From assembly GCA_027451345.1 (NCBI GenBank), contig DAIDJO010000102.1, forward strand, positions 1 through 61,805: DNA of 61,805 bases, given 5' to 3'. Made by a program: the position numbers and the translations under genes. Positions 1-61,805 of the stretch are shown in pieces; position 1 is the first letter of the stretch; each line of letters starts with the position of its first letter. The notes below the pieces were generated by a model that was not told the DNA's origin, ran no database searches, and was given only the letters and a program-made list of their open reading frames with translations. The DNA is from Solirubrobacterales bacterium. GTDB lineage: Bacteria; Actinomycetota; Thermoleophilia; Solirubrobacterales; Solirubrobacteraceae.

Positions 1-57
1 CTCCAGGCTCAAGCGCTCGAACTCGCCCAGACCGCCCCTGTCACGGGCGATCGGTAG
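1..57 (+). CDS. possible C-terminal tail of a gene entering from the left edge
   Basis: Frame 1 is open from the first base and ends at a TAG at 55-57, giving an 18-residue tail (LQAQALELAQTAPVTGDR). The codons are reasonable, but the piece is too short to assign to a family. It could equally be a chance open frame. Confidence 0.25.
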   Translation, partial: LQAQALELAQTAPVTGDR

Positions 58-209
58 ACACGACCCGACCACCCCGAACCGCCCGCAAACCCTGCGGATA
101 CAGCGGATTCCGCTAGCTCACAGGGGGGAACTTCGGCCTAAACCGGCAGTGACGAGTTCACCGCGCCAGGGCATGGCTCGAGTTCGGCAGGCACGAGCCG
201 CGTGGGTCA

Positions 210-431
210 ATGTCTGACGAGAAAGCCAAGCTCGACGGACAGCGTCGAGCGATCCGCGAACACATCTCGAAGTTCGAGCGGTCTACAGCGACTCAGGACA
301 AGCGGTTTGCGCTGAAGACCATCGAGAACTGTCAGCGCGAGATCCGTGCTCTGAAGCGGCGCAACCCACGACTCGGCGCCTCCTTTGAGGACACCTGGCA
401 ACCGCCGCGCAGCCGGGAGACGCGGTTATGA
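210..431 (+). CDS. small charged, probably helical hypothetical protein
   Basis: The 73-residue product starts at ATG 210 and has no strong ribosome binding site. It is rich in Lys, Arg, Glu and Gln, with a helical pattern through the first 50 residues (AIREHISKFER, then KTIENCQREIRALKRR) and a C-terminal stretch with a DTW motif. The amphipathic charge pattern looks like real coding sequence rather than a shadow of another frame. It has no signal peptide or membrane segment, and I do not recognise a function. It sits alone upstream of the large stress-type cluster and may belong to the same island. Confidence 0.5.
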   Translation: MSDEKAKLDGQRRAIREHISKFERSTATQDKRFALKTIENCQREIRALKRRNPRLGASFEDTWQPPRSRETRL

Positions 432-954
432 TCGGCTCACCGCAGTGCTCGGTGATACACGGTCGACTCTAACCGTCGCGCCCCGTCTCAATTGGGCCGT
501 GGCTCGAGTCCACTGACGGTCCGCGCGTGGTGCCCGAGTGGGCTGGCCGTGCCAGGAGATGGCCCGGGATGTCGCAACGCTCGGTCCTGTCGCGAACCGC
601 GGAGAGGAGTTGTGGTGCCCTCGTCGTGGCGCGTGGCGCGTGGTGCACCTAGCGCCGCGGACCGCGGGACGAAGCGAGAACGGAGAGATCGCCAGCCTCT
701 CGCGGTGAGCCGGACCGGTTTGGGACACACCGCGCGAAGGGGCGCACTGAGGGTAGGCGGATGCCGGCGAGGAATGGACTCGTGCCTCGTGCGCGCACGC
801 TCCGGATTTCCGGTTGTCTGGGTTGCGCGTGGCTGGTAGGGTCCTCGCGCGTCGCTCGGCGGGTTGGCGGTCATCAGCAGTTGAGCGCGTTCGGCGGGCA
901 TCCGCCGACTTGACCGGATCGAGATAACCACGTGCCCGGAAAGGGGTAGGGAAG
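432..954. other. intergenic stretch, no supported gene
   Basis: Long open frames exist here on both strands, but they overlap each other, are Arg/Pro-rich and have no recognisable domain, as expected for chance frames in GC-rich DNA. I see no RNA gene or transposase. The last bases before 955 carry a good purine-rich ribosome binding site for the next gene. Confidence 0.5.
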
Positions 955-1344
955 ATGGCAACTTGGGAGAATTTGAAGGCCTACATCGGATCGAACTACA
1001 AGGTTGCGAAGGACGAGGGAAATTCGATCACACTCGTCTGGAACACCGACGGGGGCCGCTCGCAGGTCGTCCTCGTTCGATTGGTCGGCGAGCTCGGTGG
1101 CGAGCCGTGGGCTGAGGTCACCACTGGCGTAGCCAAGGTGAGTGAGACGGACCCGACGGATCTTCTGAAGCGCAACAACCACATGATCGCTGGTGCACTT
1201 GCGATTCTCGACGACATCGTGGTCTGGAGGCACACATTTCCTCTTGGCAATCTCGACCCGAACGAGTTCGAGACGCCGCTGCATGTTGCTGTGAACTTCG
1301 GCGACGCGCTCGAGAAGGAACTCACCGGAGGCGACACCTTCTAA
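955..1344 (+). CDS. YbjN-like small protein
   Basis: The 129-residue protein starts at ATG 955 behind a GGGGTAGGGA ribosome binding site. The order of features fits the YbjN/type III secretion chaperone-like fold: an N-terminal helix (WENLKAYIG), alternating strands (SITLVWNTD, QVVLVRLVGEL), a mid helix with LLKRNNHMIAGALAI, and a C-terminal helix containing FGDALEKEL. YbjN-like proteins are small cytosolic adaptor or chaperone-type folds of unclear function. It lies just before the Hsp70/TerY-type operon but is separated from it by a palindrome and a likely promoter, so it is probably a separate transcript. The family call is by fold pattern only. Confidence 0.6.
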   Translation: MATWENLKAYIGSNYKVAKDEGNSITLVWNTDGGRSQVVLVRLVGELGGEPWAEVTTGVAKVSETDPTDLLKRNNHMIAGALAILDDIVVWRHTFPLGNLDPNEFETPLHVAVNFGDALEKELTGGDTF

Positions 1345-1356
1345 CGCGATAGGGAC

Positions 1357-1382
1357 GGGCCTGCGCTGGCCAGCGCAGGCCC
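1357..1382. terminator. perfect 26-bp palindrome, probable terminator
   Basis: Thirteen bases (GGGCCTGCGCTGG) are followed directly by their exact reverse complement, 12 bases after the stop at 1344. It can fold into a strong GC hairpin with a minimal loop. No T-tract follows, so termination would be of the GC-hairpin type common in actinobacteria. A dimeric-protein binding site is an alternative reading. Confidence 0.5.
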
Positions 1383-1418
1383 CAATTCCACTTGGACGGG
1401 TGGGCCAGACCACTGGGT

Positions 1419-1446
1419 TTGCGATTGTGGTAAGAGTGTGTAGGCT
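1419..1446 (+). promoter_or_regulatory. candidate promoter of the Hsp70/TerY-P operon
   Basis: TTGCGA (1419-1424) and TAGGCT (1441-1446) are separated by 16 bases. They match a sigma-70/HrdB-type -35 and the actinobacterial TAnnnT -10. Transcription would start near 1453, about 40 bases before the ATG at 1492. I see no CIRCE or HAIR-type heat-shock operator. Promoter calls in GC-rich DNA are weak without start-site mapping. Confidence 0.4.
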
Positions 1447-1491
1447 CCCCGAACGACCGGTGGCTCACTAACCGAGGTCAGGGAGAAGGCC

Positions 1492-4260
1492 ATGGGGGAA
1501 CAGGCGGGTTTTGAGGAGGTCGACAGCGCCGGTGGACGCGACGCGCCAGTGACTTCGACCGTGCCATCGCTCGTGGCGGCCGGAGACTTCTGTCGAGCAT
1601 GCGGGGCAGATCTCGAGCCGTCTGTGGGTCGCTGTGACGCGTGTGGTGCGGCAACCGTCGGGGCCGCCGCTGACCCCCCCGGCACGGTGGGGGCCGTCTA
1701 CGAGCTGCGCCGCGGTCTGCGGAAGCGGCTGGCGGTCCGGCTCGACGACGGTGAGGACACCGCACATCTTCTGCTCACCACCGGCGAGGCGGTGAACGTC
1801 CCGGTCGCGGAACTTCCTCCCCTGGAGCAGCTGTCCCTCCGTGACGGTCCGGCCGTCGAGCCCCGCACCCGTCGTGGACGCCTGCTGCGTCTGGCTGTGG
1901 CGAGTGCGAGTGCGCAGATCAAGCCAGGCTGGGAACCCGCAGGCCTGATCGGGCGAGCGCTGGATGACCTGTCAGATCTCGGCGAAGCCCGAGGGGTCGC
2001 CGCCGACCTGCTCTCCATGGGCGGGGAAGACCTTCTCGACCGGCTGCCGTTGTCGGCGGCGGAGGTGACGTGGCTACGCGCCTACACGTGCGCGTGCAAG
2101 GGCGACCATGCTGGGACCATGCGGCATGTGGCTCAGCTGCCCGAGCGCGGTTATCGCCAGAAGCTCAATCTGATCGCACGCGTGTGGGCAGATGCAAAAT
2201 CGTCCGGCATTGACCTGAGTCCCATCCTGCGCCATCTTGCGGCGTATGGGGAGGACGAACCTCTGGCCGCACTGTTGCTCCGCAGCGAGTTTCCCGGTGC
2301 TCGACACGACGATCCGGAGACTGTGCGGGCCGGTCAGAGGGGCATAGTCGAGCGGTTGACCGCACACGGCGGACGGGGCGACCTACGAACCGCTGTGGAG
2401 GTTCTGGAGGAGCGTGACATTGATCCTGTGGTGGCCGAGTCACTACCCCAGGGCCTGCGCATCTTGGCTGCCCGCCAAATGGCCGCACCGGGGCTTCTCG
2501 GGTCTGCCGAGTTGGAACGGCTGGATCCCGCGATCCTGGATGACGTGATTGATGCCGGGTCGGTGCTACTGGGGGACGGGATCGGGTCGCGAGGGGACGA
2601 GACGTGGCGGGAGCGATACATCAGGTCTCGGGTCGCGCCAGAAAGCCTGTCCGATGCCGACGTCACAACGCTCGGTCTGGCGGATGAGGTAGCCCGCCGA
2701 GCTTTCCGTTATGGGGCGCTGGAAAAGCTGGAATCACTCGGAGACTCTCCCCGTATACGGCACTTTCGAGCGCTGCTGGATCTCCGCCAGGGCCGCGTCC
2801 GTGACGACCTGTTGGACGACGTTGAGGAACAGGATCGCGAAGCCGTAAAGGATCTCATCAGACTCGTCGAGGGCAAAGGCTCGGACCCACTCGATGAGGC
2901 GCTCGTCACAGAGCGTCTACTCGCGGACCCGACCGTGTGGTCAGTTCTCGTGGCGACCGTGGGCGCTGGACAGCTCGGCCAGCTGACCGGCATCCGCGAG
3001 ACACATCCGGCGTTCAGCGAATGGCTTTCACTACATGAGGCGCGTGAGCGACTGTTCCTCGGCGATTGGCGCGGCGCTGTTGACGCCGCTTCGCACTGCC
3101 TCGCCCTTGCGCAGGGCGAGGCAGTGCGCGACGAGGCGCACAATCTCAAAGCGTGTGGGCTGTTCTATCTGGGCAACTATCTGAGTGCGATGCAGGAGCT
3201 CACTGAGGCTCTGGAGGGCGCTTACTCTGAATCGCTGCTTGCGAACGCTAGCTTGGTTGCCGAGGGGCTATCGCCAGAATCCGCGGCCCGCCATCTTGGA
3301 ACGCTGATTCGCGAGGCGCCGACCCTTGCGATGCGCGTCGCGGCTGCGCACCGCGCCGTTCTCATCTGGCGTTCGACTGACGCTTCCCTCTGGAGAAACT
3401 CCGACGAGAGCCCGCTGCCGGATGCCTTCCAGGACGCGCTCCGCGAACTGGTCAACGAACAGATCTCGCTGGATGATTTTCGACGCTTCGCGCACGTTCT
3501 CGCCCTTTACGATGGCCAGTGGTTCTCGGATCCGTCAAACACCGCCGCCTCTCCACACAACGACACCCTCGAGGCGCGTTTCTATCGCGCCCGGACCGCA
3601 CCCGACCTCTTTCCGACAGTCGCCGTCATGGGAGAGGCGATAGCAGCTGGTGACGCTCCTGCCTGGCTGCTACATGAGCGCGACAGCCTACGGCAAGTGG
3701 CGATCGACACTCTCTTTGACGATCTGGATGCGCCTGACTCGACATTTGGTTACGTCGCCCTGGCGATGGTGGATCGCGGAGTCTTGGCGGATGACTATGA
3801 CAACTGCCTGTTCAATATGCTGGGGATCGCGTCGACGACGTATCACCTCACAGACAAAGGGACGACGGTCGGTGACGAGTTGGTGGCGCGGCTCCACGTG
3901 GCGCGTACGGCCGCGGCCAATCTCCCTGGAGACGGCCGGGGACGGATCAGAGATCTGACTGAGCTGGCAACTCGGCGTGTGGCGCTCAACCGTTACCTGC
4001 CGCTGGAGCGCGAGTTCAACCGCAGTGTTGAACTCTACAACGGCGCGTTGGATCTAGGACGCTATGAACCTCCCGGCACGCCGGCCTACCAACAGGCGCT
4101 CGCCCGCACTCGCGAAGCCCTGGCGGTCGCTCGGCAGGTTCGTGAAGCAGCGTCACCTTGGCTGCTCATCGTGGAGCATGACGGGCTTCGGACTGACTAC
4201 AAGGAGATCGTCACAGGCGCTCAAGACATTGAGCGCCGATGCCTCGAGATCCTGAGCTAA
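1492..4260 (+). CDS. large zinc-ribbon and helical-repeat protein of the Hsp70 cluster
   Basis: The 922-residue protein starts at ATG 1492 behind GGGAGAA. A zinc ribbon lies near the N terminus, with Cys34, Cys37, Cys48 and Cys51 arranged as CRAC and CDAC. A short beta-rich segment follows (about residues 68-110). The rest is almost all helical, with TPR/SEL1-like stretches such as LFLGDWRGAVDAASHCLALA and AHNLKACGLFYLGNYLSAM around residues 520-575. There is no signal peptide, no clear membrane helix and no enzyme motif. The gene opens a cluster with a J-like protein, a GrpE-like protein and Hsp70, so a scaffold or client-recruiting role is a reasonable guess. I do not recognise the full-length family. 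Confidence 0.7.
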   Translation: MGEQAGFEEVDSAGGRDAPVTSTVPSLVAAGDFCRACGADLEPSVGRCDACGAATVGAAADPPGTVGAVYELRRGLRKRLAVRLDDGEDTAHLLLTTGEAVNVPVAELPPLEQLSLRDGPAVEPRTRRGRLLRLAVASASAQIKPGWEPAGLIGRALDDLSDLGEARGVAADLLSMGGEDLLDRLPLSAAEVTWLRAYTCACKGDHAGTMRHVAQLPERGYRQKLNLIARVWADAKSSGIDLSPILRHLAAYGEDEPLAALLLRSEFPGARHDDPETVRAGQRGIVERLTAHGGRGDLRTAVEVLEERDIDPVVAESLPQGLRILAARQMAAPGLLGSAELERLDPAILDDVIDAGSVLLGDGIGSRGDETWRERYIRSRVAPESLSDADVTTLGLADEVARRAFRYGALEKLESLGDSPRIRHFRALLDLRQGRVRDDLLDDVEEQDREAVKDLIRLVEGKGSDPLDEALVTERLLADPTVWSVLVATVGAGQLGQLTGIRETHPAFSEWLSLHEARERLFLGDWRGAVDAASHCLALAQGEAVRDEAHNLKACGLFYLGNYLSAMQELTEALEGAYSESLLANASLVAEGLSPESAARHLGTLIREAPTLAMRVAAAHRAVLIWRSTDASLWRNSDESPLPDAFQDALRELVNEQISLDDFRRFAHVLALYDGQWFSDPSNTAASPHNDTLEARFYRARTAPDLFPTVAVMGEAIAAGDAPAWLLHERDSLRQVAIDTLFDDLDAPDSTFGYVALAMVDRGVLADDYDNCLFNMLGIASTTYHLTDKGTTVGDELVARLHVARTAAANLPGDGRGRIRDLTELATRRVALNRYLPLEREFNRSVELYNGALDLGRYEPPGTPAYQQALARTREALAVARQVREAASPWLLIVEHDGLRTDYKEIVTGAQDIERRCLEILS

Positions 4261-4270
4261 CGGAGACAAC

Positions 4271-4675
4271 GTGGAACGCAATCCTTATCTGATCATCGGC
4301 GTGGACTTCGCGGCGTCCGCCGAGGAGGCGAGACACGCCTTCGCACGCGCTGCCAGACGGGTACGACGCGAAGGCGGCGTATGGGCGGTCGAGGATCTCA
4401 CCTGGGCGCTCCATGAGATCGAAACCTTGGAGCAGGAGCCGGCCGACCTGGTGTCGGTGTATCGCGTGCCTGCGGATCCGACTGTCTTTGAGCCGGCGGG
4501 CGAAGGCCTGTACCGACCTCGGCCGGTACCAGCGCCTCGAGCTACTGCCCATGACGAGGAGGCGGTCGACGGGGTGCGTCGGCGCGCATCGCTGGAAGTT
4601 GACCGGCTGCTTCTCGATGAAATCGCCACCCGAGGAATCGACCTCGGCCCCCTTTACCAGGAGAGAACGTTGTGA
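4271..4675 (+). CDS. J-domain-like protein without HPD motif
   Basis: The 134-residue product starts at GTG 4271, 10 bases after the previous stop. Its first 35 residues (NPYLIIGVDFAASAEEARHA and the following helix) match helices I and II of a DnaJ domain. The HPD tripeptide that activates Hsp70 is absent; GGVWAVEDLTWALHEIE stands where it should be. The C-terminal half is charged and carries no zinc fingers. It lies directly upstream of a GrpE-like gene and an Hsp70 gene, so it is likely a specialised co-chaperone or adaptor that binds rather than stimulates the Hsp70. The J-like reading is mine, by motif. Confidence 0.6.
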   Translation: MERNPYLIIGVDFAASAEEARHAFARAARRVRREGGVWAVEDLTWALHEIETLEQEPADLVSVYRVPADPTVFEPAGEGLYRPRPVPAPRATAHDEEAVDGVRRRASLEVDRLLLDEIATRGIDLGPLYQERTL

Positions 4676-5385
4676 TGGCACGCCCACGGAAGATCGATGT
4701 TTTGCTTGCGCAGCTTGCCGCGGTGGAGCGATTGGTGGACAAGCTCGATCGACGGCTCGAGAAGATCGAGCTCGTGACCGTGGTTCGGGAGCCGGCCACG
4801 GGACTCGCAGCGGATGCCTACAACGGGCTGCGGAAGCAGGTCATAGCCGCCGTGACCGAGCGCAGTGCCCATCTCCATCAGCTCGCCCGATTCGATACGG
4901 CAGTGCGTGGTGAGGCGAGCACCGAACACCTCAGGGCCCTGGTGGGGGAGTGGCTCGCACAGGCGGAAGTCGAAGTGATCTCTGATCCCCAGTTGGAGGA
5001 CGCCTTCCAGTTCGTCGGAGAGGCGGACGGGGGTGAGGTCCAAGTCGTCCGGCCGGCCTACGTGGACCGTGCGACAGGACGAGTGATTCAGAGTGGCATC
5101 GCGGAGCGGCTGCCTGCAGGGGTTGCATCGTCCATGCCAGAGGTGGCGGTGGTGACGGAGGACCTCACACCCGGACAGGGCCTGCCGCTCGACGCCCCTG
5201 CAGTGGTTCGCGGCGCACACGGGTCCGGCCGCGACTCACCTCCCAGCATGACTCCGGAGCCGGCGGCGCACGAAGCGGTGTCGCTGTCGGTTGATCGCGG
5301 TGGCTCCGCGGACCCGGAGAGTGCGTCTCCCATCGAGACTGAGCCCGAGACTACCTCCCCGCGTGACCAGGAGCAGCCCAAGTGA
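4675..5385 (+). CDS. GrpE-like nucleotide exchange factor
   Basis: The 236-residue protein starts at ATG 4675, overlapping the previous stop as TGATG, with AGGAGAG at 4659-4665. GTG 4672 is an alternative start. It has a coiled coil (VLLAQLAAVERLVDKLDRRL) near the N terminus, a helical segment, and a beta segment (VQVVRPAYVDRATGRVIQSG, around residues 125-145) resembling the GrpE C-terminal domain. A disordered acidic/Pro-rich tail of about 70 residues follows. GrpE proteins release ADP from Hsp70. The position immediately before an Hsp70 gene that it overlaps by 4 bases supports this role. The coiled coil is shorter than in standard GrpE. Confidence 0.65.
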   Translation: MARPRKIDVLLAQLAAVERLVDKLDRRLEKIELVTVVREPATGLAADAYNGLRKQVIAAVTERSAHLHQLARFDTAVRGEASTEHLRALVGEWLAQAEVEVISDPQLEDAFQFVGEADGGEVQVVRPAYVDRATGRVIQSGIAERLPAGVASSMPEVAVVTEDLTPGQGLPLDAPAVVRGAHGSGRDSPPSMTPEPAAHEAVSLSVDRGGSADPESASPIETEPETTSPRDQEQPK

Positions 5386-7100
5386 CTTCCATCGGTATCG
5401 ACTTTGGCACCACCAATTCAGTTGTCGCCCAGCACGCCGCTGGTTCCATTGAGGTGCTGCCGATCGACGGTCCCCCGCTCGCTTGGGCCAACCTCGGGTT
5501 CGATCGAGTGCTTCCTTCGGTCCTGGGAGTCGGAACGGCCGAAGAAGCCACCTATGGCTGGGCCGCCAAGCAGCAGGCGGACAACAAGCTGGAGGCCGTC
5601 AAACGGCTCTTCGCTACCGAAGACATCGTGCGCATCGGGGACTTTGAATACTCGGTCGAGACCGCCGCGGCCCTGCTGTTCGCGCGCCTGAAGAACGGGG
5701 CTGAAGAAACCGGCGTCATGTTCGACCGCGCAGTCGTGACGGTGCCTGCGAACAGTCGGGGCCTCGCTCGCCTCAGAACGAAGCTCTGCGCAGGACTGGC
5801 TGGTATCGAAGTCGTTGCGCTGCTCAACGAACCGACGGCGGCGGCGATGGCTCATTCCCTGTCGGCGAATGTCGATCAGACCATCCTTGTTTTCGACTGG
5901 GGTGGTGGGACATTGGACGTCACCGTGTTGGAAACAGTCGCCGGCGTGTTCATCGAGCGCGCCTCCAAAGGAATCCAGCGATCCGGCGGGCTTGACCTCG
6001 ACAATCTCCTCGGCTCTGCGGTCCAAGCCCGGATCCCGGGCCACGAGGCCTGGACGGACAGGCAGCGCGCTGCGTTCAAGCTCGACATCGAGTACGCGAA
6101 GGTGCTGCTTTCGACCCAGCTCGAGGCGACGATCGAAACCCCCGGCCCCGGACAGTCGTTCACCATCACCCGCGAGCTCTTGGAGTCAGCCATCAGGCCC
6201 AAGATCGAGGAGACCCGCATGCCCATCGACCAGTGCCTGCGCGACCTTGGCATCGACGCAAGTGGGATCGACCAAGTCGTACTGGTTGGCGGAAGTTCCA
6301 AGATTCCCGCGGTGCGGACGTTTGTGAGCGAGATCCTCGGCAAGGAGCCCGTCGCGGGGGTCGACCCGATGACCGCCGTGGCGCAAGGAGCCGCAACCGC
6401 CGCCGCGATTCTCGCCGGAGAGTTGGACGCTGACTTCTTCGTCGCGACCGAGCACGCACTCGGCACCATCTCACTCAATGACGTTGGTCAGCCGCATTTC
6501 AGTGTTCTCATTGGCCGGAACCATCAGTTGCCCGCGAGGGCGGCGGGTGGCTACCAGCCAGTGAATCCTGGCCAGAAGACCGTGCTCGTACAGGTGATCG
6601 AGGGCGACCCAGACGTGCCTCTGGACGATCCAGACAACGTCGTGCTCAAAGAATGGGAGGTCGATGTCGACCCCGACCAGTCGCCACAGCAGAACGCGTT
6701 CACCATCAGCTACGAATATGACGTCGATGGGATTCTTCACGTAAACGTGACGAATGACGCCACGGGCGACCAGATGCTGCATGAAGATCTGTCGTTTGGC
6801 GTTAGCCAGGACAAAGCAGCGCTCGTCACTGTCGCGAAGTCGGTCCGCGAGACGATTGACGGCGGGCGTCTGGCCGGAGGCACCAAGGCGGCCCACTCCG
6901 ACGCCGTGGCGTCACTGGACAGTAAATCGCGTGACTCCATCGAACGTGTGCGGACGAAGATCATCCCGTTTGTGGATGACGACGAGGCCGCGCGCCTCGA
7001 GGGTATGTGCAGGGATCTCGAACATGCGGCTGGGCAGGAAGTTGATACCTGCCGTGATGCGCTCGACGCCGAGGCTCGCAAATACGCCTACCTCCTATAG
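5382..7100 (+). CDS. Hsp70 family ATPase (DnaK-like)
   Basis: The 572-residue protein starts at GTG 5382 behind AGGAG. The actin-like ATPase motifs are present: phosphate 1 GIDFGTTNS (residues 5-13), the connecting LLNEPTAAAMA, phosphate 2 FDWGGGTLDVTV (near 170) and the adenosine motif VVLVGGSSKIPAVR (near 305). A beta substrate-binding domain follows (from about 385, with LPARAAGG and ILHVNVTNDATG), then a short helical lid. It is shorter than DnaK (about 610-640) and lacks the EEVD-like or acidic tail. The genes beside it differ from a standard dnaK-grpE-dnaJ operon, so this is probably a dedicated Hsp70 for the cluster rather than the housekeeping copy. Confidence 0.9.
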   Translation: MTSIGIDFGTTNSVVAQHAAGSIEVLPIDGPPLAWANLGFDRVLPSVLGVGTAEEATYGWAAKQQADNKLEAVKRLFATEDIVRIGDFEYSVETAAALLFARLKNGAEETGVMFDRAVVTVPANSRGLARLRTKLCAGLAGIEVVALLNEPTAAAMAHSLSANVDQTILVFDWGGGTLDVTVLETVAGVFIERASKGIQRSGGLDLDNLLGSAVQARIPGHEAWTDRQRAAFKLDIEYAKVLLSTQLEATIETPGPGQSFTITRELLESAIRPKIEETRMPIDQCLRDLGIDASGIDQVVLVGGSSKIPAVRTFVSEILGKEPVAGVDPMTAVAQGAATAAAILAGELDADFFVATEHALGTISLNDVGQPHFSVLIGRNHQLPARAAGGYQPVNPGQKTVLVQVIEGDPDVPLDDPDNVVLKEWEVDVDPDQSPQQNAFTISYEYDVDGILHVNVTNDATGDQMLHEDLSFGVSQDKAALVTVAKSVRETIDGGRLAGGTKAAHSDAVASLDSKSRDSIERVRTKIIPFVDDDEAARLEGMCRDLEHAAGQEVDTCRDALDAEARKYAYLL

Positions 7101-7110
7101 CTGTTTCGCC

Positions 7111-7698
7111 ATGGCAAAGACGTTGGTTCTCATCCCCCGTCCCGCCTCGGTTCTGAGCGGTACCGAACCCATACGGCCGGGCTACCCAAAGTCCTACACC
7201 GCCGCCGATATGCGGTCATGGGCGGCCGATCTTGACCGGCTGTATCAGACCCCGATAGCTGACCTCGCTCGCTGGCGGGCGACGCCGGCGAGTCAACTGA
7301 CAAGGCAGCAGTGTGGGGTTGTGGAGGCATACGATCGCTGCTTTCTGGATCCCGCTGATGGCATCAAGGGGGACCTCCGGGACGACGGCCGTGTCGAGGT
7401 ATGGGGAGGCCGGCATCGGGCGGCATACCTCGTCGAGCGCGGAACCGACCCGGTACCGGTATGGGTGTCCCACACCGACGCAAGGCGATTGAGCGAGTTC
7501 CAGAGCCGCTGCCATGAGGATGTCGATCGCCTGTGCGGCCCGGAACTGAGGTGGAAGCTCGACCGAGTGGGGTCACGGGTGCGTGAAGCAGCGCCCCTTC
7601 CGCGCGAGGCCTGCGGGCCCACCGGGATGCTCGCCCAGCCCCGTGAGACGCCCACTCAGCTCGCGGCGCAGGCCCGCCTTCCAGAGCGGAGCCGGTGA
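7111..7698 (+). CDS. ParB/Srx-fold domain protein
   Basis: The start is ATG 7111, giving 195 residues; longer in-frame extensions only overlap Hsp70. The core VEVWGGRHRAAYLVERGTDP followed by VPVWV matches the ParB N-terminal signature (GxHRxxAAxxxG..VPV). ParB folds can bind CTP or DNA or act as nucleases. The N-terminal 90 residues are helical and the C-terminal 50 are Pro/Arg-rich. There is no helix-turn-helix DNA-binding domain, so this is not a full chromosome-partition ParB. It is coupled by a 1-base overlap to the VirD4-like ATPase. A link to DNA handling is inference. Confidence 0.55.
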   Translation: MAKTLVLIPRPASVLSGTEPIRPGYPKSYTAADMRSWAADLDRLYQTPIADLARWRATPASQLTRQQCGVVEAYDRCFLDPADGIKGDLRDDGRVEVWGGRHRAAYLVERGTDPVPVWVSHTDARRLSEFQSRCHEDVDRLCGPELRWKLDRVGSRVREAAPLPREACGPTGMLAQPRETPTQLAAQARLPERSR

Positions 7699-9224
7699 TG
7701 GGGTGGGGGTACTACAGGGCTGTGGGGAAGGCGATCGGGGTGAGCGCTCGGGCGGGTGCCCGAATGGGGCAGAGCGCGGGCACTGCGGTCATGATGCACT
7801 CGGCGGGGCGCGGAGCGCGGCGAGGATACCTCGCGCCTGGGGATCCGACGCCTCCCCCGAATGCGTCGACCGACTACCTCGACTATCGCGGTGTCGCGAC
7901 GTGGCAGGAGGTTAAGAACCTCCGTCAGGGCGACTTCCCGCTCGGCGCGTTCGCAGATCTCGGCCGTGGGACATTCAGGGATCTCGTCGGCCTTCCTTCG
8001 CCTCTGCTGAACCGACACGCCGTCGTTGTGGGGCCAGCGGGGTCGGGAAAGACGAGCAGCATCATCCTCCCCTGGATGTACGCGGCTCTCGCGGCTGGCT
8101 GGTCGGTGATCTCCGTCGACGTGAAGGGTGACCTTCGGGAGGACTTCCTCCAGTACAAACAGCAGCGCGGTGCTCCGCCGCTTGGTGCACGCCTGCGTAG
8201 CTGGGACTTCACAAGGCCGGCACGGTCGGTCGGCTGGGAATGGTTACGTGAGCTTCACGACGACGCCCGTCTGGATGCCGCAATCACCGCTATCATCGGA
8301 CGCAAGCCGGAGAAGACGACCGTTGATCCGTATTTCTATCAACGTGACTACCGGACCTTGCGAGGCCTCCTCAGCTTCTCACGCGCTGTGGCGCCGCATG
8401 TCCGAACGGCGGCCGAGCTCCTCAGCATGCTCGAGGATGACCAGCAGCTAGATCACCTTGTGGCGCAGAACTCGCGCGCTCCGGGCGCTGCGGATCTGAT
8501 GGCGGCGCTGCGTCAAACCGGCTCAGACTACGCGAAGGTCATCAGCGGTGTGGTGACAGCCCTGGCCGCGCTGGATACCCCGAATGTCAGTGCCGTGACC
8601 CGCACCGCCCGCTCCCACCGCAACCTCGACCTCGACGCGACGCTTGACGAGCATAACTGTCTCATTGTGGTGGCTCCGCTCAAGAGTGGGGAGGTGGCGG
8701 CGACGCTCTCCAGCCTGTTCCTGAGCCAGCTCGCTCAGCGTCTGTACGAGCGATTCGGCGAGACGCGACGGCCCGTGCTTCTCGTGATTGACGAGGCGGC
8801 TCAGGTGGTCAACCGAGTGGACATCGCGCAGCTGATGGAGGTCTCGCGCTCCGCAGGAGTCGGAGTTGTCGTGGCTCTCCAAGACGTGTCGAAACTCCGG
8901 GACGAAAACGACCGCTCGTCAATCCTCTCGAACGCCGCCACGTTCGCGATTCTGCCCGGAGCGAGTCCGCTCAGCGCAGCGGAGTTCCGGAAGCGCCTCG
9001 GAGACCGATACGAACGCACGATGGGACTTACGATGGGCGGACAGGGTGGCTTCGGTTATCGAGGCATACAGCACACCTACGGAACCGAGACGGTGCCGGT
9101 GCTCAGAGATCGAGAGATCATGCAGCCTCCGTTTGGCCGGAGGCCCGGGATCGTGCACGTCAAGGCGCAGGAGTTGGGCATCACACCCAAGCCGATCCTC
9201 GTCGACTTCTACTACGGGCAATGA
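7698..9224 (+). CDS. VirD4/TraG/TraD-like P-loop ATPase, apparently soluble
   Basis: The preferred start is ATG 7698 (TGATG overlap; GTG 7695 adds one residue), giving 508 residues. It carries Walker A GPAGSGKTSS near residue 113, the flanking LLNRHAVVVG strand, VISVDVKGDLREDF typical of coupling proteins, and Walker B VLLVIDEAAQVV. This is the TraM-recognition/VirD4 superfamily that pumps DNA or protein in type IV secretion. No transmembrane anchor is visible at the N terminus, and no relaxase, VirB or mating-pair gene is nearby. A role other than conjugation is therefore likely. It overlaps the vWA gene by 4 bases. Confidence 0.8.
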   Translation: MGWGYYRAVGKAIGVSARAGARMGQSAGTAVMMHSAGRGARRGYLAPGDPTPPPNASTDYLDYRGVATWQEVKNLRQGDFPLGAFADLGRGTFRDLVGLPSPLLNRHAVVVGPAGSGKTSSIILPWMYAALAAGWSVISVDVKGDLREDFLQYKQQRGAPPLGARLRSWDFTRPARSVGWEWLRELHDDARLDAAITAIIGRKPEKTTVDPYFYQRDYRTLRGLLSFSRAVAPHVRTAAELLSMLEDDQQLDHLVAQNSRAPGAADLMAALRQTGSDYAKVISGVVTALAALDTPNVSAVTRTARSHRNLDLDATLDEHNCLIVVAPLKSGEVAATLSSLFLSQLAQRLYERFGETRRPVLLVIDEAAQVVNRVDIAQLMEVSRSAGVGVVVALQDVSKLRDENDRSSILSNAATFAILPGASPLSAAEFRKRLGDRYERTMGLTMGGQGGFGYRGIQHTYGTETVPVLRDREIMQPPFGRRPGIVHVKAQELGITPKPILVDFYYGQ

Positions 9225-9892
9225 GTCAGCGAGCGACGCTGCTTCCGTTCTACGCCCTCTGCGACGTGTCCGCCTCGATGCGGCGCGACGGGCGCATCGA
9301 AGCGCTGAACGACGCGGTGCGAGCCACCTGCGACGCTGCGGCCGTCCATCCGGTCATTGCGGACCGTATTCGCTTTGGGGTGCTCGCGTTCTCCACCGTC
9401 GCTGAGGTCGTGCTGCCGCTGTGTGACGTCGGCCTGTTGGAGGACGTGCCGCCCTTAGGCCCGCGGGGCCTCACCAACTATGCGCCAGCGTTTCTTCTCA
9501 TGCGTTCGATTATTGAGAAGGACGTCTCGCAACTCGTTGCGGATGATTACCGAGTCTTTCGCCCCACGGTGTTCTTTCTCACGGACGGGCAGCCGAGCGA
9601 TCCGCAGCCGCAGTGGAAAGCGGCGCATGGCAGCCTGGTGGACCTCGACTTTCCGCACCGTCCCAACATCGTCGCCTTTGGCTTTGGAGACGCTCCGCGT
9701 CGGGTGCTGGCCGAGGTGGCGACGGTGGCCGCCTACACGGCCACGGACGCCCTCAGCGCACCGGCCGCCATCGCTGCGTTCGGCGCTGTCTTGGTTGAGA
9801 GCGTGGTGGCGTCCGGCACCGCCGGGGTGTTCTCCCTGCCGGACGCGACCTCGAGCGGCCTGGCTGCCGTTGACGATCGGGATCTGCTGTGA
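9221..9892 (+). CDS. TerY/YegL-like vWA domain protein 1
   Basis: The 223-residue, almost single-domain von Willebrand A protein starts at ATG 9221. All metal-ion (MIDAS) elements are visible: DVSAS (residues 15-19, DxSxS), a Thr in GLTNY, and the Asp in FFLTDGQPSD. It has no signal peptide, so it acts in the cytosol like TerY and E. coli YegL. In TerY-P triads such a protein works with a PP2C phosphatase and a YegI-like kinase, both encoded downstream here. It overlaps the neighbouring genes by 4 bases on each side. It is paralogous to the vWA gene at 10818. Confidence 0.85.
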   Translation: MSQRATLLPFYALCDVSASMRRDGRIEALNDAVRATCDAAAVHPVIADRIRFGVLAFSTVAEVVLPLCDVGLLEDVPPLGPRGLTNYAPAFLLMRSIIEKDVSQLVADDYRVFRPTVFFLTDGQPSDPQPQWKAAHGSLVDLDFPHRPNIVAFGFGDAPRRVLAEVATVAAYTATDALSAPAAIAAFGAVLVESVVASGTAGVFSLPDATSSGLAAVDDRDLL

Positions 9893-10788
9893 GTGAGCTG
9901 GAGGCTCCGCTGCCGGGGGAGGTGTCGCTCAGCACGATCGGACTCACCCGCGAACTTGCCCGCGGAGGGTTGGGCGTCATTCGGGAGGTCCGCCCGCGCC
10001 CTGGGCTTGGTGACCGGCCGTTGGTGTTCAAGCGCTTTCATGACCCGGCTGCCGTCGATTGGGCCGCGCTCCGGGCGTTGGTGGAGTGGAGGCGCTCGCT
10101 CAAGCAAGGCGATCGGCGGCGCGTCGACCGTGAGTTGACGTGGCCTCTCGCCGTGGTCGGGGGAGAGACGGGCCCGCTCGGATTCTTGATGTACCGAGTG
10201 TCCTCGGATTTCGAGGCATCAGTCAGAACACCCTCCGGGGGCAGCCGTTCAGTGGTGCGCGAGGCCCAATACCTGATGGTGAACTCGCCACGAGCGGCGC
10301 GCCTCGGGATCGGAGAGCCCTCGGACGCGCAACGGCTTGAGCTGATCTGGCGTCTGGTCGATCTCATCGCTTTTCTGCATGACCGCCAGATCGTCGTGGG
10401 TGATCTCTCCACCCGGAACGTTCTGTGGTCGGAGCTCGACAGTCGTATCGTTCTGGTCGACTGTGACTCGATGATCCTTGGCGGGGTCGGCTCTCCACAT
10501 CCACCGGCGGTGACCGTTGACTGGGACGATCCCGCCCTCGCGGTTCCGGCCGCGTCATCCGACATCTACAAGCTCGCACTCTTTGTCGTCCGCACCCTGG
10601 GGCGCAGCTTCCAGATCCGAAGCTCAGACGAGGTGATCGCGGCCCTCGACAGCACGGCTCGGACGCTCCTGGAGCGATCCCTGTGCAGCGATCCGGGCCA
10701 CCGCCCGCCAGCACAGGCATGGGCGGCCTGGGCCTCGGTGCGCCGCGCTGCCCGCTCCTCGCGCGCAACGGTCATCGATGCGATATAA
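9889..10788 (+). CDS. YegI-like protein kinase 1 of the TerY-P set
   Basis: The 299-residue product starts at GTG 9889 (GTGA overlap). Kinase elements are a Gly-loop LARGGLGV (residues 23-30), Lys48 in LVFKRF, the catalytic loop VVGDLSTRNVL (VGD instead of HRD, with Asp and Asn kept) and VLVDCDSM in place of DFG. These substitutions are typical of YegI-like kinases and keep the residues for Mg-ATP, so it is probably active. E. coli YegI and related proteins carry a C-terminal extension; here the C-terminal 40 residues are only an Ala/Arg helix. Targets are unknown; the vWA proteins and the downstream channel are candidates. Confidence 0.8.
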   Translation: MSELEAPLPGEVSLSTIGLTRELARGGLGVIREVRPRPGLGDRPLVFKRFHDPAAVDWAALRALVEWRRSLKQGDRRRVDRELTWPLAVVGGETGPLGFLMYRVSSDFEASVRTPSGGSRSVVREAQYLMVNSPRAARLGIGEPSDAQRLELIWRLVDLIAFLHDRQIVVGDLSTRNVLWSELDSRIVLVDCDSMILGGVGSPHPPAVTVDWDDPALAVPAASSDIYKLALFVVRTLGRSFQIRSSDEVIAALDSTARTLLERSLCSDPGHRPPAQAWAAWASVRRAARSSRATVIDAI

Positions 10789-10817
10789 GGGCAATCAACT
10801 CAGGAGACAACCGACCC

Positions 10818-11558
10818 GTGGGGGCGTTCATGGCTGATCAGCAGGGCAAAGCGAAGATCCTACCGTTCTACCTGGTGGTCGATGTCTCGTACTCGATGAC
10901 GCAGGACGGCAAAATCGATGCGGCGAATGGGATCACCAGGGAGCTGCGGAACGCGCTCGCCGAGCACCCGGTGATCGCCGACAAGGTGCGCTTCAGCGTG
11001 ATCGACTTTTCCGACGAGGCGCAGGTCCTCTTCCCGCTCGGGGACCTGAGCATGCAGAACGACGACGTCCAGTTTTCCGCCCGTGGCGGCACTTCCTATG
11101 TCGCGGCATTTCAGACGCTCCGCACCGAGATTGATCGGGACGTCAGGCAACTCAAGGCCGACGGGTTTGATGTGCACCGGCCTGCAGTCTTCTTCATCAG
11201 CGACGGCGACCCGACCGATCCTGATGGCGAATGGCAGCGGGCCTTTGCCGAGCTGACGAGCTACGACAAGACGACTAAGACCGGATTCCCGTACTACCCG
11301 AACGTCATTCCCTTTGGAGTTGGCGCCGCGCTGGGGACGCTCAAGGAGCTCATTTTCCCCAGGAACCGGAGCAAGTGCTACATGGCAAAGGACGGAGCGA
11401 ACCCAGGGGATGCCCTGCGGCAGATGGTCGAGGTTCTGGTGGCCAGCACCATGCTCTCCGGCGCCAGCGTGGGAGCGGGCGGACCGGCAATGCTCCTCCC
11501 GGATGCGGGCGACCTCGGAGACGACATTCTCGAAGCCGACTACGAGACGCTCGTATGA
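10818..11558 (+). CDS. TerY/YegL-like vWA domain protein 2
   Basis: I prefer GTG 10818 because AGGAGAC lies 9 bases upstream; ATG 10830 is the alternative and the longer frame only overlaps the kinase gene. The protein has 246 residues. MIDAS elements are DVSYS (22-26), Thr in GGTSY and Asp in FFISDGDPTD. The segment ILPFYLVVDVSYSM parallels LLPFYALCDVSASM of the first vWA protein, showing common descent. It is about 20 residues longer in the middle (TSYDKTTKTGFPYYPNVIPF). A 29-base gap after the kinase gene is the only break of this size in the second half of the operon. Confidence 0.85.
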   Translation: MGAFMADQQGKAKILPFYLVVDVSYSMTQDGKIDAANGITRELRNALAEHPVIADKVRFSVIDFSDEAQVLFPLGDLSMQNDDVQFSARGGTSYVAAFQTLRTEIDRDVRQLKADGFDVHRPAVFFISDGDPTDPDGEWQRAFAELTSYDKTTKTGFPYYPNVIPFGVGAALGTLKELIFPRNRSKCYMAKDGANPGDALRQMVEVLVASTMLSGASVGAGGPAMLLPDAGDLGDDILEADYETLV

Positions 11559-12637
11559 GCGCTGAGGAGGCGTCCTCGGCGTCCGGTACCAGAGAGGTGC
11601 CTGACTCATCGGCTGGGACATCGCCGGTCGCCTCCGCGGAACCACTCGAGCCCGAGCCCCCCACCCCACCGGACCCTGCCCCAGCGTCCTCGGTGCCGGT
11701 CACGGACGGGTCGGTGGCCGCGGAGCCAGACCAACTCGTGGGGAGCCCTGTTGGGGCCTATTCCATCGGCGAGCCCGGGAGGGCTGCCACGGAGGTCGTG
11801 CCGCGGGTCTCGGCCGACCCGTCAGATCCTGCCGACACCCAGTGCGACGGAGGCATAGCCGGAGATCTGGTGGTGCGGGCGGCCAGCTGTCGCGGGTTCG
11901 CCCACCGACATGCCCAGACGCCCCGCCAGGATGATTACGCCATATGTGCCACCGAGGGGTGGCTGATTCTGACCGTCGCCGACGGGGTCTCGGCTGGTCC
12001 CCTGTCACACCAAGCCGCGACACTCGCGTGCCGCGCGTCAGCCTCGTTCCTGCGCGATGCACTTGGGACGACCGACAACCCCACGGATGTTGACTGGCTT
12101 GAGCTGTTGGGCAACGTGGCCCGGCGCATTGTTGCCCACGGTCGTCGCGTGCTCGCGCCCGAGGGAACGCCGGCCGAAGCGATCGACGCCAAAGCGGTGG
12201 CCGCGCGAATGGCGACGACGCTCGCGATCGCCATGATCCGGATTGTTCCAACGACGTCGGGTACGCATGAAGGTGCCGTCGTGGCGCTGGGTGACACGTC
12301 CGCGTTTCTATTAAGCGAGCACGCGGGGTGGACCCCCGTGACGCCGGTCAAGAACGATGGCGCGGACATCGCGTCGAGTGCCACGGCCGCCCTACCGTAC
12401 CTTCCCCGAGATGCTCCGATCCCCGTCCCCGTGACTCTCGCCGGAGGCTCCGCGCTCATCTTGATGTCCGACGGGGTTGGTGATCCGCTTGGGCGCGGGG
12501 ATGGATGCGTCGGTGGTCACCTAGGTGCCCTATGGAGCACGCCGCCGGACCCGCTGACGTTCGCGGCGCAGGTGGGGTTTGCTCGACGGACCTTTGATGA
12601 CGACCGCACGGCTGTAGGAGTCTGGGCGCCCCGATGA
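11555..12637 (+). CDS. PP2C-type protein phosphatase of the TerY-P set
   Basis: The start is ATG 11555 (ATGA overlap with the vWA gene), giving 360 residues. The first 95 are Pro/Ser/Ala/Glu-rich and likely disordered. The PP2C domain follows: RQDDYAIC, LTVADGVSAG with the metal Asp, ALGDTSAFLL, LILMSDGVGD and the closing DDRTAVGVW. Metal-binding Asp residues are all present, so it should be an active Ser/Thr phosphatase. E. coli PphC (YegK) is the nearest described analogue. It is the only phosphatase for two kinases in this operon. Confidence 0.88.
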   Translation: MSAEEASSASGTREVPDSSAGTSPVASAEPLEPEPPTPPDPAPASSVPVTDGSVAAEPDQLVGSPVGAYSIGEPGRAATEVVPRVSADPSDPADTQCDGGIAGDLVVRAASCRGFAHRHAQTPRQDDYAICATEGWLILTVADGVSAGPLSHQAATLACRASASFLRDALGTTDNPTDVDWLELLGNVARRIVAHGRRVLAPEGTPAEAIDAKAVAARMATTLAIAMIRIVPTTSGTHEGAVVALGDTSAFLLSEHAGWTPVTPVKNDGADIASSATAALPYLPRDAPIPVPVTLAGGSALILMSDGVGDPLGRGDGCVGGHLGALWSTPPDPLTFAAQVGFARRTFDDDRTAVGVWAPR

Positions 12638-13566
12638 CGTCGCTTCAGCGCCTGCGCCGCGGGCAACTCGGACAAATCAGCCAAATCGGCAAGGGCGGCC
12701 AGGCTCGGGTTTACCTGGCCGCTGAGTTGGAGGTGCCAGACGAGCACGGTCGATTTGTCTTCAAGGAGTACAAAGATAAGAAGATCCCGATCGGGGGGCT
12801 CGATGGCATCGTCGCATTCCGGTACCGCATGGCTGATTACGATCGCGCCGTCCTCGATGTGCTCACGAACTGGCCTCTGCGGGTGGTGGAGGCCGACGAC
12901 GGCGGAACTGATGGGGTCATCATTCCGCTCATCCCCGATGACTTCTTCCATGAGATCAGACGACCTGACGGGACGCGCAAGCGCCTTCCCCGAGACGGTC
13001 AGTATCTGGCCCAGCCCGAAGAGCGCTGTACTCGCGTGGGGCTCACACCGGTTGGGTTAGGGGACCGGTATCGCCTCTGCCGTGATCTCGCGCTCGCCAT
13101 CGGGTTTCTCCATCGGCGCGATGTTTGTGTGGGTGACATCTCCTTCAACAACGTCACCTACAACCTCTCCGTCACACCGTCCGTGTACCTCGTCGACTGT
13201 GACGCATTTCGCCTGAAGGGCCAAGCGCCAGTCGTGCCCCAACTTCATACGCCAGATTGGATCCCTCCCGAAGGGGCCAAGGTGCAGTCGGCCCGGACCG
13301 ATGCGTACAAGCTGGGGCTGTTCATCCTTCGCGTGCTGGCGCCTCGGGAACTCAGCTCTCAGAACCGGGATCCTGCCTGGGCCGATCAGTCTCTTGACCC
13401 ACGAGGCCGGTATTTGCTCCGCAAGGCACTGGCGTCCGATCCGACTCGGGACCGGACCACCCCTAAGGAGTGGATGGTGTACTTCACTGATGCCCTGAAG
13501 CGCAACGCGTTGGCCACCACCCGATGCACGAGTCGAATGCCCCCAAAACCGGTTGAGGCCGCATGA
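12634..13566 (+). CDS. YegI-like protein kinase 2 of the TerY-P set
   Basis: The 310-residue kinase starts at ATG 12634 (4-base overlap with the phosphatase). Elements: Gly-loop IGKGGQARVY (18-27), Lys44 in FVFKEY, catalytic loop VCVGDISFNNV, and LVDCDAFRL replacing DFG. The later WIPPEG (APE-like) and TDAYKLGLFI segments resemble kinase subdomains VIII and IX. It is clearly related to the kinase at 9889 but diverged. There is no transmembrane segment. Phosphorylation of the adjacent ion channel or of the vWA partners is a testable inference. Confidence 0.82.
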   Translation: MTSLQRLRRGQLGQISQIGKGGQARVYLAAELEVPDEHGRFVFKEYKDKKIPIGGLDGIVAFRYRMADYDRAVLDVLTNWPLRVVEADDGGTDGVIIPLIPDDFFHEIRRPDGTRKRLPRDGQYLAQPEERCTRVGLTPVGLGDRYRLCRDLALAIGFLHRRDVCVGDISFNNVTYNLSVTPSVYLVDCDAFRLKGQAPVVPQLHTPDWIPPEGAKVQSARTDAYKLGLFILRVLAPRELSSQNRDPAWADQSLDPRGRYLLRKALASDPTRDRTTPKEWMVYFTDALKRNALATTRCTSRMPPKPVEAA

Positions 13567-13609
13567 AATCGGCTGTACTCACGCCAACGGGTCCCTGACG
13601 AGGTCGTTC

Positions 13610-15529
13610 GTGGGGGGCAGGGCACGGAAAGCACGGGGTGGGCGCCCAGTGGAGTCACTTGCTACCCACGCCCGGTGGGCGGTCGACAGGTTCGTCTCCA
13701 AAGGCTCGGGCGCTGTGATCGTCGCGGCGTGCTTGCTCGTGTTGATCACAAGCGCGGGTGCGGGCCTTCTCACGACGTGGGTCAGTTCGGGCAGCATCGC
13801 GAACTCGTCCTGGAGTGATTTCGCCATTCTGCTGGGCGGGCCCGGGGTGACTCAGTCTGGGGCGTGGGTCCTTCGGCTCATAAGCCTGGTGATGGTGCTG
13901 GTAGGGATCGTCTTCGTCTCGCTCGTCATCGGCCTGGTCGTCACCGCCCTGCAGGACAGCATCGACCGAGTCCGCAACGGCTCCCCGCCCTTGCGCGACG
14001 TCCCCGATCTGGCGATCCTCGGCTGGTCGGATCAGCTCTTCACCCTGTTGCGGGAGTTCTCGGTTGCGGCGGACGGACGCTACGCGGCGGTGTTGAGCGC
14101 CCATCCACGCGCCTGGATGGAAGCCCAGATACGGCGGGAGTGCGGTGATCTCGGGGGCCGTCTGCGGGTCGACTGCCGCACGGCGGACCGCTCGGATCCG
14201 CGCGATCTGGAGCTCATCAGAATCGCCGACGTATCACGCATCGTGGTGTTCGGTGAGCCACAGGATCGCGACGATGCCGCAGTCGTCAAATCCGTTTTTG
14301 CGACGGTGACGGCCAGCGGCCGCTCACACGACCACCTGCTCATAGCTGAGGTGTGCGGGCAGGCAGTGACCCGCTCACTTGCCGATGTGTTCGACCGGCG
14401 CCTCGTGACGGTGGACAGCAACGAGCTTCTGGCCCTCGTCATGGCGCAGGCCATGAGAGACCAGGGGATGGGCCAGGTGATCGATCAGCTCACGTCCTAC
14501 CGGGGCTGTGAGTTCTACGACCACCCCGTCTCCGCGGCATTCGTCGGCCGCACCTTCGGGGAACTTGTGTGGGGGACTCTCAGCGCTTCTCCGGTGGGTA
14601 TTCAGCGCGAAGGGCGCGTCATCGTGCTGCCTCGGCCCGACATGGAGGTGCTTTCTGGTGATGCTGTGGTCGTCGTGGATCAACAGCGTCGAGACCTGGT
14701 GTTTGAGGCGACCTCGGCGCTGACCGTCCAGTCACCGATGGGGTTCCCGTCTGAGCCGGAGTGGTCCTCTCAGCGGATTCTGGTCATCGGCTGGAACACG
14801 ATCGTCCGTCGTGCGGTCGAGCACCTGCGCGGATTCCTCGGACCTGATTCCTCAGTGACGGTATGGGCGGACACGAGCTCGCTCAGTGAGGGCGAGGCGG
14901 CATCGTTGGCTGCCTGCGAGGCGGTCGACGACAGTGATCTGTTCGAGTCGGCGCCCGAGCTTCTCTCCCGGGCGTCAGCGGAGCTCGCCGCCATCGGCCC
15001 GGATGCCGTCGCCATCGTGCCGTACCGCGCTCTGCTTCAACCCTCCCAGGCGGACGCGACGACGCTCGTCGTCCTCACCACGGTTCGGGCCGCTCTTGAA
15101 ACGCGGCAAACGCGCGTGGTCAGCGAGCTTCGGGAGACCCGGGCGGCAAGCCTCACCGCCTTGGTGGGGCCCGACGACCTTGTGTTGTCCGACGCGGTGA
15201 CAGCCTCGACCATCGCCCAGTTGGCTGATCGACCGTGGCTGGACGGCGTCCTGGCCGATCTGCTCGACTGGCGGGGCTCGGCATTCTTCATCCGGGCCGT
15301 CCCCGACGAGCTCCGGAGCGGCGAGCCGTGGACGTACCTCATGATTCGGCGGTGGTTCTTGGCGCGTGGCGATCTCGTCATCGGCTTGCGGGTCGGAACC
15401 GTCGTGAACCTCAACCCAGACGCTCACGAGCCGGTCGAGAGTGACGGTCTCACAGGCGTGATCGTGGTCGGCGCGGCCGTGGGCTGGAAGACCGGCAACG
15501 TCGAAAGCCGCATGGCGGACGTGCTATGA
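13610..15529 (+). CDS. CASTOR/POLLUX-related ion channel with two RCK-like domains
   Basis: The start is uncertain: GTG 13610 has GAGG 6 bases upstream; TTG 13553 and GTG 13649 are alternatives. From 13610 the product has 639 residues. Two membrane helices (LLVLITSAGAGLL and LISLVMVLVGIVFVSLVIGL) flank a possible pore segment. Then come two Rossmann-like RCK domains, each opening with a signature strand: LAILGWSDQLFTLLREF and ILVIGWNTIVRRAVEHL. The ILGWSDxL motif is characteristic of the CASTOR/POLLUX/DMI1 family, cation channels of plants with bacterial relatives. Such RCK domains bind ions or nucleotides to gate the pore. It is followed by NhaA with a 4-base overlap. Confidence 0.8.
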   Translation: MGGRARKARGGRPVESLATHARWAVDRFVSKGSGAVIVAACLLVLITSAGAGLLTTWVSSGSIANSSWSDFAILLGGPGVTQSGAWVLRLISLVMVLVGIVFVSLVIGLVVTALQDSIDRVRNGSPPLRDVPDLAILGWSDQLFTLLREFSVAADGRYAAVLSAHPRAWMEAQIRRECGDLGGRLRVDCRTADRSDPRDLELIRIADVSRIVVFGEPQDRDDAAVVKSVFATVTASGRSHDHLLIAEVCGQAVTRSLADVFDRRLVTVDSNELLALVMAQAMRDQGMGQVIDQLTSYRGCEFYDHPVSAAFVGRTFGELVWGTLSASPVGIQREGRVIVLPRPDMEVLSGDAVVVVDQQRRDLVFEATSALTVQSPMGFPSEPEWSSQRILVIGWNTIVRRAVEHLRGFLGPDSSVTVWADTSSLSEGEAASLAACEAVDDSDLFESAPELLSRASAELAAIGPDAVAIVPYRALLQPSQADATTLVVLTTVRAALETRQTRVVSELRETRAASLTALVGPDDLVLSDAVTASTIAQLADRPWLDGVLADLLDWRGSAFFIRAVPDELRSGEPWTYLMIRRWFLARGDLVIGLRVGTVVNLNPDAHEPVESDGLTGVIVVGAAVGWKTGNVESRMADVL

Positions 15530-16719
15530 GGATGGCGCTGGGTGCGCTTCGATTGAACCGGACCGCGGGTTGGCTGGTTGCCGATTCAAGCCGGCTGATG
15601 ATCGCGGCGGGGATTCTCGCGCTGGTCATAGCGAATGCCATCCCTGGACTCCGCCTGCAGAGCCTGTGGACCGCTGGTTTCACTCTGGACCTGGACGGGG
15701 CGCACGCCCGAGTCGACTTGAGCAACGTCATCGTCAACGGGCTCATGACCGTGTTCTTCCTGTGCGTTGGCATCGAGATCCGACGAGAGATCGCCGTCGG
15801 CGCGCTGCGCAGCGTGCGGACCGCAATCGCCCCAGTTCTCTGCGCACTCGGTGGGATGCTCGTGCCGATGGGGCTCTATGTGCTCCTCGCTGGACACGGT
15901 AGATCGAGCTCGGGTTGGGCGGTCCCATGCGCCACCGACATTGCGTTGGCCGTGGGAGTGGCGGGCATCGTGGCTCCCGGCCTCTCGGCCGGAGCGCGTG
16001 CGTTCCTGCTCACTCTCGCGGTGGCGGACGATCTCGGCGGGATCGCCGTGATCGGGATCTGGTACTCCCACGGGATCTCGCTGCTCCCGGCGGCAGCTTC
16101 CCTGGCGTGTGCCGTGCTGTTTGCGGGCACGCTCTATCTCGGTATGTGGCCTCTGCCGTTCGGGCTCATCTTGCTCGTTCCTGCGTGGCTGCTGATGTGG
16201 CGGGGCCATGTCGAACCGCCCATCGTGGGGGCGCTGTTCGGGATAGTGACGCCGGTCGCGGTCGGCAGGCACGGAACCAACGTCCGTGTCCAAGCCGAAC
16301 GATTCCTAGCGCGGCTGAGTCCGATCGTTGGCTTGGTCATTCTGCCCGCGTTTGCCGCGATCAGTGCGACGGTACCGATTTCTCTCGGCGCGGCCGTCTC
16401 GACCACAGCGATCGGAGTCGCAGTCGGACTGTTCCTCGGAAAGCCGCTGGGCATCTTCGGGACCCTCAAGCTCATCACGAGAACGGGACTCGCCCGTCAT
16501 CCGGACGCGACGACAGACAGGGATCTTCTCGGCGTGAGCATGTTGGGTGGTGTCGGCTTCACCGTCTCGCTATTCATTGCGCGCGTCGGCCTTCCGAGCG
16601 GTGGGCTGCGCGCGGGCGCAACCTTGGGCGTCTTCGCTGGGAGCCTGGTGGCTGGACTTGGGAGCGCCCTCTACTTCCGCGTCGCCGTCCGCCGGGACGG
16701 CCTGCCAGTGGCTACCTGA
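15526..16719 (+). CDS. nhaA: Na+/H+ antiporter NhaA
   Basis: The 397-residue membrane protein starts at ATG 15526 (ATGA overlap). NhaA signatures: ATDIALAVGV (the conserved Asp of TM IV), LAVADDLGGIAVI (the paired ion-binding Asp residues of TM V) and GFTVSLFIA near the C terminus. About 11-12 hydrophobic segments are seen. NhaA exports Na+ in exchange for protons and is activated at alkaline pH. Its location at the end of an Hsp70/TerY-P/ion-channel operon ties the cluster to cation homeostasis. Confidence 0.93.
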   Translation: MRMALGALRLNRTAGWLVADSSRLMIAAGILALVIANAIPGLRLQSLWTAGFTLDLDGAHARVDLSNVIVNGLMTVFFLCVGIEIRREIAVGALRSVRTAIAPVLCALGGMLVPMGLYVLLAGHGRSSSGWAVPCATDIALAVGVAGIVAPGLSAGARAFLLTLAVADDLGGIAVIGIWYSHGISLLPAAASLACAVLFAGTLYLGMWPLPFGLILLVPAWLLMWRGHVEPPIVGALFGIVTPVAVGRHGTNVRVQAERFLARLSPIVGLVILPAFAAISATVPISLGAAVSTTAIGVAVGLFLGKPLGIFGTLKLITRTGLARHPDATTDRDLLGVSMLGGVGFTVSLFIARVGLPSGGLRAGATLGVFAGSLVAGLGSALYFRVAVRRDGLPVAT

Positions 16720-16855
16720 TGCGTTGCACAGGCCCTCTCGGCGGCCCGGTGGCTCGCCAAGTTCGGGGGTCTACGCTCCCTGCGCGTGATCCTGGGCTCA
16801 GAACTGGCGGGGAGCTGGCTGGCGCCCAGTGCCGACGACCGCCTGCTGCCATGGC

Positions 16856-17986
16856 CTAGTGGAAGTAGAAGAGCAGGCCCAGCAGGACGTACACAGCCAG
16901 CAACTCCACGCCCTCGAGCCACGTTGACTCTCCGTCCGAGGTGAGCGCGGTCGTCAGAAGCCCACCGAAGATGAGCGCGATCAGCTCGAAACCATTGAAG
17001 ACCAACCCCAGGGGAGCAGGCCCGCCGAGAAACGAGATGATCACCAGGACGGGCGTGACCACCAGTCCGATCTGGGTCGCCGAGCCGATCGCCATGCTCA
17101 TGGACAGGTCCATGTCGTCCCGCAGCGCGGCGGACACCGATGAGTAGTGTTCGGCGGCATTCCCGACGATCCCCACGATGAAGGCTCCAACAAAGAACGG
17201 TGGCAGTCCCAGCGACGCGGATGCCGGAACGATGCTCTTCACCAGTAGGTGGCTGAGGAGAGCGACCACAGCGGCGCTCGCCGTCAGCGCGAGAATCGCC
17301 TTGCGGTGGCTCCAGACCTCCGCGGCGATATCCACTTGGCCTGGGATCCCGAAGAGGTTACGGTGCGTTTTCAACGAGAACACGAGCCCAGCTACGTAGG
17401 TGAACAGCAGCACAAACGACACAGCGAGTGAGAGATGCGCGATCGAGGGCGAGACACGCAGCAGGTGAGTGCTCGATTGTGGGAGCGCGTGGCCGTGGAG
17501 GAGTTGGGCGACGGCCGGCAACGACAACGCCACGACGGTGACCAGCAGCAAGCCAGTTTGGGTCTGCGCTGCCGTCGCGTTGAAGCTCTGGCGTGGCCGG
17601 CGCCAGCCTCCAGCCAGCATCGAGGCTCCGAGGACTAAAAGGGCGTTGCCGATGATCGAGCCCACGACCGCGGCTTTGACGACCTCCTGCAGACCGGCCA
17701 GCAATGCGAAGACGGCGATGATCAACTCAGGCGCGTTACCGAGTGTCACGTTGACCAAGGCGGCGACACCCGGGCCCGATCGAGTGGCCACATGTTCGGT
17801 CCCGTCGCTCATGAGCTTGGCTGCGGGCACCAGGCCCAATGCCGAGGCGAGGAACACTGGCGCTCCACCGGCGTGGCTCAGCTGCAGGCAGAGAGCTGCC
17901 GGAACCGCAAGCCAGACCAGCTTCGGGGCAAGCCATCGGCCAACTGGTTGTGGCCGGCCTCGGCCGGCTCCGGTGGATGGTGCCAA
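16856..17986 (-). CDS. calcium/proton exchanger of the CAX family
   Basis: The 376-residue protein starts at TTG 17986; a shorter start is possible. Both alpha-repeats of the Ca2+/cation antiporter superfamily are visible: GNAPELIIAVFAL followed by VVGSIIGNALLVLG in the first half, and GNAAEHYSSV followed by MDLSMSMAIGSATQIGLVV in the second, with about 11 membrane segments. CAX proteins export Ca2+ using the proton gradient. It is convergent to nhaA with 136 bases between, so it is not in the same transcript, yet it continues the cation-transport theme. Confidence 0.92.
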   Translation of the reverse strand: MAPSTGAGRGRPQPVGRWLAPKLVWLAVPAALCLQLSHAGGAPVFLASALGLVPAAKLMSDGTEHVATRSGPGVAALVNVTLGNAPELIIAVFALLAGLQEVVKAAVVGSIIGNALLVLGASMLAGGWRRPRQSFNATAAQTQTGLLLVTVVALSLPAVAQLLHGHALPQSSTHLLRVSPSIAHLSLAVSFVLLFTYVAGLVFSLKTHRNLFGIPGQVDIAAEVWSHRKAILALTASAAVVALLSHLLVKSIVPASASLGLPPFFVGAFIVGIVGNAAEHYSSVSAALRDDMDLSMSMAIGSATQIGLVVTPVLVIISFLGGPAPLGLVFNGFELIALIFGGLLTTALTSDGESTWLEGVELLAVYVLLGLLFYFH

Positions 17987-18672
17987 CGGAGCCTAGAGCG
18001 CGGCGCGCCCAGGTCTGCCGCTACCTGGCGTCATCCCGGCCACGCTCAGTGGGCCTTCCAACCTCGCGCGTCGGTCGCGAGGCGCGTACTGCGAGCTCGC
18101 CAAGGTGCGTGGCGCGCGGATCTGCTTCGGGGGCCGCGCCTCGGACTGCCGCGGTGCCGGCAAAGCGGGTCAACTCGCGGCTGGGCTGAGGTTGAGCAAT
18201 CGCGAGCCGCTCGGTCGTGGGCAGAAGCTCGGGGTTTCGAAGGCCGCGTTCAGGGCCCCCGAGCGGGGCACGCTCGCGTCGTGGAGTGCGTTCCATCGTG
18301 TCGTTGCTAACAGACCCAGATCGTGTTGGACACCAGTGGCGATCAGTTGTGTCGAGAGTCTACGCTCACGACCGGTACCGTGCCCCTCTCCTGGCGGGGC
18401 GACGCCCCGGATCGTGTCGGTGGACGGTTCGAAACGGCCGGCCCGGGAAGAGCGTGTCATGGGGCGGATGACCGGAGGCAGGAAGCCCGATCGAGGGTCG
18501 CGCCTGGCGGCAACCAGGGGAGAAAATCATGGTCGCAGCGTTCGAGTCGGCACGATCACGCCACGTCCGGGCGCCTCATCCTGGTCGGAGCGTCCAGATC
18601 GGTAGTGTGGGAGTGGCCACCAGGGTACGTTCCGATGCGCATGTGCATCGTCGCCCGCGAGGTCCCTCCGTC
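17987..18672. other. long intergenic region with a structured leader near its right end
   Basis: No convincing gene lies here. The region must hold the promoter for the CAX gene on the minus strand and for the lipoprotein/kinase pair on the plus strand. At 18503-18518 CCTGG and CCAGG form a short stem around CGGCAA, followed by AGGGGAG and an ATG at 18529 that is in frame with the lipoprotein gene. This strong ribosome binding site could mean a 48-residue longer product or a coupled leader. The preceding 150 bases are GC-rich with several short inverted repeats. I could not match them to a known riboswitch. Confidence 0.35.
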
Positions 18673-19140
18673 ATGCCCGCTCGTATGGTTCCGCGTCTGG
18701 CGATCTGTCTCATGATCGGCGTGCTCGTCGCCGGCTGTGGGGCCGGGTCGTCCGCGCCGCGTCTCAGTGCGACCGCCGCCCGGCAGCTCCAGAACGATCT
18801 CACGGCCGCGCGCACCGGCGCCGAGCGCCACAGCCGCGAGGCCGCGGACGCGGCCCTCGCCCGCTTTGCCGCCGGGGTTCGACGCGCCGCCCGCGACGGC
18901 CAGCTCAGCCGTGCGGTGGAACGCCGGTTGGAGGACGGGCTCGCTCAGGCTCGTCGTCACGTCAGCCTCGACGTGACGACCCCGACGCCGCCCCCGTCGA
19001 CCGTGGCCCAGACGACGCCCGCTCCTGCGCTCACACCGCCGACGCCGGCGCAGCATCCCGGGGAGGGCCCCAACCACATCCCGCCCGGCCATGCCCAGCA
19101 TGGGGATCACGGGCACCAGCAGGGGGACGGTGGCGGATGA
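18673..19140 (+). CDS. small lipoprotein with histidine/glycine-rich tail
   Basis: I chose ATG 18673 because the product then begins with a typical lipoprotein signal (RLAICLMIGVLVAGC), with the lipidated Cys about 20 residues in; ATG 18529 has a better ribosome binding site but buries the signal. The mature part has an Ala/Arg-rich helical region (QLQNDLTAARTGAERHSREA), a Thr/Pro-rich linker and a tail rich in His, Gly and Gln. The function is unknown. It overlaps the following kinase gene by 4 bases, so it may be an extracytoplasmic partner or sensor for that kinase. Confidence 0.7.
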   Translation: MPARMVPRLAICLMIGVLVAGCGAGSSAPRLSATAARQLQNDLTAARTGAERHSREAADAALARFAAGVRRAARDGQLSRAVERRLEDGLAQARRHVSLDVTTPTPPPSTVAQTTPAPALTPPTPAQHPGEGPNHIPPGHAQHGDHGHQQGDGGG

Positions 19141-20228
19141 CGGCCATCGCGCCAAATGAGGTGATCGGCGGGCGCTACCGCCTGCAGCGCCGACTCGGCG
19201 CGGGGGGGATGGCGGCGGTATGGCTGGCGACGGACGAGCGCCTGGGGCGCCAGGTGGCGATCAAGATCATCGCCGACACCCTGGCCGGGGACGGCGATTG
19301 GCTGCGGCGCTTTCAGCGAGAGGCGCGGGCCGCCGCGAGCATCTCCCACCCGCACGTCGTTTCGGTCTTCGACTACGGCGTCGATGCCGGCCGACCGTTC
19401 ATCGCCATGGAGTATCTGTCCGGCGGCACGCTGCGCGACAGGCTCACGGGCGAGCGCTCTGACGTCCTCGATCCGATCCGGGCGGCGTCCCAGCTCCTCG
19501 ACGCCCTGCGGGCCGTCCACGCCGCCGGCATCATCCACCGCGACGTCAACCCCCGCAACGTGCTGCTCGACGAGCACGACCACCTCTACCTCACCGACTT
19601 CGGCATCGCGCTTCCGGCCGACGCGACCCAGCTGACTCAGACCGGCATGGTGATCGGCACGCTCGGATACATGGCGCCCGAGGTGGCCGGCGGCGATCCG
19701 GCCACGGTGCGCAGCGATCTCTACTCGGTCGGCCTGCTCATCGGCGAGCTGGCCGGCGCCCGCTCACCCGGGCCGTTGTCGGCGCTCGTGGCCGCCCTCA
19801 CCGCTCAATCACCCGCGGCGAGACCCGATTCCGCGGCACGGGCGCTCGCGCTGATCACGGACGCCGACGCAACCGCCGTCACGGCGGTGCGGACCAGCGT
19901 CCTCCCGCCGCGTCGATCGCCGACCCCGCGGCGCCCCGCGGCCGAGGAGGAGAGGCCGACGACCGTGATGCCGCACCGCACGCGCGCGGCCGGCCGGTCG
20001 GACCCTTGGTCCAGCCCCGCCGTCGGCCGCTCCGGCGGCCGCGCGGTTGCCGCGGCCGTCCTCGCCCTGCTCGTGGCCTGTGTCGCCGCGGTGGCGCTGA
20101 TCGCCGGTGGTTCCTCGCCCGCCCCGCCCCGGGTGCGGCTGCCCGCGGCGGCGCCCGCGGCCGCTCCGCTCAGTCAGCAGCTGAACTCGCTTGCCGGCAT
20201 GGTCAATGCGGCGCGATCCGGCCGCTGA
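19137..20228 (+). CDS. PknB-like Ser/Thr protein kinase with one membrane helix
   Basis: The 363-residue protein starts at ATG 19137. The kinase domain (residues 12-260) is complete: LGAGGMAAVW Gly-loop, VAIKII Lys, a catalytic loop IIHRDVNPRNVLL, DFGIAL, the GTLGYMAPE activation-loop end and SDLYSVGLLI. HRDVNPRN has Asn where most kinases have Lys (HRDVKPxN), which is unusual. After a Pro/Arg-rich linker there is one membrane helix (VAAAVLALLVACVAAVALIA) and a short external tail without PASTA repeats. It probably pairs with the lipoprotein encoded upstream. Confidence 0.9.
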   Translation: MTAIAPNEVIGGRYRLQRRLGAGGMAAVWLATDERLGRQVAIKIIADTLAGDGDWLRRFQREARAAASISHPHVVSVFDYGVDAGRPFIAMEYLSGGTLRDRLTGERSDVLDPIRAASQLLDALRAVHAAGIIHRDVNPRNVLLDEHDHLYLTDFGIALPADATQLTQTGMVIGTLGYMAPEVAGGDPATVRSDLYSVGLLIGELAGARSPGPLSALVAALTAQSPAARPDSAARALALITDADATAVTAVRTSVLPPRRSPTPRRPAAEEERPTTVMPHRTRAAGRSDPWSSPAVGRSGGRAVAAAVLALLVACVAAVALIAGGSSPAPPRVRLPAAAPAAAPLSQQLNSLAGMVNAARSGR

Positions 20229-20237
20229 ACGCGGCGA

Positions 20238-20630
20238 TCACGCAGCCTGGTGATAGCGAGCCACCGTGAACCCGATCAGCGCGGGGACGTGGATCGCGAA
20301 CAGGAGGAGTGAGAGAGTCAGGACCACCAGGGTGCCGCCGCGCACGTGGTTGTGGACGAAGACGAACTCGAGCATCCCGGCGATCACGAGGTACGCGAGG
20401 AGCGCCCAGCGAGCCACGGCAAAGAAACGAGCCCAGGCGAAGCCACCAACGCGGCTCAGCGACAGCAGGTTGAACGTCATCAGCGCCGCTGAGAGCGCCA
20501 GCAGGATCACGGCGGGCGTGAGCGAGACGTGCGCCGGCAGGTTGGCTGACAGGTAGATGCCCCCGGCGACGATGAGCGCCATCGAGGTCATGGCAACCTG
20601 CGTCACCGGTGGGTAGCTGGGTTCCTCCAC
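20238..20630 (-). CDS. small integral membrane protein
   Basis: The best start is GTG 20630, 5 bases after the stop of the upstream membrane gene; this gives 130 residues. Four hydrophobic helices are seen (SMALIVAGGIYLSANL, LTPAVILLALSAALMTFNL, ARWALLAYLVIAGMLEFVFV and TLVVLTLSLLLFAIHVPALI). A longer frame upstream is only a shadow of the neighbouring gene. I recognise no family. The tight spacing suggests that it works with the protein encoded at 20636-21259. Confidence 0.65.
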   Translation of the reverse strand: MEEPSYPPVTQVAMTSMALIVAGGIYLSANLPAHVSLTPAVILLALSAALMTFNLLSLSRVGGFAWARFFAVARWALLAYLVIAGMLEFVFVHNHVRGGTLVVLTLSLLLFAIHVPALIGFTVARYHQAA

Positions 20631-20635
20631 GGGCG

Positions 20636-21259
20636 TCAGCTGCTCGCGAGCTTGGTCATGATGACGAGCGTCGCCACCTGCATCAGGCCGGTGATCCCGG
20701 CCGCGTACATGAACCGCTTCATCAGCCGCTCGATCACCCCCGGGTTCGGCCTCGGCTTCTTCAGCTCGACGAGCACCGCGATGTTCGCCGGTTCGAGCAA
20801 CCCGAGGGCGACGATCGCCATCACCCCCACCACGATCATGCTGGCCACCACCCAGGCGTGGTTGTGATACGTGTTGAGGTTGGTGCCGAGATGGGTGGAC
20901 AGCTGCCAGCCCGCCACCAGCGTCGTCGTGACGATCGCGGGCATCAGCACCACCATCTTGGGCATGAACTTCGTCGTGAACTCGATTCGCGCGGGAATCG
21001 AGAGGCTGCCGAGGATCGGGCCGATGACGAATCCGAGGAAGAGGTCGATCACCGTCCAGCCGGCGCCGAAGACCACGTGCATGAACTCGAGCGGCCACAG
21101 CCCGCCGGTGGCGACCACCACGATCAGCGCGACGAGGATCACCCCGGCCAGCGCGAGCCCGACCCGCGGCACGATCTCGAAGTCGGGGATGGAGATGGGC
21201 GGTCCAGCGTGGGCCGGTTCGGCCGGGGCCGGGGGCCCCTCGGAAGTGATTGACACCAT
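20636..21259 (-). CDS. integral membrane protein, CopD/DUF2269-like pattern
   Basis: The 207-residue protein starts at ATG 21259 and has about five membrane helices. One contains HVVFGAGWTVIDLFLGFVIG and another a conserved-looking His pair (LNTYHNHAWVVASMIVVG). The first 25 residues are Pro/Ala-rich and cytosolic. Membrane His residues of this type occur in haem or copper-linked membrane proteins, but that is only suggestive. It is divergent from ycaQ with 13 bases between the start codons, so its promoter must lie inside the neighbour. Confidence 0.65.
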   Translation of the reverse strand: MVSITSEGPPAPAEPAHAGPPISIPDFEIVPRVGLALAGVILVALIVVVATGGLWPLEFMHVVFGAGWTVIDLFLGFVIGPILGSLSIPARIEFTTKFMPKMVVLMPAIVTTTLVAGWQLSTHLGTNLNTYHNHAWVVASMIVVGVMAIVALGLLEPANIAVLVELKKPRPNPGVIERLMKRFMYAAGITGLMQVATLVIMTKLASS

Positions 21260-21272
21260 GTGAGGCGATCGT

Positions 21273-22562
21273 ATGTCAGTGCCCGCTCAGAACGCAAGCA
21301 TCGTTGCCTCGATTCCTGCGGCCCGCGTGCCGAGACTCAGCCTCGCCGCCGCCCGGCGGGTCGCGCTGGCCGCCCAGGGGTTCTCCTCCGGCTCCCGGCC
21401 CGCTGGCCGGGAGCCGGGCCTGGCCGCGGTCACCGCCGCGGTGCGCCGCCTCGGCCTGCTGCAGCTGGATTCGGTGAACGTCCTCTGCCGGGCCCACTAC
21501 CTCCCGCTGTATTCGCGGCTTGGTCCCTACGACACCCGCCTGCTCGACCGAATCGCCGCACATGGGACCGGGCGGGTGGACCGCCGCCTCGTGGAGTACT
21601 GGGCGCACGAGGCATCCCTGATCCCGGTGGAGCACCACCGGCTGTTCCGCTGGCGGATGGATGAACGCCAGCGCATCTGGGCCGGGATGCGCCGGGTGCT
21701 GACCGAGCGCCGGGACCTCATCGAGCAGACGCTGGAGCTCGTCCGTGAACGGGGTCCGATTCGGGCGCGGGACACCGGCCACGTGCGGGCGAGGGCCCGT
21801 CCGGGCGAGATGTGGAACTGGCACGACGGAAAGGTCGCCCTCGAGGCGCTCTTCTTCACGGGGGCGGTCGGCGCCTCGCGTCGCATCAACTTCGAACGCC
21901 ATTACGACCTGATCGAGCGCATCCTCGCGCCCGAGCACCTCACCGATGTGCCGCCGCGCGAGGAGGCGCACCGTGAGCTCACGCGGATCGCCGCACAAGC
22001 CCTGGGGGTGGCGACGATCGCTGACCTGGCGGATTACTGGCGCCTGCCGGTGCGCGACCTCGCCCCACGGGTCACCGAACTCGTGCGCGCCGGCGAGCTG
22101 CTTCCGGTCGAGGTCGCGGGATGGGACACCCCGGCCTACCTGTGGCACGCGGCCCGGCGCCCGCGCGCGCTGGCCGCTCGGGCGCTGCTCTCCCCGTTTG
22201 ACTCGCTCATCTTCTTCCGGCCGCGGACCGAGCGGCTCTTCGGGTTCCACTACCGGATCGAGATCTACACGCCCGCCCCGAAGCGCCGGTACGGGTACTA
22301 CGTGCTTCCGTTCCTGCTCGACGAGCGGCTCGTCGCGCGCGTGGACGTCAAGGCAGATCGCTCCGCCGGTGTGCTTCAGGTGCGCGGCGCGTACGCCGAG
22401 GCGGAGGCCGACGTGCCGCGCGTCGCCCGGGAGCTCGCGGCCGAACTCGAGCTGTGCGCCGGCTGGCTGGGCCTGGACGGCGGGGTTGTCGCTGCCGAGC
22501 GGGGTGACCTGGCGGGCGCCCTCAGGCGGGCACTCGGCTCTCCGCGTCGCGCACGCGCTTGA
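21273..22562 (+). CDS. ycaQ: YcaQ/AlkX family DNA glycosylase (crosslink repair)
   Basis: The 429-residue protein is of the HTH_42 (AlkZ/YcaQ) superfamily of winged-helix DNA glycosylases. The catalytic QxD motif of the YcaQ/AlkX branch is present in LGLLQLDSVNVL (near residue 65); AlkZ has QxQ instead. Further family features are YWAHEASLIP, the RxRR region and FDSLIFFRPRTERLFGF near residue 310. YcaQ unhooks interstrand DNA crosslinks and removes alkylated bases. The start may be internal (GTG 21327), because the divergent gene begins only 13 bases away. The 3' end overlaps the convergent cNMP-binding gene by 41 bases. Confidence 0.9.
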   Translation: MSVPAQNASIVASIPAARVPRLSLAAARRVALAAQGFSSGSRPAGREPGLAAVTAAVRRLGLLQLDSVNVLCRAHYLPLYSRLGPYDTRLLDRIAAHGTGRVDRRLVEYWAHEASLIPVEHHRLFRWRMDERQRIWAGMRRVLTERRDLIEQTLELVRERGPIRARDTGHVRARARPGEMWNWHDGKVALEALFFTGAVGASRRINFERHYDLIERILAPEHLTDVPPREEAHRELTRIAAQALGVATIADLADYWRLPVRDLAPRVTELVRAGELLPVEVAGWDTPAYLWHAARRPRALAARALLSPFDSLIFFRPRTERLFGFHYRIEIYTPAPKRRYGYYVLPFLLDERLVARVDVKADRSAGVLQVRGAYAEAEADVPRVARELAAELELCAGWLGLDGGVVAAERGDLAGALRRALGSPRRARA

Positions 22563-22944
22563 CCATCAGTTCGAGCAGGGCCCAGGCGACCTCCGGATGG
22601 CTGAAGGCGAAGGGTCGAAAGACGGGCCGCGAGAGGACGAGGCACTGGGCATCCGTCTGCGCCACGACGGTCGCCGAGCGAGAGTCCCGGTCGACGAGCG
22701 CCATCTCGCCGAACGAGTCACCGGGCGTGAGGGTCCGTACCGCTTGGCCGTGAATGCTGACTTCGAGGGTCCCATCCAGGATCACGAAGTACGTGGTGCC
22801 GAACGCTCCGTCGTCGGTGAGGTGGGTTCCGGCGTCGAAGGAGAGGATGTGGGCCTCCTTCGCGAGCTTCCTGAGCTCCTTCGGCTTGACCTCGCTGAAG
22901 ATCGACACCTTCGCGAGCACATCCTCTGGATTGACCGTGGACAT
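22522..22944 (-). CDS. stand-alone cyclic nucleotide-binding domain protein
   Basis: I chose ATG 22944 (140 residues), since the longer upstream frame is only low-complexity Arg. The Crp-type cNMP-binding fold is clear: IFSEVKPKELRKLAKEA, GTTYFVILDGTLEVSIHGQ, LTPGDSFGEMALVDRDSRSA (the phosphate-binding cassette with GE and R) and the C helix. No DNA-binding, kinase or channel domain is attached. Such proteins bind cAMP or cGMP, or act as structural subunits. The last 41 bases overlap the end of ycaQ on the opposite strand. Confidence 0.85.
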   Translation of the reverse strand: MSTVNPEDVLAKVSIFSEVKPKELRKLAKEAHILSFDAGTHLTDDGAFGTTYFVILDGTLEVSIHGQAVRTLTPGDSFGEMALVDRDSRSATVVAQTDAQCLVLSRPVFRPFAFSHPEVAWALLELMVKRVRDAESRVPA

Positions 22945-23135
22945 GGCGCGATCATACGCCCTGCTCCCCTCGCCGCTCAGAAAAATCGTCTGTTCCCCCG
23001 GAGGGGTCCTGCGACGCTGGGCCCCTCCGGTCGCTGAGGTTCCTCGCCGGCGGGGCGGCCCACGACGGGTGGACGCCAAGCGCCGACTCTCGAGCCCCGC
23101 CATGTTCCTCGTCCGGATGTGGAAGGATCGTCCCC

Positions 23136-23825
23136 GTGGACGGCTCCTGCACTCTCGTCGTTGGTGGCACGGGGACGCTCGGTGCGTCGTTCGCGAGGCG
23201 CAGGGCCGCGGCGGGCTTCCGGGTCGCGCTCACGTCAAGATCGGCGGAGCGGGCGAGCGCCTTCGCTGCCGAGCTCGGCTCGGGCACTGTGGGTCTGGCC
23301 CTGGATCTGTCTCGGGCGGAGACGATCGAGCCCTCGCTCGCGGGGCTCGGTGCGATCGACGCGGTTGTGATCACGGCGGTCGAGCAGTCCACCACGAGCC
23401 TGCGCGAGTTCGACCTCGATCGAGTCCAGCGCGGCGTCGCGATGAAACTCGTTGGTTACACCGAGGTCGTGCGGGTGCTGCTCGACCGCATGACCCCCGA
23501 GGCGGCGGTCGTGCTCTTCGGTGGACTCGCCAAGGATCAGCCGTACCCCGGGTCGACGGTGGTCACCGCCTTCAACGGTGGGGTCGCGACGCTCGTGAAC
23601 ACACTCGCGGTGGAGATCGCGCCGCACCGTGTCAACGCGATCCACCCCGGTGTGGTGGGCGACACACCCCGCTGGGTCAACGTCGACCACCCGGCGAAAT
23701 CCCGCACACCGATCGGGCGGCTCGTGACCAGCGATGAGATCACGGACGGCGTGGAGTTTCTGCTGCGCAACGGCGGTATCAATGCGCAGAACCTGTGCAT
23801 CGACGGGGGCGTCCGGTTGGGATGA
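23136..23825 (+). CDS. short-chain dehydrogenase-like protein lacking the catalytic residues
   Basis: The 229-residue protein starts at GTG 23136 behind GGAAGGA. The Rossmann fold is clear: VVGGTGTLGASFA, LALDLSR and a C-terminal ILLR-like NGGINAQNLCIDGG. Aligned with classical SDRs, the YxxxK motif is replaced by VTAFN, the catalytic Ser by Gly (VVLFGGLAK) and the NNAG motif by ITAV. It is therefore either a cofactor-binding regulator or a reductase with different chemistry. The TGxxxGxG loop is modified to GGTGTLG but should still bind NAD(P). Confidence 0.85.
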   Translation: MDGSCTLVVGGTGTLGASFARRRAAAGFRVALTSRSAERASAFAAELGSGTVGLALDLSRAETIEPSLAGLGAIDAVVITAVEQSTTSLREFDLDRVQRGVAMKLVGYTEVVRVLLDRMTPEAAVVLFGGLAKDQPYPGSTVVTAFNGGVATLVNTLAVEIAPHRVNAIHPGVVGDTPRWVNVDHPAKSRTPIGRLVTSDEITDGVEFLLRNGGINAQNLCIDGGVRLG

Positions 23826-23894
23826 CCGCAGCGCCCACCGCAAATCCGTCGCGGGTGGCCTGAGGCTCCGCCCGCGGCCCTGGCTCCGGGAGAG

Positions 23895-23981
23895 CGGAGG
23901 GGGCGGGATTCGAACCCGCGGTCGGCTTGCACCGACGCCGGTTTTCAAGACCGGTGCATTCAACCGCTCTGCCACCCCTCC
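23895..23981 (-). tRNA. tRNA-Ser (UGA)
   Basis: On the minus strand the 87-base sequence folds as a class II tRNA. GGAGGGG pairs with CCCCTCC in the acceptor stem, the anticodon loop is CTTGAAA with anticodon TGA, there is a long variable arm, and the T-loop is GTTCGAATC. The discriminator base is G, as expected for serine. CCA is not encoded. No integrase or duplicated tRNA end was seen next to it. Confidence 0.95.
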
Positions 23982-24232
23982 GGCGGTCCGGGGGAGGGTA
24001 GCGAAACGCCGAAAACGCTGCCGTTACGGGCGGTTTCGCACCGTGGGGAATTTCCGTGATCGCTCACCACCGCCGGGCGACCATCACGGAGCGATAGGGC
24101 AGCTCAAGCGGAAGCGTCTCGACCTCAGAACCACCCTGGGGATTGTCCGACGTGGTCAACAGTCATAGGCGACCGGGCTGGCTTGAGGAGCTGAAAGCCC
24201 ACGACCACAGAAGCGCATAGTCTCTCTCAACC

Positions 24233-24730
24233 ATGCTGCTTCGCAAGACCATCGTCACCGTCCGCAGCGTTCCGGCGGAATATCGACGTCACTTCGCTGA
24301 CTGCCGGCGCGAACGGCAGTTCCTTGCCGGCACGTCGTTCCTGACGACCTTCTGTGCCGTCCGGGTCATGACGCATGCGATCCGCGCCAACCGGGGCCCG
24401 TTCCGCAACATCACCCCGGGCGGTCGTCACATCCATCACATGACCTTCGGAATCACTGGGCTGCTGGCCATCGGCTATTTGTGGATGCTGGAGCTTGGCA
24501 TCTCGGAAGCGAGCCGAGTCGGCTCCAGGGCGACCTCGATCGGCTACGGGTGTGCAGCGGCCCTGACGCTCGATGAGTTCGCGCTGTGGCTCAACCTGGA
24601 GGACGACTACTGGACCGCCCAGGGCCGTGAGTCAATCGATGCCGTCGTCGTCTTCGGCACACTGCTGATGCTGGGCGTCTTTGGACGCGACTTCCTCGCT
24701 GACCTACGCAGGATCGCCTCAAACGCCTGA
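24233..24730 (+). CDS. conserved membrane protein with HIHH motif
   Basis: The 165-residue protein starts at ATG 24233. It contains GGRHIHHMTFGI, followed by a membrane helix (GLLAIGYLWMLELGIS), then YGCAAALTLDEFALWLNLED and a last helix (VVVFGTLLMLGVFG). The His-rich segment and the acidic DEFALW stretch look conserved and could bind a metal or a lipid headgroup. The pattern recalls small actinobacterial integral membrane proteins of unknown function. No operon partner. Confidence 0.65.
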   Translation: MLLRKTIVTVRSVPAEYRRHFADCRRERQFLAGTSFLTTFCAVRVMTHAIRANRGPFRNITPGGRHIHHMTFGITGLLAIGYLWMLELGISEASRVGSRATSIGYGCAAALTLDEFALWLNLEDDYWTAQGRESIDAVVVFGTLLMLGVFGRDFLADLRRIASNA

Positions 24731-25270
24731 GGCTCAGGCAGAGGCCCGTTCGAGCGAGCGGTCGCTGGCAAGCGGCCTGGCAAGTGCTATGAACCCGGTG
24801 GTGGCTCGGGCAGCACCGCACCGCGCCCCGCTCTCGATGTGGCGACGACGAGCCGCATTCGAGCGCGAGCGCGGGGCAGGCGAGCTTCGTACGCGTTATG
24901 TGGTCAGGTCAGCGTGCGCCATGAGCGCATGGGGGGAGAGATCGCCGGCGGGTAGTCGATGCAGGCGCCCCGCTCGCGGAACCGAGCCGCTCGCAGAGCG
25001 AGAGCACCTCGGTTTGCAGAAACCCTGTGTCCTGCCGCATCGTGTGAGAGCCGCGGTTGTGGCGTGCGTGATCAGTTCTGATGCTCTGCAACGTTCGCGA
25101 CCAAATCGGGCACCGGGTCGTAACGCCGCTTCAGCCAGGTTTCGTACAGCTCGATCAGCCGTCCGAAGTGCGTCCATCTCAGCTCAGCAGCACCCGAGGA
25201 CCAGCCTCGCCGACGACTGCTTCTCAGGGCCCCACCGACAACCGTGCGGTGCTCGGAGCAGCTCCAGGCC
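24731..25270. other. intergenic stretch, no supported gene
   Basis: The open frames here are short, overlapping and low in hydrophobic periodicity, and I found no domain, RNA gene or repeat. It separates a plus-strand gene from the 3' end of the minus-strand epoxide hydrolase gene. It could hold a decayed gene. Confidence 0.4.
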
Positions 25271-26440
25271 CTAGCCCGACTGCCTAGCTGGGCGAAACGC
25301 GTCACGCAGGGCGCGGGCGAGCAGCTCGGGTTCAGCCACTGCAGGGAAGTGGCCGCCGACGGGATGTTCGGCCCAAGACGTGACGTTGTAGTAGCGCTCA
25401 GCGAGTTCTCGTGGGGGTTTTGGGAACGGGACGCGCTCTCCGCCGAAGATGCTGATCGCGGTCGGGACCGGGGATGGATCGCCGGCCGGGAGCGCCGCGC
25501 CCGGGAGGTGGCGGTGAGCCCAGTAGGGCAGCAGCGAGGTGACGATAGTCCCGGTCGCCCAGTACAGCGTCAGAGTTCCCAGCAACAGCTCGCGGTCAAA
25601 CGCCGTGCTGCCATCGGGGCGGGTACTGCTCCACGCGACCACCTTCTCACCGATCCACGCACCCAGTCCAGCCGGACTGTCGGACAGCCCCACGCCCAAG
25701 GTCGATGGCTTCGTTGCATGCTCGTGCATGTATCCGCCCTCCTCCGCGGTCCACTGCCCGACCAGACGGGCAAACTCCTCCTCGCGCTCTGTCAGCGACT
25801 CAGGCACGACGGCCAAGCTGGGGGTCGCAAGGTGTACGGCCGCGACGGCGTCTGGTCGATCGCGAGCAAGCCATCCGGTCACCCCGGCTCCCAGGTCGCT
25901 GCCATGCGCCACGAAGCGCCCGTACCCCAGACCCTCACTCACGAGCTCATACCAGAGCCCGGCGACCTCACGTCCGGTCATCCCTGATGTCGGCGGCGGT
26001 CCGCTGAACCCGTATCCGGGAAGCGACGGGATCACTACCGTAAACGCGTCGGCCGGATCAGCTCCATGGGCCCCAGGATCAGTCAGGAGTGGAAGGACCG
26101 GCAGGTACTCCAGAAACGAGCCAGGCCAGCCGTGGGTGAGTACCAATGGCAACGGACGCGGCCCATGACCTTCGACGTGCACCAGGTGAATTGTCTGACC
26201 GGAGACCTCCGCCCGTTGCTGCGGCAGAGCATCGAGTCGTGCCTGAAACGCGTCGGCGTCAAATGCCGCCCACTCCGCCAACAGGTCCTCCAACCAGGCG
26301 CGTGGGACTCCGCGGTCCCAACTGGTCTCAGGGTCCGCGAGCCGACGGTAGCTGGTCAGCCGCCGCTTGAGGCCGGCCAGCGCGTCGGCGGCCAGCTCAC
26401 CACGGTCCTCCGCGATGCGCACGCGAATGTGATCGCCCAC
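25271..26440 (-). CDS. epoxide hydrolase family protein (alpha/beta hydrolase with EHN domain)
   Basis: The 389-residue protein has the N-terminal EHN lid region (YRRLADPETSWDRGVPRAWL) and an alpha/beta hydrolase core. Visible features are the oxyanion HGWPGS, SLPGYGFSGPP, the nucleophile Asp in HGSDLGAGVTGWLA, and the catalytic His in VGGHFPAVAEP near the end. Members open epoxides to diols with an Asp-His-acid triad. Length and motifs are intact. No obvious pathway genes lie beside it, so the substrate is unknown. Confidence 0.9.
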   Translation of the reverse strand: MGDHIRVRIAEDRGELAADALAGLKRRLTSYRRLADPETSWDRGVPRAWLEDLLAEWAAFDADAFQARLDALPQQRAEVSGQTIHLVHVEGHGPRPLPLVLTHGWPGSFLEYLPVLPLLTDPGAHGADPADAFTVVIPSLPGYGFSGPPPTSGMTGREVAGLWYELVSEGLGYGRFVAHGSDLGAGVTGWLARDRPDAVAAVHLATPSLAVVPESLTEREEEFARLVGQWTAEEGGYMHEHATKPSTLGVGLSDSPAGLGAWIGEKVVAWSSTRPDGSTAFDRELLLGTLTLYWATGTIVTSLLPYWAHRHLPGAALPAGDPSPVPTAISIFGGERVPFPKPPRELAERYYNVTSWAEHPVGGHFPAVAEPELLARALRDAFRPARQSG

Positions 26441-27046
26441 CCCCCGATCTTCTCACACACCATGCTGCCATCCCACCCGGGCCGACGTGCGAGTCCGCCC
26501 GTGCAACCGCCGCCGCACAAGAATGGATCTCCATCCGCGCTTACAGCTGCGCTTCGGGGCAGGCAGCTCGCGGTGGCGCGGACGGACTGCGTTCGCTTCT
26601 GGGCTCCCCGCGCTTCGGCAACTCCCCGTCGCGTGCGCGCGGTGCCACCAGTGGTGGCAGAGGTACTCAGGATCGACGGACGGCGGGACCACGGGTGAGA
26701 GCCATTGGCTGTGGAGCAGCGCATCGAGCGCGACGTGGCGGATGCTGCGGTGTCCGTTGTCGGCGCCGATACCCTCAACGCCAGCGAGATCGAGGAGCTC
26801 TTCAAGCGCGCCGGTCCGGCGAAAGCTCCCCACCTCGCTCTCTTCGTCGGCTACCCGGAGGATCCTCGCTTGGTGAAGCCGGCCAGCTGTGCGGCTTCTG
26901 TACATCGTGTACCGAACTCTGAAATCATGGGGACGTTGCGCGGTGCCGCTGACCGATTGATACGTCAGGAGGGGTCATTGAGCGACGACGGGGAGCGCAC
27001 GCGCCTCGCACCGGGCACGCGTCGGTCCCGGGGATCGGGTGGCTAG
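26441..27046. other. region before the ECF sigma gene with weak ORFs and a possible leader peptide
   Basis: A 113-codon frame (TTG 26705 to 27046) reads GADTLNASEIEELFKRAG and LALFVGYPEDPR. It could be a remnant of a gene, but has no recognisable domain. Inside it, AGGAGGGG stands 3 bases before TTG 26978, which would give a 22-residue peptide ending in the TAG directly before the sigma factor start. GTACA and TGTAC flank TCG just upstream, a small inverted repeat that might be an operator. Confidence 0.3.
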
Positions 27047-27577
27047 TTGAGCAGCGGCGGGACGCGCCCGTCGCTGCGCGATGACGACGAGTTTCAGGAC
27101 TTCGCTGCAGCGTTCCTGCCGACCCTGCTGAAGGGTGCCTACCTGCTGCTTCGCGACATCGACCTCGCCGAAGACGCCGTCCAGGGAACCCTGTTACGAG
27201 TCTTTCGGCACTGGCCGGAGGCCCGAGACGCGCCCGAGGCATACAGCCGTGTGGCGCTCGTGAACGTTTGCCGAGACCATTGGCGCCGGCTCGGCGGCCG
27301 CCCGCGGGAGGCCCTGACTGAGCGCCTCGAGGCAAGAGCCCGAAACCCGTTTGAGGACGGTGCGGCCGAACGCCAGTCACTCGACTCCGCGCTCGCGACC
27401 CTCGGCTCGCCCGAGCGCGAGATTCTGATCCTGCGGTTCTTCCTCGAGCTCTCGGTGGTCGAGACCGCCACGGTCCTGGGTATCGCAGAGGGAACGGTGA
27501 AGTCCTCAACAAGCCGGGGGCTCATGCAGCTGCGCGGACTGCTCACATCGAGCGAGGAGGTGAGCAACCGTGGCTGA
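27047..27577 (+). CDS. ECF sigma factor, SigE-like
   Basis: The 176-residue protein starts at TTG 27047. Region 2 is LLRDIDLAEDAVQGTLLRVF with RVALVNVCRDHWRR; region 4 is LGSPEREILILRFFLELSVV with a helix-turn-helix in TATVLGIAEGTVKSSTSRG. It matches actinobacterial SigE-family ECF factors. The start directly follows a TAG stop of a possible leader peptide. The next gene overlaps by 8 bases and is the likely membrane partner or anti-sigma factor. Confidence 0.9.
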   Translation: MSSGGTRPSLRDDDEFQDFAAAFLPTLLKGAYLLLRDIDLAEDAVQGTLLRVFRHWPEARDAPEAYSRVALVNVCRDHWRRLGGRPREALTERLEARARNPFEDGAAERQSLDSALATLGSPEREILILRFFLELSVVETATVLGIAEGTVKSSTSRGLMQLRGLLTSSEEVSNRG

Positions 27578-28178
27578 CGAAGAGGAGCTCGGCGCTGCCC
27601 TCGCTGACGCTCTGCGTGCGCGCGTCAGGGACATCGAGCCAACAGACCGGCTGAGGGATTGGGTCAAGACCGAGCTTCGCTCCCGGCCGAACGCGTCGGC
27701 ACAGCCCAAGCGCACGCGTCGCCGTTGGGCGCTCACGATCCTCACCCCAACGACCGCCGTGGCCGCAGCGATCGTGGTCCTGCTCCTCGGAACCCAGGCC
27801 CCACCATCGTTCGCGGTGGCCCGGACACCGGCCGGCCTGGTGCGCGTCACCCTGCGCGACATCGAAGGCGTCCGGGGGGCAAACACGAAGCTTCTCCAAC
27901 TCGGCGTGAGGAACATCACGGTCGTTCCGGTGATGACCGGATGCAGCAGTCACCTGCAGCTCCTGTTCACCGGCATCGGGCCCCACCAAGGCGGCGCCGA
28001 AATCTCGATCAACCCCAACGAGATCCCTCGCCACACGACCGACGTTCTGGCCGCACGACAACTCCCCTCCGGTGACATCGCCCTCGGCATCGGACGCACC
28101 CACGGTCCCCCGCCCGTGTGCGTTGCGCCGGTCAGGTTCGGAGTCGGCATACCACCCTCGCCAACCCACGCTCCCTGA
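27570..28178 (+). CDS. membrane-anchored partner of the ECF factor, possible anti-sigma
   Basis: The 202-residue protein starts at GTG 27570. The N-terminal 45 residues are cytosolic (DIEPTDRLRDWVKTEL), then comes one membrane helix (LTPTTAVAAAIVVLLLG) and an external domain of about 120 residues with two Cys. There is no zinc-binding HxxxCxxC motif, so it is not a classical ZAS anti-sigma factor. Translational coupling to the sigma gene supports an anti-sigma or sensor role (inference). Confidence 0.75.
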   Translation: MADEEELGAALADALRARVRDIEPTDRLRDWVKTELRSRPNASAQPKRTRRRWALTILTPTTAVAAAIVVLLLGTQAPPSFAVARTPAGLVRVTLRDIEGVRGANTKLLQLGVRNITVVPVMTGCSSHLQLLFTGIGPHQGGAEISINPNEIPRHTTDVLAARQLPSGDIALGIGRTHGPPPVCVAPVRFGVGIPPSPTHAP

Positions 28179-28969
28179 GTCGCGCTCACCGCTTTGGCGG
28201 GGCAACCCGCGTCGGCTCGCGTGATCATCGCGCTTGGCTCGGCCGGCTCGCGGTCATGTGAGCGACCGGCTGACCGCTCGCCGTCTGATCGGGCGCTCAC
28301 CGACGCGTGATCGAGGAAGGAGCTTGTCCATCTCCGCTCCTGGCTCGCACGCCGAGAGCTCGAGACCGCCGTGTTCGTCGATGGCGAGTCACTACCCAGC
28401 CATCACGATCAAGAGCACAGAGCACCAGCCGCGAACGCGATGCGCTGCCGATCAACTCGGGGAGTTCCCACCACCTGATCAGCCGGTGGCGCCGTCTCGT
28501 CAGTGTGCCCAGACGGCTGCGACGGTGGCGGCGATGGCGCGGCCCTGTTGGCGGCCGGCGTCGGCGGCCGGCTTGGCCCGGTTGGGGTGTGGGGATTCGG
28601 TCCGATGGTGGCGCGGCTCCTGTCATCGGGGGTGGCGAGTGTGGCCAGCGCGGTCTGGCTGAGCTGCGCGAACGGGTGGCTGGCGTCGCCCCCGATCTGC
28701 GGTTTCGAGCCGAATGCGGCGTCTCGTACCTCCTGTGGCGCACGGACGTCGGAGGGCAGCATCGACGCATCCGCTCTGAACTGACAAGTCCTGGAGGTGA
28801 TGGGAGTCCCCGGGCCGCCGCCCGACCCGCCCCGGAGACGGACAGTTGAGGGGCGATGAATCACAGCACCTGGTCGGATCGAGACATGCCTCTGGGGATC
28901 GCCTCGGATCTCGACTGGCCAGCTGGCCGGTCCGCGTGGTGTCACAGCGTCGGCGGTAGGGTGGTGGCC
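28179..28969. other. 791-base stretch without a supported gene
   Basis: Overlapping Arg/Pro-rich frames on both strands show no domain. A plus-strand frame at 28503-28784 has a hydrophobic start but no family features. There is no inverted repeat pair or transposase suggesting an insertion sequence. It may be decayed sequence next to the damaged amidotransferase gene. Confidence 0.4.
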
Positions 28970-29840
28970 GTGTGTCGTCTGTTTGGGTTGAGCGGGCGGG
29001 CCGGAGCGCCTGTCAGCCACCTTCTGGCTGCTCAACGCTCCCGATTCCCTGGTGAGGCAGAGCCGGAGCGAACCCGACGGGACCGGTCTCGGGGTCTTTG
29101 ACACGCGCGGACGGCCGGTGGTGGACAAGCAGCCTCTCGCCGCGTATGCCGATCAGGCGTTTGCTCGGGAGGCTCGGACGATCACCTCCCGGACGTTCGT
29201 CGCGCACGTCCGCTACGCGTCGACCGGCGATTTGACGCTCCGCAACACCCATCCGTTTCAGCTCGATGATCGCCTGTTTGCCCACAACGGCGTGCTCGAG
29301 GACCTTCCGGCGTTGGAGCGCGAACTTGGCGCCGACCTGGCACGTGTACGGGGCGACACCGATTCCGAGCGGTTCTTCGCGCTGATCACGCGTGAGATCG
29401 AGCGCTGCGGCGACGTGGGCGCAGGCATCGCCGCCGCCGCCCGGTGGGTCGCCGAGCATCTGCCCGTGCTGTCGGCCAACTTCATTCTCATCGACGCGAG
29501 TGAGCTCTGGGCGCTGCGCTATCCCGAGACCCACGATCTGTACGTGCTGGAACGACGGCCGGGCGGCCATCGTGGCAACGAGCCGCTGGCGCACACCGGC
29601 CAGCGGCGCCCGGACCGGATGCGGGTCACCTCCGGCACTCTTGCCGACAGACCGTCGGTCGTGGTGGCAACCGAGCGCATGGACGACGACCCCGGCTGGC
29701 GGCGGCTGAGCTCGGGCGAGTTGCTCCATGTCGCCGCCGACCTCACCGTCGACAGCCATCGAATCATCGATCGCCAGCCTGCCCGCCCCCTTTCTCTCGC
29801 CGACCTCGGTCAACGGGCAGCCGCCTCGCAGCACGGGTGA
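28970..29840 (+). pseudogene. class II glutamine amidotransferase (YafJ-like) with one frameshift
   Basis: GTG 28970 begins MCRLFGLSG, the N terminus of class II amidotransferases with the catalytic Cys at position 2. The frame is lost within GCGGGCGGG near 28992-29000. The continuation lies in another frame from PERLSATFWLLNAPDSL and runs to 29840 with SEPDGTGLGVF, VAHVRYASTG, NTHPF and FAHNGVL intact. Dropping one G restores a seamless family sequence of about 289 residues. Without the first part the protein lacks its nucleophile. It is a genuine recent mutation or a sequencing indel; I favour the latter because everything else is conserved. Confidence 0.8.
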
Positions 29841-29959
29841 GGGGACCGCACCCCATCGGCATCCACGGGCGACGAACATCCGGAGCCTGTTGGCTGGCTG
29901 GGTGGAGGTGGTGACGGCGGGGTGGGCCGGACCGGGGCACGGCGGCGTAGGCTTTGAGC

Positions 29960-30700
29960 ATGTCGATCGAGACCGAGGAGCAGCTTGAGGCGCTCAGAGC
30001 CGCGGGTCGTGTCGTCGCTGAGGCGATTCGCGCGATGCGGGCTGAGGTCCGGGTGGGGGTCAGCACGCGTGAGCTCGACGAGGTCGCCGCATGTGTGTTT
30101 GCCCGGGCGGGCGCACGCTCCGGCCCGCAGCTTGACTACGGGTTTCCCGGAACCAGCTGCATCAGCGTCAACGACGAGGCCGTGCACGGCGTCCCGGGCA
30201 GCCGACGCCTCGAGGACGGTGATCTGGTCAAGCTCGATGTGACCGCGGAGCTCGACGGTTACTACGCGGATGCGTGCGTCTCAGTCCCGGTCGGGCGAGC
30301 ATTCCCCGGGTACCGGCGACTCGCTGAGGCAAGCCGCCGAGCGCTCTACAGCGGCATGCGAGCCGCTCGGGCCGGCGTTCCGATCAACGAGATCGGTCGT
30401 GCTGTCGAGACCACGGTCGCCGGCTATGGGTACGCGGTCTGCCGGGATCTCGCCGGTCACGGGATCGGACGCCGGATCCACGAGCCGCCAAACGTGCCCA
30501 GCTTCCACCACCCTCGACTGGGTCAGCGACTCACCCATGGGCTGGTGATCACGATCGAGCCGATCATCGCCGCTGGCGATGGCGAGGTCGACGACACCGA
30601 CGATGGCTGGACGCTCAAGACTCGCGATGGATCCTGCGCGGCGCACTTTGAGCACACGATCGTTGTCACTGATACGGTGCCGGTCGTCCTGACGGCCTGA
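29960..30700 (+). CDS. map: methionine aminopeptidase, type I
   Basis: I chose ATG 29960 (TTG 29954 is the alternative), giving 246 residues. The pita-bread fold metal ligands are visible: LVKLDVTAELDGYYADAC (two Asp), AGHGIGRRIHEPPNVP (His), ITIEPI (Glu) and HFEHTIVVTD (Glu), with the substrate His in VNDEAVHGVPG. It removes the initiator Met in the cytosol. It is 5 bases from the convergent XRE gene. There is no N-terminal SH3/zinc-finger extension. A second map next to secY is expected elsewhere in such a genome. Confidence 0.95.
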   Translation: MSIETEEQLEALRAAGRVVAEAIRAMRAEVRVGVSTRELDEVAACVFARAGARSGPQLDYGFPGTSCISVNDEAVHGVPGSRRLEDGDLVKLDVTAELDGYYADACVSVPVGRAFPGYRRLAEASRRALYSGMRAARAGVPINEIGRAVETTVAGYGYAVCRDLAGHGIGRRIHEPPNVPSFHHPRLGQRLTHGLVITIEPIIAAGDGEVDDTDDGWTLKTRDGSCAAHFEHTIVVTDTVPVVLTA

Positions 30701-30705
30701 GCGGT

Positions 30706-31578
30706 CTAGCGCTGCGACGAAGCTCGTTCGGGACGGCCTGCGAAGCTCTGGTTGCCGATGACGCTCAGCAGGCGCAGGCGCTCAGCGGAGTCGGTGCCCG
30801 GCGTTGCGGTGTAGAGCAGCAGGATCTGCGAGTCGTTCTCGGTGGAGAGGGTCTCGCAGTCAAGCTCGATCGGCCCGACCGCGGGGTGCAGGAACGTCTT
30901 GCGGTCTGGGCCGGGTCTCCACACCACGTCGTGCGTGGCCCAGATCGACGCGAACTCCGGTGAGGCGGCGAGCAGGCGGTCGATCAGTCTTCGGCCACGT
31001 GGATCGTCGGGATGGCGACCCGCGGTGAGGTGCAGCACCGCCGCATACGAGCGCGAGTACTGCGCGTGCTGCTCGACCGGGTGCAGGGCGCGCTCGCCCG
31101 GCTGGGTGAACCAGCGGTAGAAGCGCGACCGGTTCAGGTCGCCGGGCTCGAAGCGGGACTCATCGCCGAGCAGCGCGATCGCGAGGGGGTTCTGGGCGAG
31201 CGTCTCCCCGAGGTCGTTGGTGACCATCGCCGGCGCATCGATTCGGTCGAGCACCCGTCGCATGGCGGGCGCCACGTGGTCGCTGCGCACATCGCTGCGC
31301 GGCGGTGTGTGCCCTGCCAGCCGGTACAGGTGGTCACGCTCGGTCAGGGTCAGGCGCAGCGCACGGCTGATCGCGGCGATCATCGGTGGGGACGGTTGCG
31401 GGCCGCGCTGCTGTTCCAGCCGGGCGTAGTAGTCGGTCGACATGCTGGCCAGCGTCGCGACCTCCTCACGACGCAGGCCGCGCGTACGGCGACGAGGAGT
31501 TCTCGGCAACCCGACGTCCTCGGGCTGCAGCGACTCCCGCCGGTGTCGCAGGAAGTCGGCGAGCTGTACGCGGTCCAT
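30706..31578 (-). CDS. XRE-family regulator with MmyB-like ligand-binding domain
   Basis: The 290-residue protein starts at ATG 31578. It has an N-terminal helix-turn-helix (TRGLRREEVATLASMSTDYYARLEQ, here given in parts) and a PAS-like MmyB domain (residues 110-270) with PAMVTNDLGETLAQN and the typical YRWFTQPGERALHP and HDVVWR segments. These domains bind fatty-acid-like ligands. It is divergent from the SDR gene at 31682, with 103 bases between; this regulator-SDR layout is common in actinobacteria and suggests that it represses that gene. Confidence 0.92.
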   Translation of the reverse strand: MDRVQLADFLRHRRESLQPEDVGLPRTPRRRTRGLRREEVATLASMSTDYYARLEQQRGPQPSPPMIAAISRALRLTLTERDHLYRLAGHTPPRSDVRSDHVAPAMRRVLDRIDAPAMVTNDLGETLAQNPLAIALLGDESRFEPGDLNRSRFYRWFTQPGERALHPVEQHAQYSRSYAAVLHLTAGRHPDDPRGRRLIDRLLAASPEFASIWATHDVVWRPGPDRKTFLHPAVGPIELDCETLSTENDSQILLLYTATPGTDSAERLRLLSVIGNQSFAGRPERASSQR

Positions 31579-31681
31579 GCAACGCAGTATGGGCCGTCGA
31601 TCGGTACCCCAGCCACGGATTGTTGATCCCTGGTTGAGCGGGTCTCTTCACAAGGACCTCGCCGCGGCGCACAGTGTGGGC

Positions 31682-32440
31682 ATGACCACCGAAACCCCAA
31701 CTTCCGTTGCCGTGATCACCGGCGGCAGCCGGGGCCTGGGCCGCGCGACTGCGCTGGCTCTCGCCGATGCCGGCCTCGACGTGATCGTGACCTACAACAC
31801 CAGCGAATCCGCGGCCCGCGATGTCGTCACCGCGATCGAAGCCAAGGGTCGCCGCGGCGCAGCGCTCAAGCTCGACGCGACCGACATCACGTCGTTCCCG
31901 GCGTTTGTTACCAGCCTCCGCGCCGAGCTGCCCGACGGGACCTTCAACATCCTCGTCAACAATGCCGGTACCGCTCTCTACAGCCGACTCAGCGAAACGA
32001 CCGAGGTCGAGTTCGATCAGGTCTTCGCGGTGCACGTCAAGGGTCCGTTCTTTCTCACCCAGGCACTCGAGCCGCTGTTGGCCGATGGCGGGCGGATCAT
32101 CAACATCTCGAGCGCACTCACACGTCTCACGTTCGCGCGCTCCGGTCCGTACGCCTCGGCCAAGGGTGCGGTCGAGGTCCTCACCCGCTACCAGGCGCTC
32201 GAATACGGCGAGCGCGGCATCACAGCCAACGTGCTCGCCGTCGGTCCGGTCCCGACCGACTTCGGAAACGGCCACCTGCGATCGAGCCCGGAACTACAGG
32301 ACGCCATGATCGACGCTGCAGCCCTCAAGCGACTCGCCACCCCCGAGGACATCGGGCGCGCCATCGTGGGCCTGGCCACCGCCTCCGGCGAATGGATCAC
32401 CGGCCAACGCATCGAGGCTTCAGGCGGAGTCCGCCTCTAG
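31682..32440 (+). CDS. classical short-chain dehydrogenase/reductase
   Basis: I chose ATG 31682 (252 residues); the longer frame overlaps the divergent regulator. The motifs are intact: VITGGSRGLGRA (NADP-binding), LVNNAGTALYS, IINISSALTRL with the catalytic Ser, and YASAKGAVEVL with Tyr and Lys. The C terminus EWITGQRIEASGG is typical. Substrate unknown. Likely controlled by the MmyB-type regulator encoded divergently. A strong hairpin follows the stop. Confidence 0.92.
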   Translation: MTTETPTSVAVITGGSRGLGRATALALADAGLDVIVTYNTSESAARDVVTAIEAKGRRGAALKLDATDITSFPAFVTSLRAELPDGTFNILVNNAGTALYSRLSETTEVEFDQVFAVHVKGPFFLTQALEPLLADGGRIINISSALTRLTFARSGPYASAKGAVEVLTRYQALEYGERGITANVLAVGPVPTDFGNGHLRSSPELQDAMIDAAALKRLATPEDIGRAIVGLATASGEWITGQRIEASGGVRL

Positions 32441-32452
32441 CTGGCCGACACC

Positions 32453-32483
32453 CCGGCAGCGTGACGACCCGTCACGCTGCCGG
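32453..32483 (+). terminator. strong hairpin terminator after the SDR gene
   Basis: CCGGCAGCGTGACG (32453-32466) and its exact reverse complement (32470-32483) surround a 3-base loop. It begins 12 bases after the SDR stop and is followed by TCTTG rather than a long T run. A 14-bp perfect stem is well above chance. Confidence 0.75.
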
Positions 32484-32519
32484 TCTTGCCGTTCCCGGGT
32501 GGTGCGGGACAATGGGGCC

Positions 32520-32729
32520 ATGGCGCGTCAACCGCGTGGTCGCTTTCGAGGCATCCCGTTCAACTGGTCGCCTCCCAGCAAACATGACGTCGGCAGGGGG
32601 CTCTGGGACCCGGACGATCCGCGGCTGATCACCCCGAAGAACTTCGGCTGGGGCTACAGCATCAACCTCGCTTCCCTGTTCAAACGTCGCGCCCGCGGTG
32701 ACGATCAGAAGCGTCACCGCCCGGAGTAG
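32520..32729 (+). CDS. DUF5808-type small protein
   Basis: The 69-residue protein starts at ATG 32520. It contains RFRGIPFNWSPPS, LWDPDDPRLITPKNFGWGY and SINLASLFKR, matching the DUF5808 pattern (short Trp/Pro-rich segment often at the end of membrane proteins). Here it is free-standing and soluble. Function unknown. Confidence 0.7.
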   Translation: MARQPRGRFRGIPFNWSPPSKHDVGRGLWDPDDPRLITPKNFGWGYSINLASLFKRRARGDDQKRHRPE

Positions 32730-32779
32730 CGGCCGGACCTCAGGGCTGTGCGACGCGCGAACCGCGGTGAATCCCTCGC

Positions 32780-34111
32780 CTACAGGGCGGCCTCGAGGGG
32801 GACGGTCCAGTGGTTGCCGACCGCCTGCGCGATGAACGGCCCGGCGCTTCCCGACTCCCAGGTGACGGTGCAGGTCCTGGTCGTCGCGCAGGACACGTCG
32901 ATGAAGTAGAGGCCGCCGAGCGGTGGCGAGACCGGAATGGCCTGCGACCTCCAGCCGTGTCCGTTCCAGTGCTCGGCGAACAACCCGGGGGAGTTGCCAG
33001 CGCTCGCGCCGACTGCGGTGCAACTCTTCGGTGCGGCGCACGACACGCTGCTGAGCGAACCGGATGTCCTCGGCAGCGGCAGCCGCTGCACCCTCCAGTC
33101 CTGGCCGTTCCAGAGCTCAGCCATCGGCCGGATCTCCTTCGGTGGTGTCCCGCTCACGGTCGGACCGTACACCGCGCCGACCGCCATGCACTCGGTCGAT
33201 GCCGGGCAGGAGATCGAGTCGAGCTCGCTGCGGCTGAATCCGCGGGGAGCCACCGGCACACTGAGCGCCCAGGCGCCGCCCGCATAGGTTTCGGCCATCG
33301 GACGCGAGCGATTCCAGCTCGGCGCGTAGCTCCCGATCGCGACGCAATGGGTGCTGTCAGCACAGGAGACGGCGCTGAGGTAGGCGCTCCGGCGTCGGCT
33401 TGGGCCGCGGGGCGCCGGGTTGGGCGATCGCTCACGCACCCAGTGACCACGAGCCCACCGCTCCACCAGGGTGAACGTCGCACCAATGGCGTGGGTGGTC
33501 TCCCTGGCTCCGTCACCAACCGCGATGCAGTGGCCTGGCCTCGGGCACGACACCCCATTGAGCGCGTACAACCCGGACGCGCCCGCGTGTGGCCCAACCT
33601 GACGTTGCAGCTGCCAACCGGAGCCTGTCCACCTCTCGGCGAACGCGCGCTCCTGGTAGGAGGACGGCCAGAACGCTCCAACGGCGAGGCAACCGTTCAC
33701 TGACCAGCACGAGACCGCGTTCAGTGCGCTGACCCGCATCCGCGTCCGCGCCGGCTGGGGCATCCGTTGCGACACCCAGGTTCCCGCGCTCCACCGCTCG
33801 GCCACAGGCAGGTCTCGGTGCGCGGGGACGTTCTCCTGGCCCACCGCGACACAGCTGCCGCCCACACACGAAGCCGCTTGAAAGGTCGTGGGTGGAGGTG
33901 AGGACGGTGTCGTCGTCGAGGTGGTTGAGGCCGCGCCGGCTGCCCGCGACTGAGATACCGGCCAGCCCGTCGCGACACCGACCAGCAGAACGAGCATGAC
34001 CATCTCGAGGCACCGAGCAGCGAACGAACGACCCAACACCCATACCCCCAAGCTCTCGCGGTCCGCCGTGGCGCGGTCACCCGACAGGCCCGACTCAGAA
34101 GATACATTCAA
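32780..34111 (-). CDS. secreted protein with repeated SC...CxAVG units
   Basis: The 443-residue protein has a hydrophobic export segment (MVMLVLLVGVATGWPV) near residue 38 and a Thr/Pro-rich linker. Six or seven units of about 50 residues follow, each with VSCxxxxxCxAVG followed by AERWxGxxW. Examples are LNAVSCWSVNGCLAVG, LSAVSCADSTHCVAIG and LDSISCPASTECMAVG. The last unit is degenerate (TVTW). The paired Cys probably form a disulfide in each unit and the whole could be a beta-propeller. Such repeats are frequent in Thermoleophilia-like genomes; the function is unknown. Confidence 0.75.
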   Translation of the reverse strand: MNVSSESGLSGDRATADRESLGVWVLGRSFAARCLEMVMLVLLVGVATGWPVSQSRAAGAASTTSTTTPSSPPPTTFQAASCVGGSCVAVGQENVPAHRDLPVAERWSAGTWVSQRMPQPARTRMRVSALNAVSCWSVNGCLAVGAFWPSSYQERAFAERWTGSGWQLQRQVGPHAGASGLYALNGVSCPRPGHCIAVGDGARETTHAIGATFTLVERWARGHWVRERSPNPAPRGPSRRRSAYLSAVSCADSTHCVAIGSYAPSWNRSRPMAETYAGGAWALSVPVAPRGFSRSELDSISCPASTECMAVGAVYGPTVSGTPPKEIRPMAELWNGQDWRVQRLPLPRTSGSLSSVSCAAPKSCTAVGASAGNSPGLFAEHWNGHGWRSQAIPVSPPLGGLYFIDVSCATTRTCTVTWESGSAGPFIAQAVGNHWTVPLEAAL

Positions 34112-34218
34112 GCACTCGGGTCACCCGAGTGTGGCCAGACGCCCGTGGTGGGCGTTGAGACCTCCTGTCGTCCGAGGCGCCCCGGACCCGGGGCGGGGTC
34201 ACCGGTTAATGTGTGCGC

Positions 34219-34655
34219 GTGGACCCGTGCGACATCTGCCGTGAGATCGCGGGCGACATCGAATTGCCCGGCGGGCTGCTGTGGGACACGGACCTCGTGA
34301 TCGGGTTCCACGTACCGCCGCTGCTGGAGCCCAGGCCGCTGCTTGGACATCTGCTGCTCACGACCCGCCGTCACGCCGACACCTGGGCTGACCTCCGCGA
34401 CGACGAGGCATCAGGGTTGGCATCGCCTGCGCGACGCTCGGCCGTGCGCTTCGCTCGCTCACCCACGCCGAGCGGCTGTACTCGGCGGTGATGGGACATC
34501 ACTCGCCGCACTTCCACCTGCACCTGTTCCCGCGGTACCCGGGCACACCGACCGAGTATGCGTTCCTGCAGGTCGACGAATGGAACGGCAGCCCCACCGG
34601 GGATGCCCAGCAGATCGCCCGCTTCGTGGCTCGGCTCCGCCGCCAGCTGCCCTAA
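34219..34655 (+). pseudogene. HIT-family protein with one frameshift
   Basis: From GTG 34219 the frame reads DPCDICREIAGDIELPGG and PRPLLGHLLLTTRRH, the N-terminal half of a HIT-domain protein. The frame is then lost around 34405-34416. From 34416 another frame continues VGIACATLGRALRSLTHAER and GHHSPHFHLHLFPRYPG, carrying the catalytic HxHxH, and ends at TAA 34655. One base seems to be missing near GGCATCAGGG. HIT proteins are nucleotide hydrolases or transferases. Both halves are well conserved, so a sequencing indel or very recent mutation is likely. Confidence 0.75.
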
Positions 34656-35989
34656 CGGGGCCGAGCCTCCTTCCGTTCGTCGATGCCGGAGGATGGTGCT
34701 GGGGTGACCGCGGGGGCCCCAGGGCTGAGCGGGCGGGGCTGGCGATTCGCCCGAGACAGCAGGTGCGCGCGCTCGCGGTCGTTACGGCACAGGTCGGCCG
34801 CGCGGCTGAACGCCTCCCTGGCCTCGTCGTCCCGACCGAGTCGGGCGAGGAGGTCGCCGTGAACGGCGGGCAGCAGGTGGTAGTCGCGGAGCGCCGGGTG
34901 GTCGAGGATGCCGTTGATGATGTCGAGGGCGGGCGCGGGCCCGTACGCGATGCTGACCGCGACGGCGCGGTTGAGGTCGACGACCGGCGAAGGGCTGAGT
35001 GCGGCCACAGCGTCGTAGAGGGAGACGATCCGCGGCCAGTCGGTCGCTTCGAAGCGAGGTGAGCGCGCATGGCAGGCGGCGATGGCTGCCTGCAGCGCAT
35101 ACGTCCCCATCGGGCTGGAGAGCGCTTCCGCGCGCGCCAGGGAGGCGAGCCCGCGCTGCACCAGGATGCCGTCCCACAGCGCCCGGTCCTGATCAGCCAG
35201 GAGCACCGGTTCGCCGTCCGGCCCCGTCCGTGCCGGCAGGCGTGAGGCCTGGAGCTCCATGAGCGCCAACAGGCCGTGGACCTCGCCCTCGGCGGGCATC
35301 AGGGCGGCCAGGATGCGGCCGAGGCGCATCGCCTCTCGGCAGAGCTCCGGTCGCGTCCAGGCATCACCGGCGGTGGCCGCGTGGCCCTCGTTGAAGATCA
35401 GGTAGATCACCTCCAGCACGGCGGACAGCCGTTCCGTACGCTCGCCGGCCTCCGGGATCTCGAAGGGGACGCGCGCGCTGCTCAACGTGCGCTTGGCCCG
35501 TACGATGCGTTGAGCCGCGGCACCCTCGGAGATCAGCTGGGCGCGGGCGATCTGCGGGGTCGTGAGCCCACCCAACAGCCGCAGCGTCAGTGCCACACGC
35601 GCCTCCCGCGCCAGCACGGGATGGCAGGTGAGGAACATCAGGGCCAGGACATCGTCCTCGACCCGGTCGATCTGCGCCGCCGGGTCGGGCGGGTCGAGTC
35701 GCTGCAGCATCTCCTGCTCCCGCGCCAGCAGTTCATGACGGCGTTCGAGGGCGATCTGTCGTCGCAGGGCGTCGATGCCGCGCCGTCGTGCCGTGACCAT
35801 CAGCCACGCACCCGGGTTCTGCGGGACGCCGTCCCTCGGCCACTGCTCCAGGGCCGCCACGAGCGCATCCTGCGCGAGGTCCTCGGCCGCCGCCAGCTCG
35901 CCGACCTGGCGGGTCAGCCCGGCGATCAGCCGGGCCGACTCCATCCGCCACACCGCGGCGATCGTGCGCTGCAGCGCGGGATCGCTCAC
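34652..35989 (-). CDS. long ECF sigma factor with DUF6596-type C-terminal domain
   Basis: The start is GTG 35989, overlapping the YCII stop by 4 bases (GTGA); 445 residues. Sigma region 2 (AAEDLAQDALVAALEQW) and region 4 (LTLRLLGGLTTPQIARAQL, then GAAAQRIVRAKRTL) are followed by a helical domain of about 220 residues with EVIYLIFNEGHAAT and VDLNRAVAVSIAYGPAPALD. This is the ECF group that is encoded next to YCII proteins and is thought to be controlled through the C-terminal domain rather than an anti-sigma factor. The 3' end overlaps the HIT gene by 4 bases. Confidence 0.92.
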   Translation of the reverse strand: MSDPALQRTIAAVWRMESARLIAGLTRQVGELAAAEDLAQDALVAALEQWPRDGVPQNPGAWLMVTARRRGIDALRRQIALERRHELLAREQEMLQRLDPPDPAAQIDRVEDDVLALMFLTCHPVLAREARVALTLRLLGGLTTPQIARAQLISEGAAAQRIVRAKRTLSSARVPFEIPEAGERTERLSAVLEVIYLIFNEGHAATAGDAWTRPELCREAMRLGRILAALMPAEGEVHGLLALMELQASRLPARTGPDGEPVLLADQDRALWDGILVQRGLASLARAEALSSPMGTYALQAAIAACHARSPRFEATDWPRIVSLYDAVAALSPSPVVDLNRAVAVSIAYGPAPALDIINGILDHPALRDYHLLPAVHGDLLARLGRDDEAREAFSRAADLCRNDRERAHLLSRANRQPRPLSPGAPAVTPAPSSGIDERKEARPR

Positions 35990-36417
35990 GTCCTCGGATC
36001 CCGCGACGCCGACTGCTCGCGGAGCAGTCGGTTGGCCTCGCGGAGCTCCGGCGTGAGCTGCCCGGCAAAGTCCTCGGTCTCGAAGATCGGGCGCAGCTCG
36101 ATCTCGATCCCGCCGCCGAACGGGGCGCGCTTGAGCCACTCCAACGCCTCCTCCCGCGAGGCGCACTCCCAGATCCAGTAGCCCGCGACGATCTCCTTGG
36201 CCTCGGTGAAGGGACCGTCGATCACCGTGGGTCGCTCGCCCGCGAAACGGACCTTCGCGCCAGCCGAGGTGGGATGCAGGCCATCTGCGGCCAGCAGCAC
36301 CCCGGCCTCGGCGAGCTGCTGGTTGTACTTCGTCATCGCCTCCAGCGCCTCGCGCGGTGGCATCTGCCCGGACTCGGACTCGGGACCGCCCGGAACCAGC
36401 ACCATGAAACGCATCAC
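35986..36417 (-). CDS. YCII-related protein, partner of the ECF factor
   Basis: The 143-residue protein starts at the 5' Met pair (36417) with MRFMVLVPGGPESESGQMPP. It has the DGRC-type YCII layout: ALEAMTKYNQQLAEAGVLLA, GLHPTSAGAKVRF, VIDGPFTEAKEIVAGYWIWE and SREEALEWLKRAPF. YCII domains are ferredoxin-like folds with a His-Asp pair. Encoded immediately before this type of ECF sigma, it is probably a co-regulator or the regulated function. Confidence 0.9.
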   Translation of the reverse strand: MMRFMVLVPGGPESESGQMPPREALEAMTKYNQQLAEAGVLLAADGLHPTSAGAKVRFAGERPTVIDGPFTEAKEIVAGYWIWECASREEALEWLKRAPFGGGIEIELRPIFETEDFAGQLTPELREANRLLREQSASRDPRT

Positions 36418-36531
36418 GACCTCCTAGCCGATTGTGGTGTTCTACCTCTGCGTCGAACGAGGAGGCGCGGAATCGACAACCGCCGGGGAGCGATCGTCGT
36501 TCGCGGCGGCCTCGGCGGAGGGTGCCGACCG

Positions 36532-37551
36532 TCAGGATAGGGGCTGCTCGGCGGCGGTGAACGACCGAGCGCCACGGCGCCGGCGCCGGTCGAGCAGCGC
36601 CGAGACGAGGATCCCGAGCTCGAACAGCACGTACAGCGGCACGGTCTCGAGCAGCATCGTCAGCGCGTCGCCGGGGAGGAACGCGCCGACGGCGGCACAG
36701 GCGGCGATCGCGTACTTGCGCCCGCCCCGCAGTTGCCCGGTGCTGATTGCGCCGCCCTGCGTCACCGCGACCACCAGCACCGGAACCTCGAAGATGACGC
36801 CCATGGCGAGCAGCAGCTTGGCCGCGAAGCTGTAGTACGGGCTTGCCTGGACCAGCACCTCGAACTGGCCCGAGTTGAAGTTCTGCAGGAAGTGAATCGC
36901 CGCTGGCAGGACGACGAGGTACCCGAAGCTCACGCCGGCCAGGAACAGTCCGGGGATGGCCACGAGCAGCGGGCGCGAGCGGCGCCGGATCTCCGGCGTG
37001 ACCGCGGGGATGAAGAAGTTGTATGCCTGCAGCAGCAGTACGGGGAGCGCGAGGATCAGGGCGAAGATCAACGACACCGTCACCGTGGTGGTGAACGGCT
37101 CACCGAGCCCGAGCGTGATCGGCCGGTCTCCCTGCGGCGGTGCCGAGAGCCGTGTGATGTCGCGGTTGACCGCTGCCCCGATCTCGGTCAGCGCCGTGTG
37201 CGCGGACCGAGATCGGGCCTGTGGTCCCAGCACGCCGACCAGCGACCGTACCTGGACGGCGAGGTCGCGGGCCGACGTCTGGGTGAGATAGGCCTGCCCG
37301 AGCGGCCCGTTTCCATGACGGATCTGCTGGGTGGTCTGGTGGGCGAGGGGCGCGTTGATGATCTGCAGCAGCCGCCCGTTCTGCCAGAAGCACAGGCCGA
37401 AGGCCACGCTGAGCACGGCGAGCGAGACGAGCAGCCGCGTGCGCAGCTCGTCCAGATGACCGACCAGGGTCAGGTGCTGCTCGTGGCCGATGCTTCCCAA
37501 CGCCGTGCCCAGGGCACGTGCACTGCGCAGTTTGCCCACCATGAGTCTCAC
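36532..37551 (-). CDS. tatC: Sec-independent translocase TatC with a long first loop
   Basis: The 339-residue protein has TatC features: HLDELRTRLLVSLAVL at the first helix, GEPFTTTVTVS before helix 2, FFIPAVTPEIRRRSRP, a six-helix core, and FELGILVSAL at the end. The segment between helix 1 and helix 2 is about 105 residues, against about 30 in E. coli TatC; the insertion is helical and polar (ALTEIGAAVNRDITRL). It lies outside the membrane, on the extracytoplasmic face. The gene follows tatA by 8 bases. Confidence 0.92.
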   Translation of the reverse strand: MRLMVGKLRSARALGTALGSIGHEQHLTLVGHLDELRTRLLVSLAVLSVAFGLCFWQNGRLLQIINAPLAHQTTQQIRHGNGPLGQAYLTQTSARDLAVQVRSLVGVLGPQARSRSAHTALTEIGAAVNRDITRLSAPPQGDRPITLGLGEPFTTTVTVSLIFALILALPVLLLQAYNFFIPAVTPEIRRRSRPLLVAIPGLFLAGVSFGYLVVLPAAIHFLQNFNSGQFEVLVQASPYYSFAAKLLLAMGVIFEVPVLVVAVTQGGAISTGQLRGGRKYAIAACAAVGAFLPGDALTMLLETVPLYVLFELGILVSALLDRRRRRGARSFTAAEQPLS

Positions 37552-37559
37552 CAGCCGCC

Positions 37560-37796
37560 CTACGGAACGAGCGTCGGCTCGCGGTGGGTGGTCGGCGCCG
37601 CCTCGGCGGCCACCGGGGCGGGCGCCGGCGTCATCTCGAGATGCTGCACGACCGGCTCGCCGCTGATCGCGTCCTTGAAGCCGCGCAGACCGTGCCCGAG
37701 GGAGCGGCCCATCTCCGGCAGGCGCTTCGCCCCAAAGACGAGCAGCAGGATCATCAGCAACAGCAGCAGGTGGATTGGATTGTCGAGTCCCATCAT
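37560..37796 (-). CDS. tatA: TatA-type subunit of the twin-arginine translocase
   Basis: The start is the ATG at 37796 (GGAG just upstream); 78 residues. One membrane helix (IHLLLLLMILLLVFG), the hinge FGAKRLPEMGRSLGHGLRGF and an amphipathic helix (KDAISG) are followed by a Pro/Ala-rich tail. This is the normal TatA architecture. It is in an operon with tatC, and the ferritin-like gene lies upstream on the same strand. Confidence 0.92.
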   Translation of the reverse strand: MMGLDNPIHLLLLLMILLLVFGAKRLPEMGRSLGHGLRGFKDAISGEPVVQHLEMTPAPAPVAAEAAPTTHREPTLVP

Positions 37797-37911
37797 CACT
37801 CCGTTTCGTGGTGGCAGCAGAGGTGCTCAGAACGTCATACGGCCCGGAGCGGCCGGCGGATCACTGCCCGCCCCTCCGACTGGAAGGGGACGGGCAGCGG
37901 ACCGCCGTCGC

Positions 37912-38694
37912 TCAGGCGACCAGCCCGGGATCGGAGATGGCCTGCATCGTCGTGGCCGTGACCGCGGCCCGAATCTGTGCGTCAGTCGGGAACGCGTATG
38001 CGGTGTAGCCCGAGCCGCCCTGCACGAAGGGCAGCAGTGCCGGCACCGCATCGGACACGCTGCCGAACAGCGCGCCCTCGACGATCACGTTGTTGGGCGG
38101 GTTGCTGCCCGAGGTCACCCTGCCGAGCGCCCGATGCTCTGCCTCGACCCCCATGATCTGCGCGGCGTCCTCGGCGAAGCCGGGCAGCGACTGGCTCGCC
38201 CAGTAGCTCACCGCAGCCAGGTAGGCGCCGATGAACGCGTTCTCGAGCGTGTCCAGCAGCGACAGGAAGCTCCCGCTGTTGGAGAACGCCTTGGTCGGGA
38301 GGTAGATCGTCGGGGTGGCGCTGCCGGTCAGGCTCGTGCCACCGCGGGCGCCCAGCAGTTGGATGTGCTGGTACTCCTCCCAGAGGGCGGCCTGGAAGTA
38401 GTTGAGGTTGTTGTGGTCGTGGACCGGCCCGAGTCTCGGTGCGCTCGGCCCGGCGATCGCCTCGTAATACAGGACCGTCGCGATCTGCTCGGCTGTGACG
38501 GCTGCGTTGAGGATCCCCTGGGTCGTGTCGGACCCGGCGGCCGAGGCGGTCCCGACGATCCCGAAGAGACTGGCGAACCCGACCAGGGCGCCGGTCTGCT
38601 TCAGGAACCGGGAGCGAGTCAGTGAGGCTCGGACGAGCTCCTCGGGTGCGGCTACGGAATTCTCGGGCGGTGCAACCGGCCGGTCTGCGGACAT
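37912..38694 (-). CDS. exported ferritin-like domain protein
   Basis: The 260-residue protein has a four-helix ferritin-like domain (PF13668 type): AEQIATVLYYEAI, EEYQHIQLLG, LENAFIGAYLAAVSYWA and VEAEHRALGRV supply the Glu/His residues of a possible di-iron site. The N-terminal signal reads SLTRSRFLKQTGALVGFASL. It resembles a Tat signal but has RSR instead of RR before FLK. The gene sits directly upstream of tatA and tatC, so it is a likely Tat passenger. Function may be metal storage or stress protection. Confidence 0.85.
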   Translation of the reverse strand: MSADRPVAPPENSVAAPEELVRASLTRSRFLKQTGALVGFASLFGIVGTASAAGSDTTQGILNAAVTAEQIATVLYYEAIAGPSAPRLGPVHDHNNLNYFQAALWEEYQHIQLLGARGGTSLTGSATPTIYLPTKAFSNSGSFLSLLDTLENAFIGAYLAAVSYWASQSLPGFAEDAAQIMGVEAEHRALGRVTSGSNPPNNVIVEGALFGSVSDAVPALLPFVQGGSGYTAYAFPTDAQIRAAVTATTMQAISDPGLVA

Positions 38695-38986
38695 GATGCC
38701 TTCCTCCTGGTGGACTGCTGATGGTTACGGCCCGGCGGCGGCGCGCCGCCGATACCCGCCTGTACGCCGAGCACCCCGGATCGGATCATTCGGCTGTCTC
38801 GCCCCGCCTCCCGGACCCGCGGCGGACCCGGCGAGGCCAGGGCGACCGCCCGTCGCTCGGCGCCGCGGCGGGCAGCGCGGGAGCTGGAGGCGAGCGGCGG
38901 GGCTTGGAACCTCGCGGGTGCGGGGAGTTACCTCCTGCGGCGCACCGCTGCGCCGACGCATCCACGCCACCGGAAGAGGTCACTGC

Positions 38987-39781
38987 ATGACTTGGCTTGC
39001 CTCCCTCGCGCGCCCTCGCCTGCGCGCAGCAGCGCTGCTCACCGGCCCCGCTGTGGTGGCCGGACTTGCCTGCTCCAGCCCCTCGATCGCGCGGACCGCC
39101 CGGGGCGCCGCCGGGCTCGCATCGGAGTCCCCCGCGCAGATCATCGGCGCGGCCCAGCGCGCCCTGCGCTCCGCACACGGGTATGTCGTGGCCGGCAGGA
39201 TCACGCAGAGCAGGCAGAAGCTCGGGCTGCGATTGGCCTACGGCGGTCCGACCAGGCTCGAGATCCAGCTCACGCAGCGGACCGGTACGGTGGCGGTCAT
39301 CGTGTTGCCCGGTGGTCTGTTCGTGAGGGCCAACCGTGCCTATTGGAGGGCGCACGGCGGCACCTCGACCCTGCGCTTCGCGAACCGCTGGATCAAGCTC
39401 CCGGCCCATGACAGCGCGGCCTTCACCCGGCAGCTCGGTCACTTCAACCCCAGGACGCTCGCCACGTGCCTCGGCGAGAACCACGGGCCGCTCACCCGGA
39501 CGGGGACGGCCGTCGTCAACGGCCGGCGGGTTGTCGTCGTACGCGACGCCGGTGGTGTCCCGGGGAGCAACCCGGGCACGTACGACGTCGCCCTCCAGGG
39601 TCCCGCGTATCCGCTGCGGGTCACCGCGACCGGGCCGACGCGCCGGGGGGGCCGGGTGAGCGTCTGCAACGATGGCAGGGGCGGCAACACCGAGGGCACC
39701 CTGACCCTCAGCCGCTTCAACCATCCGCCGGCGATCACGGCACCCACCCATCCGCTCAGCGTGGGCTCGACGGCGCCCTGA
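38987..39781 (+). CDS. secreted or lipid-anchored protein, LppX/LprG-like pattern
   Basis: I chose ATG 38987 (264 residues) behind GAAGAGG. A signal peptide (AAALLTGPAVVAGLAC) ends in a possible weak lipobox Cys. The mature part has strands typical of the LppX/LprAFG half-barrel: SAHGYVVAGRIT, LEIQLTQRTGTVAVIV, GGLFVRANRAYW, RVVVVRDA, YPLRVTATG and TLTLSRFNHPPAITAP at the end. Such proteins carry lipids in the envelope. The assignment is by pattern only. It lies upstream of the reverse transcriptase gene on the same strand. Confidence 0.6.
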   Translation: MTWLASLARPRLRAAALLTGPAVVAGLACSSPSIARTARGAAGLASESPAQIIGAAQRALRSAHGYVVAGRITQSRQKLGLRLAYGGPTRLEIQLTQRTGTVAVIVLPGGLFVRANRAYWRAHGGTSTLRFANRWIKLPAHDSAAFTRQLGHFNPRTLATCLGENHGPLTRTGTAVVNGRRVVVVRDAGGVPGSNPGTYDVALQGPAYPLRVTATGPTRRGGRVSVCNDGRGGNTEGTLTLSRFNHPPAITAPTHPLSVGSTAP

Positions 39782-39948
39782 CGCCCCGGGCGGTCGCGTG
39801 GCGCCCGCCGTGCCACCGTCGCGGGCAGCCGATGCCGGGACGATGGGCGTGCTCCCGGTACCGTCCCGCGTGCGGCGTTGCGTGCTCGAGGCGGGACGCG
39901 GCGTCCTCGGACGCCGATCCCTCTCCGGGGGTACCCCGGGGACACGGT
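39782..39948 (+). other. structured 167-base leader before the reverse transcriptase gene
   Basis: If the enzyme is a retron type, its msr-msd RNA would be encoded here. CCCCGGG near 39784 can pair with CCCGGGG near 39936, enclosing hairpins such as CGGGACG with CGTCCCG (about 39837-39869) and GGCGTCC with GGACGCC (about 39900-39915). Short GC inverted repeats are common in such DNA, so this is only a candidate. Confidence 0.2.
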
Positions 39949-41388
39949 ATGGCCATGGCAACGCAACGCGAGCCCGTCACTGCACCCTCCGGGGCAGATC
40001 GGGGCACGCACGACGTGGTGCAGTCGAGGCGCAGCGCCGCGATGATTCGCTGGATGTACGACGCGCGCACCCGCCACGATCTCGCCGACTGCCTGTCGGG
40101 CGCGCTCCTCGTGGGCGCGTGGAGCGCGCGCCCGATGGCGGACCGTGCCGGTCGCGCCGTGCGGCCACGCCCATGGTGGACGCTCCCGTTGGTCCGAGCG
40201 GTCCTCTCGGCGTATCCACGCCCCCCACTGGACCGGCCGCGGGAGTTGGCCCGCTTCGTCGACCGAGTCCTGGCGGCGCTGCCGGCGCGCGACGGCGACG
40301 GGCCGCCGCCCCGGCCGCGGCACTGGGAGGTCCCCGCCCCGGCGATGGGCCGGCGACCCTGGCCCGTGCCGGAGATCGCCTCCCTCGGCGAGCTCGCGCG
40401 GTTCCTCGAGTTGAGCGACGGTGAGCTCGCGTGGTTCGCGGATCTCCGATCGCTCGAACGAACCGCCCGGGATGAGCGGCTCCGCCACTACCGGTACGGA
40501 ACGTTCGCCCGGCCTGGTCGCCCGGTGCGGGTGATCGAGCGGCCGAAGCATCGGCTGAAGGAGATCCAACGGCGGGTGCTGCATGGGATCCTCGATTGGA
40601 TCCCGGCCCATGACGCAGCCCATGGGTTCACCCGCGGGCGCTCCGTGCGCAGCCACGCGGGAGCCCACGCCGGGCGCCACGTCGTGATCCGGCTCGACCT
40701 GCGGGACTTCTTCGCGTCGGTCGGCGCGGGCCGGGTGTACGGCATCCTGCGCAGCGCGGGGTACCCCGAGTCGGTGGCTCACACGCTGACGGGACTCGTC
40801 ACCAACGCTGTCCCGGCCGGCTTTTGGCAGTCCCTGCCCCGGCCCACCGATCCGGATCAGATCGCGGCTCACCACCATCTCGGCCGGCAGCTCGCGACAC
40901 CGCACCTGCCACAGGGAGCACCGAGCTCCCCCGCGCTCGCCAACCTTGCGGCGTTTCGCCTCGACCGCCGACTCACCGGCCTGGCCGAGCGGCTCGAATG
41001 CTCGTACACGCGGTACGCGGACGACCTGACGTTCTCCGGATCCGTCGGGCTCGTGGGCCAGGCGGCCCTGCTGCGACGGGCCGCCGCGGACATCGCCCGT
41101 GCGGAGGGTTTCGCGGTCAACGACGGCAAGTCGACGCTCGCGACGCGGGCCGGCCGGCAGCGGGTCTGTGGCGTCGTGGTGAACGAGCATCCGAACGTCG
41201 CGCGCGATGAGTACGACCGTCTCCGGGCGATCCTGCACAACGCGATCCTCCACGGCCCGCAGTCCCAGAACCGAGCCGGAGTCGAGGACTTCAGGGCACA
41301 CCTGCTGGGCCGGATCGCCTGGGTTGCCGCGCTCAACCCGGGTCGCGGCGAGAAGCTTCACCGGGAGTTCGCGGCGGTCCGATGGTGA
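39949..41388 (+). CDS. reverse transcriptase, retron-clade-like, with N-terminal extension
   Basis: The start is probably ATG 39949 (479 residues); ATG 39955 is also possible. The RT core has all catalytic blocks: ERPKHRLKEIQRRVLHGILD, AHGFTRGRS, RLDLRDFFASV (first Asp), LPQGAPSSPALANL and YTRYADDLTFSG (YADD). The later VCGVVVNEHPNVARDEYDRL matches the retron VTG region with Cys for Thr, and SHAGAH stands where retrons have NAxxH. About 170 residues precede the core, with a helical region containing LGELARFLELSDGELAWFAD. No maturase or endonuclease domain is present. It may be a defence-type RT. The stop overlaps the GNAT start by 7 bases. Confidence 0.88.
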   Translation: MAMATQREPVTAPSGADRGTHDVVQSRRSAAMIRWMYDARTRHDLADCLSGALLVGAWSARPMADRAGRAVRPRPWWTLPLVRAVLSAYPRPPLDRPRELARFVDRVLAALPARDGDGPPPRPRHWEVPAPAMGRRPWPVPEIASLGELARFLELSDGELAWFADLRSLERTARDERLRHYRYGTFARPGRPVRVIERPKHRLKEIQRRVLHGILDWIPAHDAAHGFTRGRSVRSHAGAHAGRHVVIRLDLRDFFASVGAGRVYGILRSAGYPESVAHTLTGLVTNAVPAGFWQSLPRPTDPDQIAAHHHLGRQLATPHLPQGAPSSPALANLAAFRLDRRLTGLAERLECSYTRYADDLTFSGSVGLVGQAALLRRAAADIARAEGFAVNDGKSTLATRAGRQRVCGVVVNEHPNVARDEYDRLRAILHNAILHGPQSQNRAGVEDFRAHLLGRIAWVAALNPGRGEKLHREFAAVRW

Positions 41389-41936
41389 GGCGCGACGAGC
41401 CTGCGGACCCGGTGGCCACCGCCCTGCGGGATGTCGCACGCGACGATGCTGCCGAGCTGGCCGCCGTTCACGTCGCCGCCTGGCAGGCGGCCTACCGCGG
41501 GTTGATGCCCGACCGCTTCCTGAACGGGATCACCGTCGAGCGCTGGGAGGAACGGTGGGCGGCTCGCCTCGCGGGCGAGTCTCTGCCACCCGTGCGCGTC
41601 GCCGTCCGAGCTGGTGCGATCGTCGGCTTCTGTACGGTGTCCACGCCGAGCCGCGACGTGGACGTCGGGGACGGCGTGGCTGAGCTCGTCGCCCTCAACG
41701 TCGCTCCCGGTGCGTGGCGCTCCGGCGTCGGAACCGCCCTGATGACCGACGCGCTCGCGCGGTTCCGCCGGGACGGTTGGAGGGTCGCCACGCTCTGGGT
41801 CGTCGAGGGCAATGCGCGAGCCCAGGCCTTCTACCGGCGCCACGGATTCGTGGGGGATGGTGCCGCCATGACCCACGCGCCGAGCGGCGCCACCGAGCTG
41901 CGCATGCGCCGCTCTCTGGCGGCCGTCGGCGAATGA
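41382..41936 (+). CDS. GNAT-family N-acetyltransferase
   Basis: The 184-residue protein starts at ATG 41382, inside the end of the reverse transcriptase gene. GNAT motifs: AAVHVAAWQAAYRGLMP, VAELVALNVAPGAWRSGVG (strand 4 and the acetyl-CoA loop, R/Q-x-x-G-x-G form), ALWVVEGN-like TLWVVEGNARAQAFYRRHGF. Substrate unknown. Translational coupling suggests co-expression with the RT, but the family is so common that a functional link is uncertain. Confidence 0.88.
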   Translation: MVRRDEPADPVATALRDVARDDAAELAAVHVAAWQAAYRGLMPDRFLNGITVERWEERWAARLAGESLPPVRVAVRAGAIVGFCTVSTPSRDVDVGDGVAELVALNVAPGAWRSGVGTALMTDALARFRRDGWRVATLWVVEGNARAQAFYRRHGFVGDGAAMTHAPSGATELRMRRSLAAVGE

Positions 41937-41997
41937 CTCCGCGTCGCGGCCATCTCCGGATAGCCTCCGACATGCGGCTACAGCGCTACTGCTCGGG

Positions 41998-42435
41998 GTG
42001 GTCCTCGCGGCGACGGCCCTCGTCGGGCACCGAGCGGCGTCGGTTGGCCCGACCCGCCTGGCCCGCGTGAGCCTCGCGCGCGGGTGTCAGCTGAGCCTGC
42101 GCCTCCCGCATGACCTCCGAGCCGCCGTCGATCGGAACGACGCGCACCTGCTCACGTTCACGAGCCCGTGGATCACCCAGCGGGTGCGGGCGGCATGTGT
42201 GCTCGGTCGCAGCGCGGGATTCATGCGGGTTGCGGTCAACGATCCGGGCCACACGATCGTGCGGCGGCTCCGGGACGGCGCCATCATCTCGACGCTCACG
42301 GTCGACGGCGGCTCCGTCAATTACCTCGTGGACATCCGCGGTGGCTCGCTTTTCATCGCCCCCCAGCAGGGGGATGTGCCCGACCCCGAGCTCGCCTACG
42401 TCATCCAGCATGCCCACGGCGGGTTCCCGGCTTGA
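41998..42435 (+). CDS. small, probably exported protein of unknown function
   Basis: The annotated GTG start at 41998 gives 145 residues beginning inside a hydrophobic segment (MVLAATALVGHRAAS). The same frame upstream encodes ATALLLGV without a start codon, while ATG 41972 in another frame begins MRLQ. A missing base there would give a full signal peptide, so the 5' end may be damaged. The remainder (ACVLGRSAGFMRVAVNDPGH, GAIISTLTVDGGSVNYLVDI) looks like a beta-rich extracellular domain. No family recognised. Confidence 0.55.
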   Translation: MVLAATALVGHRAASVGPTRLARVSLARGCQLSLRLPHDLRAAVDRNDAHLLTFTSPWITQRVRAACVLGRSAGFMRVAVNDPGHTIVRRLRDGAIISTLTVDGGSVNYLVDIRGGSLFIAPQQGDVPDPELAYVIQHAHGGFPA

Positions 42436-42483
42436 ACCGGCCATCGCCGTCCCGGCCTCGCACATCGGGCCGGCGGTGTGCCG

Positions 42484-43173
42484 TCACGGCTCGCACAGCA
42501 GTCCGTGCAGCAGGATGTCGGACAGCTGCGCGGCGAAGCGCTCGCGGACCTCGGGATCGGCCAGGTCGATCCCGAACAGCCGGCGGAGCGCTTCCGGCGC
42601 GTTGACGAGACTGTTGACACCAACGCCGACCAGGGCGAGGACAGCGCTCGGATCGACCGCGCGCAGCGTGCCGGTGTCAACCGCCATGTCGAGGACGCGA
42701 CGGCCGGCCTGGACGCGGGGCGCAAGGCGCTCTGCCAGGTACCGCATGCGGTCCTCGGCCCCCGCCTCGGGGTCGTGCCACATCGCGGCGGTGATGCCCG
42801 GGCTGAGCGCCGCCTGGTCGATCTGCCAGCGCAGGAACTCGGCGAGCCCGGCGCCGGGAATCTCCGTCGGACGTTCCCGCACCGGTGGCTGCGGTCGCTC
42901 GAGCACCGTGTCGACACAGGCGCGCCAGAGGTCGTCGCGCGTCGGGAAGTGGTGCTGGATCGTGGGGAGGGTGACCCCGAGGCGGCGGGCGACCTCGCGC
43001 AGGGCGAGACCGGGGAGGCCGTGGTTGCGCAGCGATTGCAGGCCCGCCTCGACAATGGCCTCACGTGTGACAGCCGGTCCCTGATCGCGGCGAGGGCGGC
43101 CGCGTCGGCGGGTGCCCGGCGTCGCGGGTCCCGGCCGGTCGCCGGGGGAAGCTGGGGGAGCCGGTCGAGCCAT
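42484..43173 (-). CDS. TetR-family repressor, divergent from MMPL transporter
   Basis: The 229-residue protein has a TetR helix-turn-helix (AIVEAGLQSLRNHGLPGLAL, REVARRLGVTLPTIQHHFPT) after an Arg/Pro-rich N terminus, and a helical ligand domain. It is divergent from the MMPL gene; the gap between start codons is about 64 bases and includes an AT-rich patch (GGATTTTATTTGTC), which probably holds both promoters and the operator. It is expected to repress the transporter. Confidence 0.9.
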   Translation of the reverse strand: MARPAPPASPGDRPGPATPGTRRRGRPRRDQGPAVTREAIVEAGLQSLRNHGLPGLALREVARRLGVTLPTIQHHFPTRDDLWRACVDTVLERPQPPVRERPTEIPGAGLAEFLRWQIDQAALSPGITAAMWHDPEAGAEDRMRYLAERLAPRVQAGRRVLDMAVDTGTLRAVDPSAVLALVGVGVNSLVNAPEALRRLFGIDLADPEVRERFAAQLSDILLHGLLCEP

Positions 43174-43237
43174 CGTCCGGCGAGAGCATAGCGGATTTTA
43201 TTTGTCAGCCGACCATTTCTTCGCTATGGTCCGGGCC

Positions 43238-45502
43238 ATGCACAGCTCCCCCGCCCCTTCGACGCTCGACGACACCCGCACGCCCTCCGGAGCGCCGACC
43301 GGCGGATCCCCCGTGGGCTCGGCACCGCGCGGCCTGGGACGCATCGGCGCCTGGTCGGCCCGGCGTTGGCCGATCGTGCTGATCGGCTGGGTGCTCGCCC
43401 TCCTGCTCTGCGTGGCTCTGCGGGGGGCCGTGGGCGGGATCTTCAGCGACAACGTCAACCTTCCGGGCACCCAGGCGCACGCCGGCCAGACGCTGCTCGC
43501 CGCCCACGAGCCGACGGCAGGCGGGTACACGGGGCTGATCGTCATGCACGTCGGCTCCGGCACGCTGAGCGGACGGAGGTCAAGCGTCGAGGCGTCGCTG
43601 GCTGACGTCCGCCGGCTCCCGCACGTCCTCTCGGTGAGCGATCCGCTGGCGGCCGGGTCACGTGCGCTCTCACGGGACGGTCGCACCGCGTATGCGAGCG
43701 TCGCCTTCGACGAGCGGCCGAAGCTCCTCGGTCACCCGTACCAGGCCACCCTCCGCGCCGCGATGCGCGCGACGACCGCCGATGGGGTGCAGGTTGAATA
43801 CGGAGGCAGCCTCGATGAGCTCTTCCGCCCGGCGGCCAACGACGCCGCCTCCGAGATCATCGGCTTCGCCGTTGCGCTCATCGTCCTCACGGTTGGCTTC
43901 GGCAGCCTGGTCGGCGCCGTGCTGCCGCTGTTCAGCGCCCTGCTCGCGGTCGGCATCGGCGTGTCGCTGCTCGGGCTCGCCGCCGCGGTGATGACCTTCG
44001 GAACGGCGGCGCCAACCCTCTCTCTGATGATCGGTCTCGGGGTCGGAATCGACTACTCGCTCTTCCTCACCACGCGGTTCCGGCAGCACATCGCCGACGG
44101 CGCCGCGCCCATCGACGCGGCCGGCCGGTCGGTCGCCGCAAGCGGCCGCGCCGTGCTCGTCGCGGCAAGCACCGTCTCGCTCGCGCTGCTCGGCCTCTAC
44201 ATCTCCGGGGTGACGTTCATCGGCCAGATGGGCCTGGCCGCCGTGTTCTCGGTGCTCACGGCGGCGTTCGCCGCGGTCACGCTCGTCCCGGCCCTGTTCG
44301 GCGCGTTCGGCCGCCGCATCGACCGCTTCACGGTCGGGCGGGCGGTGGCCGAGAGTGGCTCGGACAACGACGGTTGGCACCGCTACGCCCGACTCGTCGA
44401 ACGCCGGGCCTGGGCGTTCCTGCTCGGGGGCCTCGCCTGCCTCGCCGTGCTCACGGTTCCCCTGTTCTCGATCAATCTCGGTCACGTCGACGACGGCGCC
44501 GACCCGACCTCCTACACCGATCGCGTGGCCTACGACCTGATCGCCTCCGGGTTCGGGGTGGGCGCGAACGGGCCGTTCACGATCGTCGTCGACCTCCATG
44601 GGGCCACTCGTTCGAGTTCCACCATCGCCGGGACGGTGGCATCGGCGCTGAGGGGCACGCCGGACGTCGCGGCGGCGACGCCGCTGCGGCCATCCCCCGA
44701 TCATCGCCTGCTCGTCGGGACGCTTTTGGCGGAGAGCTCGCCGCAGGCGAGCGCCACGCGGACGCTCTTCCATCGGCTCGTGAACGTCACCCTCCCGAGG
44801 GCGCTGCGCGGCAGCGGAGCGCACGGCTACGTCACGGGGGCGAGCGCCCAGCAGCAGCAGTTCCGCGACACCGTCACCGGCAGCCTGCCGTACGTCATCG
44901 CCACGGTGGTGGCGCTCGCCTTCCTTCTCCTGCTCGTGACATTCCGCAGCATCTGGATCCCGGTGAAGGCCGCCGTGCTCAATCTGCTCTCGATCGGCGC
45001 CTCCTACGGGGTCCTCGTCGCCGTCTTCCAGTGGGGCTGGGGCGCGAGCCTGATCGGCGTGACCGAGCGGGTGCCGATCGAGTCCTACGTGCCGGTGATC
45101 ATGTTCGCGATCGTCTTCGGCCTCTCGATGGATTACGAGGTGTTCCTGCTCTCCCGCGTCAAGGAGATCTGGGATCGCACGCACGACAACACGGCGGCCG
45201 TCGGCGGTGGGCTTGCGGTGACCGGACGGGTCATCTCGTGCGCGGCGATCATCATGGCGAGCGTGTTCCTCGCCTTCACGCTCTCGAGCAACGTCACCGT
45301 CAAGATGCTCGCGGTCGGGCTCGCCGTGAGCGTCGTCGTCGACGCCACGATCGTCCGGCTCATTCTCGTGCCCGCCACGATGAAGCTGCTCGGCGCCGCG
45401 AACTGGTGGCTGCCGGGGTGGTTGGACCGTCGGCTGCCACACCTCGATCCTGAGGGCCCCTCGCCCGATCGGCCCCGGCCGGCGGTGGAGTCGCCGGCCT
45501 GA
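43238..45502 (+). CDS. MMPL-family RND transporter
   Basis: I chose ATG 43238 (754 residues); ATG 43226 adds 4 residues. Two repeats of six membrane helices are seen, with the family motifs LGVGIDYSLFLTTRFRQ (first half) and FGLSMDYEVFLLSRVKE (second half), whose Asp residues form the proton relay. Large external loops follow helices 1 and 7. MMPL proteins export lipids, siderophores or drugs with proton motive force. The divergent TetR gene suggests induction by a substrate. Confidence 0.93.
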   Translation: MHSSPAPSTLDDTRTPSGAPTGGSPVGSAPRGLGRIGAWSARRWPIVLIGWVLALLLCVALRGAVGGIFSDNVNLPGTQAHAGQTLLAAHEPTAGGYTGLIVMHVGSGTLSGRRSSVEASLADVRRLPHVLSVSDPLAAGSRALSRDGRTAYASVAFDERPKLLGHPYQATLRAAMRATTADGVQVEYGGSLDELFRPAANDAASEIIGFAVALIVLTVGFGSLVGAVLPLFSALLAVGIGVSLLGLAAAVMTFGTAAPTLSLMIGLGVGIDYSLFLTTRFRQHIADGAAPIDAAGRSVAASGRAVLVAASTVSLALLGLYISGVTFIGQMGLAAVFSVLTAAFAAVTLVPALFGAFGRRIDRFTVGRAVAESGSDNDGWHRYARLVERRAWAFLLGGLACLAVLTVPLFSINLGHVDDGADPTSYTDRVAYDLIASGFGVGANGPFTIVVDLHGATRSSSTIAGTVASALRGTPDVAAATPLRPSPDHRLLVGTLLAESSPQASATRTLFHRLVNVTLPRALRGSGAHGYVTGASAQQQQFRDTVTGSLPYVIATVVALAFLLLLVTFRSIWIPVKAAVLNLLSIGASYGVLVAVFQWGWGASLIGVTERVPIESYVPVIMFAIVFGLSMDYEVFLLSRVKEIWDRTHDNTAAVGGGLAVTGRVISCAAIIMASVFLAFTLSSNVTVKMLAVGLAVSVVVDATIVRLILVPATMKLLGAANWWLPGWLDRRLPHLDPEGPSPDRPRPAVESPA

Positions 45503-45520
45503 GCCACGGCCCGAGCGCCT

Positions 45521-45541
45521 CACGGGCCACGGGCCACGGGC
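45521..45541. repeat. three tandem copies of CACGGGC
   Basis: Twenty-one bases made of CACGGGC repeated three times, in the gap between the MMPL and ArsR genes. A short simple repeat with no evident role; replication slippage could change its copy number. Confidence 0.8.
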
Positions 45542-45581
45542 GAGGCGAGCCATTCATGCGTGCGCATACGATACTGCGAGC

Positions 45582-45944
45582 ATGAGCCACGGCGAAACCG
45601 ATGAAATCGGCGTCCTGAGCGCGGACACCGCGCGGGTCGTCGCCGAGACGATGGCCGCGCTCTCGGCGCCCAGCCGCGTTCGCATCCTCAGTCGGCTCGC
45701 GCTGGGGTCGTGCTCGGTGGGACGGCTCGCCGACGACCTGGAGATCGCCCAGCCGGCGGTGTCGCAGCACCTCCGGGTGCTCCGGCATCTCGGGCTCGTC
45801 GTCGGCGCGCGGGACGGCCGTCACACGATCTACGCGCTCCACGACGACCACGTCCGATCGCTCCTGGGCGAGGCCGTCTCGCACTCCGAGCATCTGCGGC
45901 TCGGTCTGGCGGCGCATCCGCTGCTGGAGGGAGCCCGCGGTTGA
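45582..45944 (+). CDS. ArsR/SmtB-family metal-sensing repressor
   Basis: The 120-residue winged-helix protein starts at ATG 45582. The DNA-binding helices are SVGRLADDLEIAQPAVSQHLRVL (given here as family type) and the wing follows GARDGRHTIYAL. The C-terminal helix DDHVRSLLGEAVSHSEH places Asp, His, His and Glu/His like the alpha-5 zinc site of SmtB. A Cys lies in LGSCSVGRL near the alpha-3N position. It should sense Zn, Ni or Co and control itself and the transporter gene that it overlaps by 4 bases. Confidence 0.9.
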   Translation: MSHGETDEIGVLSADTARVVAETMAALSAPSRVRILSRLALGSCSVGRLADDLEIAQPAVSQHLRVLRHLGLVVGARDGRHTIYALHDDHVRSLLGEAVSHSEHLRLGLAAHPLLEGARG

Positions 45945-46663
45945 CAGGGCACACGGTCGCCCTCCTCGCCGCAGCGGCGGGCGTCGGCTTCGGTCACGCC
46001 ATCCTGCCCGATCATTGGGTTCCGCTCGCCGTGCTCGGTCGTACGCGCGGGTATCCCCTGTCGCGCATCGCCCGTCTGTCCGGCCTGGCCGGTGTTGCGC
46101 ACGTGCTCGTATCGGTCATCCTCGGGGCGCTGATCATCGGTGTCGGCCTCCAGTTCCGCTCGACGGTCGAGCACGCCCAGAGCCTGATCATCGGCGGGCT
46201 CCTGATCGCCACCGGGCTCGGGTTCATCGTGCTCGAGCTCACGGGGCGCGGCCACCACCACGGTCCGGACGGCCACCATCACCACCACCACGGCCACGAT
46301 CACCACCACGATCACGACCACCCCCACGATCACGACCACGATCACCACGACCACGACCACGCCACCCACCACCGCCCGCTCGGAGGCGCGGTCGCGGTCA
46401 TGGTGCCGTTCGGCGCCGCCGCCTCACCGGACCTGACGATCCTCCCGGTGTTCCTGGCTGCCGCGGCCGTTGGCGTCGGGGCGGCCGTCGGCTCGCTCAT
46501 CATCTTCGCCGCGGTCACGATCGGCACGATCGTCGGGCTGACGCTGGCGGCCGCGCGCGGTGGCTATCAGGTGCGGGGCGAGTGGCTCGAGCGCTGGGGC
46601 AACGCTCTCACGGCGGGCGTCCTCATCGTCATCGGGCTGCTCGTCCTGCTCTCGATCGTCTGA
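45941..46663 (+). CDS. histidine-rich Ni/Co-type metal transporter
   Basis: The start is TTG 45941, overlapping the ArsR stop; 240 residues with about six membrane helices. HAILPDH in the first helix is an HX4DH motif, the signature of NiCoT/RcnA-type nickel-cobalt carriers. Between helices 3 and 4 lies a loop of about 45 residues made mostly of His and Asp. Together with the ArsR sensor this forms a metal-resistance or uptake unit; export with a His-rich cytosolic buffer is my guess. The longer frame upstream lies inside arsR and is not used. Confidence 0.82.
   Translation: MTGHTVALLAAAAGVGFGHAILPDHWVPLAVLGRTRGYPLSRIARLSGLAGVAHVLVSVILGALIIGVGLQFRSTVEHAQSLIIGGLLIATGLGFIVLELTGRGHHHGPDGHHHHHHGHDHHHDHDHPHDHDHDHHDHDHATHHRPLGGAVAVMVPFGAAASPDLTILPVFLAAAAVGVGAAVGSLIIFAAVTIGTIVGLTLAAARGGYQVRGEWLERWGNALTAGVLIVIGLLVLLSIV
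46255..46375 (+). repeat. low-complexity CAC/GAC tract encoding the His/Asp loop
   Basis: A run of CAC, CAT and GAC codons codes for the histidine-rich loop of the metal transporter. It is internally repetitive and prone to slippage and misassembly. Confidence 0.8.
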
Positions 46664-46696
46664 GCCTGCGGCTGCCACGCCGCGCGCCGCGGAACC

Positions 46697-47716
46697 TCAG
46701 CGCCGCCGCTGGTCCGGCTGAAGCGAACTCTGCGTCCAGCCGTTGTCGGCCCGGTTGATCGTCATCCCCGGCGGGTTGATCTCGTCGATGCGGTCGAGGA
46801 CGTCATCGGAGAGCACCACCTCGGCCGCGCTGAGCTGCGACTCGAGGTGCGCCATCGTGCGCGGGCCGATGATCGCCGCCGTCACCGCCGGATGGCGCAG
46901 CACGAAGGCGATCGCCATCTCGATCAACGTGAGTCCGGCCTCCTCGGCGAGCTGCGCGAGTTGCTCCACGGCCTCGAGCTTGCGCTGGTTGGCCGGAATC
47001 GAGAGGTCGAACCGGTCGGGCAGACGGTTCATCCGGGTCGAGGACTGCTGTCCGGTCGAGATCCGCCAGCGCCCGGACAGCCAGCCGCCCGCCAGGGGGC
47101 TGTAGGGGATGACGCCCATCCCGTAGCGGCGGCAGGTCGGCAGCACGTCGTGCTCGATCCCGCGCGTGAGCATCGAATACGGTGGCTGCTCGCAGCGGAA
47201 CCGCTCGCGGCCCCGCCGCTCGGCGGTCCACTGCGCCTCGACGATCTGCGAGGCGGCGAAGGTGGAGTGGCCGAGGTAGCGGACCTTGCCCTGATGGACG
47301 AGGTCGCTCAGCGCGCCGAGCGTCTCGTCGATGTCGGTCTCCTCCGACGGGCGGTGGATCTGGTAGAGGTCGATCCAGTCGGTCTGCAGGCGCCGCAGCG
47401 AATTCTCCACCTCGGTCATGATCCAGCGGCGCGAGCTCCCGCGGTGGTTCGGGTCATCGCCCATGGGAAAGTGGACCTTCGTGGCCAGGACGACGTCGTC
47501 ACGCCGTCCCTTCAGCGCCTTGGCCACGATCTCCTCCGATTCGCCCGCCCCATACACATCGGCGGTGTCGATGAAGTTGATCCCGGCGTCGAGCGCGCGA
47601 TGGATGATCCGCACGCCCTCCTCGTGGTCCGGGTTCCCCCAGGCGCCGAACATCATCGCGCCCAGGCAGAGCTTCGAGACCGAGACGCCGGTCCGGCCCA
47701 ACATGCGGTGCTCCAT
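46697..47716 (-). CDS. aldo/keto reductase
   Basis: The 339-residue TIM-barrel oxidoreductase begins MEHRMLGRTGVSVSKLCLG. Catalytic residues: Asp and Tyr in INFIDTADVYGAGESE, Lys in VVLATKVHF and His in YQIHRPS. The NADPH-binding end is present (AIIGPRTMAHLESQL). It belongs to the large family near YghZ/MocA-type reductases. Substrate unknown. It is 55 bases from the cupin gene on the same strand and may be co-transcribed with it. Confidence 0.93.
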   Translation of the reverse strand: MEHRMLGRTGVSVSKLCLGAMMFGAWGNPDHEEGVRIIHRALDAGINFIDTADVYGAGESEEIVAKALKGRRDDVVLATKVHFPMGDDPNHRGSSRRWIMTEVENSLRRLQTDWIDLYQIHRPSEETDIDETLGALSDLVHQGKVRYLGHSTFAASQIVEAQWTAERRGRERFRCEQPPYSMLTRGIEHDVLPTCRRYGMGVIPYSPLAGGWLSGRWRISTGQQSSTRMNRLPDRFDLSIPANQRKLEAVEQLAQLAEEAGLTLIEMAIAFVLRHPAVTAAIIGPRTMAHLESQLSAAEVVLSDDVLDRIDEINPPGMTINRADNGWTQSSLQPDQRRR

Positions 47717-47771
47717 CGATTCTCCCGTCGGTTGCTCGGGGCACCGGCCCGCTTGGCCGGTGCCCGGGTGG

Positions 47772-48182
47772 TCAGTCGCTCGCGCGTGCGGCGTGGTACT
47801 CGTCGTCGCTCACCGGCCTGCCCCACGTGACGGCGCTGCCCGACGCATCGGTCTGGTGCATCGCGACATGTGCCATGAACCGCTCGGGGGCGGCGCCATG
47901 CCAGTGACTCTCGCCCGGCTCGAAGAAGACCCGGTCGCCCGGCCGGATGACCTCGACCGCGCCGCCCTCGCGCTGGCAGAGCCCAACCCCCTCGGTGACG
48001 AAGATGGTCTGGCCGCGCGGATGGGTGTGCCAGGCGGTCCGGGCGCCGGGTGTGAAGTGCACCAGGGCGGCGGCGAAGCCCGATTCGCCCGCGGGGTCGG
48101 CGATGGGGTCGATGTGGACCTCGCCGGTGAACCAATCGGACGGTCCTCGGCTGGTCGCGATGGTTGGGCGCGTGATCTGCAT
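47772..48182 (-). CDS. cupin-domain protein
   Basis: I chose ATG 48182 (136 residues). Cupin motif 1 is HTHPRGQTIFVTEGVG and motif 2 includes IRPGDRVFFEPGESHWHGA, supplying His residues for a metal. The overall layout (TGEVHIDPIADP at the start, HVAMHQTD at the end) resembles the small carboxymuconolactone-decarboxylase-linked and hydroxynitrile-lyase-like cupins that often sit beside aldo/keto reductases. The enzyme activity is not certain. Confidence 0.88.
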   Translation of the reverse strand: MQITRPTIATSRGPSDWFTGEVHIDPIADPAGESGFAAALVHFTPGARTAWHTHPRGQTIFVTEGVGLCQREGGAVEVIRPGDRVFFEPGESHWHGAAPERFMAHVAMHQTDASGSAVTWGRPVSDDEYHAARASD

Positions 48183-48281
48183 GGGCGGCGTTCTCGCTCC
48201 TCGTGGCGGCGCGGGTGGGTGATCCCACGATACCCGAGGCCGGTTCGCGGAAAAGGTCTGAACCAATGTGCCGGATACCCC

Positions 48282-48310
48282 TTGACACGCGCGTCGGGGT
48301 ATGGGAAGGT
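48282..48310 (+). promoter_or_regulatory. candidate promoter of the amino-sugar operon
   Basis: TTGACA (48282-48287) is a perfect -35. Seventeen bases downstream GAAGGT (48305-48310) is a weak -10. Transcription would begin near 48317, just at the operator. The -10 match is poor, so the exact position is uncertain. Confidence 0.5.
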
Positions 48311-48319
48311 CACTCCATA

Positions 48320-48351
48320 AATGGTGTAGACCACTAATGGTCTACACCACT
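48320..48351 (+). promoter_or_regulatory. two adjacent DasR-type (dre-like) operators
   Basis: TGGTGTAGACCA (48322-48333) and TGGTCTACACCA (48338-48349) are each one base from TGGTCTAGACCA, the core of the dre site bound by the GntR regulator DasR/NagR. They are also exact reverse complements of each other with CTAA between. The block lies at the expected transcription start of an operon that ends with nagA. A GlcN-6-P- or GlcNAc-6-P-responsive GntR repressor is therefore likely; its gene is not in this window. Confidence 0.8.
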
Positions 48352-48444
48352 ACACCGCGCGTGGTGTCCTCTCGGGCCCCGTGGCCGATCGGGCCCGGTG
48401 GCCGATTGTCTCACACGCGTGCGATCCAGATCAGGGAGGTTTTC

Positions 48445-49695
48445 ATGAGGTATCGAGCTCTGGTGGCGCTCACCGCCGCTCTCACGCTCGCGTTCGGGGT
48501 CGCGTCCGCCAGTACCGCGCTGGGCGCGTCGACCAACACCCTCACGGTGTGGCTGCAGGTCGATGCACAGAACGGGTGGCCGAACGTGGTGGCCGCGGCG
48601 AACAGCGCGTTCACCGCCAACCATCCCGGTTGGACCGTCAACGTCCAGTATCAGCAGTGGAGCGATCACCTGCAGAAGTTCGACGCGACGATCGCGGGCA
48701 ACGACACGCCGGACGTGATCGAGATGGGCAACACCGAGATGACGAAGTACATGGCTGCCGGCGAGTTCGCGAACCTCACCGGCATGAAGTCGCAGTTCCC
48801 CAACTCGAGCCACTGGCTCGGCGGACTGCAGGCCTCCGCCACGTACATGCACAAGCTCTACGGCGTCCCGTACTACGCCGGCTCGCGCGTGATCACCTAT
48901 CGCAGTGACCTCTTCAAGAGGGCGGGGATCCGCCGGATCCCGCGCAGCCTCGCTCAGTTCCAGACGGACCTCGTCAAGGTCGGCAACATGGAGAAGCGGG
49001 TGAAGGGCTTCTCGCCACTGTATGTCGGCGGTGAGGACTGGTACACCGCGCTCGGGTTCGTCTTCGATTACGGCGGATCGATCGCGGCGTATCGCCACGG
49101 CAGGTGGGTCGGCATGCTCGACTCCCCACGGTCACTCGCCGGACTGAACGCGTTCAAGCAGTTCTTCCAGGCGACGCAATCGAAGTCGACCGCGAAGCTG
49201 GACGGCACCAACCCGTTCCCGTACACGGTTTTCTCGCAGGGCAAGACGGCTGCCAACTACGGGCCGGCGTGGTACACCTGCTGCACCGGCAAGCAGTACG
49301 CGAAGGTCACCAAGCAGTTCGTGATGCCGAGCCATGTCGCGGGCAAGCCGCTGCCCGGCTTCCTCGGCGGCTCTGACCTCGCCATCCCGGCGCAGAGCCC
49401 GAACCAGGCTGCGGCTGCGGCGTGGATCGCGGACTTCACGAGCACCGCGAGCGAGCAGGCGCTCGCCGCCAAGGGGAATATCCCCAACGCGACGAACCTG
49501 CTCGGCCACAGCGTCAACGACCGGGCCGCCGCGCGGAGCTGGTTCGTCCCGCAGGCGACGAACTGGGTCAACGTGGAGAACGGCAACATCCTCAAGACGA
49601 TGCTCGGCTCGATGCTCTCCGGACAGCTGTCGGTCAAGCAGGCCGCGACCGTGGCCAGCCAGAACATCGCCCAGACCCTCAACCAGCCGGCTTGA
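48445..49695 (+). CDS. extracellular sugar-binding protein of an ABC transporter
   Basis: I chose ATG 48445 (416 residues) behind AGGGAGG. A signal peptide (ALVALTAALTLAFGVASA) ends at Ala-Leu-Gly-Ala with no lipobox Cys, unusual for a Gram-positive-type binding protein, which is normally a lipoprotein. The mature part is a family 1 solute-binding protein: NTLTVWLQVDAQNGW, TPDVIEMGNTEMTKYMAAGE, GVPYYAGSRVITYRSDLF, LPGFLGGSDLAI. It heads the operon with two permeases and nagA, so GlcNAc, chitobiose or a related amino sugar is the likely ligand. Confidence 0.92.
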   Translation: MRYRALVALTAALTLAFGVASASTALGASTNTLTVWLQVDAQNGWPNVVAAANSAFTANHPGWTVNVQYQQWSDHLQKFDATIAGNDTPDVIEMGNTEMTKYMAAGEFANLTGMKSQFPNSSHWLGGLQASATYMHKLYGVPYYAGSRVITYRSDLFKRAGIRRIPRSLAQFQTDLVKVGNMEKRVKGFSPLYVGGEDWYTALGFVFDYGGSIAAYRHGRWVGMLDSPRSLAGLNAFKQFFQATQSKSTAKLDGTNPFPYTVFSQGKTAANYGPAWYTCCTGKQYAKVTKQFVMPSHVAGKPLPGFLGGSDLAIPAQSPNQAAAAAWIADFTSTASEQALAAKGNIPNATNLLGHSVNDRAAARSWFVPQATNWVNVENGNILKTMLGSMLSGQLSVKQAATVASQNIAQTLNQPA

Positions 49696-50666
49696 GCAGC
49701 ACCGGCACCGAACGCACGGCGTTGATCCCCGCCGCCCCGGCCAAACGGCCGGGGCGGCGGCGCCTGACGCGCGTCTCGCTCACCCGGGGCGCCACGCCGT
49801 ACCTGCTGCTCGCCCCGACCGTCATCGCGGTCGGCGCGATCCTCGGCTACCCGATCGTCAACCTGGTCGAGCTGTCGCTGCAGCGCTATGGCCTCTTCGA
49901 GCTCGTCACCCACCACGGGGTCTACATCGGGCTCGCGAACTTCTCCAGCGTGCTCAGTGACGCCGTCTTCTGGAACACGCTCTGGCGCACGGTCGTCTTC
50001 GCGCTCGCCAACGTTGGCCTGACGATGGTGCTCGGCGTGATGATTGCGCTCCTGCTCGTGCGGATCTCGACCTGGGTTCGGCTGCTCCTCACCGGTGCGC
50101 TCGTGCTCGTCTGGGCGATGCCGCCCGTCGTCGCCGTGCAGGTGTGGGGCTGGATGACGAACCTGCAGAACGGCGTTCTGAACTACGTCCTCACGCAGAT
50201 CGGCATCGGCAACTACTTCCAGCACAACTGGTACAGCACGACGCTCTCGCAGTACGGCATGGTCACCACGCTGATCGTCTGGGGCGCGCTGCCGTTCGTC
50301 GTGATCACCGTCTACGCCGCCCTCTCCCAGGTACCCCAGGAACTGGTGGAGGCCGCCGAGCTCGACGGCGCGCGCTGGTGGCAGGTGCTCCGGGTCGTCA
50401 CCCTGCCGGTCGTCAAGCCGGTCCTGCTGATCCTCACCAGCCTGTCGGTCATCTGGGACTTCGGGGTCTTCACCCAGGCGTACCTGCTGATCGGCCCCGG
50501 ACAGCAGATGCCGAGCAACTACCTGATGAGCATCTACCTCTTCGTCGAGGGCTACGGCCAGACCAACTTCGGTCGTGGCGCGGCGATCTCCATCCTGATG
50601 CTCGCGATCGTCGCCGCCCTCAGCGTCTTCTACGTGCGCAGCATGCTCCGGACGGGTGAGGAATGA
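49692..50666 (+). CDS. ABC sugar transporter permease 1 (MalF type)
   Basis: The likely start is TTG 49692, overlapping the previous stop by 4 bases; 324 residues. Six membrane helices are seen, beginning YLLLAPTVIAVGAILGYPIV. The EAA loop that docks the ATPase is VEAAELDGARWWQVLRVVTL. The family is the carbohydrate uptake (CUT1) permease. The gene is coupled to the second permease by an ATGA overlap. Confidence 0.92.
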   Translation: MSSTGTERTALIPAAPAKRPGRRRLTRVSLTRGATPYLLLAPTVIAVGAILGYPIVNLVELSLQRYGLFELVTHHGVYIGLANFSSVLSDAVFWNTLWRTVVFALANVGLTMVLGVMIALLLVRISTWVRLLLTGALVLVWAMPPVVAVQVWGWMTNLQNGVLNYVLTQIGIGNYFQHNWYSTTLSQYGMVTTLIVWGALPFVVITVYAALSQVPQELVEAAELDGARWWQVLRVVTLPVVKPVLLILTSLSVIWDFGVFTQAYLLIGPGQQMPSNYLMSIYLFVEGYGQTNFGRGAAISILMLAIVAALSVFYVRSMLRTGEE

Positions 50667-51499
50667 TCCCGCGCGCCACCTCCCGACGGGCCGGATGGAA
50701 CGTCGTCGGCCTGGCCGTGTTCCTCGTGATGGTGTTCCCCGTCTTCTGGATGGTCTCGACCGCCTTCAAGACCAACAGCGAGATCTACAGCTACACGCCG
50801 ACGTTCCTGCCGACCCACCTGACGCTCTCGCACTTCAGCGCCGCCATCGCCCGCCCCTACTTCTGGACGGATGTGAAGAACAGCGTGATCGTCGTGCTGA
50901 TCACCGTCGCCGTATCGCTCGGCCTCTCCTTCTTCGCCGCCGTCGCGCTCGCCCGCTACCGCTTCACCGGGCGCAAGCTCTTCATCGTGCTGGTGATCGG
51001 GATCCAGATGCTGCCCCAGACCGGGCTCGTCATCCCGCTCTACGTCGTTCTCGCCAAGTACCACCAGGTCAACAAGCTGAGCGGGCTGATCCTCGTCTAC
51101 CTCACCTTCGCCCTCCCGTTCTGCGTGTGGACGCTGCGCGGATTCGTCATCGGCATCCCCAAGGAGCTCGAGGAGGCGGCGATGGTCGACGGCGCCAGTC
51201 GCATCGGCGCCTTCGTGCGCATCGTGCTGCCGCTCGTCGCGCCGGGCCTCGTGGCCACCTCCGTCTTCGCCTTCATCACCAGCTGGAATGAGTACATCTT
51301 CGCCCGCACCCTGCTGGCCAACGGCTCGACCCAGACGATCACGGTCTGGCTCTCCTACTTCTATGGCGGCAGCCGGGCCGTCGACTGGGGGGCGGTGATG
51401 GCCGCCTCCACGCTGATCTCGATCCCCGTGGTGATCTTCTTCCTGTTCGTCCAGCGACGGATCGCGTTCGGGCTCACCGCGGGAGCCGTGAAGCTGTGA
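50663..51499 (+). CDS. ABC sugar transporter permease 2 (MalG type)
   Basis: The 278-residue protein starts at ATG 50663. It has six membrane helices and the EAA loop LEEAAMVDGASRIGAFVRIV, then ITSWNEYIFARTLL typical of MalG-like subunits. No ATPase gene follows; CUT1 systems of actinobacteria usually share a single MsiK-type ATPase encoded elsewhere. Confidence 0.93.
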   Translation: MIPRATSRRAGWNVVGLAVFLVMVFPVFWMVSTAFKTNSEIYSYTPTFLPTHLTLSHFSAAIARPYFWTDVKNSVIVVLITVAVSLGLSFFAAVALARYRFTGRKLFIVLVIGIQMLPQTGLVIPLYVVLAKYHQVNKLSGLILVYLTFALPFCVWTLRGFVIGIPKELEEAAMVDGASRIGAFVRIVLPLVAPGLVATSVFAFITSWNEYIFARTLLANGSTQTITVWLSYFYGGSRAVDWGAVMAASTLISIPVVIFFLFVQRRIAFGLTAGAVKL

Positions 51500-52518
51500 G
51501 CTCGACCTCCATCACCCGGGCCGGCTGCTCGTATTTTGGGGTCCGGATCCCCCGCCACGTGCGCCGCGACATGGCGGATCTCGCGCGGCGGGGCTACACC
51601 GGCGTCCTGCACACCTTCTCCGAGAACGACCTCGCGTACTACCGCGGGACGATGGCGGAGATCGTGGCCATCTCCCATGACGAGGGGCTCTTCGTGCAGG
51701 CGAGCCCGTGGGGGCTCGGCCGGACCTTCGGCGGTGAGGCGGAGAGCCGGTGGGTCGCCTTTCATCCGCAGGAGTGCCAGGTCATGGACGACGGCCGCCG
51801 GGTCGCCGCCGCGTGCCTCAACAGCGCGGCCTACCGCGACTTCTGCAAGGAGTGGGTGGACTGGGTGCTCGAGTGCGGGGTCGACATGGTGTTCTGGGAT
51901 GAGCCCGCCTGGGTGGTGGCTGAGCACGTCGGGGTCGAGGACGCGGCGCGGTGGACCTGCCGCTGCGAGCGGTGCGCGGAGCGCTTCGGTCGGCCGATCC
52001 CGGCCGTACTGAGCCCCGAGGTACAGGCGTTCCGCCAGGCCTCCGTCGTCGACTTCCTGCGTGAGCTCCTCGCGCGCGTGACCGCGCGTGGAGGTTCCAG
52101 TGCGATCTGCCTGCTGCCCGCGACCGAGGGTGTCGTCGGGCTGGCCGACTGGGACGAGGTCGCCGCCCTGCCCGGTCTCTCGGTGCTCGTCACCGACCCG
52201 TACTGGAAGCACTGGAATGAGCCGGCCGGCCCGTTCGTCCGGCGGTTCGCCCGGCTGCTGCGGGACACCGCAGACCGGCATCGGGTGGAGGCGCAGCTTT
52301 GGGTGCCGAGCTTCGGCCTCACGCGCGAGGACGTCCCCGAGCTGGAGGCGGCGATCACGGCCGCTCGCGAGGAGGGCATCGGCGACCTCTGGACGTGGGG
52401 GTACGAGGCCTGCCGCCACATGACGCATCTCGCCACCGCCGACGGTGAGCTCGTCTGGGAGGCCGTCAGCCGGGCGTTGACCGCGGCGGGGGCGTCCGCG
52501 GAGCGGGGCAGGGCATGA
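51496..52518 (+). CDS. TIM-barrel-like protein of the amino-sugar operon, possible glycosidase
   Basis: The 340-residue protein starts at GTG 51496 (4-base overlap). It has alternating strand/helix units of a TIM barrel: GYTGVLHTFSENDLAYYRGT, GLFVQASPWGLGRTFGG, GVDMVFWDEPAW, ISVLVTDPYWKHW-like LSVLVTDPYWKHW, and LWVPSFGLTREDVPEL. The Asp-Glu pair in FWDEPAW sits where glycoside hydrolases keep an acid. CRCERCAERFG is a Cys cluster that may bind zinc. There is no signal peptide, so it would act inside on imported sugar. I cannot name the family; enzyme function is inferred from context. Confidence 0.6.
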   Translation: MSSTSITRAGCSYFGVRIPRHVRRDMADLARRGYTGVLHTFSENDLAYYRGTMAEIVAISHDEGLFVQASPWGLGRTFGGEAESRWVAFHPQECQVMDDGRRVAAACLNSAAYRDFCKEWVDWVLECGVDMVFWDEPAWVVAEHVGVEDAARWTCRCERCAERFGRPIPAVLSPEVQAFRQASVVDFLRELLARVTARGGSSAICLLPATEGVVGLADWDEVAALPGLSVLVTDPYWKHWNEPAGPFVRRFARLLRDTADRHRVEAQLWVPSFGLTREDVPELEAAITAAREEGIGDLWTWGYEACRHMTHLATADGELVWEAVSRALTAAGASAERGRA

Positions 52519-53615
52519 GGCTCGGAGTGGGGGCGGCTCTCGTCCGCGGCCGCTGGGTCCCGGGCGACGTGGAGGTCGACGAGGGTCGGGTCAGCGCCGT
52601 CGGGCGCTCCGGCGGCGTGCCGGGCCGGCTCGCCGTGCCCGGCCTCGTCGACATCCAGATCAACGGGTATGGCGGCGTCGATTACCTGTATGCGACCCCG
52701 GATGAGTACCGCATCGCGGGGGAGGCGCTCCTGCTCGCGGGGGTCACCGCCTACCAGCCGACGTTCATCACCGCGGCGGAGGAGACGACCGTCGAGGCGC
52801 TGCGCGCGGTGCCCACGGCCGGTGTCGGCCCGCGGGTCCTCGGCGCGCATCTGGAGGGCCCGTTCCTCTCGCCGGAGCGCCCGGGGATGCATCCGGTCGA
52901 GCACCTTCGGGCGCCGGACGTCGCCCTCCTTGACCGCCTCCTCGATGCCGGCGAGGTGACCGAGGTGACTCTCGCGCCCGAATTGCCCGGTGCGGATGGG
53001 CTGATCCGGCGCCTGCGCGAGCGGGGCATCGTGGTCTCCGCCGGGCACACGGACGCGACGGCGGCGGAGGCGGCCCACGCCTTCGACCTCGGCGTCACCG
53101 GCCTCACCCACGTCTTCAACGCGATGCGACCGCTGCGCTCCCGCGACCCGGGCGTCGTCGGTCTCGCCCTGACCCGCCCCGACGTCCTGGTGAAGCTGAT
53201 CGTCGATGGACACCACCTCGCTCCCGAGACCGTGCGGATCGTCTGGGCGTGCGCCGCCGGGCGCACCGCGCTGATCACCGACGCGATGGCGGGCGCCGGC
53301 CGCGGCGGCGGCACCTTCCGACTCGGGGACGTGCGAGTCGAGGTCGAGGAGGGGGCGGCTCCCGTCCGCGAGGACGGACGGCTCGCCGGGAGCGTGCTGA
53401 CGATGATCGAGGCGGTGCGCAACCTCCACGCTCTGGGGGTCCCTCTCGAGCAGGCGGTCGACGCCGCGACCACGGTCCCGGCGCGCTTCCTCGGCCGCCG
53501 GGACGTCGGCGTGCTCGAGCCCGGCGGACCGGCGGACATTGTCGTGCTGGATGACCGGCTCGAGATACGGACCGTTCTCTGCGCCGGAGCGGTCGGCGCA
53601 GCCGTTCACGACTGA
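52515..53615 (+). CDS. nagA: N-acetylglucosamine-6-phosphate deacetylase
   Basis: The 366-residue amidohydrolase starts at ATG 52515. Features: PGLVDIQINGYGGVDYLY at the barrel start, LGAHLEGPFLSPERPGMHP with the metal Glu, VVSAGHTDATAAE and LTHVFNAMRPL with metal His, LIVDGHHLAPET, and ITDAMAGAG with the catalytic Asp. NagA removes acetate from GlcNAc-6-P, the first step of amino-sugar use, followed by NagB (not in the window). It is the last gene of the operon. Confidence 0.94.
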   Translation: MRLGVGAALVRGRWVPGDVEVDEGRVSAVGRSGGVPGRLAVPGLVDIQINGYGGVDYLYATPDEYRIAGEALLLAGVTAYQPTFITAAEETTVEALRAVPTAGVGPRVLGAHLEGPFLSPERPGMHPVEHLRAPDVALLDRLLDAGEVTEVTLAPELPGADGLIRRLRERGIVVSAGHTDATAAEAAHAFDLGVTGLTHVFNAMRPLRSRDPGVVGLALTRPDVLVKLIVDGHHLAPETVRIVWACAAGRTALITDAMAGAGRGGGTFRLGDVRVEVEEGAAPVREDGRLAGSVLTMIEAVRNLHALGVPLEQAVDAATTVPARFLGRRDVGVLEPGGPADIVVLDDRLEIRTVLCAGAVGAAVHD

Positions 53616-53622
53616 ACCGTCT

Positions 53623-53659
53623 CCGCCCGCGGCGAGCGACGGGAGTTGGGAGCGGGCGG
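53623..53659 (+). terminator. possible terminator after nagA
   Basis: CCGCCCGC (53623-53630) and GCGGGCGG (53652-53659) can form an 8-bp stem with a 21-base loop just after the nagA stop. There is no T-tract. Confidence 0.35.
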
Positions 53660-54212
53660 GCTAGCTGAGGTGAGTCCGGGGTCGATCCTCAGCGCCGGCT
53701 CCCGGGTGCGCCCCGGTCACGCGACCGCGCGGGGAGCAGGCACCCACGAGATCGGCGGCAACAACACCGCTGAGTGCACCGTAGCCATCGGGGCGGACGT
53801 GATCGTCAACCCGCCGTGAACGGGTATCGGCGAGCCGTCGGCCTCGTGACCCCGGCGGGGTCGAGAGCGGCGAGCCCCAAACGACCACGGGCCCCGCGAC
53901 CTCGGTCGGCGGAGCCCCGGAAGACAAAGCGCGGTTCGGGGGCGACGATCCTGCCTGCTCTCGCGCGTAGCCTGCGCACGAAATAAGCCTCGTCGGTCGC
54001 CTTTGAGAGCCCCGCTTCGCTTGGCTGTCGCGAGCGAAACTCCCTCCCGAACCGCACGAGGAACCCTACGCCGGTCGGTGCCGGGCGTGCAAGGGGCACC
54101 CCCGCGTGAACCCGCAATTTGAGAAGAAATGCTCCGGCTCGGGAGGCTCCGCGCTCGTTCAGCCGTCCACGGGGAAGTCCGGGCGCCGGTGTCGCCTGTA
54201 GCGTTCGAGCCG
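53660..54212. other. intergenic region, one weak short ORF
   Basis: A 57-codon frame from TTG 53646 to 53819 reads EVSPGSILSAGSRVRPGHAT and TVAIGADVIVNPP; it might be a remnant or a tiny peptide, but no family is seen. The rest, to 54212, shows no gene, tRNA or transposon end. The promoter of the next gene should be in the last 100 bases. Confidence 0.35.
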
Positions 54213-54617
54213 ATGTTGACCCGGGTTCGAGGCGCGTTGCCCGCGCTCGTCGCCGCGGCCGCCCTGGGGGCGGCGTCCAGCGCGGCCGCGCGCGTACCTC
54301 ATCGCGGCCCGCTCAGCGGCAGCTGGGTCGGGTACATCGGCTCCGGAAGCGGGCGTCAGCGAATGGCGATCACGATCAACCCGCGGGAGACCGGCGGCAC
54401 CTGGAGCCTCGGCGCGCAGTGCCACGGAGCGTTGACCCTCGACAGCATCTCCGGCGGCTACCACCACTACCGTCGTCATGTCGCCGCCGGGGTCAGCTGC
54501 GCCGGCGGCGACGTCGATTGCCTCAAGCGAGCCGGCGCCGCGCTCTACGATGCGGTCACCTCGCGCCTCGGCGGGGCGTGGGACACGAGCGGGACGCTGC
54601 GCCGCGTCGGACGCTGA
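54213..54617 (+). CDS. small exported protein of unknown function
   Basis: I chose ATG 54213 (134 residues), because this gives a signal peptide (ALPALVAAAALGAASSAAA) with an Ala-x-Ala cleavage site. The mature part is short and beta-rich (GSWVGYIGSGSGRQRMAITI, GGTWSLGAQCHGALTL), with three Cys, ending GAWDTSGTLRRVGR. It resembles small secreted domains of actinobacteria; no family recognised. Confidence 0.6.
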   Translation: MLTRVRGALPALVAAAALGAASSAAARVPHRGPLSGSWVGYIGSGSGRQRMAITINPRETGGTWSLGAQCHGALTLDSISGGYHHYRRHVAAGVSCAGGDVDCLKRAGAALYDAVTSRLGGAWDTSGTLRRVGR

Positions 54618-54656
54618 GCCCGGCGCGTCGCGGCAACCGAGTCGTGTCGGGGCCGC

Positions 54657-56978
54657 CTACACGCGCGCGGGTTGCCGGTCGGCCCGTGGGCCGCGACCCG
54701 CGCCCCGGCGGTGGTCGAGCACCTCGAGCCGATCCGGCTCGACCGTCCCGGACGTGAGCGGTTTGACCCGGTAGCGGGCGGTGGCCTCGGCCAGGCCACC
54801 GGTGAGCTCGTCGAGGTCGGCGGCCGCGGCCTGCGAGCGGGCCGCCCCGTCCAGGAACGCAGCGGTGCTCAGCTCGAGCTCGTTCATGCTCGCGGCCATC
54901 TGCTCCATGCCGACGCTCTGCTGCTGTGCCGCGGAGGCGATCTGCTCCGCGGCGGCGGAGGCACGGTGGATCGTGTCCGCGAGGCTCTGCACGCCATCGC
55001 TCGCCCTGACGGTGAGCTCGAGGCCGCGGTCGACGACCTGCGTGCCGGCCTCACTGGCGCGGACCGCGCCGGCCGTCGCCTCGCGCACCTCGTTGAGGAT
55101 GGCGGCGATCCGGCCCGTCGCCTGCTTGGACTGCTCGGCCAGGCCACGGACCTGGTCGGCCACGACCGCGAAGCTGCGGCCGTGCTCGCCGGCGCGCGCT
55201 GCCTCGATGCTCGCGTTGAGGGCGAGCAGGTTCGATCGATCGGCCAGCTCGTTCACGGTCGCCGTGATGTCACCGATCTGTTGGGTCCGGTCCGAGAGCG
55301 CGGCGATCTCGGCGGCGATGCCTGCGACCCGATCGCGAATCTCCTCCATCGCCCCGGCGATCGCGGCCAGCGCGCTCGAGCCCTCGTCGCTCACCTTGAC
55401 GGAATCCCGCGCCTCGCGCGCGACCACCTCGGCCTGCCCGGCCATCTCGTCGGCGGCGGCACGGAGCTCCTGAATGGTGCCCGAGGCCTGGGTGATCGCT
55501 GCCGACTGCTGCTCGGCGCTCGTCCCGTGCTCCCGGGCGGAGTGCAGGATCTGCGTGGTGGCCGCACCGATTGAATGCACGCTCGACTGGATCTGTCCGG
55601 AGATCGCCGCGAGGCTCGTCACCATCCGGTTCAGGCTGCCCGCCAGCGCCCGCAGGTCCTCGTCGCCCTGGGGCTCGACCGTCGCGGTGAGGTCACCGTC
55701 GGCAACCTGCGCGGCGAAGCGGGAATAGCTGTGCACGGCGCGTTCCATCACCTCGCGCGTCGTCCGCTCGGTTGCAGCCTGCCGCTCGAGCAGCTCGCGT
55801 TCGGTGGCGGCGGCGCGCTCGATCGCCTCGCGCTCGGCCTCCGCAGCCCGCTCAAGCGCCTCGCGCTCGGCCACCGCCGCCCGCTCCTGGGAGCGACGCT
55901 CCGCCTCGGCGGCGCGCGCCTGCGCCTCCCGCTCCGCCTCGGCGGCGCGCGCCTGGGTCTCGCGCTCGACCTCGGCGGCGTGGAGGCGCTCCTGCTCCCG
56001 CTCCTGCGCGAGCTGGGTCATTCGCCTCAGGGCGAGGTAGAAGCGCACACCGGCGGCGACGAGCGTCGCCGTCGACAGGCCGATCGCGACCTGCGTCGTG
56101 TTGGAGTGGTTGAGCGAGGCGACGAACAGGATGAGGAGCGCGACACCGGAGGCGACGGACGGGATCAGGAAGCCCGACGCGCGCGACTCGCGCGGCGCCT
56201 GGCGCGTTCCCGGCGCCACCCACACGGCGGCCGAGATCAGGAGGAGCGAGCCCGGCCAGGCCATCGCGTTGACGACGAACCCGGCGTCGGTCGCGCCGAT
56301 GCCGCCGAACAGAGCCGAGATGTCGCCGGCGGTGTTGAGGAGGCCGGCGGCGGCGATCAGGCCCCAGCGCAGGCGCTGCCCGCGCGGTAGCATCGCCCAC
56401 CCGGCGGCGGTCAGGCCGAAGAGCAGCAGGTCGCCGACGGGGTAGACGAGGTTGACCGCCACGGACTCGGTGCCGCCTCCGGCGGTGGCCGCGATCCAGT
56501 GGAAGGCGAAGGCGACGAGGGCCGCCGCCGTGACCAGGGCGGCGACGACGCCGTCCAGATAGTTCGCGGCGGTGAGCCGGCGCACGTCCCGCTGCATCAG
56601 CAGCATCACGCCGACGTAGGCGAGTGGGAAGAACCCGTCCCAGAAGAGGTTCGCCGTCGAGAGCGTCGCCGGGGTGGCGCCATGCAGCGTCTCGACCGTC
56701 ATGCTGATGTCGCCGAGTGACCAGGAGAGCCCGCCGCATCCGAGGAACAGGCAGTACCGCCGGTCGCGGGGGCTGACCCACGCGCGCAGGAGGATCAGGA
56801 CGCTCATCAGCCCCTCGAACGCGGCGACACCCCACCCGTCGAGCCAGGTGTAGGTCACCCCGTTGCCGCGGGCCAGCAGCAGCCCGGTGTAGGAGAGCAC
56901 CAGGGCGGCGAACACGGCGTAGGCAGCGCGCACGGCTCCGCTCGTGGTCCCGTGCTCGTTCTCGGTCAGTTCGGTCAT
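54657..56978 (-). CDS. methyl-accepting chemotaxis-type receptor with multi-TM sensor and coiled coil
   Basis: I chose ATG 56978 (773 residues); GTG 57032 is the longer option. The N-terminal 300 residues have about nine membrane helices ([19 protein letters not shown] onward) instead of the usual two. Then comes an Ala/Glu/Arg coiled coil of about 80 residues built from AAEAERE-like heptads, a HAMP-like segment ([20 protein letters not shown]) and an MCP signalling domain with the hairpin tip [20 protein letters not shown]. No Che or flagellar genes are in the window. It may sense a membrane or light/redox cue. Confidence 0.9.
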
Positions 56979-57130
56979 CGTCGTCGCTTCTCCCGTCGGG
57001 GCGGTCACCGGCGTCCTTTCGGCAGTCGGCACGAGACGCTTGAGCGTCGGGTGGGTGCGCTCGGACGAGTTGCGCGGCCCAACGCCGGTCCGGGGTCACG
57101 GTCCAGGGGGGATGGCGAGCTGTCGAGTGC

Positions 57131-57164
57131 GGTCGTTCCTGACTTTCATTCCTCCGCTGCGTGG
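57131..57164 (+). promoter_or_regulatory. candidate ECF-type promoter, copy 1
   Basis: GGTCGTTCCTGAC, then TTCA, then 10 bases, then GCGTGG just before the sigma/anti-sigma gene. The same two boxes with the same spacing recur at 58848 before the secreted-protein gene. Such a pair could be the promoter recognised by this sigma factor. Transcription would start very near ATG 57171, suggesting a leaderless message. Confidence 0.35.
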
Positions 57165-57170
57165 TCGATC

Positions 57171-58859
57171 ATGTGGAACGTGGGGGCAGAACTCTCCGTC
57201 GGCCATTCGTCGAGCCAGCCGGCCGTCGGGCGGCCCGGTCGCCTGTGGGGCGACGAACGCCTGGCTCGGGAGGTGGCCGCCGGCAACGACCGCGCGTTTG
57301 CCACGCTGTTTCACCGCTACCACCAGCAGCTCTACCGGTACTGCCGCTCGCTGACGCGGGACGAGCGGGACGCCGAGGATGCCCTGCAGTCGGCGCTCAC
57401 CAAGGCGCTCGTCGCGCTGCGGGAGGATCGTCGCAACGCCCCGGTTCGCCCGTGGCTGTACCGGATCGCGCACAACGAGTCGATCTCGCTCCTGCGCAGC
57501 CGCCAGTTGACGGCCGCGCTCGCGGACGAGCACGAGGCGCCCTGGAGCGTTGTGGAGAGCGTCGAGCAGCGGGAGCGCCTGGCGCTGCTGCTCGACGATC
57601 TGCAGGAACTGCCGGAGCGCCAGCGGGGCGCGCTCGTCATGCGAGAGCTGAACGGGCTCTCCCACGAGGAGATCGGCCTGGCGCTCGAGGTGTCGGCCGG
57701 CGCCGCGAAGCAGACGATCCTCGAGGCACGCCGCTCGCTGCTGGAGTTCACGGAGGGCCGCGCCATGCCGTGTGAGGACGTCCGGCGTGTCATCTCGGAT
57801 CAGGACCGCCGGTCGCTGCGCAGCCGTCGGGTGCGCGCCCATCTGCGCGGCTGCGCTCGCTGCTCGGCCTTTGCCGCGGCGATCCCGCAGCGGCGAGCCG
57901 ACCTGCAGGCGCTCTGTCCGATCATGCCCGCCGCCGGCGCGGCGAGCCTGCTCACGAAGCTGACGGGCGCGGGATCGGGGCACGGGGGAGGCGGCACGGG
58001 GCTTGCGGCCGGCTCGGCGGCCAAGGGCATCGGCACCGCGGTGTCGATCAAGGCCGCGGCCACGGGGGCGGCGGTGATCGCGACGCTCACCGTCGGCGCG
58101 GTCACGGTGCTGCATCACGCCCCGCCGGCCGCGTCCGGCGCAGGGAGCACACCGGTCGTGAGTCGTGCCGGCGAAGCCGCGGCCGGCACCGGCGCGGCCG
58201 GGGCCCACGGGACGCCGTCGAGCGGAGCCTTCTTCCCGTCGACCGCCCCGGGCTACCAGCCGAGACGGAGCACGCATCACGCCGCGGTCGTGCCCACTCC
58301 GACCCCGGCCCATCCGCATCCGCACCCGACGCCCGCAGCGGCCCCGACGGCCAGCCCCACCGCGGAGCAATCCGGAGCCGCCTCTATCGGCGCCGTCGGA
58401 GACGGCGGCGCGGGCGGCGCGCACGCCGGGTCGCACCCCGCGGACGGGCGTGCCGTCGTCCACGGCGCGGCGCGGGGGCTGACGCACGCCTCGATCCACC
58501 GCGCGACGACGCACCCCCGCAGCACGGTCCGTCACTCGCGACTCCCGCATCCGCGGCGGGCGACTCGCCGTCACGCCCCCGTGGCGGCACGCCCGCACCG
58601 AACTCACCCGACCACGCCGGTGACACGGTCCACGACCGCTTCCTCGACCACGACGACACCGGCCGCCACAGCTCCGACCACCACGTCGTCCGCTGGTTCG
58701 CCGCCGGTGGGCCACACCGGCGCCGGCGGTAACTCCGGTAACGGCTCGTCCGGGGGGAGCGCCGCCGGTTCCGGCCAGGGCTCATCCGGGTCGAGCGGTG
58801 TGAACGCCGCCGGCACCGTGGCGAACCCGCCGGCCAACAATTCGGCAGGTCGTTCCTGA
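57171..58859 (+). CDS. ECF sigma factor fused to zinc anti-sigma domain, membrane helix and external tail
   Basis: I chose ATG 57171 (562 residues). Region 2 is LYRYCRSLTRDERDAEDALQ and following; region 4 is LPERQRGALVMRELNGLSHE with EEIGLALEVSAGAAKQTI. A zinc anti-sigma motif follows (VRAHLRGCARCSAF, HxxxCxxC), then one membrane helix (AAVIATLTVGAVTVL) and a 280-residue Pro/Ser/Thr/His-rich external tail. Sigma, inhibitor and sensor thus lie in one chain, so release probably needs proteolysis. The gene is divergent from the chemoreceptor gene. Confidence 0.88.
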   Translation: MWNVGAELSVGHSSSQPAVGRPGRLWGDERLAREVAAGNDRAFATLFHRYHQQLYRYCRSLTRDERDAEDALQSALTKALVALREDRRNAPVRPWLYRIAHNESISLLRSRQLTAALADEHEAPWSVVESVEQRERLALLLDDLQELPERQRGALVMRELNGLSHEEIGLALEVSAGAAKQTILEARRSLLEFTEGRAMPCEDVRRVISDQDRRSLRSRRVRAHLRGCARCSAFAAAIPQRRADLQALCPIMPAAGAASLLTKLTGAGSGHGGGGTGLAAGSAAKGIGTAVSIKAAATGAAVIATLTVGAVTVLHHAPPAASGAGSTPVVSRAGEAAAGTGAAGAHGTPSSGAFFPSTAPGYQPRRSTHHAAVVPTPTPAHPHPHPTPAAAPTASPTAEQSGAASIGAVGDGGAGGAHAGSHPADGRAVVHGAARGLTHASIHRATTHPRSTVRHSRLPHPRRATRRHAPVAARPHRTHPTTPVTRSTTASSTTTTPAATAPTTTSSAGSPPVGHTGAGGNSGNGSSGGSAAGSGQGSSGSSGVNAAGTVANPPANNSAGRS

Positions 58860-58881
58860 CCTTCACCCGCCTCCCGCGTAG
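58848..58881 (+). promoter_or_regulatory. candidate ECF-type promoter, copy 2
   Basis: GGTCGTTCCTGAC, TTCA, 10 bases and GCGTAG repeat the layout found at 57131. The first box overlaps the stop codon of the sigma gene. Transcription would start near 58885, about 70 bases before ATG 58958. Confidence 0.35.
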
Positions 58882-58957
58882 CTGCAGTCACAGAGCACGC
58901 GCGGGACGCCATGGATGCGCGTCGAGTCCGCGTCGCACCCGACCGGTTGGAGGAATC

Positions 58958-59344
58958 ATGAAGCTCACGAGGTACATCGCCGTCACCCTCACCGCGGCCG
59001 TGCTGGGCGCCGTGCCCGCCGTCGCCGCGGCGAACGGCAAGGGGAACGCCCCGGGCCAGAAGACCAAGTCGACCCAGAGCACGTCGACTCCGACCACCAC
59101 GCCAGCCCCGAAGGGCAAGGCGTACGGCAAGGACTGCCGTGGTCAGAGCAAGCAGCACGTCGCCGGCGTTCCGGGCACCCTGTTCTCGGCCTGCGTGCGC
59201 GGCGCGGCGCAGGCGGCGAAGACCCCGAAGAGCACCCCGACCCAGGACTGCAAGGGCCTCAGCACCAAGCACGTCAAGGGCTCCCCGGGGACCCCGTTCA
59301 GCGCGTGCGTGTCCGGAGCGGCCAAGCAGCGCGGACACCACTGA
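58958..59344 (+). CDS. small secreted protein with two Cys-containing repeats
   Basis: The 128-residue protein starts at ATG 58958 behind GGAGGA. A signal peptide (RYIAVTLTAAVLGAVPAVAA) is followed by a Lys/Thr/Pro-rich linker. Then come two copies of a 27-residue unit: DCRGQSKQHVAGVPGTLFSACV and DCKGLSTKHVKGSPGTPFSACV (first 20 or so residues of each; both Cys conserved). Each unit probably makes one disulfide. Function unknown. It may be controlled by the upstream sigma factor. Confidence 0.75.
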   Translation: MKLTRYIAVTLTAAVLGAVPAVAAANGKGNAPGQKTKSTQSTSTPTTTPAPKGKAYGKDCRGQSKQHVAGVPGTLFSACVRGAAQAAKTPKSTPTQDCKGLSTKHVKGSPGTPFSACVSGAAKQRGHH

Positions 59345-59348
59345 TTTC

Positions 59349-59392
59349 GCCGCCTCCGTTCGGGCGGAGCTTGTCTCCGCCCGGGAGGCGGC
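59349..59392 (+). terminator. strong two-part hairpin terminator
   Basis: GCCGCCTCC pairs with GGAGGCGGC, and inside it CGGGCGGAG pairs with CTCCGCCCG around a CTTGT loop, with a 3-base bulge (GTT) on the left side. It begins 5 bases after the stop of the secreted-protein gene. Eighteen paired bases make termination very likely. Confidence 0.8.
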
Positions 59393-59486
59393 CCCGGATG
59401 TCGAGCGGCTCCACCTGCACGCGGTGGGGTGACTCGGCGGCAGACCGTCACGGATCAGTTCCCCCCAACCGCCGTGGCGTAACTGC

Positions 59487-59537
59487 GAACCGTAGGAGAC
59501 TGGCGCGGCCCCCGGGTCGCGCCAGTCTCCGAGGTTC
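59487..59537. repeat. long imperfect inverted repeat before the DUF503 gene
   Basis: GAACC, 3 bases, GGAGACTGGCGCG are answered by CGCGCCAGTCTCC, 2 bases, GGTTC around a 10-base loop, giving 18 base pairs. It lies 57 bases before GTG 59595 and 95 bases after the preceding terminator. It could be a minus-strand terminator, a leader structure controlling the DUF503 gene, or a protein-binding site. Confidence 0.7.
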
Positions 59538-59594
59538 ACCCCCGTTCGGCCACAACGTCCGCCGGCCCGCGACGGTCGCAGCGATACTCCGGAC

Positions 59595-59894
59595 GTGCAC
59601 GTCGGCGCGCTCGAGGTTGAGATCCACATTCCGGCCGCCGGATCGCTGAAGGCGAAGCGTTCGGTGGTACGACACCTGATCGAGACGGCGCGGCAACGCC
59701 ACGGCGTCTCGGCCTCCGAGGTGGCCCACCACGACCTGTGGCAGCGCGCCGGGCTCGGCTTCAGCGTCGTGGCGCCGTCGGCGGGGCACGCCGAGCGGCG
59801 GCTCGACCAGGTCGAGCGCTTCATCTGGTCGCACCCGGAGATTCAGGTGATCTCCGTCACTCGCCACTGGCTCGACACGAGCGACCCCGACTGA
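59595..59894 (+). CDS. DUF503 (YlxP-like) protein
   Basis: The 99-residue protein starts at GTG 59595. It matches the DUF503 pattern: HVGALEVEIHIPAAGSLKAK followed by RSVVRHLIETARQRHGVSAS, AHHDLWQRAGLGFSVVAPS and a C-terminal strand. YlxP members often lie near nusA-infB-rbfA and may touch ribosome function; here it is separate from them. Cytosolic. Confidence 0.88.
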   Translation: MHVGALEVEIHIPAAGSLKAKRSVVRHLIETARQRHGVSASEVAHHDLWQRAGLGFSVVAPSAGHAERRLDQVERFIWSHPEIQVISVTRHWLDTSDPD

Positions 59895-59916
59895 GGCGAG
59901 CCACTACCCTCGGCTC

Positions 59917-61389
59917 ATGTCGGCCGACGGCGAGGACCGGGCCCCCGAGGCGAAACGCCTGCCGTCCGGCCGCGTGACGCGGACGGCTCGGGTGGGGGGT
60001 CTCGCCGCGGGGCAGGGCGTGCGCTGGGCCGGCATGCGGGCGGCCAACCGCATCCGAACCCCCGAGCGGGCGGCGGAGGCGGAGCGGGAGCGCACCGCCG
60101 CGCTGATCGACGAGCTCGTCGATCAGCTGAGCCGGATGCGCGGGGCCGCGATGAAGGTCGGCCAGATGCTCTCGATGCTCGACCTCGACGGTCTGCCGCC
60201 CGACCAGCAGGAGGAGCTCCAGCGCAAGCTGGCGACCCTGCGCGACGCGGTCCCGCCGGTTCCCTTCTCGCGCCTCGAGCGGCTGCTCCGCCGGGAGCTG
60301 GGGGCCCCGCTCGCCAGCGTCTTCTCTGACTTCGACGAGCGGGCGTTCGCCGCGGCCTCGATCGGCCAGGTGCACCGCGCGCGCACGCTGGCCGGCGCCG
60401 ATGTCGTGGTCAAGGTGCAGTACCCGGGCGTCGCGGAGGCCGTGGAGACGGATCTGCGCAACGCCCTGCTGCTCGTGCCGCTCGTCAGGCGACTGGCCCC
60501 GGTACTCGACGCCCGCGCCATCGGTCTCGAACTGCGCGAGCGCGTCGGCGAGGAGCTCGACTACGAGCTCGAGGCCCAGAACCAGCGGCGGATCGCGCGG
60601 CTGCTCGCCGGGCATCCGTTCATGCGGGTTCCAGCCGTCGACACCGCCCTGTCGACCCGCCGCGTCCTCGTCTCCGAGTACGTCGAGGGCGAGCGCTTCG
60701 AGGACGTCCGCAGGGCGGAGGAGTCGGTCCGCGACCGCTACGGGGAGATCGTCTTCCGCTTCTTCTTCGGCCTGCTCTACCGCGACCGCATCGCCCTGGG
60801 CGATCCGCACCCAGGCAACTATCTCTGGACCCCGGACGAGCGCGTCTGCTTCCTCGACTTCGGTCTGCTGCGGGACGTCGAGGCCACGCGCGTCGCCGCG
60901 GAGGCGCACATCGCCCTCGCCGTGCGCCGGGCGCGGGCCGACGAGCTGAAGGCGGCGCTGATCGCCGGTGGCTATCTCCCGTCGGATCGCGCGGAGGGGG
61001 TGGATGAGGCGTTCGCGCTGCGGCTGATGCGCCAGGCAACGTCCTGGTACGCGGTGCCCCGCTTTCATCGCTTCGCGGCTCCGGCGGTCCGCGCGGCGGC
61101 CGACGAGGATGGGGCGCTCACCGCCGGGGACGAGCGGCCGGGGGGGACGCCGGGCGACGAGCCGCGTGACCCGGCACAGCGGGCCGCCATCAAGCATCAG
61201 GTCGACCAGTTCACGCTGCCTCCCGACGCGGTGCTGATCCGCCGGATGCACGGCGTGGTGGCCGCGGTGCTGTACAACCTCCGCGCGGGGGCGGACTGGG
61301 GCGCGGTCGCCGCGGAGTACCTGCATGGTGAGCCTCCCGCCACCGAGCTCGGCCGGGCCGAGGCGGAGTACCTCGCCCAGCGGCGTTGA
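59917..61389 (+). CDS. ABC1/AarF/UbiB-family atypical kinase
   Basis: The 490-residue protein starts at ATG 59917. Family motifs: KVGQMLSMLDLD (KxGQ), AAASIGQVHRART (Ala-rich loop), VVVKVQYPGV (Lys), GDPHPGNYLW (catalytic-like) and FLDFGLLRD. The Ala-rich loop in place of the Gly-loop is typical of UbiB/COQ8 kinases, which are ATPases helping isoprenoid-quinone or lipid pathways. Residues 370-425 hold an acidic, low-complexity insertion. There is no C-terminal membrane anchor. Confidence 0.93.
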   Translation: MSADGEDRAPEAKRLPSGRVTRTARVGGLAAGQGVRWAGMRAANRIRTPERAAEAERERTAALIDELVDQLSRMRGAAMKVGQMLSMLDLDGLPPDQQEELQRKLATLRDAVPPVPFSRLERLLRRELGAPLASVFSDFDERAFAAASIGQVHRARTLAGADVVVKVQYPGVAEAVETDLRNALLLVPLVRRLAPVLDARAIGLELRERVGEELDYELEAQNQRRIARLLAGHPFMRVPAVDTALSTRRVLVSEYVEGERFEDVRRAEESVRDRYGEIVFRFFFGLLYRDRIALGDPHPGNYLWTPDERVCFLDFGLLRDVEATRVAAEAHIALAVRRARADELKAALIAGGYLPSDRAEGVDEAFALRLMRQATSWYAVPRFHRFAAPAVRAAADEDGALTAGDERPGGTPGDEPRDPAQRAAIKHQVDQFTLPPDAVLIRRMHGVVAAVLYNLRAGADWGAVAAEYLHGEPPATELGRAEAEYLAQRR

Positions 61390-61414
61390 GACTCCCTGCG
61401 GCCCCGCCGGCGCG

Positions 61415-61805
61415 TCAGGCGCCGGTGAGGCCGACGACCACGGCACTCGCGCCACTGACCAGGATCACGGCCGAGAGCAACCGCTGCAGGTGGGTGTGGC
61501 CGAGGCGGCGGCGCAGGCGGCTGCCGGTCGCGTGCCCGGCGAGGACGCCCGCCACGCATGCGACGATCACGGACGTCCGCAGATGCACCGCGCCCAGGGC
61601 CGGGAGGAGCGTCAGCGCGGCGATCAGCCCCATCCCGAGGAAGAGCACCGCCAGTGAGTCGCGCACCGACTTCGGCTCGAGGTCGCGCCCCGACAGCCAC
61701 AGGGCGAGCGGCGCCCCGCTGACGCCGATCGAGGTCGAGAGCATTCCCGCGAGCGCGCCCACCGCGGCCCGCGACGCTCCGACGCGACGCGCCGGCCGCC
61801 GCCGC
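61415..61805 (-). CDS. TauE/SafE-family membrane transporter, C-terminal part
   Basis: The open frame runs off the right edge, so only the C-terminal 130 or so residues are seen; the start is outside the window. Four membrane helices are visible, with MLSTSIGVSGAPLALWLSG, a signature of the second half of TauE/SafE carriers (G-x-G/S-G-x-P), and RRLGHTHLQRLLSAVILVSG at the end. The family exports sulfite or organosulfonates, or moves other small anions. Confidence 0.85.
   Translation of the reverse strand, partial: RRRPARRVGASRAAVGALAGMLSTSIGVSGAPLALWLSGRDLEPKSVRDSLAVLFLGMGLIAALTLLPALGAVHLRTSVIVACVAGVLAGHATGSRLRRRLGHTHLQRLLSAVILVSGASAVVVGLTGA

What the first reader, a model, noticed from the sequence alone, without database searches (positions are those of the whole stretch)
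1492..16719. Chaperone + DNA-pump + TerY-P phospho-switch + ion-channel cluster in one transcript
Thirteen genes in one direction, mostly with 4-base overlaps, combine a zinc-ribbon repeat protein, a J-like protein, GrpE-like, Hsp70, a ParB-like protein, a VirD4-like ATPase, two vWA proteins, two YegI-like kinases, one PP2C phosphatase, a CASTOR/POLLUX-type channel and NhaA. TerY-P triads are known, and Hsp70 sets are known. This joint architecture is not one I know. A working model: the Hsp70 set and repeat protein sense damage or foreign protein, the kinases and phosphatase relay this through the vWA proteins, and the channel and antiporter change ion balance. It may be a stress-response or defence system.
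Basis: partly seen in the sequence, partly recalled or inferred. Interest (0 to 1): 0.88.

Follow-up and report, generated by a model that had tools for sequence, protein, structure and literature searches.

The report
TerY-P kinase switch with DNA pump
A bacterial operon joins a known phospho-switch (kinases, phosphatase, vWA proteins) to a DNA-pump ATPase, a pairing that recurs in a few other bacteria and looks like an immune or conflict system, while the chaperone and ion-channel genes in the same run have so far been seen with it only here.

Summary
The thirteen-gene run exists (8 of 12 joins are 4-base overlaps), but it is three modules of unequal support.

(1) g5-g11 (ParB-like, VirD4-like ATPase, vWA, kinase, vWA, PP2C, kinase): a TerY-P phospho-switch beside a soluble VirD4-like ATPase. 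All 4 close relatives of the ATPase found elsewhere lie beside a vWA, kinase or PP2C gene; one keeps the ParB-like gene. None of 7 weaker VirD4-type places showed one, with a less sensitive test.

(2) Hsp70 with a zinc-ribbon protein: the Hsp70 is certain; "J-like" and "GrpE-like" have no profile support. None of 13 other TerY-P loci held an Hsp70 in the DNA fetched.

(3) CASTOR/POLLUX channel and NhaA: correctly named, but 0 of 8 channel relatives lay near TerY-P, NhaA or Hsp70.

Nearest in print: GAP1-N2 conflict systems with an Hsp70/GrpE theme or a kinase-PP2C-vWA theme (PMC7159879), and Type III-A CoCoNuTs with duplicated TerY vWAs around FtsK/HerA-type and other ATPases (PMC11090510). 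The window merges these without GAP1, DO-GTPase or McrB. A phospho-gated DNA-translocase conflict system is likeliest; its effector is unknown. New variant of a known kind.

The parts
955..1344 (+). small CesT/Tir-chaperone-like ORF upstream; probably outside the operon (147-base gap with a hairpin)
   Evidence: Pfam CesT_Tir_1 2e-4, below its cut-off; gap; hairpin
1357..1382 (.). inverted repeat, 11-bp stem, between the small ORF and g1; terminator-like but no T run follows
   Evidence: fold of 1345-1400, -28.9 kcal/mol
1419..1446 (+). possible promoter TTGCGA-N16-TAGGCT upstream of g1 (by eye)
   Evidence: sequence read directly; no promoter scan was run
1492..4260 (+). g1, 922 aa, N-terminal zinc ribbon (two CxxC) and long soluble region of unknown fold
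   Evidence: no match at 1e-5 in 27 other genomes of the genus
4271..4675 (+). g2, 134 aa, J-like by eye only, no HPD
   Evidence: no profile support
4672..5385 (+). g3, 237 aa, GrpE-like by eye only
   Evidence: no profile support
5382..7100 (+). g4, Hsp70 with the three nucleotide-binding motifs searched for
   Evidence: Pfam HSP70 4.2e-67; motifs
7111..7698 (+). g5, ParB-like protein (GRHR motif), end overlapped by the VirD4-like gene
   Evidence: 27% identical to L012:3709-4269, which has the same position before the ATPase gene
7695..9224 (+). g6, VirD4-like ATPase, Walker A and B present, no N-terminal membrane segment
9221..9892 (+). g7, TerY-like vWA, MIDAS D.S.S / T / D present
9889..10788 (+). 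g8, TerY-P-type protein kinase, catalytic residues kept
10830..11558 (+). g9, TerY-like vWA, 40% identical to g7
11555..12637 (+). g10, PP2C phosphatase
   Evidence: Pfam PP2C_2 1.1e-20
12634..13566 (+). g11, TerY-P-type protein kinase, 33% identical to g8
13610..15529 (+). g12, CASTOR/POLLUX-type channel, two strongly hydrophobic segments
15526..16719 (+). g13, NhaA Na+/H+ antiporter
   Evidence: Pfam 2.4e-86

Best explanation
The heart of the block is a TerY-P phosphorylation switch that controls a soluble DNA-translocating ATPase. Proposed working: the ParB-like protein g5 binds or marks DNA; the VirD4-like hexamer g6 loads there and translocates DNA; the two vWA proteins g7 and g9 act as metal-dependent adaptors that hold the complex; kinases g8 and g11 and phosphatase g10 set the threshold at which it is assembled or released. 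In this genome a private Hsp70 (g4), with g1 to g3, probably remodels or holds that complex, or handles foreign proteins. The likeliest purpose is conflict with phages or other foreign DNA. Shown: gene order, families, catalytic and metal-binding residues, and recurrence of TerY-P-type genes next to this ATPase. Inferred: every functional step, the defence role and co-transcription. The channel and antiporter are best taken as co-transcribed passengers or a local effector/ion-balance addition. The effector is not identified.
For: All 4 close relatives of g6 outside the window lie beside a vWA, kinase or PP2C gene. G149/L004: vWA then ATPase. G550/L010: kinase then ATPase. G551: vWA-PP2C-ParB-like-ATPase on L012 and ATPase-kinase-vWA on L021, two contigs of one genome that carry profile positions 2-290 and 293-499. 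G769/L032: ATPase divergent from vWA-PP2C-kinase. Control: 7 weaker VirD4-type places from the same class search (about 1.5 kb each side; 18 kb for one) and 5 weak matches of G551 gave no hit with block proteins other than g6 (1e-3) or with kinase, vWA and PP2C profiles (0.01). TerY family: g7, g9 and g10 match the vWA and PP2C genes of a ter locus beside TerD (L077), g7 and g9 those of a second (L079). Published analogues: PMC11090510 sections 9 (part 1) and 10, PMC7159879 section 29.
Against: The control is less sensitive than the positive finding. The same profiles recover L010, L012 and L021 but miss the L004 vWA and the L032 triad, which only Pfam showed; Pfam was not run on the control flanks. 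In L004 only one vWA is seen, in L010 only one kinase. No nuclease or other toxin-like protein recognised in the block. PADLOC hits are unspecific: mad8 also matches an ATPase of a conjugation-like region and a cyanobacterial one, and mad6/PD-T4-6 match an ordinary kinase far better. Only one relative keeps the ParB-like gene, and its identity is weak. The Hsp70 set is not seen with any other TerY-P locus (0 of 13), though several of those loci are short.
Confidence: 0.42

Rival explanations
1. Three unrelated neighbours in one transcript: an Hsp70 module, a TerY-P/VirD4 module, and an ion-transport module (CASTOR, NhaA), brought together by lateral transfer and sharing only a promoter.
For: Only the middle part recurs. 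CASTOR relatives: 0 of 8 beside TerY-P, NhaA or Hsp70. A cation exchanger of like GC3 follows on the other strand (16856-17986), so the ion genes may form their own cluster. Block GC3 is 0.69-0.80, against 0.85-0.92 in 6 of 7 further right-flank ORFs tested.
Against: 8 of 12 joins overlap by 4 bases, including g2/g3, g3/g4 and g12/g13. Hsp70/GrpE and kinase-PP2C-vWA are both known themes of one class of conflict systems (PMC7159879).
Confidence: 0.36
2. A derived GAP1-N2 type conflict system that lost GAP1 and the DO-GTPase and merged its Hsp70 theme with its kinase-PP2C-vWA theme.
For: Both themes are described for actinobacterial GAP1-N2 systems. A relative of the same genus, G149, has an Hsp70-type one: GAP1-N2, GAP1-M, DO-GTPase2, fn3, three Hsp70, GrpE.
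Against: No GAP1-N2 match in the held part of G000. g3 does not resemble the GrpE of that system (E 1.6), and g4 is only about 30% identical to its Hsp70s. The source calls the themes non-overlapping.
Confidence: 0.12
3. Remnant of a conjugative or integrative element: VirD4-like coupling protein and ParB-like protein serve DNA transfer, TerY-P is cargo.
For: g6 belongs to the VirD4 superfamily (NCBIfam CD1115-type VirD4-like 4.6e-28, below its cut-off); composition suggests a foreign island.
Against: g6 has no N-terminal membrane segment; no relaxase or VirB4 family among the 13 proteins above cut-off. Close relatives sit with TerY-P-type genes. No g6 match in 72,556 plasmids (E<=1e-15) or 50,697 phages (E<=1e-8), although the L004 relative has one distant plasmid match.
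Confidence: 0.1

Closest known systems
TerY-P triad (vWA, PP2C, kinase) of ter and defence loci
   Same: vWA with MIDAS, PP2C and kinase in one operon; g7, g9 and g10 match ter-locus proteins
   Different: two vWA and two kinases; no TerD family among the 13 proteins and no zinc-ribbon-fused kinase; coupled to VirD4-like and ParB-like genes and an Hsp70
Type III-A CoCoNuT extended operons (PMC11090510)
   Same: duplicated TerY vWA around an ATPase (FtsK/HerA superfamily in two of three variants), kinase and PP2C; Hsp70-like and helical-repeat domains occur in the wider CoCoNuT class (passages)
   Different: no McrB or McrC family among the 13 proteins; ATPase is VirD4-like, not EccE3-VirB4-like, EssC-like or SpoVK-like
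GAP1-N2 GTPase-centric conflict systems (PMC7159879)
   Same: Hsp70/GrpE theme and kinase-PP2C-vWA theme both exist there in actinobacteria
   Different: window has no GAP1 or DO-GTPase, and combines two themes the authors call non-overlapping
MADS anti-phage system (Mad6 kinase, Mad8 ATPase; system recalled, paper not held)
   Same: kinase plus an ATPase that matches the mad8 model (1.5e-15)
   Different: mad8 and mad6 hits are unspecific; no methyltransferase family among the 13 proteins

Membership tests
TerY-P triad | vWA with intact MIDAS (DxSxS..T..D) | tested here: met
   g7 and g9
TerY-P triad | PP2C phosphatase in the operon | tested here: met
   g10, Pfam 1.1e-20
TerY-P triad | protein kinase in the operon, catalytic residues kept | tested here: met
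   g8 and g11: VGD(L/I)S..N, VDCD, VFK; Pfam score below cut-off
TerY-P triad | kinase fused to a C-terminal zinc ribbon (as in CoCoNuTs) | tested here: not met
   no ribbon family in g8 or g11; other triads carry an OB fold instead (PMC11090510), so not a universal requirement
CoCoNuT | McrB-like GTPase and McrC homologue | tested here: not met
   none in the 13 proteins by Pfam
GAP1-N2 system | GAP1-N2 protein | tested here: not met
   PF20013: no match at E<=1e-5 in G000 (85% complete)
GAP1-N2 system | DO-GTPase | tested here: not met
   no DO-GTPase in the 13 proteins; rest of the genome not searched for it
Conjugative coupling protein (VirD4/TraG) | N-terminal membrane anchor | tested here: not met
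   the only hydropathy peak above 1.6 in g6 is at residue 123, just after Walker A at 113-120
Conjugative coupling protein (VirD4/TraG) | neighbouring relaxase or T4SS genes | tested here: not met
   none among the 13 proteins; the rest of the window was only sampled
Complete Hsp70 machine | J protein with HPD and GrpE beside Hsp70 | tested here: not met
   no HPD in g2; no DnaJ or GrpE family at E<=0.5; divergent versions not excluded
MADS | specific mad6 and mad8 homologues | tested here: inconclusive
   g6 is the best mad8 match seen, but an ATPase of a conjugation-like region and a cyanobacterial one also match
Anti-phage defence system | protection against phage | not testable with these tools
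   needs an experiment

The most novel reading that the evidence does not exclude
A stand-alone immune machine in which a dedicated Hsp70 set and a zinc-ribbon repeat protein load or unload a TerY-P-gated, ParB-guided VirD4-type DNA pump, with a CASTOR-type channel and NhaA as the ion-flux output: phosphorylation, chaperone, DNA translocation and membrane ion flow joined in one operon.
Probability: 0.12. Interest if true: 0.8.

Novelty: new variant of a known kind. Interest (0 to 1): 0.5.

Why it matters
TerY-P switches occur in many loci, yet what they control is, to my knowledge, largely unknown. A recurring pairing with one soluble VirD4-like ATPase, and sometimes a ParB-like protein, names a concrete client (a DNA translocase) and makes the question testable in a compact seven-gene unit. 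The window also shows that the chaperone theme and the kinase-PP2C-vWA theme, reported as non-overlapping in GAP1-N2 systems, can share one operon without the GTPase core.

Tried and rejected
MADS membership: rejected as unproven, because the mad8 and mad6 models also match control proteins. GAP1-N2 or CoCoNuT membership: rejected, defining parts not found. Conjugation: held unlikely on the missing membrane anchor and on the neighbourhoods.

Led nowhere: plasmid and phage searches with g6, and plasmid searches with g1 and g3 (no match); viral contig scans with g6 and A2. Hsp70 relatives: none in 298 other genomes of the class at 1e-85 (probably too strict); 9 of 245 others of the phylum matched at 1e-58, with open frames of 613-636 aa, which I take for ordinary DnaK; three plasmid records annotated dnaK at 1e-40. 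Structure models of g2 and g3 were too poor to search. Literature searches for MADS found no paper held. No attachment repeats around the block were recognised. The genome-contig scan used two N-terminal patterns only and may have missed relatives. The large genome searches scored only the 3 to 8 best first-look candidates per genome, so their misses are not firm.

Literature basis: PMC11090510, section 10 whole, section 9 part 1 of 2, and passages; PMC7159879, section 29 whole and passages. Other papers were seen only as search listings. That the joint Hsp70 + TerY-P + VirD4 architecture is not in print rests in an open-licence library; Anantharaman et al. 2012, the key TerY-P paper, was not read (known through citations).
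Full report
WHAT IS THERE. A same-genus genome, G149, holds a 14,647-base contig that appears to be the one titled 'Actinomycetes bacterium isolate WY1.bin120', so the host is an actinomycete. Thirteen same-strand ORFs fill 1492-16719. Eight of twelve joins are 4-base overlaps, the rest +10, +10, +41 and +43. A hairpin separates a small upstream ORF from g1, and a promoter-like pair lies at 1419-1446 (by eye). GC3 of the block genes is 0.69-0.80. Of seven right-flank ORFs other than the adjacent exchanger, six are 0.85-0.92 and one 0.69. The flanking AlkZ gene was found in 6 of 10 genus relatives searched. In the stretches taken around it no block gene matched at 1e-10. Two of the six stretches were only 2.5-3.5 kb, and only in G149 does the gene beside AlkZ also match, so only that one is a fair comparison of the site. 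The block is probably an acquired island, on composition and on one empty site.

FAMILIES. Firm: Hsp70, VirD4-like ATPase, two vWA, PP2C, CASTOR/POLLUX, NhaA. Good from residues and context: two kinases. Weak: zinc ribbon of g1, ParB-like g5. Unsupported: J-like and GrpE-like. g7 and g9 are 40% identical, g8 and g11 33%, so the doubled vWA and kinase look like duplications.

THE CORE RECURS. Close relatives of g6 were sought in 151 genomes of the order (2 with a match, own included), 396 of the phylum (own only), 399 of the class by profile (7 at 1e-20, of which own, G149 and G769 are far stronger), and the 84,980 species genomes by two short patterns (3 loci, one of them G149's). That gives four independent close relatives, all beside TerY-P-type genes: L004 (vWA), L010 (kinase), L012+L021 (vWA, PP2C, ParB-like, ATPase; kinase, vWA) and L032 (divergent vWA-PP2C-kinase, then DUF4407 and a weakly TPR-matching protein that looks like a STAND NTPase by eye). 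The vWA of L004, the triad of L032 and the PP2C of L012 were recognised by Pfam and not by tblastn with block proteins.

CONTROL AND ITS LIMIT. Seven weaker VirD4-type places (G227, three in G626, G720, two in G066) were tested in about 1.5 kb each side, or 18 kb for one of them. None had a hit with block proteins other than g6. The one read more widely (L033) lies, by eye, among a second pumping-ATPase-like ORF, membrane proteins and a recombinase-like ORF. Five of the eleven weak matches in G551 had loci; none had a hit. Profiles for kinase, vWA and PP2C built without the relatives of g6 also found nothing in these loci. The same profiles recover L010, L012 and L021 but not L004 or L032, and Pfam was not run on the control flanks. 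So the specificity of the pairing is suggested, not proven.

TERY-P IDENTITY. g9 matched 1252 plasmid records. In the two ter-bearing plasmids opened, the match lies beside TerD, PP2C and a kinase-like gene; g7, g9 and g10 also match L077 directly, g7 and g9 match L079. g11 matched four actinobacterial plasmids; L006, L007 and L008 carry a PP2C next to the kinase, and L007 and L008 also a vWA.

THE CHAPERONE PART DOES NOT RECUR SO FAR. Thirteen other TerY-P loci, some recognised from one gene only (L004, L005, L006, L007, L008, L010, L012+L021, L032, L039, L040, L077, L078, L079), gave no Hsp70 hit at 1e-4 with g4. Lengths range from 7.9 to 30.8 kb, and the L012 and L021 contigs are 5.1 and 3.8 kb, so distant partners could be missed. 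g1 had no match at 1e-5 in 27 other genomes of the genus. No near relative of g4 came from 298 class genomes at 1e-85 or 245 phylum genomes at 1e-58, except nine DnaK-like proteins.

THE ION PART DOES NOT RECUR. Eight CASTOR relatives (three genomes of the order, five plasmid records) had no g13, Hsp70 or TerY-P hit in their 13-19 kb stretches. Of 58 relatives searched, own included, 4 have g12-like genes at 1e-20, none of them another genome of the genus.

WHAT IS KNOWN. PMC7159879 (section 29 read) describes GAP1-N2 conflict systems with three non-overlapping themes. One has Hsp70 with GrpE and DnaJ/TPR partners; one, in actinobacteria, has an active kinase, PP2C and a lone vWA. G149 holds a clear Hsp70-type member: GAP1-N2/M, two DO-GTPase2 (one below cut-off), fn3, three Hsp70, GrpE. 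PMC11090510 (section 10 and part of 9; [quoted passage not shown] The window fits that idea without McrBC. So the parts are known kinds; the VirD4/ParB-like client and the joint operon with an Hsp70 are, as far as these searches show, new.

HOW IT PROBABLY WORKS. Inferred: kinases and phosphatase set the phosphorylation state of the vWA adaptors, which gate assembly of the VirD4-like translocase on DNA chosen by the ParB-like protein. The private Hsp70 may load or dissolve the complex. No effector is identified, and the channel and antiporter are more likely passengers. A defence or conflict role is favoured by family context only.

VERDICT. Real gene run, partly over-named. One recurring core on a small sample, two accessory parts seen only here. 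Interest 0.5.

Noticed in passing
window 39466-41388 (+): Reverse transcriptase-like ORF, 640 aa: RVT_1 3.4e-15, PADLOC RT_other 5e-168 and retron-type RT_outgroup 8e-159. A possible retron or defence RT in the same window.
   Followed up: partly
window 36733-38625 (+): 630-aa ORF without Pfam match at 1e-5 and with low GC3 (0.69) in an otherwise GC3-rich flank; may not be a gene.
   Followed up: no
window 16856-17986 (-): Na/Ca-exchanger family gene, convergent with NhaA, with the block's GC3 (0.79); with g12 and g13 it may form a separate ion-transport cluster.
   Followed up: partly
L051 (G149:C197) 402-14658: Hsp70-type GAP1-N2 conflict system in a genome of the same genus: three Hsp70, GrpE, fn3 protein, two DO-GTPase2, GAP1.
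   Followed up: partly
[not shown]
   Followed up: no
L040 (G137:C266) 247-9131: vWA-PP2C-kinase triad downstream of an 1833-aa ORF that looks like a helicase by eye.
   Followed up: no
L021 1-1487 and L012 733-1989: Several small proteins beginning with a zinc-knuckle-like motif (C..D..HV.PPHN.TCPWC) near the TerY-P genes of one genome.
   Followed up: no
L009 8207-13425 (Crinalium plasmid): Distant VirD4-like gene next to genes annotated ThiF-family, E2 and Mov34/MPN/PAD-1, a ubiquitin-like conjugation set.
   Followed up: no
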